38,419 nt of DNA, from positions 1 to 38,419 of the IMG/VR virus record IMGVR_UViG_3300030102_004431; one strand, given 5' to 3'. Every line of letters starts with the position of its first letter. Positions within the stretch are counted from its first letter, which is position 1. The notes below the pieces were generated by a model. It had not been told where the DNA came from, made no database searches, and saw nothing but the letters and a program-made list of their open reading frames with translations. Origin of the DNA: a virus. Shown here piece by piece: positions 1 through 38,419 of the stretch. A program made the position numbers and the translations under genes.

Positions 1-1065
1 ATTCAGATTGAGGGCGTTCTGACTGACGATGACCCAGCAGGGCGCACCGTTAGTGGAACCAAAGCGTTGGCTACGATTGACGCCGCGTTTCAAATGTCTG
101 ACGTCGCGGCTATCGGTATTTTACAGGCCATCACGACGTCGGATTATCGCAAAGCGTATATCATGGAGATTGGGCCTGTAAGCGGTGTGACGTGGCAAAT
201 CTACTTCAGCACCTCGCATGGCACCAATATTGGAGATGTTGCTCACGCCGACCTCAGCACATCCACACGTATCGCCTACGTCCGCGTTGTTGACAGCGGT
301 GGCTCAACGTATGCCACCGCAACTCAACTGGCGACAGGTATCGCTGCTGCAGTGAACTCATCAACGTCGGGCTGGGACGCGCCGTTCACTGCTTCTGTAT
401 TTACTTCAGAACTCAAACCGTCTGTGGGTGCCACGCTTGTTTCAATTGAATACGACGAAGTCGGAAGCGCTGGTAACGACATTTCACTTTCAGCACTCTC
501 ATCCAGCGACAACAGCGGCTCATCAGTAATTCTCTATCACACGACTTTCAGCGGTGGTCGAGACACGTCCAGTGCTTTTGCCCGCTCTGCTGGTGACAAA
601 TTGCAGGACCTCTACGGTATTGTCCACAACACGCAGAAACCCGGCTCTTCTATCGTCGCTGGTGCGGCTATTGGAGCCGGCGCTGCTGCCTTGACAGTCG
701 CTACTGGTGGGGCTGCGGCTATTGCTGGTGCAGCCTTGTTCGGTAGTAGTGCAGGTTATTTGGCGGGTGGAGGACTGGCTCTTTTCGTAGATGGTGACTA
801 CCCCAGTCAACTCATCATTCCGTATAATTCGATGCTCACGGCGGACAGCGGTGAACTGTATTCGGTGCGCCATCTTCGTCTTGCTCTTGGGCTTGGGAAG
901 AGAAGAGAAGACAAATTGTCAACGACAAACACGAGCACGAAGCAAAATGATGGAGACGACATTGCCATCCGTGGGGGTATCAAGAGCCTGACGTTGGGCC
1001 ATCAGGCGGGTGAAACCATTTACTCCTTCCGTATGACCTACCTGCCCGTCAACATTCTACTGTGA
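1..1065 (+). CDS. Tail/baseplate-region structural protein, 5' end missing
   Basis: The reading frame is open from the first base of the window, so the true start lies upstream and at least 354 residues are present. No family is recognised with confidence. The protein is rich in Ser, Thr, Gly and Ala, as virion proteins often are. A long Gly/Ala-rich hydrophobic stretch (roughly bases 640-790) has repeated small-residue spacing like a glycine zipper and could insert into a membrane or pack inside a tail tube. A short charged segment (KRREDK) and a beta-rich C-terminus follow. The stop codon lies within the ribosome binding site of the giant gene downstream, so the two are almost certainly co-transcribed. 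The tail or baseplate role is inferred from position only. Confidence 0.6.
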   Translation: MQIEGVLTDDDPAGRTVSGTKALATIDAAFQMSDVAAIGILQAITTSDYRKAYIMEIGPVSGVTWQIYFSTSHGTNIGDVAHADLSTSTRIAYVRVVDSGGSTYATATQLATGIAAAVNSSTSGWDAPFTASVFTSELKPSVGATLVSIEYDEVGSAGNDISLSALSSSDNSGSSVILYHTTFSGGRDTSSAFARSAGDKLQDLYGIVHNTQKPGSSIVAGAAIGAGAAALTVATGGAAAIAGAALFGSSAGYLAGGGLALFVDGDYPSQLIIPYNSMLTADSGELYSVRHLRLALGLGKRREDKLSTTNTSTKQNDGDDIAIRGGIKSLTLGHQAGETIYSFRMTYLPVNILL

Positions 1066-1070
1066 GGTGA
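1064..1070 (+). promoter_or_regulatory. Ribosome binding site for the giant gene
   Basis: GAGGTGA overlaps the stop codon of the upstream gene and lies four bases before a GTG codon at 1075. This supports GTG as the start of the 5613-residue protein and indicates coupled translation. Confidence 0.7.
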
Positions 1071-1074
1071 TACC

Positions 1075-4000
1075 GTGCCCATCATGCTCCAGTCCAATCA
1101 CGCGCTGTTGTTTGACGGCGTGACGGATTCGGTCATCATCCCACAGGGGCGCAACAGCCGGGTCGGGGAGAAGTCAGAGCAGGGCGACATCGTTTCGACC
1201 AACCTGCTTGGTGAAGACCTCAGCGGAGAACGGGGGCAAGGGCTGATTGGCGACTTGTTCGACCGAGGCTTCGCGATTGAGGCGTGGGTCACGCCTGACT
1301 GTGGTGGACGTGTCGTGCAGAAAGACGGTCAGTTTCTCCTAAGCGTTGGTGACGTCGACACGCCCGGACCAGCGGTGTTTGAACTCAACGTGGTAAGCGA
1401 TGTTGGGCTTGAGAAGGTCATTCTCCGAACAGCCGTGGAGACAACTGCTGGTTATGACGGCACCGTCTATCCTGTCAACACGTTTGGTGGAGTTGACGAT
1501 GCCTTCAATCGCTTCAACAGTGATGATGATGCCACCGCGCTGACGTTGTCGCAACGTCCGCTTTTGCATCTCGTCGCTGGTGTTCGTGAGGGCAAGGTTG
1601 TGCTTTTCGTCAACGGTGTGTTGATGGCCTCGCAGGAATTGTCACAGGAGTTTGTGCTCAACAGCAGCAATGAACCAGTCTTCATCGGCGGGCATGGCGG
1701 GCAGTTTCGCGGCATTATCGAATCGCTGCACATCTCATCAGCGTTTTCTGATGAGATGACGACGCGCAGTGCACCGTTGGTCAACACGCATACGGCTTGT
1801 TTGATGCGCTTTGAGGAGCCAATTTCACCCATCAGCGGCACCTATACGTTCAGCAGCATCGGTAGTTCCAGCGGTCTTTCAACGCTCAACATCGGCACCA
1901 CAACGGCTGCCTCATTGGCCAGTGCTCTGACAGGAAAGACACAGACATCAGGCACGGTTGATTTCACCAAGACCCCCTATTCGACAGGTGACTACAGCGT
2001 CGTTGACTTCACGACTTCACCGGGCACAAAGCGCACGCACCTTGTCCCCCATGTGCCGTTTAACCTCCTCATCAATCCCGGTGCTGTCAAGCGCAGCACA
2101 ATGAAGCCGAACCAATCTCCGCCTGAGCGCGTCCGGCTGCTCTCAATCGACCTCGGTGCTGGCACAGCACTGGTCAGTAGCGTCCACCTCGATTTCGTCA
2201 ACAGCACGCACGACAGTCGCGATGTCCCGTCGCTGCATGACGGATTGCGACCAGTGCTTCACAGTCGTAGTTCTGCGACGGGCGACGATTACTTCGTCGT
2301 CATCACTGGTGACAGCCTCATTGAAAACGGCTCAGGGCGCCCCTATCAGCCGCCTCATTTTTCCACTCAGATTGTCGACCGCACAGGTCAGATGGTGCTC
2401 GATGAGGGGCATTTCGAGCAACACGGTATTGTGTATTCCGACCGCATGGCCACGACAGCAAGTGACAGCGACAACCCGTTCGCTGTGACGTGGCCGAGCA
2501 CGCTTGACGCGTCGTTTCAAGTCGGGCACAGCGGACGCCACACGCTAAACCACGTCCAAGGGCACCACTACCTGCGTCAGATGGCCGACCCGCAAGAGGA
2601 GATTCTCGACCAGCGTATTGACGCCGCCGATGTGCTGACGTTGATTTATGACGCAGCATCGAAGGGCATTGACAAGCAGTTTCCGATGAACTCACGCGTC
2701 GACTATTACCGCGAACTGGGCACTCTACCGGTGCTTACTGTCGTCTCTTCTTCCACCGCCTATGAGGAGGTGGATAACGGTTTGACGGGCGCATCTCGCG
2801 ACCTTATCGCCATCGGTGGGCTAAGCGGAGGGTTGAGGTTTGACCCTTCGCCGTTCTTCCTCAAAGGCCCTGTGCCCGAAGATTACGCGAACGTCGATGC
2901 CGAACTGCGCAAGCATCACTTGAGGCCATCAGCGACTTCGCGTATTGCGGTGTTGGAGGTCAGCGGTCTGTCGAGTTACGGCATGTCCCCATACGTTGAG
3001 ATTCACTATAACGCCATTGACCTCACTGGCGCGAGCATGGGCAAGACAGCGCCTATGCTGATGGTGGAGAAGACTATACCAGCGGCCAACACGTTGCTCT
3101 CAGGTTCGACGTATGTGCTTGACGTCATCGAAACTGCGTTGTCATCAGGCGCTACGTTGCACGCTCCCGGTGGCGTCATTTCCTTTGGCGCACCAAGTGA
3201 CAGCGCGATGTCCCAGTTCTTTGCTTCAAATACTCTGATGGGTGACAACAGCGAAGGTTTCGAGAGTGACGATGAATTGGATGAGCGGTTCACGCCTCAA
3301 AATTACTCGACCATCGTTGCCAATCAACCGCGTAAGCCACCTCAAAACATCGCTGCATCGCACACCACAGCAACCCATGAGTCGCAGTTCAACAGGCTTG
3401 TGATACAGCAAATCGACGCCCCAACCGAGACGTTCACCAATCGTCGTGCTGTCCACACTGACCACACCTCTCCAAGCAACGGTCAGTTCGACGTTGGGCG
3501 CACAGCAAGCGCGAGCAACGTGCACGAGATGTTCGACATCATCGACAACCACGCTGTGCTCTCTCCAAACGTCAAAGCGCGGTATTTCGTTCAGCCCTCA
3601 AATCGCACGCGCACGCGACAACTGACGTATGCCCGTGGCGCTTTCACTCGTCCTGACGACTTCAACGTGGCCAAGGTCATGTTGCTTATGTCCCCCATGC
3701 GACTCCGCTCTGTCGCTGAAGATGAGAGCGATGAGGGTAGCCGCGCCACCATTGTTCGCTGCGTGGGTATGAACGCTGACGCGATGACCCGTAATGTCAG
3801 TGAGATTGGCTCAGGTAGCCCCAACTCGCATGTCGTCAAGGAAATTGAGCCAAACGCACCCGTCGTCACTGTGACGCTCGGTGGGGTTGGTCAAGGAGCC
3901 TATGACACCAAACCTACGTTCGACCCAAGCCCAATGGCTCGTCTGCCCTACAGCACGAGGCGTGGTTATTCGGTGTATGCGACTTCGGCTCGTGTTGACT

Positions 4001-7000
4001 TGAGCGCTTCGCCACAGAACTTCCTGAACGTCGTGGCGCTCAACAACGACACAGACGACCTCAAAACTTGGGCGACATACCCCTTCCCGAAGAAGGGACG
4101 CATCTATCTGAAGACGGGCGCCAGTGCAGAATACGCCAACAAAACGGGTGTCTCGTTCCACTTCGCCAACGCTTCAATCGGCAGTGGCACCTACGTCTTG
4201 TCCGATGGGCGTGAGGTGGCATCGTTCCACGAATGGGTCGTTGGCTCGGGCCTCATCCCTCAAGCATCTTCTCTGTCGGGCACGAACAGCGATGTCTACC
4301 CACTGGGCGAGGTCATCCTTGGCGACGGTCACTTCTTTGCTGAGAATGCCGCAGACGATGGCACGACAGTCAACGACCGTATGTTCCAGTCCATGGATAA
4401 CGTCACGCACGATTATCAGTTGGGCACGCAGTTTGCCAGCACCCGTGCGTTGGTGGAGATTCCGCTGTTCAATGCACAGTTCTTTGAAAACGTGAACGAG
4501 GGCGTTCTGCCCGGTCCCGACAACTCGTTGAAACTCCATGTCGACCCGACCATGACGGCGCATACGTGGAATCCGTCACCAGTTGGTCGTCGTTTCCCTG
4601 AGAAGGCACCAAGCGACCGCTCCGCCCGTGGTGCCTACGCCTATGCTGCCGAGAACTCGGAGCAAGTGCGTGGTGCGACTATCATCCACAAAGCGGAGAT
4701 TGTCAGCGGTAAATACCGACTACGCGTCGACAAGCCGGAAATCTTCCCCGCAGCCGTCACGTCGGCAGGTGCGTTCTCTTACGTCACCAACGTCGTGCGC
4801 TACCGCCGTGCCTTCCTCAGCAACGGTGAGTGGCTTATCTATGACAACGACCCGGCTACGGACGGTTATCTCCGATTTGAGGACGAAGACTGGTCTACGT
4901 CTGAGAACTTCCTGCGCGACTACGAGGTAGGACACTCGCTGATGACGGCGGGCGGTTATGAGTCTGAAGCACTCGTGCCAATGGAGAGTGACATCCTCAC
5001 CTCGTCCTCAGCCATGGAGCGGCGCAGCGAATATTACCACGACTCTGCAAGCGTCAAGACACAAGGTGGCAACGTCGATTACGGGCTACGCCAATACGTC
5101 AGCGCTGTTGAGTTCAAGGCCGGTCCAAAGTCAAACCCACACGCAAATCGAACGGTGGCTAAACGTGCCAGTGGGACTGTGCTGTCGGTCACGCCGCTGG
5201 GCACAACGGCAAATTTCGGTGGCCTCGTTCTGCTGACGTTCTCCGAAGAGGACTTCGCAAAGTTCCCCAAGGTGCCCGTGCCTACCGACACGAACAATCT
5301 CATCACATTCACGACTGGCGACTACCACTACGAACTAACGGTGCCGTCGCCCGACGGTAGCATTCGTCGCTTCATCTATTGGGGCAGTGCGGCGAACGTA
5401 GGATTGCGGTCATCCGACATGACGCCTGAAAATCTCGGCACGTCAATCGTTGTGCAGCCTGTTTTCACGGCATTGGCTGCGACGACACCAAACTACCTAC
5501 TCGCAACATCAGCCGACTTCATCGCGGGTGAAAAGGCCACGCTCACCAAGCGTTCGTTTGACATTGGCTTCAGTGTGAATCCACTCGATGTTGCCTTAGA
5601 AACCACCCTCAACATCAGCGACTCATTCCGACCGGGTGGCACAGGTGTTCGGAAATCATGGACAGTCGCAAACGTCGCATCGACGAGCAGCATGACTGTG
5701 ACTAACACCAGTTCGCTGTTCCTACAGTCCAACACCTTGGGGCTGACAGTGAAAGTCAACGACTACCTCTACGCTGAAACCAACACCGGTAGCGCTGTGA
5801 CCGTAGTGCGCTACCTTGGTCGAGTGACGGCGATTGCTGACTATTCGGCTTCATCCTCTCTACCTCTCACCATCACGCTCGACGGCAGCATGACGTCAGC
5901 CACGCAATCCAACATCAACAGCGAGATTGCAGGTGGAAGCCTCACCATCCACCTCAGAGTCGGATGTCACGACGTGATGAAGAATGACGATGAGGCTGTG
6001 CTCAACCGTCAGTGGCTGTCTCCATATGCGCAGGGTGGTCTGCGCCATGGGGACACCGTGTGGGCGAACATGACGTATAACAACCCGCACGCCGTAGAGG
6101 GTATGTTCGCCAAGAGCCGTGGTGTCTTCAACGAAGCCTTGGTGTGGACCGGCTTCAACGACGGCGACGGCTCTTTGACAACCAGCGCACGCACAAGCAT
6201 TCCGCTTGAGAACTTCTTGATTGGTGACTCTTGCCTTGAGACAGCGCAGAATTATGCGCAGCACGTCAACAAGACAATTGAACTGAACTACACCAATCTC
6301 GGCTTGTCGACCGACCTTGCACCCAAGGTCGCGTTTGTCGACCCTTACCTCGCCAACGAAGAGCACGCTCGGGTGTTGCTCTACGACGTGGCGCACGACC
6401 GAGAGTTCGTCGCTTTCCAAGACCTACACATGCAAGTGCAAACCAGCGCCAAAGTGGCAGAGATTGGTTGGCAGCGCGAGTTCACAGCCACCAATATTGT
6501 TGACTCCAGCACGGAGATTGACCTTGTGCCGTATTCGATTGGCTTTAACGGAGCCAGTCAACACGCCTTCCTGACACAAATTGACGTTGCCGCTGGCTTC
6601 CTTTCGCAGAACAAATACGCACGCTCAACAATTCGTTCTCGCTTCATGGAGAGCGCCTATGCCCACGACATCGCGAATCACGTAGCGACATCGCTGCTCA
6701 ACCCCATCGCAAGTGGGACTGCACCGACAAACATCGTCAAGGAACTGACCAACGTGACGCGTATCGCTCAGTTTGGCAAAGCGCATGGACACTTTGTGCA
6801 CACTGGCTACCACAAGGCAGGCCCATTCGGCAACCGCTCGCTTGGTGACAGCATTCTCCCACGCACCACAGATGGCTCTGCTATTCCGTATTGGGCTGAC
6901 AAGATGCACGCCTACACGCGCACGTCATTCAGCGACACGGGTAGTTTCCTGCTCAAACTACGTGAGCATCGAGAGAGCGTCACAGGTGCATCTTTCCGTG

Positions 7001-10000
7001 ACCCATCTACTTTGTTTGATACACCCGATGGCACGCGAGTCGTGCCCGCATTCCTTGCTCTCAAGGGCATTCGCTCAGAGGCACTCAACCTCACCACACA
7101 TGACGAGGCTCGCTTGCAGCATCTGAAGCAGTGGACTGACATGGACTTTACGCGACGTTTGACCATCGACCTTGGTGAAGTCGGTGCGCGTATTGGTGGG
7201 ACAAGCATCCTCGCGGCTGCGAACGAGGTAGTGCGTCTCATCAATCAGGCCGGTGCAAAGCAAGGTCGCACACATGCACGCCGTCCATCTGAACAATACC
7301 CCGGTGAATCAGAATCACTCGATTTGACTCGCGTTGGTGCTCGCGCTGCTGATGGCATACGTGACCCAGCGTCCTCGCACATCAACGCCGATTTCGCGGC
7401 GACTGGTTCGACCCATGACCCTGCGGTATGGTGGGACGAAGACAAGGCGTTCGAGTCGCATGACAAGGGCACACACATGGGCTATGTGCGCGCTCACATC
7501 GGACGTATCGTGCAGGACACCAACGGCAACGAAGGCTTCAGCATCGTTGTTCACAGCACAGTGCCCGGTGCGACTGGGCGAAACTTCTGTGTATGGCTCG
7601 ACAACAGCAAAGGTCAATCGCGCTACACGCCGAAGTTCCTGATTGGTCACGGTGGACGCTATCGCACGTTCTGGTGCCAACCCGATGAACTCAGTGGAGA
7701 GAACATGCACCCCGCGCCGATGCCGCTCAACAAGCACGGCCGTCCGTTTGCACCAGTCACCACCCTGCAAGGCTACGTTGTTCCTGACGACAGCGGTGTT
7801 GAGTTCAAACCAAGCAGCGACTTTGCACCCCGTGGTGATGAAACCTCTGACCCAGTTATGCGCGCCGTCTCTATGGCCACTGGCTCAGGACAGTCGCATA
7901 ACACAGTGAACACAGAATCACTGGAGGTCGAGGGCTTCAACACGTCCTACGTCACAGGTTTGCGCACGGGAACCAACGCGGTCGCTCGCGTCAATTTTGG
8001 CGGACTTACCGCTTCCGGTGTTCCGGGCTTTGCTCCTGACGCCGGTAAGTGGGGTTTCGGTCGCAAGGGCGATGTGCGAATCGCTGAACGCTATGGTCCA
8101 GCCAAAGACACCAGTGGTTCATCGGCTGCGGCAACGACCTATTCCAGTTATGTGCCCTCTACTGATGTGCGCGAAGAAGCCATCGGTAATGCACCGCTCT
8201 ATGGTTTCCGCTTCATTGACCACCGTGGTGTCGGACACGGTATTCGCTTCATCTACCGTAGCATGGGAGAGTCATTCGCTTTAGACGAAACACAATTGCC
8301 GTCAACGATTGATGATGAAATTGCAGTCTTCATTGACGACCGAGACGTTGGACAAGGTGGCTTCACCATCGGCAAGCACATGCACGGTGTTGGCGATGCT
8401 ACGGGCCGTTTTGGCGCAGCGGGAACCAACACGTCGCTCATGTCGTGGAGGGGGAACCGTTGGAACCCCGTGCCTTCGCCAAGCGCCGCGTATGACTGCA
8501 ACGCAGCCTACGATTCATCAAGCAACAAAATCACTGTCACGCTACAGGCTCCGTATAACGCGTGCCCTCATTTCGACGTCCTCGGCTACATGGGCTTCCC
8601 GCTAAGCCAAGGTTTGCTCCAACTCTCTGACCCGTTTGTGGATAGCAGCATGACCGGTAGCCAAGGCCACGTTTTTTCCTACACTCACCGCACACGAGAG
8701 GGGAGCAGCGGCACACACGTCTTCCACGGCATCCAAGGCTCGACATTTACACCGAGTCACACGCACTCAGGCGGCTCAGTTTCAGCAAACTCTTCGTCAG
8801 TGTTCGGAACTGGGAGCATCAACATTCGCGCACTCATCTCTTCGACGGTCAATTGGACGACGCTTGTGACCGACGAACTGCTTGCTGCCATCACAGCCGC
8901 AGCCATCAACCTCGCAGACCCTAACGTCGATGAGGGCGTGCCCTTTGACTGCCGCGACATGTTCGCTTCAGATGGGCGGACATTTGGTGAGTGGGGTGTG
9001 GCGGAGGACGCTATTCGCATTCGTGCGTTCAACACCGCTGGTGGTGGCATCCGACCCCTTTCGGACTTCTTCTCTGCGTCTCTGCATCGAGACTTTGCCA
9101 TTCAGTCTGCTCACGTTGAGTTTGGCGACATTGAGGAAATCGAAGTTGACAATGGTGGCATTAGCCTCCCCAGCACTTCACGCGCTGCGACTGACGCCAG
9201 CATTGACAACGGTTTGAGGGCAGAGTGTGGGTATTTGCCATTCACCGTTCTGCAAGTCTTCACCAAGAGCAAGGGTAGCAACAGCAACACAGCCTCACCA
9301 GTTCTCGTTGACTCTCGCAACAACCCGGTAGACCCTGACGAATGGCACCGTCGACTTATCGGCTACACTTTCACTGCAAACGCGGGGGACCATGTTCTAC
9401 CGCGCGTCGACAACCCATCGGTCCTTCTGTTGGCTGCCGAAGTGACCAGCGACCCAATTCAACTGACCACGAATCAGGTGTGGCACTTTGCTCAACCTGC
9501 CGGTGAAGAAGGCACAAGCATCAGCAGCAAGACCAAGATTGCATCTTTTGGTAGTGTGAGCAACCTGCATGTGCAGAATGGTGACGTCTTGGTGACAAGT
9601 CAAAACGGTGCCAACAGCAAGACGCATCTCTCACTGGTGACTGGCACGAAGACCTCAACTTTCCCTGCAAGTGACCCTGCCAGCAACGCTGTAGCGCAGC
9701 GCTTTGGCGACACTGCGCGGGCATTCCGCACTGCTGGGAGTCGCGTCTTGGGTAGCGTGTTCTCTCGTCCCATGCTCTTCTTCCGTGGTGGGCGCGACAG
9801 CATCGACCACTCGGTGCCACTGTTCTTCGGCGGTGGTTTCAGTGGCGTCACACTCGACATCAACGACGGCACCAAGAACGACTACAGCGAGTTCTTCACT
9901 CATCCATACGCGGCTGGACCAACTGGTGTCGCTGGTGTGCAGCACGCCAACGAGTTCCTCTCGTCCTACTCAATGCTCGACTGCAACGCTATGATGGCGT

Positions 10001-13000
10001 TTTTCCCCGGCACCCCGCTTTTGAACCAACATCGCGGCAACATCAATCCACCGTTCTTCAACTCTGAAAACATGCTAACGCCTGACCTAAAACGCGGCGC
10101 GCAGGGACATCACAGCGATTACCCCGCCCCATATTCGAGTGGCGTGAAAGTGCAAGTCCCAATTCCGCTGGTGCTGCGTTTCGCACACCCCACTGCTCGA
10201 TACAGCGACCACAGCGGGACCACAGACAGCAAAACCACCTACCTGATTTTCGGTCCCGGTCAAGCCTTCCCATTCACGGCTCAAACCGCTACCCCCGACA
10301 ACAGCAGCGAACCACATCCCGGTCGTGCTTTGACTGTCGGCAACACATGGTCGAAGGTGCCAACGCACACCAGTGGTAAGCAGTTCCTGCACAACCACAT
10401 CACCAATTCAACCGTCGGTTTCCTTCCCGAACTTCACTCCACACAGGTTGCTCGTTATCGGACACACTGGCGACAAACGATGAACTGGGAGCCTGCACAG
10501 GGCAAATCCAATGCCACGCGATTGCTTCAGCGTCCTGAGTCCGGCCGTTTCTACGGTGAAATGTTCACGTCCAACGGTGTGCTCAACAGCGGCTCACTCG
10601 CTGACTACAGGACCGCTCATCCACTTCGGCATGCTGTGTTCATGGGATTCGGTATGGCCAGCAATTCTGATTGGTGTTTTCACATGGACGGCGGTTATCA
10701 CCCCGGTGGCTCGTGGTTGGACAATCAACTGACGTTCAATCCACCACACCCCAACGACAACAGCCGCGTAGCAAAAAGTGGCGTGGCCGGTAATGAACTA
10801 CACCCAAGCGCATTCCGCGTAGCAGCACCATTGGCCAACCGGGTGCTTTACGGTTCATCTGCGTCTTTTGCCAGCGACACTATCGAGAGCGACGACATCG
10901 AACTCGAATACATCGCTGTTGACGCCACGAAGTGTCAGAATGGGGAAGAGATGGCTGCTCTGCTTGGCTCCGCCATCAACTCATTCCCCGGTGCTGGTGC
11001 GCTAAAGGCCATGGGTGGGACATTCCTACCCAGCATGGGAACCAGCAACCGGCAAGACCGCTACGGTTGGGTCGAAGTCACGGGAGTTGTCGCCTATTTC
11101 CTTAGTGCAAACGATACGGCTGGAAACATCAAGACCAACGCCATCAAGAACAATTTCATGACGCTGGCCTTTTCCACTCAGGTTTTGGCTGAGCAAGTTC
11201 CCGAAAGCGGTTGGCTGCGAACGAGTGCTGACTTTGACAACGGGGTGGACAGCAACAACGATTCTGCTGCCTTTGCTCCCTATCACAGCCGAATCGTCAA
11301 ACTTGACACGAGTTCAGGCCAATACCATGTCACCTTCTATCTTGGTAGCAACCGCATCGCTGGCTCAAAGGCCTTTGAATCGCTCAAGACATGGAAGGAC
11401 TACCTCGACACGGGCGTTGCTGCGGGTAGTGAGACTGTTCCCGATGTGAGCGGAGCAACCAAGGTCTACGTGTGGACCAAGGCAGGCGTTCACCGATGGG
11501 ACAACGCGGGTCGACTTGAGGGCTATTCACAGGTGCACTTCAGCGGTTTGGTCGACGCCATCGACAGGACACGTCCAGTCGGGCTACCGGGTTGGCACGG
11601 TGAGCGCTATTCCTACCTAAACACGCTGGCTGTGTCCGGCGCATATTCCGCTGGTCTTGGGGCATGGCACCCATCCCTCGGTTTCTCTCCATTCGGCGGT
11701 AGCATGGGTTGCGCGTCTGTGCTCGGTCACTTGCCTCACATTGCCCCCATGCCCAACAGTCCCGAAAGTGGTTTGCCCAACGACGGGAGCAACGGTGCTG
11801 CCGACTTCCCCGATGCCGACACACCCAATGGTCCGAACTATGACGCTGACGAAGACGGCGACCAATCCTACAGTGCGAGTTTCGTTGACGGTAGCAGCAA
11901 CAATAGCCCACCACTCACCACGTTTGACGAAAACGTGCACAAGGACTTACAGCACGCTCAAGGCGTATATGCCCGAGCCATGTTGGTCGTCGCTCACGAG
12001 TCAGAATTGGCTTTGGTGGCCAAGCGCGACCGTGACGGTATCAAGTGTGTTGGTGACTGGTTGCGGTCCAAAGACGCAAGTAGCATTACATTGGCCGGCA
12101 CAACACGTTGGGACGACCGGATTCACGGTCAGGACCGCTTCATCGCAACAGCAAACGCAGGTCCCAACATTGAGGCTCTCATCGTTGATGACACGGCTCT
12201 GCCAACGGTAAGCAGCCCTACAGCAGCCAGTGGTTTGGTAGCCTCACCGTTCAACGCTGAGTTCTTCTTGCACACGGCCGTTTCCGCAGACACTGAACTC
12301 GAAAATGCCGAGCCGTGCCGCAAACCAACTGGTGACTTGTTCCTCGACATTGACAAGAGCATCGGCTCTTTCTATTCCGCAAGCGCTGGCGCGCAGCGCA
12401 ACATCATGGACCATTTCTATGAGGCAGGGAGCAACAACCCAATGGGTGGTTTGTGGGGCGGTAATACGCAGAAAAACTCCTACTGGATGGGTGACGTCAA
12501 CGGTTATGAGATGTTCAAGCGTTCGCCGGCCAAGAACTTCAGCATCGAGCACATCGTGTGGAAGCGCATGGACGGAGGTAGTCTGTCGCTACCCGCCATG
12601 AACGCGCGTGGGCTTGGGGCTGTGCCATGGGTCAGTCGCGTCGAAGGCAGCAACGCCTACACGACCGGTGAGAAACTGCTTGGCAACGTGCGTTTCTCGT
12701 TTGAAACGACGAACTCAGCGATGATGCCAATTATGCGAGCGCATGAACTCGGCCATCCTCAATTGGCTGTTGACCCACCTGTCGAACTCCGCGATGTGTT
12801 GGAAATCCCCAACGAAGAGATGCAGTTTGACGATATGGTCGTTGTCGATGACACAGGACAAACACACACGCTGAACGGTGGCTCGCCGTTGGGTGTTGTC
12901 ATTCGTGCCTACCGCTCCAGCGGGGAGCGTCTCGCGAGCGGGCTTGCCCCGTCTGTTGCAGGCACTGGGCTTGAGCCGAACATGACAATTCGTCTACCCG

Positions 13001-16000
13001 ACCCCAACGCGATTCCCGGCAACATCCTTGTTCGCAGTGGGTTCGACCGTGTGCAAGCCTATCAGACCGAAACCATGGGTGATGGCGGTATGATGACCAA
13101 TCCACAAAACCTCGGTCAACTGTTTGATGGGCTGACCGGGCCTTTTGACGCACCTGTGCTGTCCGAGGCAGGCTGGGAGCATATCGACAAGACAGGATTG
13201 GACAGCACCAGCAGCAAGTGGGACGCGGCGACGGGTGACAAGCCTCTGAGCAGTGCGTATGAACTGCACGACCGCACTCTGTTTTTCCACGTCACCAAGA
13301 TGGGGCACAGTCACACCGACCGTTACCCAACGACCTACACGCACAGCGGGGGTCTGCAAAATCAAGCATTGACGGTGTCTTCGTATGCGAGCAGCACTGC
13401 TGTTTTGACCGCATCTGCGTCAATCACAACTGCAATCTTCGACGCCGACTTCGCCACGAAGGAAGTCATGGATGAGGGGTCGGGTAAGCGACGTAGGTTC
13501 CTGCGCCTCGCTACCGTAACAGACAGCGTCGTCGTCTCCTACACAGGCATCAGTGGCGCTACGTTCACAGGAGTGGTTGGCGATATTGACTTCGACCAGT
13601 TCTTGCTCGACAACCCACCTGCTTCGTCCACCATCAACGTCACTCCGTCCTATTACGTGCCTGCCGGTAGCACTCGCTTCTTCGCAGCACGGCGTTTGCG
13701 TGACCACGCAGAGGTCAGCGGCAACAGCCCTGACATGGCGCACACGCATTACCTGAACGGGAACGCTGACACGACAGGCTATGCTCGCTACAGCGTGCCG
13801 CGCATGACACCCATGCCTTACCCGCGTATGGGCCATCACTTCGTCAACGCCACCATGCCTATGCTACCCGGACACTGGGCACATCCTGCCTATCAGGGCC
13901 TCTATTCGGGACATGAAGCGGAGCGACGCGCGACCCTGCGCGACCCTGACTACATTCGTTTGCTGGACCATGCTGACCTTGACGACTCTACCTTTGACGC
14001 CAACGTCTCAGACTACCTTCACCCTCTCAATCCACAAGTCCGCATCGGTAGTCTGACCGCTACACCCAGCGGACCCAGCGACATTCATGGTGGTGGTTTC
14101 ACCTTGATGTTTGAGACGAAGGTGCGCTTCGACGGCTACGGTATTCTTGCATCAAAGGGCACGGCGGGAGACATGAACAAGGCGGGCGGTCATTCGATTG
14201 TGCTGGAGGCTGGTGCGAACTACACGCAAGACAACCACTTCCCCGACCCCGCTGAAGTCGGTGCCTATCAGATTGTCATTCAGCCCAATCTACACGAGGC
14301 GCAGATTGCTGGTTTCCATCACAACAACAGCACGACCACCGCCTTGCCAAACGGCAGCAAACGTGCACTCACAGCCCAGCAGATTCACCTCGTGGTTGGC
14401 ATCAAATATGATAGTGAGCGAGGTGGTTCACCCATCGGTGGAGCGACACTCATTCTTGCCGAGGCGACGTTGGCTGACGTGCGAGGTTGTGAAATCTTCG
14501 TGAACGAGGTCATCCTCGACCACGACCCCGACCACGGCAGTCACTTCACAAACATCCCACCGATGCTGCTCTATAACGCACTGGGTGTGCAGGGTAGTGA
14601 GTCACCGACATTTACACGTCGAACTCAGCCGTATCATCCGGGCATGTTTGAGGACAGCACGCCCGGACATACGCTGAACATCCCGTGGTGGAGCATTTTC
14701 CACAAAGTGGCACCTGACGACTCCTCGTCTACCGGTTTCAGGCATTTGGCGCTTTATCGCATTGACAACTTCTACCAGTTCTGCCGAGCGTCATCGGGCG
14801 CAGTGGCGGCACAACTGACGTTGGCTGGCTACCCCTCCATCAGTCCCGACATCTATTCTGACGTGATGGCCAACGTCTCACTCAGTCCTAAGTGCACCGT
14901 CACTGGTAGCGGTTCAGGCTATATTGAGGTCGATGATGCGTCGTTCTTCCCGAACAAACCAGCCTATGGGGAGCGTCTGCACTACGTTGACGCAAGTGGG
15001 AATGACAAGTTCATCACCTACACTCAACGCAGCGGCACGACTCACAACGCTGCAACGATGAACCAACCTGACCGCTTCGTCACCAGTGCGAGTTCACCCG
15101 GCAACGGAACGGTTTTGCGACTAACGCGACCTTACAGTGAACGTATGACTGAAACGCTGTTCACTCATTCTAAGAGCAGCGTGTTGACCCGTATCATGCC
15201 GCAAATGTTGCCGGGTTCACGCGACACGAACAGCCTCTATACGGCTGACGCGTTCTTGTGCATGTGGCATCACAACCTCGGTCGTCCTCACACATTCTAT
15301 TCTGATGGCAGCCGGACATGGGGTGGCACGACGACAGACCGTGCAATCAACAAGGCTGCGTATAACGGCATGCCTGAGCACTTCGAGACAGTTCATTACC
15401 ACGCGGTGAACTACGCGGCCAGCCATGGTCCGTTCCATCTTGACTTCAAGACGCCAAAACCCGCGCAGCACTTGTCGGGCACCTTCAGTTCGGTCAGCGG
15501 TTCACCCTCTACACTGGTGTTTGGTGCAGACGTTTCAGGCGACGGCTTGGTCGGCAAGGTGTTGTTCACCGATGGACGAGTCATTGGAACAGTCGCATCT
15601 GTTTCAACCACCGACGTCACGTTGACTGGCGACATCCTCTACACCCCCGCTGCTTCAACGACCGTCTACGTTGGTGCGGATGGGTCGGTCGATACGGCGG
15701 CCAACATCCACGCCATGACCGGGTATCAGGCTCAGGGCGGCACTTCAACGATGCTGACTCATTACTGGCCGTGCGGTAGTCGAGGTGGGCCACTGGTCAG
15801 CCGACTCGACGGCTATGCGGCTTGGGCTGCCGGGTGGCATGTGCCTCGCCAATATTCATCCGGTGGCGGTAAGCACTGGGTCGATGACGACGATGATGGC
15901 TCATACGCCGTGTCCAGCGGCTTGAGCGATGGCTCGCTGGTTGCGTCTCGCACCTATCCGTTTGGCTATCGCTTTGGCCTACGCCAACCGTGGAATCGAC

Positions 16001-17916
16001 CGCAGTGGGGCTTCTACGGTATGCGTGCACATCGTGAGGAGGGCCTGTTCAGTGGCTCACCAGCCAACGCCAATTATGCTGTGGGTAATGGCACTGGACC
16101 ATTGGTCGCGTATGAGACTCAGACGTTGACGGCAAAGGGTGGAAGCAACAGCAACCAAACGCTGAAGCCGACATACGCCGGTATCATGGAGCGACAGACC
16201 AACTTCAGTGCCATGCTCGGTCCCGACAAGGCTGAGTGGCAGGTTCGCTACAGCGACGGTCGCCGCATGACTCGCTCATTCGGTTGCCCTGTGCGCACCA
16301 TTCGCAACGGTAGCGGCGCTCCGCGCGATTGGTGGGGTGACAGTGCCGGTTTGGGCATCTCCACGATTGATGCTGCTGTCGGGTATTACCTCGTTGACTG
16401 GTGGGGCAACACGCGTGGTGAAGACATTCGACGTGCCCCGGTGCGAGGCTTTGGGATTCGCCCGGCATGGGACGCAGGTGATGCGTATGAGTATGACCGC
16501 ACCAACGGCCGCACGCCCTACGCTCGGCTCTATAACAACGGCAAACCGATTGTCAACCTCAAGGGTATTGCTGACAGCAGCGGTGACGTGCTGAGCAGTC
16601 CTACCGCCGTCGTGCCTCGCTTTGGCGGTCGAGTCAACAACACAAACAACGGTAGCACCACCACGCTCGTTGACGTCTTCGCCCCCACCAATGCACTGCG
16701 CGTGGGTGATATGGGTGGTGGTCGTGGTGTCCGTTATCCAACGCAGTTTAACGAAGACGTGCTGGTCGAAATCAGCGACGTGTATCAAGCGTCAGGTGTT
16801 GTCTTGTCAGGCAACACCGCTGAGCCTGCCTTTGGCCAAGGACTCATCCGTCCGCTTGATAGTGAGGTGCAACCTGACGAAATCAAGCGCGGCATCAGCC
16901 GCCGTCTTGGTGTTGATGAGGATGGTTTGCTGAAGCCCGATGCCGTCGTCAGCGACCGAGTTGAAAGCATCACTGGCACCAGTGTCCACAAGGACGCGGT
17001 GTCGCGTTCATCCCCTCGCATCGGTATTGACGGTGAGACGACTGAATCGCTGTTCAACGGTGTTTCGACAGACATGGTCGCCATCAACAGCGAAGCCCAC
17101 AGCCTGCACACTGACCTCGGTGTGGGGCAGCGAATTGTGCTTGAAGGCGGTATGCAGACTGGCTCACAGACGCTTGGCGACTATGACCTGACGGCTCTGT
17201 CCTTTGCTGGTCAACCGCACGGCGGTGTCATGCGATTTACGCACACGAGCAACATCAAACCAAGTGGCGGCACCTATGTCCTTGAGTCACGCTCTTTCGC
17301 TGCGCCGTTTGATGACACAGGATGGGGGCGCTCAGGCTCCGGTAACACCAGCAACCCGTTCCAAACGACAACTGCGACGTCTGCTCCGCACAACCTGACG
17401 GCCACCAAGGTCACGTTCATGCTGCGCCCAGTTCGACTGCTTGACAACCAACACGTTGCTGTCTTCCGCAGTGAGCGCAACGTCGCTGGCTCGACACCTC
17501 AAGACGGTGGCACGGCTTACGGTGCGACTGCGGGTGGAAAATACGGCCTGTTCACGTATGAGGCGACGGACGCGACGTCAACGAACTACGTGCGCACGAC
17601 CATGCCTGACGGCAACGCCCCGTATCACCCAGTCTACTTGATGGAGAGCAGCAGCGATACGGTGCCTGTCTCCAAGGGTCCGAAACTACCCGGCACTGCT
17701 GTCGCTGGTTTCGACAGCGACTCGCTCAAGAGCGTGGTTACACGACTCGTTGTCAGCGAGAACACGCTACAGCACTTCCGTAGCGATGCACCTCGTCGCA
17801 GCCTTTCCAAGAAGGACTTCTCAGTCAAGCCTCGGTTCAGTCAATCGTTGCATAGCAAGGGGCATAAAGGAGATGTGGACTACGGTGCATCAGACCATAG
17901 CGGTGACGCATCATGA
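1075..17916 (+). CDS. Giant 5613-residue tail/adhesin protein with lectin-like domains
   Basis: One uninterrupted frame of 16.8 kb encodes a protein of about 600 kDa. Residues about 8-245 look like a LamG/concanavalin-type jelly roll: it opens with LLFDGVTDSVIIP, then FAIEAWVTP, then LLHLVAGVREGKVVLFVNG, and closes with an IGG...FRGIIESLHI strand. A second similar domain lies at about 4335-4560 (GGGFTLMFETKVRFDGYGILASKG ... IHLVVGIKYD ... EIFVNEVIL). The rest is Gly-, Ser-, Asn-, His- and Trp-rich beta-type sequence without a recognised family. Acidic DxDxDG-like loops near 3589 and 4936 might bind calcium. No signal peptide or membrane segment is evident. Position between a tail protein and the hub and fibre genes suggests a tail-tip or side-fibre adhesin that binds host surface glycans. 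That role is inference; a tape-measure role is less likely because long helical or coiled-coil stretches are absent. Confidence 0.85.
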   Translation: MPIMLQSNHALLFDGVTDSVIIPQGRNSRVGEKSEQGDIVSTNLLGEDLSGERGQGLIGDLFDRGFAIEAWVTPDCGGRVVQKDGQFLLSVGDVDTPGPAVFELNVVSDVGLEKVILRTAVETTAGYDGTVYPVNTFGGVDDAFNRFNSDDDATALTLSQRPLLHLVAGVREGKVVLFVNGVLMASQELSQEFVLNSSNEPVFIGGHGGQFRGIIESLHISSAFSDEMTTRSAPLVNTHTACLMRFEEPISPISGTYTFSSIGSSSGLSTLNIGTTTAASLASALTGKTQTSGTVDFTKTPYSTGDYSVVDFTTSPGTKRTHLVPHVPFNLLINPGAVKRSTMKPNQSPPERVRLLSIDLGAGTALVSSVHLDFVNSTHDSRDVPSLHDGLRPVLHSRSSATGDDYFVVITGDSLIENGSGRPYQPPHFSTQIVDRTGQMVLDEGHFEQHGIVYSDRMATTASDSDNPFAVTWPSTLDASFQVGHSGRHTLNHVQGHHYLRQMADPQEEILDQRIDAADVLTLIYDAASKGIDKQFPMNSRVDYYRELGTLPVLTVVSSSTAYEEVDNGLTGASRDLIAIGGLSGGLRFDPSPFFLKGPVPEDYANVDAELRKHHLRPSATSRIAVLEVSGLSSYGMSPYVEIHYNAIDLTGASMGKTAPMLMVEKTIPAANTLLSGSTYVLDVIETALSSGATLHAPGGVISFGAPSDSAMSQFFASNTLMGDNSEGFESDDELDERFTPQNYSTIVANQPRKPPQNIAASHTTATHESQFNRLVIQQIDAPTETFTNRRAVHTDHTSPSNGQFDVGRTASASNVHEMFDIIDNHAVLSPNVKARYFVQPSNRTRTRQLTYARGAFTRPDDFNVAKVMLLMSPMRLRSVAEDESDEGSRATIVRCVGMNADAMTRNVSEIGSGSPNSHVVKEIEPNAPVVTVTLGGVGQGAYDTKPTFDPSPMARLPYSTRRGYSVYATSARVDLSASPQNFLNVVALNNDTDDLKTWATYPFPKKGRIYLKTGASAEYANKTGVSFHFANASIGSGTYVLSDGREVASFHEWVVGSGLIPQASSLSGTNSDVYPLGEVILGDGHFFAENAADDGTTVNDRMFQSMDNVTHDYQLGTQFASTRALVEIPLFNAQFFENVNEGVLPGPDNSLKLHVDPTMTAHTWNPSPVGRRFPEKAPSDRSARGAYAYAAENSEQVRGATIIHKAEIVSGKYRLRVDKPEIFPAAVTSAGAFSYVTNVVRYRRAFLSNGEWLIYDNDPATDGYLRFEDEDWSTSENFLRDYEVGHSLMTAGGYESEALVPMESDILTSSSAMERRSEYYHDSASVKTQGGNVDYGLRQYVSAVEFKAGPKSNPHANRTVAKRASGTVLSVTPLGTTANFGGLVLLTFSEEDFAKFPKVPVPTDTNNLITFTTGDYHYELTVPSPDGSIRRFIYWGSAANVGLRSSDMTPENLGTSIVVQPVFTALAATTPNYLLATSADFIAGEKATLTKRSFDIGFSVNPLDVALETTLNISDSFRPGGTGVRKSWTVANVASTSSMTVTNTSSLFLQSNTLGLTVKVNDYLYAETNTGSAVTVVRYLGRVTAIADYSASSSLPLTITLDGSMTSATQSNINSEIAGGSLTIHLRVGCHDVMKNDDEAVLNRQWLSPYAQGGLRHGDTVWANMTYNNPHAVEGMFAKSRGVFNEALVWTGFNDGDGSLTTSARTSIPLENFLIGDSCLETAQNYAQHVNKTIELNYTNLGLSTDLAPKVAFVDPYLANEEHARVLLYDVAHDREFVAFQDLHMQVQTSAKVAEIGWQREFTATNIVDSSTEIDLVPYSIGFNGASQHAFLTQIDVAAGFLSQNKYARSTIRSRFMESAYAHDIANHVATSLLNPIASGTAPTNIVKELTNVTRIAQFGKAHGHFVHTGYHKAGPFGNRSLGDSILPRTTDGSAIPYWADKMHAYTRTSFSDTGSFLLKLREHRESVTGASFRDPSTLFDTPDGTRVVPAFLALKGIRSEALNLTTHDEARLQHLKQWTDMDFTRRLTIDLGEVGARIGGTSILAAANEVVRLINQAGAKQGRTHARRPSEQYPGESESLDLTRVGARAADGIRDPASSHINADFAATGSTHDPAVWWDEDKAFESHDKGTHMGYVRAHIGRIVQDTNGNEGFSIVVHSTVPGATGRNFCVWLDNSKGQSRYTPKFLIGHGGRYRTFWCQPDELSGENMHPAPMPLNKHGRPFAPVTTLQGYVVPDDSGVEFKPSSDFAPRGDETSDPVMRAVSMATGSGQSHNTVNTESLEVEGFNTSYVTGLRTGTNAVARVNFGGLTASGVPGFAPDAGKWGFGRKGDVRIAERYGPAKDTSGSSAAATTYSSYVPSTDVREEAIGNAPLYGFRFIDHRGVGHGIRFIYRSMGESFALDETQLPSTIDDEIAVFIDDRDVGQGGFTIGKHMHGVGDATGRFGAAGTNTSLMSWRGNRWNPVPSPSAAYDCNAAYDSSSNKITVTLQAPYNACPHFDVLGYMGFPLSQGLLQLSDPFVDSSMTGSQGHVFSYTHRTREGSSGTHVFHGIQGSTFTPSHTHSGGSVSANSSSVFGTGSINIRALISSTVNWTTLVTDELLAAITAAAINLADPNVDEGVPFDCRDMFASDGRTFGEWGVAEDAIRIRAFNTAGGGIRPLSDFFSASLHRDFAIQSAHVEFGDIEEIEVDNGGISLPSTSRAATDASIDNGLRAECGYLPFTVLQVFTKSKGSNSNTASPVLVDSRNNPVDPDEWHRRLIGYTFTANAGDHVLPRVDNPSVLLLAAEVTSDPIQLTTNQVWHFAQPAGEEGTSISSKTKIASFGSVSNLHVQNGDVLVTSQNGANSKTHLSLVTGTKTSTFPASDPASNAVAQRFGDTARAFRTAGSRVLGSVFSRPMLFFRGGRDSIDHSVPLFFGGGFSGVTLDINDGTKNDYSEFFTHPYAAGPTGVAGVQHANEFLSSYSMLDCNAMMAFFPGTPLLNQHRGNINPPFFNSENMLTPDLKRGAQGHHSDYPAPYSSGVKVQVPIPLVLRFAHPTARYSDHSGTTDSKTTYLIFGPGQAFPFTAQTATPDNSSEPHPGRALTVGNTWSKVPTHTSGKQFLHNHITNSTVGFLPELHSTQVARYRTHWRQTMNWEPAQGKSNATRLLQRPESGRFYGEMFTSNGVLNSGSLADYRTAHPLRHAVFMGFGMASNSDWCFHMDGGYHPGGSWLDNQLTFNPPHPNDNSRVAKSGVAGNELHPSAFRVAAPLANRVLYGSSASFASDTIESDDIELEYIAVDATKCQNGEEMAALLGSAINSFPGAGALKAMGGTFLPSMGTSNRQDRYGWVEVTGVVAYFLSANDTAGNIKTNAIKNNFMTLAFSTQVLAEQVPESGWLRTSADFDNGVDSNNDSAAFAPYHSRIVKLDTSSGQYHVTFYLGSNRIAGSKAFESLKTWKDYLDTGVAAGSETVPDVSGATKVYVWTKAGVHRWDNAGRLEGYSQVHFSGLVDAIDRTRPVGLPGWHGERYSYLNTLAVSGAYSAGLGAWHPSLGFSPFGGSMGCASVLGHLPHIAPMPNSPESGLPNDGSNGAADFPDADTPNGPNYDADEDGDQSYSASFVDGSSNNSPPLTTFDENVHKDLQHAQGVYARAMLVVAHESELALVAKRDRDGIKCVGDWLRSKDASSITLAGTTRWDDRIHGQDRFIATANAGPNIEALIVDDTALPTVSSPTAASGLVASPFNAEFFLHTAVSADTELENAEPCRKPTGDLFLDIDKSIGSFYSASAGAQRNIMDHFYEAGSNNPMGGLWGGNTQKNSYWMGDVNGYEMFKRSPAKNFSIEHIVWKRMDGGSLSLPAMNARGLGAVPWVSRVEGSNAYTTGEKLLGNVRFSFETTNSAMMPIMRAHELGHPQLAVDPPVELRDVLEIPNEEMQFDDMVVVDDTGQTHTLNGGSPLGVVIRAYRSSGERLASGLAPSVAGTGLEPNMTIRLPDPNAIPGNILVRSGFDRVQAYQTETMGDGGMMTNPQNLGQLFDGLTGPFDAPVLSEAGWEHIDKTGLDSTSSKWDAATGDKPLSSAYELHDRTLFFHVTKMGHSHTDRYPTTYTHSGGLQNQALTVSSYASSTAVLTASASITTAIFDADFATKEVMDEGSGKRRRFLRLATVTDSVVVSYTGISGATFTGVVGDIDFDQFLLDNPPASSTINVTPSYYVPAGSTRFFAARRLRDHAEVSGNSPDMAHTHYLNGNADTTGYARYSVPRMTPMPYPRMGHHFVNATMPMLPGHWAHPAYQGLYSGHEAERRATLRDPDYIRLLDHADLDDSTFDANVSDYLHPLNPQVRIGSLTATPSGPSDIHGGGFTLMFETKVRFDGYGILASKGTAGDMNKAGGHSIVLEAGANYTQDNHFPDPAEVGAYQIVIQPNLHEAQIAGFHHNNSTTTALPNGSKRALTAQQIHLVVGIKYDSERGGSPIGGATLILAEATLADVRGCEIFVNEVILDHDPDHGSHFTNIPPMLLYNALGVQGSESPTFTRRTQPYHPGMFEDSTPGHTLNIPWWSIFHKVAPDDSSSTGFRHLALYRIDNFYQFCRASSGAVAAQLTLAGYPSISPDIYSDVMANVSLSPKCTVTGSGSGYIEVDDASFFPNKPAYGERLHYVDASGNDKFITYTQRSGTTHNAATMNQPDRFVTSASSPGNGTVLRLTRPYSERMTETLFTHSKSSVLTRIMPQMLPGSRDTNSLYTADAFLCMWHHNLGRPHTFYSDGSRTWGGTTTDRAINKAAYNGMPEHFETVHYHAVNYAASHGPFHLDFKTPKPAQHLSGTFSSVSGSPSTLVFGADVSGDGLVGKVLFTDGRVIGTVASVSTTDVTLTGDILYTPAASTTVYVGADGSVDTAANIHAMTGYQAQGGTSTMLTHYWPCGSRGGPLVSRLDGYAAWAAGWHVPRQYSSGGGKHWVDDDDDGSYAVSSGLSDGSLVASRTYPFGYRFGLRQPWNRPQWGFYGMRAHREEGLFSGSPANANYAVGNGTGPLVAYETQTLTAKGGSNSNQTLKPTYAGIMERQTNFSAMLGPDKAEWQVRYSDGRRMTRSFGCPVRTIRNGSGAPRDWWGDSAGLGISTIDAAVGYYLVDWWGNTRGEDIRRAPVRGFGIRPAWDAGDAYEYDRTNGRTPYARLYNNGKPIVNLKGIADSSGDVLSSPTAVVPRFGGRVNNTNNGSTTTLVDVFAPTNALRVGDMGGGRGVRYPTQFNEDVLVEISDVYQASGVVLSGNTAEPAFGQGLIRPLDSEVQPDEIKRGISRRLGVDEDGLLKPDAVVSDRVESITGTSVHKDAVSRSSPRIGIDGETTESLFNGVSTDMVAINSEAHSLHTDLGVGQRIVLEGGMQTGSQTLGDYDLTALSFAGQPHGGVMRFTHTSNIKPSGGTYVLESRSFAAPFDDTGWGRSGSGNTSNPFQTTTATSAPHNLTATKVTFMLRPVRLLDNQHVAVFRSERNVAGSTPQDGGTAYGATAGGKYGLFTYEATDATSTNYVRTTMPDGNAPYHPVYLMESSSDTVPVSKGPKLPGTAVAGFDSDSLKSVVTRLVVSENTLQHFRSDAPRRSLSKKDFSVKPRFSQSLHSKGHKGDVDYGASDHSGDAS

Positions 17917-19118
17917 GCCAAGAAGCCATGACCAATGCTGAATATCAGCAGTGGTTGCAGAGGCAAATTGCCTCTACGATGCGGCCGGGGTTCCAAATGA
18001 GTGGGGGCCAGCAATCAACGCTCAATGATTTGTTTGCTGTGCAACCGGTTGACGCTAATCTCAATCAAAGAACATTCGCGAGTGGGGAAAATCCTAACGC
18101 GTGGTGGTTTGACAATCGGTCTCCTGACAGGCAGAGGGCAAAATCAATTGACGAGCACGAGGCGAACCTCAGATATGCCATGAGTTCCTCGGACGGCACA
18201 AGAGTGCCCACCGCCCAACCAGTGGAAAACACGCGCAGACCCGTTGCTATTGTGGAGCAGAGAACCCCGAAAACACTCAGCGGCAGCGACCATGACGGTG
18301 TGAGGCATGCTTGGAAACCTGACCAATACCGTAGGAGTTTCAGACTGGTGGACGATAAAGGAAAAGCGCTGTCTCTCATTGATGATGCTGGCTATAGGCA
18401 ACCGGGACGTGGGCACGAAGACGGGGTTCGAGGTTTCAGCGGTCAAACGCTCGGACCCATGCGCAGAGGGCATTACCGCTCTTTGATGGAGGGGTTAATT
18501 CGTCACGGACACAATGTTCGCTCAGATGACCGCAACGAGATGTCACATCCGTTTCACACCAAGTTCCAGCGAACACTGCCTCCTGACATGACCGTTGAAG
18601 CGAGGATTCGCGACCGCGACAGGAACATTGAGCACTATGGTCAAGGAGAGTATGACCCTTCGGACGTAAATCCAAGAGACGTCTTAATTTACGAGCGTGA
18701 AATCCCACCATCGCCTGAAAACTGGGGCGACCTGAGCGGCCCAACACGCAGCCGATTCCCGCTCTTTGTGCAACACAAAGAGCGTGCGCCTTTTCGTGAC
18801 CACCCCGAATGGGAGGACTCGCAACAAACGCAGTTGTTTGTTCCGAGACGACCAATCGGCGTATCGCCATCCATGTGGGCGGCCACAAGCCCAAGTGAGC
18901 GTAGGAAACAGACTGAGCGCGATTTGAGAGAGCGCGTGGAAAGATGGTTTAGCCGCCAACAGCAGGGGGAGCAGGCGCTACGGCAGGGCGGCGTCTCGCT
19001 GGACGAAACATTGGATTTGGGTTTGTTGCCCGGAATAAGGCAACCACCAATGCCTCGAATGGAGTATGAAACAAACCCTCGCTTCGTAGGTGTTAAATCT
19101 ACACCTGATGTGATGTGA
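17913..19118 (+). CDS. Hypothetical 401-residue protein, weakly acetyltransferase-like core
   Basis: The ATG overlaps the stop of the giant gene (ATGA) and has GGTGA six bases upstream. The N-terminal ~110 residues are low in hydrophobics and look disordered. The middle (about 120-225) includes FRLVDDKGKALSLIDDAG and RRGHYRSLMEGLIRHGHNV followed by SDDRN and a HPFHTKF segment. This pattern of strand, basic turn, long helix, strand, Asn and aromatic helix resembles the acetyl-CoA-binding half of GNAT acetyltransferases, but the match is weak. The C-terminal part is rich in Arg, Pro and Gln. About 21 of roughly 49 arginines use AGA or AGG, far more than in the adjacent giant gene, which suggests a separate origin. 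It could equally be a minor virion protein. Confidence 0.7.
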   Translation: MSQEAMTNAEYQQWLQRQIASTMRPGFQMSGGQQSTLNDLFAVQPVDANLNQRTFASGENPNAWWFDNRSPDRQRAKSIDEHEANLRYAMSSSDGTRVPTAQPVENTRRPVAIVEQRTPKTLSGSDHDGVRHAWKPDQYRRSFRLVDDKGKALSLIDDAGYRQPGRGHEDGVRGFSGQTLGPMRRGHYRSLMEGLIRHGHNVRSDDRNEMSHPFHTKFQRTLPPDMTVEARIRDRDRNIEHYGQGEYDPSDVNPRDVLIYEREIPPSPENWGDLSGPTRSRFPLFVQHKERAPFRDHPEWEDSQQTQLFVPRRPIGVSPSMWAATSPSERRKQTERDLRERVERWFSRQQQGEQALRQGGVSLDETLDLGLLPGIRQPPMPRMEYETNPRFVGVKSTPDVM

Positions 19119-19120
19119 CC

Positions 19121-19966
19121 ATGCGCGTGACCATCTACGAAGTCGGACCTCGTGATGGGCTACAGTCGCTGCCACATGTCGTGCCTGTTGAACAGCGGCG
19201 GCAACTCATTTCATCGCTCTATAACGCAGGCTTGCAGCACGTCGAAGAGGTGTCTTTTGTCCACCCCAAATTGCTACCGCAGATGGCTAATGCAGAGGAC
19301 GTCTACAGCGGTAAGGGCGATGCCCTTGTGCTCAACAAGCGGGGCCATGAGCGAGCCGTCGCTGCGGGTGTTGAGCGCATCAACATCGTGCTTTCGCCTT
19401 GTGAGTCGTTCTGCATCAACAACATGGGTCGCAGGTATGACGAATTGGTGTTGAACTATCGGACGTTTATGCAAGACGTTCCGAAGGACAAGGTGCGTGT
19501 CTACCTATCCATGGCGTTCGGCAGTCCTGACAGCGGCGTGTTTGATGCTCGCACGCTGCGTCGCTGCATCAGCGATGCCAAAATGTTCGGTGACACCATC
19601 GTGTTCGCAGACACCGTCGGCGTGGGCACAGCCAACGACGTTTGGGAAATGTCGCGCTTAGCGCAAGACTACGGTATGCGTCCCGCCTTGCATCTGCATC
19701 ATCGTGGTGACGAGGGTAAGCCGCTCACGCTCGTGCGTGCGGGGATTCTCGCAGGTATCAGCGAGTTTGACGCCAGCATCGGTGGGCTGGGAGGATGCCC
19801 ATTCGCAAGGGGAGGTGGGGCAAACATCGCCACTGAATCATTGGCTCGTCATCTTCACGCTTGGGGTCTTGAGACTGGTCTTGACAGTCGGGCATTGAGG
19901 AGTGCAGCGGCTCTTGCCTTTACCATGAAGCATCCACAGCCGCAGATAACAGAGGCGCACTGCTAA
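19121..19966 (+). CDS. HMG-CoA lyase homologue (HMGL/DRE-TIM family)
   Basis: This 281-residue protein matches hydroxymethylglutaryl-CoA lyase along its length (the family is about 300 residues). That enzyme splits HMG-CoA into acetoacetate and acetyl-CoA using a divalent metal in a TIM barrel. Key residues are present: GPRDGLQ at 9-15 (catalytic Arg11 and metal-binding Asp12), Glu42 or Glu43 before SFVHPKLLPQM, the metal-binding HxH pair His191/His193, the GLGGCPFA loop with catalytic Cys226, and Asn235 before IATE. The residues after HxH differ (HR instead of DT). The protein ends in Cys, as cellular HMG-CoA lyases often have a C-terminal Cys. The ATG at 19121 is preferred; a GTG at 19115 overlapping the upstream stop is possible. 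Genes on either side are virion genes, so this appears to be a viral metabolic gene acting in the host cytoplasm. The related synthases (citramalate, isopropylmalate) lack GPRDGLQ and GGCP. Confidence 0.88.
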   Translation: MRVTIYEVGPRDGLQSLPHVVPVEQRRQLISSLYNAGLQHVEEVSFVHPKLLPQMANAEDVYSGKGDALVLNKRGHERAVAAGVERINIVLSPCESFCINNMGRRYDELVLNYRTFMQDVPKDKVRVYLSMAFGSPDSGVFDARTLRRCISDAKMFGDTIVFADTVGVGTANDVWEMSRLAQDYGMRPALHLHHRGDEGKPLTLVRAGILAGISEFDASIGGLGGCPFARGGGANIATESLARHLHAWGLETGLDSRALRSAAALAFTMKHPQPQITEAHC

Positions 19967-19992
19967 AACGCACCACCGCTTGGGGTGAAGTG

Positions 19993-21375
19993 ATGGCTTA
20001 CCTTGGCAGCAAGCGCAGGTCCAGCGACTATAACGCTGTGATGAAGCAAGTCCGCAAGCCGGTGTTTGTCGACAACGCCCTACACCTCGGTGAGTTCACT
20101 GCTCAAGGCGTTGACAAAACCAAGGTCACGGTGCGGCAGCGTAAGGCTGCAAACTACCCTATTGCGACAGAGCGCACCTTCACCATCGAAGAGGGACAGG
20201 ACGAGATTACGCTCACGCACACTGGTGCACCGGGTCACTCGACGACCACCGCACGCTATGACGACACAGCACCCATGCTCTACAGCAGTGAAAAGCCATC
20301 GCAACGCCTACGCCTTGGCTCTGTTCTCAGCACCACCAACGGTCTACGCATGTCGGTGCGAAACAAGCGTGGTATGACGCTGAGCGAACTTGGCTTTGAG
20401 AGCGACAGCGGGCACGTTGCCTTCCCATGCGATGCTGGCTTAAGAACTACGGACATGGCGATGCGATTGGGACAGGACGTTGACTCACTCACATCGGTCA
20501 ACCTGACCGGTCCCCGCACTGCTCAGTCAGGTAACGCGCGCCGTCGTCACAGCACGACCTTCGTTGCGAAGAACTTCAAGGCCGTGAACCTGCTCACTGC
20601 GTTGCGTTTCCTCGGTCGGCACGACAACCGCGTTGCTTTGTTCGACCGCTTCGGCAACCTCATCTATGCTCCGTTCACTTACGGTGGACCCGGTCGCATC
20701 GTTGAGGCCAGTTTGCGCTCAGGCGGAGCCAACACTGACCCAACCGATGAAAGCGTCACCGCTGTGGTGGTTGTCGGCGTTCCCTTGGCTGTGAACGAGA
20801 GAGCCTTTGCCGAAGTGCGAGACTCAGAGCGAGAAAGCGGGCGTGGAGCCAACATCATCGAAGAACCGCAGCGCATCGAGGACTTCACCGTTAGCAGCAA
20901 CGAGGGCGCCCGTCGTGTCGCGCGTGCGGTGCTCAAGGCCAACAACCTGAGCGCTGGCAAGAAGACCAGCGCAGGCCATCCTGACGCATTCGATTTGCGA
21001 CCCGGTAGCGTCATCGAATATGAGAACGTCAAGCGTGTGTTGACTGAGGTAAGGCACCGCTTGAGTTCCAACGAATCTGACCTCGTTTTCCTCAATGTGG
21101 ACATCGGTATCGAGGGTGTGCTGCAGGGCATCAGTGAGGGTATAGGGGACGTCGACCTTGAGCCTGAGACGCAGGAGCAGGTGCGCGAACATGTGCTGTC
21201 ACTGTTCGGAGATGTCGAAATTCGCTCCATTGCCATCGTCACGCTTAGGGGGCATGGCGATTCAGGTATGCTTGTGGGGCGTGCTATGGGTCGTGGCATC
21301 ATCGGTGGCACGTCGTCATCACAGACCATTGGTGGTAGCAAGACGAAGGCCATTGTGTTGAGAGGTGACAACTGA
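19993..21375 (+). CDS. Putative baseplate hub / tail protein (gp44/protein D-like)
   Basis: GGGGTGA lies four bases before the ATG at 19993; a GTG at 19990 is also in frame. The 460-residue protein has a beta-rich first half and a middle with FDRFGNLIYAPF. A segment RRVARAVLKANN is followed by a DLRPGSVIEYE motif. Phage baseplate hub proteins of the Mu gp44/P2 gpD/VgrG type have a comparable pattern: a helix in which residues are re-indexed, then a loop stating where the definition is referenced. The C-terminus is Gly/Ser-rich (GRAMGRGIIGG). The two following genes overlap or abut it, as in baseplate clusters. The hub assignment rests on weak motif resemblance and context; a generic tail protein is the safe reading. 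Confidence 0.6.
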   Translation: MAYLGSKRRSSDYNAVMKQVRKPVFVDNALHLGEFTAQGVDKTKVTVRQRKAANYPIATERTFTIEEGQDEITLTHTGAPGHSTTTARYDDTAPMLYSSEKPSQRLRLGSVLSTTNGLRMSVRNKRGMTLSELGFESDSGHVAFPCDAGLRTTDMAMRLGQDVDSLTSVNLTGPRTAQSGNARRRHSTTFVAKNFKAVNLLTALRFLGRHDNRVALFDRFGNLIYAPFTYGGPGRIVEASLRSGGANTDPTDESVTAVVVVGVPLAVNERAFAEVRDSERESGRGANIIEEPQRIEDFTVSSNEGARRVARAVLKANNLSAGKKTSAGHPDAFDLRPGSVIEYENVKRVLTEVRHRLSSNESDLVFLNVDIGIEGVLQGISEGIGDVDLEPETQEQVREHVLSLFGDVEIRSIAIVTLRGHGDSGMLVGRAMGRGIIGGTSSSQTIGGSKTKAIVLRGDN

Positions 21376-21716
21376 TGCCAGTGAGCGACCGACTGAAGCG
21401 TATGCTGCTTGAAACCATTGAGTCCAACATTGATGAGATGGTCATCGGCTTTGATGGCACACCGTCAACCAGTCAGGACGGGGCTGCGGGGCGACCTGCC
21501 ATCGTCATCACACCCACAGTGCGTATCACCAGCGACAGCACTATTCTTGTCGAAGGCTTCATACCGGCGACCGAGTCATTCACGGACACGCTGAAGGAAG
21601 TCTTCGTTCAACTGCGCGGCACCAACCCCATCCCAATCGCTCGCCACACCATCGCTCCAATCTTCAAAACGACCGGCAACGAAATGCGGATTCAAGTCAT
21701 CATCGAGGTGAAGTGA
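21375..21716 (+). CDS. Small conserved-looking tail-module protein (113 aa)
   Basis: The ATG overlaps the stop of the upstream gene (TGATG) and GGTGA lies six bases upstream. The protein starts with a helix (DRLKRMLLETIESNIDEM) and continues as alternating strands, including TPTVRITSDSTILVEGFIP and a C-terminal MRIQVIIEVK strand. No family is recognised. Its place between the hub-like protein and the fibre suggests a baseplate or fibre-attachment component, which is inference from order alone. Confidence 0.65.
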   Translation: MPVSDRLKRMLLETIESNIDEMVIGFDGTPSTSQDGAAGRPAIVITPTVRITSDSTILVEGFIPATESFTDTLKEVFVQLRGTNPIPIARHTIAPIFKTTGNEMRIQVIIEVK

Positions 21717-21717
21717 C

Positions 21718-24387
21718 ATGGCAAACCCAATCTCAGGACACACAAAAGGCAGCAACGAGGGGCTTACCGATGGTGAGCATATCATCTCGCCCTCGCTGAC
21801 GAACATCTACGAGGGTCTGCATGGCAACGGTATTCTGTCGCCATATGACACGGCCTACACTGGTGCGAACCGCAACACACCTGCGTCCTTGCCCGGAGCC
21901 ATCAGTCAAGGTGCCAATGCTTCAAAGGTGACAGTCAAGGCGTTTGAGGCCATCATTGACGGCATCCTGTATGACTTCGGCGGAGGCTCTGATGTCACCA
22001 TCACGCTCGGCTCTACGGGCGACCACCTAAGCGGTGGCTCAACCACCAGCCTGACCAGTGGACAGGAGTGTCTGTTCATCATCATCGCGACTGCTGCCGG
22101 TGTGAAGTTCACTCAATCCAACATCATCACAACCGCTGTAGGCGCATACCCGTCTGTCACGGGCACTTCGGCTGCATACCTGACGGATGGCAAAGGAACG
22201 CAGAACCAGCAGTCGTTCGTGTTGGGGACGGTGCGTGCGACCAACTCAGGAGGCTCGACCGTTGGTCCGGGCATCCAAGCCCTCTCTGAGTTCAACGACA
22301 AGCGTGTATTCCTACGCCCAACACCTCTCTTCTTCTCGCCCGTGACCAAGGGTAACGTCGGCACTACGACGGGTATCAACAGCCACACAGCGCTTGCCGG
22401 TGCTCACACAGGCGAATCGGGTGACTTGGGTGATACGGGCGTGATTTGGCAGTCGTTTAACAGCGACAACGAGTCAATGCTGTATTACACTCGCAAGGAC
22501 AGCAGCAACCGCCACACTCACCTGCTTGGACCAACGAACATCAACGTTAGTAGCCCAAGCGGCAACCTGACGTTCACGTTCGACAGCGACCAAGTCTTCG
22601 TGTTGACGCCGAGCACGACCATCAACCTGAACCCCAGTGGCACGTTCCCACCGGGTCACACGGTCTTCGTGTCTGTGCCCAGCGGTAGCACCGTCACGTT
22701 CGACTCGACTGGTCTGAACTCAAGCGTGGTTGCGACTGAAGCCACCATGTTCGTCTATGACGGCTCGAACTGGAAGAAGGTCATGGTGAGCGGGACCATC
22801 AGCCCAGCCTCCAACGGAGCCAGTGGCCGCGTTCAACTGTCCGATGGCGCGGGTGGCTTCACCAGCGATGCTGCCTTATTTTTCACGGCAGGGACTCCTG
22901 ACACCCTGACCGTTGACGGGAAACTCAACGTCACCGGCTTGATTGACCCAACCGGTTTGGTCATTGACGAAAAGGCCAACGTCGCAGCCACAGGTCACAC
23001 TACCGCAGCAGGCAAAGGTCTGCTGTGGGTCAAGAACGATGCGCCAAATCGCCTCTATTTCACAGACGACGCTGGGACTGACAAGAAGGTCATTCATGCC
23101 ACGGACAGCGTCACTGAACTGAGCGACGTGAGCAGCGTTGGCTCCGGTGCCATCATCACTGGTTCCGAGCGTAGCAAATTGAGTGGCATCGCGACTTCCG
23201 CTACGGCGACAGCAGCGCCGGCAATTGAGGACAACAGCGGCACGCCTGCGTTTGCATCAGGCATCACGAAGGCCGAAGTGCTCACGCTCATCAACGTCGC
23301 TGACGGGGCGACTGCAAACGCAGGCACAGTCACGAGCGTCGCTACGACGGCACCCATCACGGGCGGCACCATTACGGGGTCGGGCACAATTGGCATCAGC
23401 GCCGCAACGACGAGCGCAGCAGGGTCAATGTCTGGTGCGGATAAAACCAAACTCGACGGTATCGAAGCAAACGCAACGGCTGACCAAACAAACGCCGAGA
23501 TTCGGGCTGCGGTCGAAGCAGCCACAGATTCCAATGTCTTCACCGACGCCGACCATACCAAATTGAACGGTATTGCTGCAAGCGCGACCGCATACGCAGA
23601 TGCAGACGCCATCGCTGCCGTTGAAGGAGAAGCAACATTGGCTTTGACGGGCGATGTTACCATTGCCGCAGGCAAAGGTCTGACTGTTGACGGAACTACC
23701 TTACACGTTGACGCTGCCAACGACCGAGTAGGCATCGGAACTGCTTCACCCGCTACCGCCTTGCACGTTGAGGGGTCAAATCACATCATCAGAGTCAAAG
23801 ACACGTCTGCCGGTGATAACGCCCTCACCCGCACAATGGGTGGACTTGAATTGTCTGCTGCGGGAATGAACACCACGTCGAAGTTCGGCGTCCCCATCAA
23901 GTTCATGTCCACGGACAGCGCTTTCACTACGGAAAACCCGAAGTTCTTGGCGGCGATTGTGCCTATCGCACGAGAGTCCTACACCGCCGACACCAAGGGT
24001 GGAATGGCTATCGGGTTCGCGGTGACGGCCAACACCGCCGGGGCTTCAACCGTCCCTCAAGTCAAAATGACCCTTGACTCAAACGGAAGGTTGGGTATCG
24101 GGACTGGCGGGCCACAGGCTCTTCTTCACGTCAATGGCGACGTCGAGTTTGACGGTGCAATCAACCACGACGGTAGCACGGTCGGCTTCTACGGCTCGAC
24201 GCCCGCGACTCAGCAGTCATCGTCTACCACGGCAAACCCTACATTGCCGTTGCTCACAGCAACGGCACCACCCGGACAGGGCGCTCTCTTTAGCGAGGTT
24301 CAGGCGGTTGCTACTCAAGTCGATGCGCTCATCACGCAGGTCGGTGAAATCAAAACGGCGTTGCAGAACTTGGGGCTGCTCTCTTGA
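21718..24387 (+). CDS. Tail fibre protein with collar-type repeats (889 aa)
   Basis: GGTGA lies six bases before the ATG, one base after the previous stop. The N-terminal ~200 residues are beta-rich and probably attach the fibre to the baseplate. From about residue 430 the protein has sequence common in marine phage fibres: GLLWVKNDAPNRLYFTDDAG, then three KLxGI(x)3-4AT collar-like repeats (bases about 23160-23600), then two copies of a GIGTxxPxxxLHV triple-beta-helix motif near residues 671 and 791. The C-terminus (VDALITQVGEIKTALQNLGLL) is a short coiled coil of the kind that trimerises fibres. Expected to be a trimeric receptor-binding fibre. No C-terminal S74 self-cleaving chaperone domain is visible. 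It is the last gene of the rightward block. Confidence 0.85.
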   Translation: MANPISGHTKGSNEGLTDGEHIISPSLTNIYEGLHGNGILSPYDTAYTGANRNTPASLPGAISQGANASKVTVKAFEAIIDGILYDFGGGSDVTITLGSTGDHLSGGSTTSLTSGQECLFIIIATAAGVKFTQSNIITTAVGAYPSVTGTSAAYLTDGKGTQNQQSFVLGTVRATNSGGSTVGPGIQALSEFNDKRVFLRPTPLFFSPVTKGNVGTTTGINSHTALAGAHTGESGDLGDTGVIWQSFNSDNESMLYYTRKDSSNRHTHLLGPTNINVSSPSGNLTFTFDSDQVFVLTPSTTINLNPSGTFPPGHTVFVSVPSGSTVTFDSTGLNSSVVATEATMFVYDGSNWKKVMVSGTISPASNGASGRVQLSDGAGGFTSDAALFFTAGTPDTLTVDGKLNVTGLIDPTGLVIDEKANVAATGHTTAAGKGLLWVKNDAPNRLYFTDDAGTDKKVIHATDSVTELSDVSSVGSGAIITGSERSKLSGIATSATATAAPAIEDNSGTPAFASGITKAEVLTLINVADGATANAGTVTSVATTAPITGGTITGSGTIGISAATTSAAGSMSGADKTKLDGIEANATADQTNAEIRAAVEAATDSNVFTDADHTKLNGIAASATAYADADAIAAVEGEATLALTGDVTIAAGKGLTVDGTTLHVDAANDRVGIGTASPATALHVEGSNHIIRVKDTSAGDNALTRTMGGLELSAAGMNTTSKFGVPIKFMSTDSAFTTENPKFLAAIVPIARESYTADTKGGMAIGFAVTANTAGASTVPQVKMTLDSNGRLGIGTGGPQALLHVNGDVEFDGAINHDGSTVGFYGSTPATQQSSSTTANPTLPLLTATAPPGQGALFSEVQAVATQVDALITQVGEIKTALQNLGLLS
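23162..23600 (+). repeat. Three collar-like repeats in the tail fibre gene
   Basis: Three related units encoding KLSGIATSATA, KLDGIEANATA and KLNGIAASATA begin near 23170, 23440 and 23555. Each is preceded by a charged S/D-(R/K/H)-(S/T)-K step. The spacing is uneven (about 270 and 115 bases), so this is a degenerate protein-level repeat rather than a tandem DNA repeat. Confidence 0.7.
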
Positions 24388-24388
24388 T

Positions 24389-24625
24389 TCAGAACCGCTT
24401 CTTGGCTGGTGTTGTGTTGGCTATCTTGTTGGTGTTGGTCTTTCCCTTGCTGCTCTTTGAGCGCTTGAAGACGCTGTCCACCCACAAGTGACCGCACTCC
24501 CTACACTGCCAAATCGAGATGCGCTCCTTGTCAGCATCAAGGAAACGACCGTTGATGCGACGAGGAATGTGACGGTGTCCGCACTGGCGGCAGACGACCT
24601 TCATACGGTCAAGGAGTCGGCCCAT
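24389..24625 (-). CDS. Zinc-ribbon protein (78 aa)
   Basis: Two CxxC pairs are present, Cys12/Cys15 and Cys41/Cys44, the second within WQCRECGHLW. They form one zinc ribbon of the kind found in archaeal transcription factors and many small viral regulators. The tail is rich in Lys, Ser and Thr and could bind nucleic acid. The start at 24625 is preferred because GGAAGGTTGA lies upstream; a second ATG at 24604 has no ribosome binding site. It is the last gene of the leftward block, seven bases beyond the thermosome stop, and its own stop is one base from that of the convergent tail fibre gene. Regulatory function is inference. Confidence 0.75.
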   Translation of the reverse strand: MGRLLDRMKVVCRQCGHRHIPRRINGRFLDADKERISIWQCRECGHLWVDSVFKRSKSSKGKTNTNKIANTTPAKKRF

Positions 24626-24631
24626 AGAGGG

Positions 24632-26143
24632 TCAACCTTCCTTGCGACCGATGATGTCGTCAATGCGCAGCATGGCGGTTGTGACCTCTGTTGCGGTCGT
24701 GATAGCGCTGCGGACGAGCGTTTCAGGCTCGTAGACGCGCCACTTAGCCATGTGAACGATACCGCCGTTGTGCACGTCAGGACCGTAGCCGTAGCCTTCG
24801 TGACGCATGGCGAGAACAGTGTCCAAACCTGAGTGTCCGGCGTTCTCAGCGATGGTGCTGGGAATGATTTCCAGCGCGTCAGCGAAAGCGTCAATCGCCA
24901 TCTGTCCTCGCCCACCGACCTCCGATGCACGGGAGCGTAGACGAGAAGCCAGTTCAAGGTAGGCGGTGCCGCCGCCGTAGCAGAGCCTGTCGCCGTTATG
25001 AATGAGCGAGACGACACCGAGGGCATCATCGAAGCCACGTTGCACCTCATCAAGTGTGGACTGTGTCGCACCAAACAGCACGAGTGTGGCCTCACTGGAG
25101 GCGATGTCGCTGGCCACGAAGAGGTAGTCCACGTCGTTATACCGGCGGCGGTCAACGACCGCTCTGCTAACGTCCATACCGTCCTCGGCCATATGGTAGG
25201 GCTTGGAGCCGAACTCATTTCCGAGGCGCTTCATGGTGCTCTCAGGCACGCGCCTGACGACGAAGATGTTGCGCTTTCGCAGGTATTGCACGACCGTGTC
25301 ATGCACACCGTCGCGCACGAACACGATGTCAGGCTGCGCTGCTTCGATGCGCTGTGCGGCCTCCAACAGATGCTCACGGCCTGCGTTCTTCACCGCGCCG
25401 TATGACGTAGCATCGACCTGCACCTGCACGTTTCCGTCTTGCTTCTGCTCTTCCAACCCGCTGTTGATGAGCAGAGCGGACAGCGATTCGGTGTCCGTGA
25501 ATTGACCGTCAGTAGTGACCACGTCTTTGTTGATGACGACGCCCTCAAACAGATAGGAGTCTTGCAGTGAGCCACCGGGAGCGGCCAGCACGCGCACGTC
25601 CTTGACATCACCAACGGCTTCAATCGTCTTGACGCAGAGTTCAGCCACAGCGTCTGTAGCAGCCTCCAACGACTTGCCCGTAATCGCCGTGCTTGCGATG
25701 TCCGTAAGTCGGGGAGAGTCAGTGCGTTTGCTACCTTTGCCGGAAACGTCGGGGAGCGTCTCCAATTGAGGAAGTTCCTCCAACACCATGCGCAGTGCGT
25801 CGCTGTAGCCACGTCCGATGATGTTGGGGTGTAGGCCCTTGTCGAAAAGCGTCTCTGCGTTGCTGAGCAACTGTCCTGCGAGCACCACACTGCTGGTCGT
25901 GCCGTCGTAGCAGTTCGTCTCCTGCACCTTGGCTACTTCAACCAGCATCTTCGCAGCCGGGTGAGCGCTATCGAGTTCGCGTAGAATGGTCGCACCGTCG
26001 TTCGTGACGATGACGTTGCCGCCACCGTCAACCATCATCTTGTCCATACCCATCGGGCCAAGCGTGGTCTTCACGGTCGCGACGACGCGCTTCGCTGCCT
26101 CGATGTTCAGTCGTTGTGCCTTGTGATTCGTGTTCTCTGTCAT
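24632..26143 (-). CDS. Group II chaperonin (thermosome subunit), 503 aa
   Basis: This is a thermosome/CCT-type ATP-driven folding chamber subunit (the family is about 540 residues, so it is slightly short). The ATP site is recognisable: TTLGPMGMDKMMVD at 26-39, VTNDGATIL with Asp49, and DGTT at 80-83. The residue before Asp80 is Tyr where group II chaperonins almost always have Gly (GDGTT). The C-terminal equatorial domain is present (GGGTAYLELASRL, AIDAFADALEIIP, ENAGHSGLDT, ATEVTTAMLRIDDII), although the usual VVDM segment is altered to IVHMAKWRV. The ATG overlaps the exonuclease stop (ATGA), with GAGGTGG upstream. It may fold large virion proteins such as the giant tail protein or replace host chaperonin subunits; that role is inferred. 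Confidence 0.93.
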   Translation of the reverse strand: MTENTNHKAQRLNIEAAKRVVATVKTTLGPMGMDKMMVDGGGNVIVTNDGATILRELDSAHPAAKMLVEVAKVQETNCYDGTTSSVVLAGQLLSNAETLFDKGLHPNIIGRGYSDALRMVLEELPQLETLPDVSGKGSKRTDSPRLTDIASTAITGKSLEAATDAVAELCVKTIEAVGDVKDVRVLAAPGGSLQDSYLFEGVVINKDVVTTDGQFTDTESLSALLINSGLEEQKQDGNVQVQVDATSYGAVKNAGREHLLEAAQRIEAAQPDIVFVRDGVHDTVVQYLRKRNIFVVRRVPESTMKRLGNEFGSKPYHMAEDGMDVSRAVVDRRRYNDVDYLFVASDIASSEATLVLFGATQSTLDEVQRGFDDALGVVSLIHNGDRLCYGGGTAYLELASRLRSRASEVGGRGQMAIDAFADALEIIPSTIAENAGHSGLDTVLAMRHEGYGYGPDVHNGGIVHMAKWRVYEPETLVRSAITTATEVTTAMLRIDDIIGRKEG

Positions 26144-26748
26144 TCCCAGTCCACCTCAATTTCAATCAGAGAGCCATCCTCCAGTGAACGGCTCTTGACA
26201 ATCCCGTGCTCCTGCCCGTGACGGTAGAGGTCATAGGTCAATTGAGCGTCTTTGAGACAATATTCGGCCACCTCAAGGTAGCGTCCCGCACGCCATGCTT
26301 CGGGCGCGTCAGCGCTTGTCATGCTCTTACCCAAGTCAAGCGTGTTGCGGCACAGCATCTCAAGGCTGGTCGCAACATCGTTCCCACCTGTCGCCTTGGA
26401 GACGAGCAGTTTCGTGTCGATGACGCTGTCGGCCTTACCGATGAGGTCACCTGCTGTCCAGCAATCCAACGCCGCGCTCAGGACAGGCAAGTCGAACTTG
26501 CGAATGTTGTGTCCGAGCACCTTCCCACCTTCATCGAGGTGCTTCTGCAAGTGGTCGCCAAGCGTGCGAGGGTGCAGTTCGTGCACCGTAGCCGCAGCCA
26601 TGTCGATGTCTTGCTTGCTGAAGACGTTGCCCGATTGACCGTCCCACGTCGCCACCACAGTCGGCTCAAACAACGAGTGTTTGTCCCACCCGCCAATCTC
26701 GTAGGAGTAGTTACCAGTCTCGATGTCGAGAGCCATAATGCCACTCAT
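26140..26748 (-). CDS. DnaQ-like 3'-5' exonuclease (202 aa)
   Basis: All exonuclease motifs of the RNase H-like DEDDy group are visible: ExoI ALDIETG (Asp8, Glu10), ExoII GHNIRKFDLP, and ExoIII YCLKDAQLTYDL (YxxxD). It therefore probably removes nucleotides from DNA 3' ends with two metal ions. As a stand-alone enzyme it could proofread for the viral polymerase, whose own ExoII motif is altered. The ATG overlaps the helicase stop (ATGA) and GAGGAGG is seven bases upstream. An internal ATG four codons in, directly before ALDIETG, is an alternative start. Confidence 0.85.
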   Translation of the reverse strand: MSGIMALDIETGNYSYEIGGWDKHSLFEPTVVATWDGQSGNVFSKQDIDMAAATVHELHPRTLGDHLQKHLDEGGKVLGHNIRKFDLPVLSAALDCWTAGDLIGKADSVIDTKLLVSKATGGNDVATSLEMLCRNTLDLGKSMTSADAPEAWRAGRYLEVAEYCLKDAQLTYDLYRHGQEHGIVKSRSLEDGSLIEIEVDWE

Positions 26749-28154
26749 GCGACTGCCTCCTCTTTCAGACGTAGATAGACCTGCCGCCCGTCCTTGGCGA
26801 CATCAAACTGATGTGCTGCCCAGTCGTTGAACTTCTTGAAGGCTGTTGGTTTTGTGACATGTTGATTGACCATGAAGAGGTCCAACATGGCCGCCTTCTT
26901 GCGCCAGCCCTCACCTCGCTTGTCCAGTTCGACGGGCGAAGTGGCGTTATAGACGTCCAACCACTCCTTCCAGTTGGCAGCCTTCTCAGCCTTCTTGGCA
27001 CCGACTTCGACTTCACCCTCCAACCACTGAATCAGGTTCTTGAACAGGTCATACAGAATGTCCTTGGCCATGTCGACGTGCCTACCCGTCACCGTCCATG
27101 TATTGTCCATGAGCGCCATGTGTGTGGCGAGGATGACGGTGTAGTTCTCCATCGCGGGCACGAAGGACGCGACCACATCAGAAATGGTGAAGTCGAGATT
27201 GTCGAGCAGGCTGTAATAGTCGTCAATCGCATCGTCTGCGGCTGCGTAGAACGAGTCGTCGGCGCTGAACATGTCGAACATGATGTCCTGCAGAATGTCC
27301 TCTTGGTCTTCGCGGTCCATCTCGTCCCACTCGGTGAACGTCGTCTCGGAGAGGTTCAGCACACGGTCGCGTAGCCGCTTCTCCAAGTCGGTGAAATACG
27401 TCACGATGTCGTCATAGGAAACCTCGCTTGGCTTCGGCTTGGTGAACGCCCTACGCACACGGCGGCGACTCACCTTCTTGCGACGGTCTGTGTCCCAGTG
27501 TGCCCAGTAAAGTAGCACACGCTGGAAGATACCTTTGGTCAGCACGTATTCCTTCACGCCCTTGGGCGGGAACGTCGTAATCCACATGGACGCCAGCGAC
27601 TCTGTCTCGATGGTGCGACCGCTCAGGTGCTTCACCAGTTTGTTGCTGTTGCTCCCGATTGGGTTGCACGCTGACTGCAGGTAGAGCACCGTCTCCTGAC
27701 TATGCTTACCGGGGTTGAGGATGATGGACCCCTCGTCAAAGTTCAACGCCTTCTGACCACCGAGCATGCCTTCCGTTTCGACTGTGATTTGCTCCTTCTT
27801 GCCATCGTCGTTGACGATGGTTTCTGTAGCCGTGCCGCCCACAAGCCCAGCGTCAGAGCCTGTGGTGTAAGCGACCGTCTCCAAGCCGACGTCATCCATC
27901 ACGTCACCGATGAACTCCCATGCGATGGATTTGCCAGTTCTCGATGGTTGAATCCAAAACATGTGGACGCGAGGGTCGAGGTGTGTCTCATCCCAGTAGA
28001 TGCGTAGGTATGGAGCAGCAATCTGCCCTTGGATGAAAAAGAACGACAGCATCGCTGGAATGTCGTTGTCAATGCTGACTTTGCTGAACTGCTCAATGTA
28101 GCCCCGCATGAAGTCGTTGTTCTGCACGATGTCGTAGCCTTCTGCCTTTCTCAT
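26745..28154 (-). CDS. AAA+/P-loop ATPase, candidate replicative helicase (469 aa)
   Basis: A P-loop is seen as IQPSRTGKS (residues 68-76, matching GxxxxGK with the first Gly replaced by Pro). Walker B is ALNFDEG with Asp140-Glu141. A WITTFPP segment near 191-196 fits sensor 1, and KGIFQRVLLYW with Arg212 fits the position where MCM-like and DUF3987-like helicases carry an arginine finger. The C-terminal ~150 residues are helical, with a possible winged-helix end. Its place among primase, polymerase and nuclease genes, with no other helicase in the window, makes a replicative helicase likely. Whether it is MCM-related or DUF3987-related cannot be settled by eye. The ATG overlaps the nuclease stop (ATGA), with AGGAGAGG upstream. 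Confidence 0.75.
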   Translation of the reverse strand: MRKAEGYDIVQNNDFMRGYIEQFSKVSIDNDIPAMLSFFFIQGQIAAPYLRIYWDETHLDPRVHMFWIQPSRTGKSIAWEFIGDVMDDVGLETVAYTTGSDAGLVGGTATETIVNDDGKKEQITVETEGMLGGQKALNFDEGSIILNPGKHSQETVLYLQSACNPIGSNSNKLVKHLSGRTIETESLASMWITTFPPKGVKEYVLTKGIFQRVLLYWAHWDTDRRKKVSRRRVRRAFTKPKPSEVSYDDIVTYFTDLEKRLRDRVLNLSETTFTEWDEMDREDQEDILQDIMFDMFSADDSFYAAADDAIDDYYSLLDNLDFTISDVVASFVPAMENYTVILATHMALMDNTWTVTGRHVDMAKDILYDLFKNLIQWLEGEVEVGAKKAEKAANWKEWLDVYNATSPVELDKRGEGWRKKAAMLDLFMVNQHVTKPTAFKKFNDWAAHQFDVAKDGRQVYLRLKEEAVA

Positions 28155-28864
28155 GTTCTTCCTCTCCTGACTGTTTGCTGTAGTCGAACTTCCTCTTCGC
28201 TGCTGAGGACCTCGATAATCATTGCCCTCTTCTTGTCACCAAGTCCCTTGACCTGCTTCAGTGAGGCTGGATGCAGCATCTCTTCGATGCTACCGCACTT
28301 GTCCAATAAGCGGTCGGCCAAGTCAGGCCCGATACCGGGCATGGCGAGCAGAACGTCCTTGCGAACGTCGTTGGTTGAGACACGGCGGATGGCGCGTGCG
28401 CCATGTGCGCTCGCAGGCTTGTGCAGTTTGTCGTGAAGTTTCACGACGAATAGGGACGCCTCGCTGACGTTGGCAGTGTAGAACACCTGACAGTCAAAGT
28501 CTGCCATGATGCGCGCAATCGTGCCGGTCAGTTCGCTCTGAATGCGACTGTAGGTCAAACGCTTGCGGGGGTTCTTGTTCTTGGCCATGGCCAAGTATTT
28601 GTCAATGCCTCCGTGGATGAGCAGGAAGAAGCGTTCGTGGTTTGCATCCATGTTCTCCAACTGACGCCATAGGTGCCCACTGTGACTGGACTGGAACAGG
28701 TCGGTGATGCTCTTGGCCTCGACACAAGACCGGCCCAGCAGGTAGTCCCCCACCACCAGTCGCTGTCTGACAACGGCAAGACCGGCTTTGTTCGCCTTAC
28801 GCTCCACAGCGTCGCACAAAGGGCCACGCTCGTTGCTGTCAATGATGAGGTCAGGTTTTGGCAA
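28151..28864 (-). CDS. XPF/ERCC4-type structure-specific nuclease with HhH domain (237 aa)
   Basis: From a TTG start the protein begins MPKPDLIIDSNERG, the first strand and acid of the ERCC4 nuclease fold (Asp9, Glu12). The metal site continues with VVGDYLLG (Asp40) and VEAKSITDL (Glu49, Lys51, Asp55). The usual ERKxxxD motif has Ala in place of Arg. Residues about 170-222 hold a tandem helix-hairpin-helix (MPGIGPDLADRLL, VKGLGDKKRAMI). This is the layout and size of the short, helicase-free crenarchaeal XPF nucleases that cut branched DNA. No clear PCNA-binding motif is seen at the C-terminus. The frame is open 58 codons further upstream, but that part overlaps a cysteine-rich gene and reads as non-protein-like, and a strong ribosome binding site sits six bases before the TTG. 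Confidence 0.88.
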   Translation of the reverse strand: MPKPDLIIDSNERGPLCDAVERKANKAGLAVVRQRLVVGDYLLGRSCVEAKSITDLFQSSHSGHLWRQLENMDANHERFFLLIHGGIDKYLAMAKNKNPRKRLTYSRIQSELTGTIARIMADFDCQVFYTANVSEASLFVVKLHDKLHKPASAHGARAIRRVSTNDVRKDVLLAMPGIGPDLADRLLDKCGSIEEMLHPASLKQVKGLGDKKRAMIIEVLSSEEEVRLQQTVRRGRT

Positions 28865-29060
28865 CGACTTCCCTCCTGTGATATGGGCACAAGTCTGCCC
28901 ATTGACCGCAGCGCTTACCGCTACGCGCGGTAGCCGAGCAACGCCAGCCTTCAGGTGGTCCCAAAGACCGGCACGCCTGACAGAAAAACGCCCCCGTGTA
29001 GCGGGGCTTGCGAATTCTCCGAACGTTGCACAGTTCACATTTGACTTTCGGCATTGTCAT
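28851..29060 (-). CDS. Small protein with two zinc-binding modules (69 aa)
   Basis: This short gene overlaps the start of the XPF nuclease in another frame. It encodes CxxC-x15-CxxC (Cys8, 11, 27, 30), a zinc ribbon, followed by C-x9-C-x6-C-x2-H (Cys41, 51, 58, His61), like the small C...C...CxxH modules found in many phage proteins. AAGGAG lies just upstream of the ATG at 29060, which is inside the end of the preceding winged-helix gene. Seven cysteines in such order are unlikely by chance, which is the main evidence that it is real. The function is unknown; DNA or RNA binding is plausible. Confidence 0.78.
   Translation of the reverse strand: MTMPKVKCELCNVRRIRKPRYTGAFFCQACRSLGPPEGWRCSATARSGKRCGQWADLCPYHRREVVAKT
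28871..28876 (-). promoter_or_regulatory. Ribosome binding site deciding a TTG start
   Basis: GGAGGG (within CAGGAGGG) lies six bases before the TTG at 28864 on the minus strand. It sits inside the last codons of the upstream zinc-module gene, and it fixes the start of the XPF-type nuclease just before its first catalytic strand. Confidence 0.75.
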
Positions 29061-29394
29061 TCCTCTCCTTGATGCGCTCCTTGCTCATGTCGTAGCGCCC
29101 TTCCTGAACGGCTGAGAACAGTTCCTCTCCTGTTGGACTCAGCACGTAAGTGAGTGTCGTGTAGCGAGTGCCCATGATGTCGGTCGTGATGCTTTCACCT
29201 ACCCGCTCGAACGCCTCGTCTTTGCTCAAGATGTTCGACAACTGCGGGCTGGTCATGCCGTGTTTGGTTGTGTTGTTCACGACTCGCAGGATTTCATCAT
29301 GACTCATCGCATCGGGCGCCTCGCCCAAAATGCACACAACCCAGCGTCGTAGTCGCTTGTTCTTCGTCTTCCTCGGTATTTTCGCCACGGTCAT
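29035..29394 (-). CDS. Winged-helix-type DNA-binding protein (119 aa)
   Basis: Residues about 12-90 follow a winged-helix pattern: basic N-terminus (RKTKNKRLRRW), helix with MSHDEILRVVNN, a second helix TSPQLSNILSKDEAF as candidate recognition helix, then strands TRYTTLTYVLSPTG. The C-terminal 30 residues are charged. It may be a transcription regulator or replication-associated factor. The ATG at 29394 overlaps the primase stop (ATGA). GGAGG lies only one base before it but seven bases before a GTG at 29388, so the true start may be two codons later. An upstream extension to 29427 lies inside the primase gene and is not supported. Confidence 0.7.
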   Translation of the reverse strand: MTVAKIPRKTKNKRLRRWVVCILGEAPDAMSHDEILRVVNNTTKHGMTSPQLSNILSKDEAFERVGESITTDIMGTRYTTLTYVLSPTGEELFSAVQEGRYDMSKERIKERNDNAESQM

Positions 29395-30494
29395 GCCTCC
29401 ACAATGGTGCCGTCGTGATAACGACACTTACCGACGCACATCCCGTCGTTCTCGATGGTCGAGCAACGGGGTGCGCTCAGACCTGTCTTGTTAGGGCCAC
29501 CGTATATGATGCTCTCGACTTGAACTCGTGTCGTGTGGGCGTCGTAATCGACCCACCCCTGACGCTCGATAATGCCGCATATCTCGTCAATGTGCTTCTG
29601 CCTGTCCTCATTTGTGACGGCCTCGGGGCGGAAGAACCAGCGCAAGCGTGCAGCAAGGTAGGACACAAGGTGCAGCCGTTGCCGATGCGTTGGGTTGCCC
29701 ATGCCAAGTGCAGGTGAGAGACACGGGAGCACGATGATGTCGTCCAGCGTCACGTCAGGTAAGTCCTCTACTTTCTCGACGTTGGCCTTGAAATTGTTGC
29801 GACGTTCGGGTAGTGTGATGCTGACTCTTGTTGAGCCGTGCTCGATGTAGCCGGGGCGTGGGTCTTGGGCGATGTCGTCCAAGTCGTCGTAGTCGCACGT
29901 CATGATTTCCTCGCTGCTAAGCGGAATGCTCCAGCACGCTCGCCTTGCGTTATATGAGTTCGGAATGCGAATCATGCCACTGGTGTCGAAGGCGACGGCT
30001 GGGTCGCTGCAGCCAAGTTCCAGTTTGTTATGCCACTCCCTCATCAACAGTCGCCCACCCTCCTTGATGCGGCGCACGTCCGACGCTGAGGTGGGCATGT
30101 AGGTCTGACTCAGGGGCACCCATACGTGGAAGCCACCACCGCTGAACCACACGTAGTGTTGCAGGTCTTGCTCAAGCAGATAAGCGTGTAGCCGGCGGAC
30201 CTGCTGCTGCATGTAGTCGAACTCGACCTCGGCTCCTCGCTGCTTGAAATCTTTGCAGTCGAAGTCCAAGATGAAGTGGTGAATGACCGGTGTGTCATAG
30301 TCAACACGATGATGTCGTGGGGCCTGTGTTGCTCTATAACCGTAGGCTGTGAAGTAGGCGTTGCCGCTTCCATTCTTCCCACGCCAATAGCGCTCCAGTT
30401 CAGTCCATGAACGCACGATGTAGCGACCGCCCTGCTTTCCGTCCGACCCAATCTCCAGCACTTCGCGAGGGAAGTCGAGCGGAACGAAAGCCAT
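29391..30494 (-). CDS. Archaeo-eukaryotic primase, PriS-PriL-like fusion (367 aa)
   Basis: The N-terminal half is a PriS-type primase catalytic domain: FILDFDCKDF with Asp77 and Asp79 (metal binding), WFSGGGFHVWVPL with His123 (the SxGxH nucleotide motif) and VAFDTSGMIRIPNS with Asp170. The C-terminal part has LPCLSPAL (Cys258), an H..R..L helix, and RCSTIENDGMCVGKC (Cys344, 353, 357), which resembles the iron-sulfur domain of the large subunit PriL. The protein would make primers for viral DNA synthesis without a separate large subunit. GGGGTGA five bases upstream selects ATG 30494 over the GTG at 30503. It lies in the same operon as polymerase, clamp and helicase. The PriL part is assigned from the cysteine pattern and is less sure than the PriS part. 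Confidence 0.9.
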   Translation of the reverse strand: MAFVPLDFPREVLEIGSDGKQGGRYIVRSWTELERYWRGKNGSGNAYFTAYGYRATQAPRHHRVDYDTPVIHHFILDFDCKDFKQRGAEVEFDYMQQQVRRLHAYLLEQDLQHYVWFSGGGFHVWVPLSQTYMPTSASDVRRIKEGGRLLMREWHNKLELGCSDPAVAFDTSGMIRIPNSYNARRACWSIPLSSEEIMTCDYDDLDDIAQDPRPGYIEHGSTRVSITLPERRNNFKANVEKVEDLPDVTLDDIIVLPCLSPALGMGNPTHRQRLHLVSYLAARLRWFFRPEAVTNEDRQKHIDEICGIIERQGWVDYDAHTTRVQVESIIYGGPNKTGLSAPRCSTIENDGMCVGKCRYHDGTIVEA

Positions 30495-30499
30495 GTGGC

Positions 30500-30506
30500 T
30501 CACCCC
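30500..30506 (-). promoter_or_regulatory. Ribosome binding site for the primase
   Basis: GGGGTGA with a five-base spacer precedes ATG 30494 and overlaps the stop of the upstream gene, which sets the primase start three codons inside the longest frame. Confidence 0.65.
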
Positions 30507-30811
30507 AAGATGCGCTTGATTTTGCGGTTGGCCTCGCTGAAGACGAGGTAGGCTTCAGTTTCATGCAGCAGTTGTGGGGTATGAGCGACAACGTGGATGG
30601 TCCAACGACGGGTGCCTGCATCTTCGTCTACGCCGAGTTCGACGTAGTCAGTCAGTCGCATCTGCTTGTGAACGGTGACTTGCGCCAGTTCGCCATGCAG
30701 CAGGCTGTGACCCACAACCACTTCGACACCTTCGGGCATTTTCTTCTGTAGCACGTGGCGCAGTTCTTCACAACGCTCTGCTGTCTTCTTCTTCAGTTCA
30801 TCTCTGTTCAT
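30500..30811 (-). CDS. Hypothetical protein (103 aa)
   Basis: No family is recognised. The N-terminus is a charged helix (MNRDELKKKTAERCEELRHVL), followed by strands such as VEVVVGHS and ELAQVTVHKQ, and a RRWTIHVVAHTPQLL strand-helix near the end. The ATG overlaps the stop of the Cas4-like gene (ATGA), and GGAGG lies eight bases upstream. Position in the replication operon suggests an accessory DNA-metabolism role, without direct evidence. Confidence 0.7.
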   Translation of the reverse strand: MNRDELKKKTAERCEELRHVLQKKMPEGVEVVVGHSLLHGELAQVTVHKQMRLTDYVELGVDEDAGTRRWTIHVVAHTPQLLHETEAYLVFSEANRKIKRILG

Positions 30812-31761
30812 TGTTCAGGCCTCCATCGTGGGCACAGTTCCATGTAGTCGCAATAGCCGCACTTAAAGTCGGATGAGGTTGGGAGGAAGTCACCACTGAG
30901 GTGGGCGTCCACCAAGGCAGTGAGGCGCTTCTCAACGGACTTGGGCGCGTAACGCCCACCCGGACCATTCACCGACTCATAGTCCCAGTGAGGCCCAGTG
31001 CCACCGTTGATTCCACCGCCGGGGAAAGCCCAGCCCCATCCTGTGATGGGGAGGAACTCACCGTGCGGACTGTTCTCCAACATCATGCGATAGAACTGCA
31101 TTTCAGCACGCATGTCTGATGCCTTGTTCGGCTTCCACTTGCCCGTCTTCAGTTCCATCAGCACAACCCCTTGGCGACTGTCATCAAGGAACATACGGTC
31201 GATGTAGCCCTTCATGTGGATGGGGACCTCTGTGCCGTCGCTCGCGACGACTAAGCGAGTCGCATGAATCTCGGCTTCGTTACCCACGGGGAACCAGTCG
31301 CGCACCTCGCTCTCTGCGCAATTGCACAGTCGCTCAAACTGCCACTTCACGTAAATGCGCAACTGCTCAGGTTCACCGTAGATGTAAGGCTCGGGTGGGG
31401 TGGGTAGTGCTTCAATGCACATCGTCAGAGCCTTCTCTCTGTCACCTGATTGACTGAGTTCGTAGACTGTGTGGGCGATTGGAGTCATGGCCTTCCACCA
31501 ATACTCCACGGCGTCGTGGACGTTGCTCCCGCGAACGTGGTAGTCGCGCGTCTCTCCTGTGTGACCGAGCACCTTCTCGATGAAGTATTGCTGAGGACAC
31601 CAATGGAACGTGCCCAGCGTTGACTTGCTCACGCGCAGGATGGTGTCTTCCATGTCAGGTTGCCACGCATAGGTGCTTTTGTCATAGGACTTGAGCAGGT
31701 CTTTGTGCTCATAGGAGTCGCGCTCGTTGTTCCCCCCTTCGGGGTTGGGATTCCATCTCAT
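30808..31761 (-). CDS. Cas4/RecB-type PD-(D/E)XK nuclease with Fe-S cysteines (317 aa)
   Basis: The nuclease core is seen as GSNVHDAVEYW (His82), GYIDRMFLDD (Asp188), LMELKTGKWKP (Glu203, Lys205) and AEMQFYRMML (the QxxxY motif). Cys55 (FHWCPQQYF) and the trio Cys301, Cys304 and Cys310 (KCGYCDYMELC) match the iron-sulfur staple of Cas4 and AddB-type nucleases. This predicts a 5' or 3' DNA exonuclease for end resection during recombination or genome processing. There is no CRISPR array or other cas gene, so a CRISPR role is not indicated. The ATG overlaps the upstream stop (ATGA). Confidence 0.88.
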   Translation of the reverse strand: MRWNPNPEGGNNERDSYEHKDLLKSYDKSTYAWQPDMEDTILRVSKSTLGTFHWCPQQYFIEKVLGHTGETRDYHVRGSNVHDAVEYWWKAMTPIAHTVYELSQSGDREKALTMCIEALPTPPEPYIYGEPEQLRIYVKWQFERLCNCAESEVRDWFPVGNEAEIHATRLVVASDGTEVPIHMKGYIDRMFLDDSRQGVVLMELKTGKWKPNKASDMRAEMQFYRMMLENSPHGEFLPITGWGWAFPGGGINGGTGPHWDYESVNGPGGRYAPKSVEKRLTALVDAHLSGDFLPTSSDFKCGYCDYMELCPRWRPEQ

Positions 31762-32054
31762 TGGAACGCACCGCCCATGGACGGTTCGTTGTCTGAGCGG
31801 TCATACTCCACGCTCTTGCGCTTCGTGTAGACAATCTTTCCTCGCTTGAACAGGTCCATGTCCAGCAGGAAGTGGTCGGGGACGTCCTCGGGCAAGTTCA
31901 TCTCGATGATGGACTCATATGGCACGATGCGTGTTCCGCCCTTCACGAGTTTGAATGAGGCGAAACCTGCGAACGGTCCATCCATAGGCATGAACTCGCC
32001 CGTGAAGGTCGCACGCTCAGTGCGTGAGACAGCGTAGGTGACTTCCATCATCAT
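31758..32054 (-). CDS. Hypothetical protein (98 aa)
   Basis: The protein begins at the first of three consecutive ATG codons, with AAGGAGGTGA four bases upstream. A longer frame to 32129 is open but overlaps the next gene and lacks a binding site. The sequence is beta-rich (VTYAVSRTERATFTGEF, FASFKLVKGGTRIVPYESI) with an acidic stretch and a basic KRGKIVYTKRKSV segment. No family is recognised. It sits between the MazG-like mini gene and the Cas4-like nuclease with overlaps at both ends. Confidence 0.72.
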   Translation of the reverse strand: MMMEVTYAVSRTERATFTGEFMPMDGPFAGFASFKLVKGGTRIVPYESIIEMNLPEDVPDHFLLDMDLFKRGKIVYTKRKSVEYDRSDNEPSMGGAFQ

Positions 32055-32236
32055 TCCTTCACCTCCTTCATCAAGCGCTGCACGTAGACGGCAGCGTCCA
32101 TCAGTTCTTCCTGTAGGTGCTGCAGCCACTCAAGCAGCGTGAGGTCCGCGCGCTCCATGGTCACGCCGTATTTGGCTTCACCCACCTTTGCCCTTCCCTG
32201 AATCTTCTCGCACACTTCGTCTTCAATCCTGCTCAT
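32051..32236 (-). CDS. MazG-like all-alpha mini protein (61 aa)
   Basis: The sequence (KVGEAKYGVTMERADLTLLEWLQHLQEELMDAAVYVQRL in outline: a YGVTM segment, then LTLLEWLQHLQEELMDAAVY) resembles the short helical proteins common in phages that relate to MazG-type nucleotide pyrophosphohydrolases. The EExxDAxxY helix gives the acidic residues that bind metal in that family, but at 61 residues only half of a typical catalytic unit is present. It might work as a dimer or be regulatory. GGTGA five bases before ATG 32236 sets the start; a TTG at 32248 is less likely. It lies just after PolB. Confidence 0.72.
   Translation of the reverse strand: MSRIEDEVCEKIQGRAKVGEAKYGVTMERADLTLLEWLQHLQEELMDAAVYVQRLMKEVKE
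32059..32068 (-). promoter_or_regulatory. Strong ribosome binding site for the 98-residue gene
   Basis: AAGGAGGTGA is a near full-length anti-Shine-Dalgarno match, four bases before ATG 32054. It lies inside the end of the upstream gene and rules out the longer open frame. Confidence 0.75.
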
Positions 32237-32241
32237 ATCAA

Positions 32242-34647
32242 TCACCAATAGTTCGTGGGCGCAGGCGCACCTGCGGCGACATTCAAATCCCAGCCGAGGC
32301 TGTCATAGATGTTCTTGAGTTTCGACTTGACCATGACGTCAAGCACCTTCTCCCAGTTGACGTGATAGCGCCGTAGTTCAGTCTCTTCACGGAAGGCGAT
32401 GTAGGTAGCCCTGCGCCGCTCTCCCTTGAGCGTGAAGTAATCGGGTGCATCGCCCTTGAAGCCGGAAACGTAAGTCCACGGCACGCTGTCACCTTTGCGC
32501 CACGGCTCACCCTCGTTGTGCTGGTTGAAATACAGCGCCGCCTTGGCCGCTGGTGTTGGAGATTCATAGTCGTCAGGTTCCTTGGTCAAACGGGTGGATG
32601 CGATGACGTCATGGATGCTGACGTGACCTGCCTTCACGGCAAGTGAAATGGCGCGCAGGGCTTCAGTAACCTCCTCCTCGGAGGCCCCGTGACCGACCAT
32701 GTCCATGGCTGTGCGCTGCACGCGCTTCGTGATAGCGGAACTGCTCGATGCCTTGAGTTCATAGCCCGACACCTTGAGTTGTCCGGCTTCGCTCTCAGGC
32801 CACGTCTTGAATCCAAAGTAACGGTTCTTCACAGGAGCCGTGGTCCAGTAGTCGAAATACGCCTCCAGTTCCACGTCCATGTAGGGCAGCGAAAGTTTCT
32901 CTTGCGCCGTCTTGGTCAGGTGGTCAGCGAGCGCCTGTGCTTCGTCAAAGGGCACTTGGATAAACGCTGAGTCAGTGTGACCGAACAACGACCTGTAGCC
33001 CATCTCCTCGCTCTCAGACATCAGATGGCGGATGGCTTCGCGCCCACGGAAAGTGATGGATGATGCTACGTCGTTGTCGACCCACATACCCTGCACAGCC
33101 TTCATTCCCATGTAGCCGTAGCAGGCGTTGACCGAAACCTTCGCCGCCATCTGTAGCATGTTGAACCCCAACCGCTCCTCGTCTGTCTTGGCCTCTCGCA
33201 TCTTGCGCTTATACTCGGCACGCAGTTCCAGCATCTCTTCGACAATGGACGGTAGCACGCCCTTCGTCTGCTGGTCCCAGTGCGTGCCGTTGCCCAGTGT
33301 CTTGATGCCCACTCCCGGCCCAGCACGCTTGGTGGTGGGGCACAGGTTGTCGCTGCGAATGATGTTGGGATATAGGGAAGCGTAGTCAACACAGGCCACG
33401 CCTTCGTGTCGACCGACCACGGGGTCGGGAATGTGCGCGGCCTGCATGTGCTCGCGCTGCACGTATTTGGCGCTGGGTGCCTTCAGGTCCGTGCGTCTAC
33501 TGATGAGGCCACGGATGTAGCGTGAGACGTTGTGCGTGCTCGACCACTGCACGCCACACAATTGTTGCATGGCCACGAAGAACTCGATGGCGTTGAGCCG
33601 CTCTGAGATGTCAGCCAGCAGTGTGGTGTCGCGCAGACAGTAATCCACGAAGTCGTCGTAATACTCACGCCACCCGTTGTGGACGGTCATGCCCTCAATC
33701 TCATCCGTGAGTTTGGAGCCAAGGTCCAGCAACTCAGCGAACGTGGCGAGTTTGCGGTTGGGCACCTGCCCACGCCCTGACTTCTGCCACAGCGTCTCAA
33801 AGCCGCTGCCGCTCTTCCAATGAGCAGCAGAGTCCCAACACAGCCGACCCTTGATGGGTTGCTGTGTGTCCTTATACCCACCGTCCTTGAAGGGCTTGAA
33901 CACCTTACCCAAGGGCGACAGGCGCTCAGGCTCATCCATGCGGCTCATCATGTGCGGTAAGTCCGCCCACATGATGGCGTGTGCCACGAGGATGTCGGGG
34001 TCGCACTCTTCCATGTGCATCAGGAAGGCGTCGTGCATGTCGGCTTCGCTACCGAACTCAAACAGAATGTAGCCACCCTCTCGGTCAACGTATCGTTCAC
34101 GAGGTGTGGTGATGTTGGGTCGCCATGCGAAGACGACGTTCTCGTCGCTGTGGCTGTCAGCCACGGCCATGACTGTGGTGAACGGGTTGTCCCTGTCTGT
34201 GTTCCACTCCAAGTCGAAGTGCCACACACGCGGGTGGAACTCGGGTAGTCCGTCCGGGTAGAGGGTGAACAGGATTTGGTCGGAGTAATTCAGGTCCGCC
34301 TCATACGTGGGCGGAATGCCACGGGCGTTCTTCAGTTCCCACAGGTCGGTGGGATTGTCGAAGGACACCTTCATCAGTTCCGTGCCGTCGAGCGCTGTCG
34401 CTCGCTCGGTGGGGTGAACCACCGCACTGGGGAACTGGAGCCGCAGTTTGCGCAGCCTACGCTCACGCGATGCGGCTGGAATCCAGCAGAACGGACGGAC
34501 GTAGTCTTGGTGTCCGGGGGCGATGATTCGCTCCACCACGTTGCCTGCCTTGCTTCGCATACGCAGGTAGATGGACGGGCCTTCGGCCGCGCCCTCCGGG
34601 TAGAACGTGTCGACAATCACAGTGTCACGCCCGTTGGTCCACGACAA
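32242..34647 (-). CDS. polB: Family B DNA polymerase (801 aa)
   Basis: The polymerase carries an N-terminal 3'-5' exonuclease: ExoI HFDLEWN (Asp145, Glu147), ExoII-like VAHAIMWADLP and ExoIII YCLRD. Polymerase motifs are A (VDYASLYPNII, Asp421), B (KVSVNACYGYMG, Lys503, Asn507) and C (FGHTDSAFI, Asp559), followed by a GYELKASSSSAITKR segment. Two departures are clear: motif C has His557 where DTDS has its first Asp, and the conserved Asn of ExoII is Ala. It should copy the viral genome together with the adjacent sliding clamp. The longest frame starts at TTG 34647 inside the clamp gene with GGAGAGG nine bases upstream; a GTG at 34618-34620 just past the clamp stop is the alternative. The length is typical for archaeal family B enzymes. 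Confidence 0.95.
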   Translation of the reverse strand: MSWTNGRDTVIVDTFYPEGAAEGPSIYLRMRSKAGNVVERIIAPGHQDYVRPFCWIPAASRERRLRKLRLQFPSAVVHPTERATALDGTELMKVSFDNPTDLWELKNARGIPPTYEADLNYSDQILFTLYPDGLPEFHPRVWHFDLEWNTDRDNPFTTVMAVADSHSDENVVFAWRPNITTPRERYVDREGGYILFEFGSEADMHDAFLMHMEECDPDILVAHAIMWADLPHMMSRMDEPERLSPLGKVFKPFKDGGYKDTQQPIKGRLCWDSAAHWKSGSGFETLWQKSGRGQVPNRKLATFAELLDLGSKLTDEIEGMTVHNGWREYYDDFVDYCLRDTTLLADISERLNAIEFFVAMQQLCGVQWSSTHNVSRYIRGLISRRTDLKAPSAKYVQREHMQAAHIPDPVVGRHEGVACVDYASLYPNIIRSDNLCPTTKRAGPGVGIKTLGNGTHWDQQTKGVLPSIVEEMLELRAEYKRKMREAKTDEERLGFNMLQMAAKVSVNACYGYMGMKAVQGMWVDNDVASSITFRGREAIRHLMSESEEMGYRSLFGHTDSAFIQVPFDEAQALADHLTKTAQEKLSLPYMDVELEAYFDYWTTAPVKNRYFGFKTWPESEAGQLKVSGYELKASSSSAITKRVQRTAMDMVGHGASEEEVTEALRAISLAVKAGHVSIHDVIASTRLTKEPDDYESPTPAAKAALYFNQHNEGEPWRKGDSVPWTYVSGFKGDAPDYFTLKGERRRATYIAFREETELRRYHVNWEKVLDVMVKSKLKNIYDSLGWDLNVAAGAPAPTNYW

Positions 34648-35389
34648 TGAGTGTGGCCTCTCCGCTGTCCCATGACTGCATGAGAATCAGCGGCGCTGAC
34701 TCACCCACGCTGAACTTGGCCTGACTGGGATTGAGCAGCGGCAGTGTCTCGATGAACCACGCTCCGTAGTTCGCCTTGACCTTGTCACCCACAGCGTCGC
34801 TTACCGGCGTCGAGGCGAAATAGCGTGCCTCGTGTGCCTTGCCTGCGCGGATGACGAACTCCTTCTCGGAAGGGTTGACCGTCACCTCAAACACAGGGCT
34901 GCTGTCGAGAATGCCGCTCATGGCCTTGATGGACATGAGGTCGCTCAAATCCAGCGAGCCGGACGTAGACACGTCCTTGTTGGCGAACATCGTCTCCTTG
35001 GAGTCAACGTAGCCTTGGAACATCTTAGCGACAATGGATGCACGCGAAGCGCTGGTGATTGATGTCGAGGTAGGGAACTGGACCTTGGACCGACCGGCGA
35101 TGACGAACAACGTCTTGCCTGAGCCTGTTTGCTTCAGCGTCACGAACTCACTCTTGCAGCGCTTGATGAACTGCCGTGTCTTGTCCAAGTCGCTGATGTA
35201 GAACGTCCCGGTGTCCTCCTTGCCCTCATAGGGGATGAGTCCCTTCCGACGTAGGTAATACGTCTGAAACGCGACCTCCGCCTCCATGACTCCGCCTGCA
35301 CTCAGCGTGACCAGCAGGTCTTCAGTGATTGCGCCGAAGGATGACAGGAATGCGTTCAGTGCCTTCGCGTTGAATTTCATGCTTGGCAT
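34625..35389 (-). CDS. PCNA-like DNA sliding clamp (254 aa)
   Basis: The length (archaeal PCNA is about 245-250 residues), two-domain alternating strand pattern and position directly before PolB indicate a sliding clamp. The N-terminus MKFNAKALNAFLSSFG, the central ISDLDKTRQFIKRC, and the C-terminal WFIETLPLLNPSQAKFSVGESAPLILMQSWD followed by IVVDQRA fit the clamp fold, where the last strand normally binds client peptides. Sequence conservation is low, so homology is proposed from pattern plus context. It would tether polymerase and nuclease to DNA as a trimer. The ATG at 35389 overlaps the upstream stop (TGATG); ATG 35380 is an alternative. Confidence 0.75.
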   Translation of the reverse strand: MPSMKFNAKALNAFLSSFGAITEDLLVTLSAGGVMEAEVAFQTYYLRRKGLIPYEGKEDTGTFYISDLDKTRQFIKRCKSEFVTLKQTGSGKTLFVIAGRSKVQFPTSTSITSASRASIVAKMFQGYVDSKETMFANKDVSTSGSLDLSDLMSIKAMSGILDSSPVFEVTVNPSEKEFVIRAGKAHEARYFASTPVSDAVGDKVKANYGAWFIETLPLLNPSQAKFSVGESAPLILMQSWDSGEATLIVVDQRA

Positions 35390-35613
35390 CAGATAGACCC
35401 CCTGTATTTGCGAGGCTTGGACCCCATGCCGACACGCTCCGTCATTTCGATGGGGAGGCGTCGTTGGTTGTCGCCAGTGATGTCAGCGAAGTCGGTGAGG
35501 CTGGACTGCTTGAGCACATGCCCACCGCAGTGCACACAGATGTGCGGCTTCTGCGTAGGCTCAGGCTCAGGCTTGCTACCCATGACCTTCTTCCACAATT
35601 TCCATTTGCTCAT
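35389..35613 (-). CDS. Small CxxC protein (74 aa)
   Basis: The ATG at 35613 has AAGGAG eight bases upstream. The open frame runs further (to 35940) but that part is non-coding or overlaps the ATPase gene. The protein has a basic Trp-rich start (MSKWKLWKKVMGSKPEPEP), one HICVHCGGHV knuckle with a single CxxC, and an acidic-then-basic end. A full zinc site would need a partner or a dimer. It begins the block that continues with clamp and polymerase. Function unknown. Confidence 0.68.
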   Translation of the reverse strand: MSKWKLWKKVMGSKPEPEPTQKPHICVHCGGHVLKQSSLTDFADITGDNQRRLPIEMTERVGMGSKPRKYRGSI

Positions 35614-35646
35614 CTTTCTCTCTCCTTGATGGTGCACAGGTGGGGG

Positions 35647-35727
35647 GACGCGCAGGAAGAAGAAACGAACCTCCCCTGCTACCCAGTCACGGTAAGATAC
35701 CGTGGGGGGTGAAACCCTTCGCGCGTC
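35647..35727. other. Nested inverted-repeat element in the only sizeable intergenic gap
   Basis: The 142-base gap between the ATPase stop and the next start holds nested repeats. The inner hairpin has arms CACGGTA and TACCGTG around a three-base loop (35688-35704). Outside it, a C-rich arm (ACCTCCCC, 35669-35676) can pair with the G-run at 35704-35710, and an outer arm GACGCGC-AG-GAAG (35647-35659) pairs with CTTCGCGCGTC (35717-35727), leaving one two-base bulge. Nothing else protein-coding is convincing here. It may be a structured mRNA leader, a terminator-like element, a protein-binding site or a replication origin. No clear TATA box was seen. Confidence 0.65.
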
Positions 35728-35755
35728 TTTACTTCGCAGACCCCCATGTTGTGCA

Positions 35756-36757
35756 TCACAGCGAGCCGTCGTAGAGTTCGGGCAACCCGAACCACTGCGG
35801 CTCCTTTCCTGCCTCCGTGATGAGTGTAGTGCGGCGCTGTCCCTGCAGTTTCGCATTGGTCTTGCTCTTGTCGAACGTGACCTGATATTCGCTGCGGATG
35901 ACTTCGCCTGTCTCTTCGTCCTTCTCGTCCTTGCGCTCACAGCGCAGAATCTGATACACGTAGTTGTTGGATGACTTCTCGTAGTCGGGACGCCACTGTG
36001 GTGCAGTGTCCTCGCTCTTGCCGAAGGAGTAGTTCGTCAAGCGCAGGTGCGTCTCCCAAAAGACACGCACACCGGCTTTGACCAGCCCACGACAAATCGC
36101 CGTCAGTTGGTGGAAGCGAGTCTTGCGGATGGCCCAGTCCCACTGGTGGCCCACCTTCTTGTTCCAGTCAGCGGCCTCGATGCCGTCCTTGGCGATGTTG
36201 AGGTCAACGATGCGCATGCAGTTCACACACACGCTGTCCCACAAGTCGATGCCCGTGATGTGGACACCCCACAGACGAGGACCGTCATAGTCGGGGTTGC
36301 GTTGATTCTGAGCGCACTCCAGTGCGAACTGCCCAAGGCTCATCAGACGTTCGTGTGTGAGCGGGTAGTCGTAGGCTGTGCGGTCCTTCTTCATCATGAC
36401 CCAAGGCTCCCACACGCGAATGCTCTGCTGCGAGGAGTGGAAGGCCGACTTGTTGGCGGCGAGGCCACCGTCGAAGTCAAAGCCCCACAGTTCCATCTTC
36501 CTCTCTTGCTCGGTGCGCTCAGGTGCTTGAAGCCACTTGCCGTAGGCGTCTGTAACCACAGCCGTCTTCCCGGTGTTGTCGTGCCCAGCGAGCACACAGA
36601 ACGTGTGCGTCTGCGGCATGTGGTCCATCGTGGTCAGTTCTTGCCGAAGGTCTGCGAAGGGGTCAGCGTTCTCACGCTTGTGAGGAGGTGTCTCCTCAAT
36701 CTCCTTCTGCTCCTTCTGCTCCTTCTCTGCCTGCTTCGTTTTTCCAAATCCTGCCAT
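35756..36757 (-). CDS. RecA/Sak4-like P-loop ATPase (333 aa)
   Basis: Walker A is AGHDNTGKT (residues 57-65) and Walker B is GVHITGID (Asp171). The Walker A segment with a following long insert and a basic C-terminal region resembles phage Sak4-type recombinases, which have a RecA/RadA core without the filament N-terminal domain. It probably acts in single-strand annealing or strand exchange on viral DNA. The N-terminus is a charged Lys/Glu-rich tail. The neighbour upstream looks like a single-strand binding protein, the usual Sak4 partner. GAGGTGA precedes ATG 36757 by five bases. A DnaB-like or other RecA-fold ATPase cannot be excluded. Confidence 0.8.
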   Translation of the reverse strand: MAGFGKTKQAEKEQKEQKEIEETPPHKRENADPFADLRQELTTMDHMPQTHTFCVLAGHDNTGKTAVVTDAYGKWLQAPERTEQERKMELWGFDFDGGLAANKSAFHSSQQSIRVWEPWVMMKKDRTAYDYPLTHERLMSLGQFALECAQNQRNPDYDGPRLWGVHITGIDLWDSVCVNCMRIVDLNIAKDGIEAADWNKKVGHQWDWAIRKTRFHQLTAICRGLVKAGVRVFWETHLRLTNYSFGKSEDTAPQWRPDYEKSSNNYVYQILRCERKDEKDEETGEVIRSEYQVTFDKSKTNAKLQGQRRTTLITEAGKEPQWFGLPELYDGSL

Positions 36758-36767
36758 TCATCTCACC

Positions 36768-38102
36768 TCAGTTGAACTGGCCTCGGCCAGTGTCCCCGCC
36801 GGTCTGTCGACGGCGGATGCGGCGCGGGTCAGCAAAGACACCCATGACCTTCAGGTTGGGGATGTCAGCACCGTCCTTACGCTTGACTGCAACGCGACCG
36901 ACGACGAGCACCGTTGAGCGCTCAGCGTAGGGAATCTCGTCTTCGCCGTCACGGGCGATGAACGGATTGGTCAGGTCGTTGCAGGCGCTGCCCATCCAAC
37001 CCATGACCTCGGAAGAGTCGCCTCGTCCGTGCTCGGACTGGAGCGCCATGCTGGTGAGGGCAATCGAATACCCACGCCCGTCCTCGTCGTATTGGTTGTC
37101 GCGAGCCTCACTGCTCAGGCGGTTGACTGTGCCACGAGTGATGACCACCGGTCCCTGCTTCCCTTGCTCACCGTTGTTCAGACTGAACGTGCGGCTACGC
37201 GACTCGAACACTTCCACGAGGTCTTCAAGCGGTGCAAAGGCATCGTGGAGTTCCATGTCGGTCCACGCCCTGAACGGATGCAGAGCGGAGCGGTCGTCCT
37301 CGGACACGAAGTCGTCACTGTAGGCGATGCTCTTGTGCACACCGAGGCCGGTGCTGAGCACGTCCGCCCAGTCCTTCGCCACGTTCTCGTTTGGTGGGCG
37401 AGCAGGAACGCGACAAGGGACACCAATCTGAATCTCCATGTCTGCGTCCTCGCCTTGGCAGTCAAGGCGCCACTGCTGAATCGCTCCATCCTCAGTGAAC
37501 TTGCTCTCCTCTGCGCCGAGGAAGTAATAGTTCCGTCCCATCATGCTCATGGCCTTGGGCTTACCGCTCTTAGCCAGCAAACAGATGCGCTCATTGTCAG
37601 CGACGAAGGAGTGCTCGGGCACTTCGTCCGAGGGCATGGAGGTGCTCTGCTCACCCTTGTTGGTGACGAGCGCCCATGTCTCTCCTCGCTTGATGTAATG
37701 ACCAACGAAGCCGTCTCCAACGGCCTTGTTGGGGTCGAGAGTGAAGTCACGCTTGGCCCTACGCACGAGGTTCGCGCGGCGGTCATAGCGCTTGGGGTCG
37801 ACGCCGAGGAACCAACCCACGTAGTTCACAGTGCCAGCCATCGCGTTGCCACCACTGGCGGCACGCGTTTCGACAAGCATCATCTCGGTCCAGTCAACGA
37901 GGAGGTCTTCGTCCTCGTCTTCGGGGTGGTCGCACGAGAACTCCTTCGCGACGTAGGCTCGCCACTCGGCAAGCACTTCATCATAGGGGCGCTTCGTGCG
38001 CTCACCGTATTTGGTGAGGCGCTCCACCACCCCTGCGGGGAGAGCAGCCTCGGCATTCGTTTCACTGGCATCATAGTTCGGTTCTTCGTATTCTTCTGTC
38101 AT
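36768..38102 (-). CDS. Putative OB-fold/RPA-like single-strand DNA-binding protein (444 aa)
   Basis: The C-terminal third (VVITRGTVNRLSSEARD, GYSIALTSMALQ, STVLVVGRVAVKRKDG, IPNLKVMGVFADP) follows the strand order of an OB fold as in RPA-like proteins. The N-terminus is acidic and helical, and the middle is mixed. The basic end (RRIRRRQ) might contact DNA. Position just before the RecA/Sak4-like ATPase supports a single-strand binding role. AAAGGAGGTG lies five bases before ATG 38102; a longer frame (to 38168) overlaps the upstream gene and is not supported. No zinc site of the RPA type is visible, so the call is tentative. Confidence 0.7.
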   Translation of the reverse strand: MTEEYEEPNYDASETNAEAALPAGVVERLTKYGERTKRPYDEVLAEWRAYVAKEFSCDHPEDEDEDLLVDWTEMMLVETRAASGGNAMAGTVNYVGWFLGVDPKRYDRRANLVRRAKRDFTLDPNKAVGDGFVGHYIKRGETWALVTNKGEQSTSMPSDEVPEHSFVADNERICLLAKSGKPKAMSMMGRNYYFLGAEESKFTEDGAIQQWRLDCQGEDADMEIQIGVPCRVPARPPNENVAKDWADVLSTGLGVHKSIAYSDDFVSEDDRSALHPFRAWTDMELHDAFAPLEDLVEVFESRSRTFSLNNGEQGKQGPVVITRGTVNRLSSEARDNQYDEDGRGYSIALTSMALQSEHGRGDSSEVMGWMGSACNDLTNPFIARDGEDEIPYAERSTVLVVGRVAVKRKDGADIPNLKVMGVFADPRRIRRRQTGGDTGRGQFN

Positions 38103-38416
38103 ACCGCCACCTCCTTTCTGAGACGTGCCACGAGGCAGTCCACAAAGGAATAGGAACTCAGCCGCCACTCGAACATGACGGGGAGCATGTCACCGAGCAC
38201 GGCCATGATGTCGAACGTTCTGTCGGCATCCATGTCGAAAAACTCGGTCAGGCTGTTGAGGAAACCGTTCATCACGGTGTTGAGGGGACGTCCGTTGTCC
38301 AGCGACCTGTAGAGCGCGGAGCGGAGTTCCATCCACTCACCGCCAATGGCGGAGAGGGATGCGTTGGAATCTTCACCACCCTTGGCCAACATCTCTCTGA
38401 TGTCGTCGGGCTGCAT
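38099..38416 (-). CDS. Hypothetical protein (105 aa), start near window edge
   Basis: An ATG at 38416 leaves only three bases before the window ends, so the ribosome binding site cannot be checked and the gene might extend further. The protein is helical and mildly acidic, with DIREMLAKGGED, an LNSLTEFFDMDADRTFDIMAVL hydrophobic-acidic segment, and a basic end (ARLRKEVAV). No family is recognised. Its stop overlaps the start of the OB-fold gene. Confidence 0.6.
   Translation of the reverse strand: MQPDDIREMLAKGGEDSNASLSAIGGEWMELRSALYRSLDNGRPLNTVMNGFLNSLTEFFDMDADRTFDIMAVLGDMLPVMFEWRLSSYSFVDCLVARLRKEVAV
38108..38117 (-). promoter_or_regulatory. Ribosome binding site for the OB-fold gene
   Basis: AAAGGAGGTG with a five-base spacer precedes ATG 38102, which overlaps the stop of the upstream gene (ATGA). 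It fixes the start 22 codons inside the longest open frame. Confidence 0.7.
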
Positions 38417-38419
38417 GAG

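Follow-up and report, generated by a model that had tools for sequence, protein, structure and literature searches.

An HMG-CoA-lyase-type enzyme with a complete set of catalytic residues encoded in a probable magrovirus contig

The window, that is, the whole stretch of DNA analysed here, comprises 38,419 nucleotides of the IMG/VR record IMGVR_UViG_3300030102_004431. Its main features are collected in Table 1; further matches corresponded to a PD-(D/E)XK nuclease and a primase-like protein. The lyase ORF is uninterrupted and its ATG (19121) lies two bases past the stop of the preceding ORF. An in-frame GTG is found six bases upstream, at 19115.

Table 1. Coordinates of the features located in the window
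Feature	Position	Strand	Remarks
ORF of 5613 aa, possibly adhesin or fibre	1075..17916	+	Lectin-like match (Laminin_G_3), 22.9 bits, below the cut-off of 27.6
ORF of 401 aa, no known family, directly upstream of the lyase	17913..19118	+	
HMG-CoA-lyase-type enzyme, 281 aa	19121..19966	+	Key residues E7, R11, D12, Q15, E42, D164, H191, H193, C226, N235
ORF of 461 aa, no assigned family, downstream of the lyase	19990..21375	+	Chance-level Ig/cadherin-like matches only
ORF of 113 aa, no assigned family	21375..21716	+	
Tail-fibre-like protein, 889 aa	21718..24387	+	phrog_21412, 1.8e-18
Thermosome-type (group II) chaperonin, 503 aa	24632..26143	-	
ERCC4-type nuclease	28151..29038	-	
Family B DNA polymerase (PolB)	32242..34647	-	

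A sequence-only reading of this DNA had described the lyase gene as packed between virion genes. This was correct in part: a tail-fibre-like gene is the third one downstream, but the three nearest neighbours (401, 461 and 113 aa) gave no match at E 0.01 in PHROGs or Pfam, and the 401-aa ORF had none in the PDB either. Of the 66 neighbourhoods that were compared, nine hold the family of the 401-aa protein close to the lyase, a count that includes the window (17913-19118) and its near relatives (the other members are in L002, L003, L020, L022, L037, L045, L049 and L066). In all nine the gene lies at most four ORFs from the lyase, despite differing lyase settings, the search having covered lyase neighbourhoods only. 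The family displays the stretch RRQGxYRxLMxxLxRxG, which we take to be reminiscent of acetyl-CoA-binding GNAT enzymes, with no database match. The 5613-aa ORF occupies 44% of the window, and relatives of part of it occur in 11 other lyase neighbourhoods; its scan covered residues 1-3642.

Within the tail-fibre-like gene, a 150-base stretch (about 23428-23579) has counterparts in six Synechococcus phages, in whose tail fibre genes the DNA is 70-74% identical, a resemblance that hints at a possible exchange of fibre modules across hosts that belong to different domains. The terminal portion of the gene (about 24134-24371) did not align with three otherwise colinear contigs and forms a variable patch where the two gene halves meet.

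The archaeal virus setting proposed in the sequence-only reading was upheld, the virus being of a tailed archaeal type. Among annotated phages, the 25 PolB matches listed highest were all haloviruses, at 23-24% identity. PolB, the ERCC4-type nuclease and the chaperonin are found in a half that is transcribed opposite to the virion half. Magroviruses have been described as carrying PolB, a chaperonin and nucleases, with oppositely transcribed virion and replication halves (PMC10768690; PMC12999244; available text of PMC10160649). A chaperonin gene was present in all 17 related records of at least 80 kb, G001 included. The one in the window is of the thermosome type, and in the available text of PMC5332604 such chaperonins are associated with a single clade among the viruses of Marine Group II. 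Magrovirus genomes measure about 90-110 kb; the window is a 38-kb fragment, the nearest relative found for it is 82.8 kb long, and among further PolB relatives lengths go up to 115.6 kb. By its gene content, compared with the published descriptions, the contig most probably belongs to the magroviruses (Magrovirales), and the virus probably infects common ocean archaea. Recoding was considered for the related PolB genes, as in-frame stops appeared in 8 of 40 stretches. These were located at codons 3-9 only, so they probably precede the true start, and recoding was discarded.

The sequence-only reading had also called for a search of other virus contigs for the same insertion. Three such contigs were found (82.8, 48.3 and 24.1 kb, bearing different IMG dataset numbers), with the lyase in place at protein identities of 100%, 95% and 100%, respectively. 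They are colinear with the window through the gene, and the DNA identity of the segment was 94.7%, 94.5% and 93.5%. The window is therefore not a chimera. An assembly error that joined host or bacterial DNA to a viral contig would be favoured by the abundance of bacterial HMG-CoA lyases and by the two matching phage records that are probably misfiled bacterial DNA. It is already contradicted, however, by the colinear contigs, and it also disagrees with the G+C content (0.57 for both gene and window) and with the position of the viral copies, which a 100/100 branch separates from 43 bacterial proteins; its probability is practically negligible.

In the annotated phage collection three records matched the lyase, two of them Acinetobacter phage MD-2021a and the third without annotation. 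None of them looks related to the viral lyase. The one examined (L018, CAKLQH020000001.1), filed as Acinetobacter phage MD-2021a, contains an acyl-CoA, carboxylase and leucine-degradation-like cluster of a kind usual in bacterial chromosomes and is probably bacterial DNA.

The Pfam HMGL-like domain was located on residues 3-264 of the lyase (E 1.1e-20), corresponding to profile positions 2-258 of 260. It also covers nearly the whole protein in the 26 viral members scanned (26/26). The best NCBIfam model by far was that of HMG-CoA lyase (NF004283; 4.6e-58, 196.7 bits). This score does not reach the cut-off of 246 bits, a curated database naming threshold, and the protein is therefore termed HMG-CoA-lyase-type and assigned to a divergent viral branch. 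Two divergent viral relatives (L083 and L096), scanned alone, exceeded the same threshold with 254.9 and 248.1 bits. The models of citramalate, isopropylmalate and homocitrate synthases gave scores of 18-29 bits, against cut-offs of 413-517. Thus, the comparison with the HMGL and synthase families that the sequence-only reading had proposed placed the protein far closer to the former. All six sequences matching in the PDB at 0.001 were HMG-CoA lyases, and PHROGs at 0.01 gave no match for the window lyase.

The AF2 model of the window lyase had a pLDDT of 93.8, and that of a cellular lyase 96.5. In Foldseek, ranks 1-14 were occupied by HMG-CoA lyases and rank 15 by an isopropylmalate synthase. 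The top eight entries in VIA-align were HMG-CoA lyases (Z 34.6-36.4, 1.9-2.2 Å, 263-271 residues), followed by an aldolase/dehydrogenase with Z 27.3. The predicted fold is closest to solved HMG-CoA lyases. Together with the Pfam, NCBIfam and PDB sequence matches, this bears out the claim of an HMG-CoA lyase gene, in the form of an HMG-CoA-lyase-type enzyme.

It had further been claimed that the residues of HMG-CoA lyase chemistry are kept, and this was confirmed for GPRDGLQ, the cysteine of GLGGCP (C226), the asparagine (N235) and the HxH motif, H191-L-H193, whose placement needed profile alignment. A broken HxH, with loss of a metal ligand, had been suggested by phmmer and MAFFT, which placed Arg195 against the second histidine. 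It was rejected on three counts. Alignment of the viral (26 rows) against the cellular (32 rows) proteins by hhalign set H191-L-H193 on HxH (E 9.8e-86), with a 2-residue insert following the motif in the viral alignment. Intermediates exist among the divergent viral members, whose HFHE or HLHN resembles the cellular HFHD, for example IAMHFHE in the viral L096 and IAMHFHD in the cellular L118. Finally, in both the viral and the cellular AF2 models the first histidine lies 8 residues past the preceding helix and the next helix begins 6 residues past the second histidine, the strand end alone leaving the register ambiguous by one residue.

The metal and catalytic residues of HMG-CoA lyase (human R41, D42, H233, H235, C266, N275 and others) are all present in the window protein. 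Fourteen positions (human E37, R41, D42, Q45, E72, S75, N138, R165, Y167, D204, H233, H235, C266 and N275, numbered by alignment with the PDB sequence), which we take to be catalytic, metal or substrate residues, were identical in 81 of 81 viral proteins. This figure includes near-identical copies and is inflated by two of the search patterns used to gather the relatives, which overlap some of these positions. Among lyases from records chosen by PolB, 20 of 24 were examined (all but G034-G037; 11 of the records concerned are represented in the 81 as well). All fourteen residues are kept in 19 of these proteins and thirteen in one, which has Ala for Ser at S75. The very divergent viral lyase L320 (G033) has GGCF for GGCP and an altered DTxG segment, with all fourteen residues in place.

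Changes were observed in the segment that reads HDTxGxxLxN in cellular lyases. In the window its T and N are replaced (D197 and L204), its G is kept, and the 2-residue insert is located there; the N is kept in 15 of the 81 viral proteins. Because of the changed segment and the insert, the substrate could differ from HMG-CoA. A lyase of the same mechanism might then act on a longer 3-hydroxy-3-alkylglutaryl-CoA or on another host hydroxyacyl-CoA. In line with this possibility, the loop that follows HxH is altered and lengthened, T and N are lost in the branch of the window, and the score falls below the naming cut-off for HMG-CoA lyase. One bacterial family member also accepts a longer substrate. 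All the checked positions that match human catalytic and substrate residues are kept, however, the closest structures are all HMG-CoA lyases, and the divergent L083 and L096 pass the cut-off, so that another substrate seems rather unlikely.

The spread of the gene was evaluated in two sets. A scan with a small alignment returned 126 viral lyase relatives, of which the best 80 were used (34-100% identical). For a count unbiased by the lyase itself, the best 80 of 180 viral records with a window-like PolB were taken. The lyase was found in 24 of these 80 (10/30 and 14/50), many of the records being short fragments. In records of at least 80 kb it was present in 14 of 17, and in 8 of 10 of those of at least 95 kb, some of them close kin. 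No PF00682 match was detected in the three long records lacking the lyase (G042, G045 and G055) or in nine lyase-less records of 51-79 kb (0/12). HMG-CoA synthase (N-terminal Pfam family) and HMG-CoA reductase each gave no match in the 17 long related records (0/17), the controls being positive in 7/14 and 5/14 genomes, respectively.

A maximum-likelihood tree was built from 62 viral and 43 bacterial proteins. In it a branch supported at 100/100 separates all viral proteins from the bacterial ones, across long branches; the program's warning about long rows concerned, among others, L093, L094 and L080/L081. The bacterial set represents 43 of 80 loci, all bacterial by title, drawn from at least 591 genome-scan stretches. 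As no archaeal lyase is included, the tree cannot establish a single capture. Three gene settings were distinguished among the 66 neighbourhoods. In 16, as in the window, the lyase is close to the chaperonin-proximal end of the tail-fibre genes; in 28 it lies ahead of another set of genes without known function; and in 9 it is found between the terminase and an HNH gene, followed by the portal. The remaining 13 were unlabelled. The tree requires the setting to have changed six times or more, either by moves within genomes or by exchange between viruses.

The viral lyase is under strong purifying selection, with dN/dS values of 0.040-0.139 in the 13 pairs computed (13/13; dS exceeded 1 in two of them). 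This bears on the idea that an enzyme relative has been retained for structural or regulatory purposes and does not act as a catalyst, as its place among late genes, and in one group between terminase and portal, might suggest. Such selection speaks against that idea, as does the constancy of the catalytic positions, which are the most constant part even in drifted proteins such as L320. In addition, changes of gene setting are unexpected for a part tied to virion assembly. A purely non-catalytic role is thus considered very unlikely.

The sequence-only reading did not recall this enzyme as an auxiliary gene of archaeal viruses. That point did not stand, as HMG-CoA lyase is already named in magroviruses in two papers: the ICTV profile gives it as an auxiliary function of Aoguangviridae (PMC10768690), and Xu et al. 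(2023) include HMGCL in their list of auxiliary genes of magroviruses, with leucine degradation as its pathway (available text of PMC10160649). A residue, spread or tree analysis of the magroviral lyase was not found in the literature consulted; one may exist in Xu et al. (Figure 5 and supplements) or in Philosof 2017, Zhou 2023 or Prabhu 2025. On the host lyase or the leucine pathway in Poseidoniales the literature yielded nothing usable. The present analysis adds the constancy of the active site, the presence of the lyase in 14 of the 17 long records, the viral branch, the changes of setting and the lack of synthase and reductase matches in those records.

The protein is best explained as a member of a virus-specific branch of HMG-CoA lyases, a TIM-barrel, divalent-metal enzyme that would cleave (S)-HMG-CoA in the infected archaeon to acetyl-CoA and acetoacetate. 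We estimate the probability of this reading at about 70%, substrate and role being deduced from sequence and model. It is preferred because the catalytic set is complete, fold and family matches agree, purifying selection is evident and the gene is widely retained. Against it stand the NCBIfam score below the cut-off, the altered HDTxGxxLxN segment and the 3 of 17 long records without the gene.

The HMG-CoA lyase reaction yields acetyl-CoA and acetoacetate. Archaea make HMG-CoA for their isoprenoid lipids, and the host would therefore supply the substrate of the viral lyase. Host HMG-CoA synthase and the viral lyase together could constitute a ketogenic shunt, which would drain a lipid precursor and return acetyl-CoA and free CoA during virus building. 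Alternatively, the same reaction might complete leucine breakdown by the host, and the sequence cannot choose between the two uses. A broader proposal can be put forward tentatively, as possible rather than probable: the lyase may belong to the near-core functions of magrovirus-like viruses, as a single old viral branch that was moved around the genome with its active site fixed, and the shunt formed with host HMG-CoA synthase may shut off archaeal isoprenoid lipid synthesis and recycle acetyl-CoA and CoA for the virus.

To our knowledge, no magrovirus has been cultured. An enzyme that is catalytically intact by its sequence and encoded in most of the long related genomes offers an assayable handle on the effects of these viruses on their hosts. 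What it suggests is viral control over a step of host metabolism, either in the archaeal mevalonate pathway or in the use of leucine. In the surface ocean, magroviruses are said to be ubiquitous (PMC10160649).

Compared with known systems, the window lyase has the fold, the catalytic and metal positions and the GLGGCP loop in common with cellular HMG-CoA lyases (human 2cw6, Brucella 1ydn, Pseudomonas 2ftp and Acinetobacter 6nds), at 29-32% identity over the structural alignment. The viral branch differs from them in a loop after residue 64 that is about 7 residues shorter, in the changed and longer stretch after HxH and in an ALHLHH-type motif; in the window, SLP replaces NEK after GLQ. The citramalate, isopropylmalate and homocitrate synthases share the TIM-barrel superfamily with Z values of only about 22-26, and we know of no GLGGCP-type cysteine loop in these families. 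With Aoguangviridae and other magroviruses, as published descriptions present them, the contig shares the enzyme name, PolB, a chaperonin, nucleases and oppositely transcribed halves. The chaperonin differs in type, being GroEL in YSH_150918 according to published accounts (PMC10768690; available text of PMC10160649) and thermosome-type in the window.
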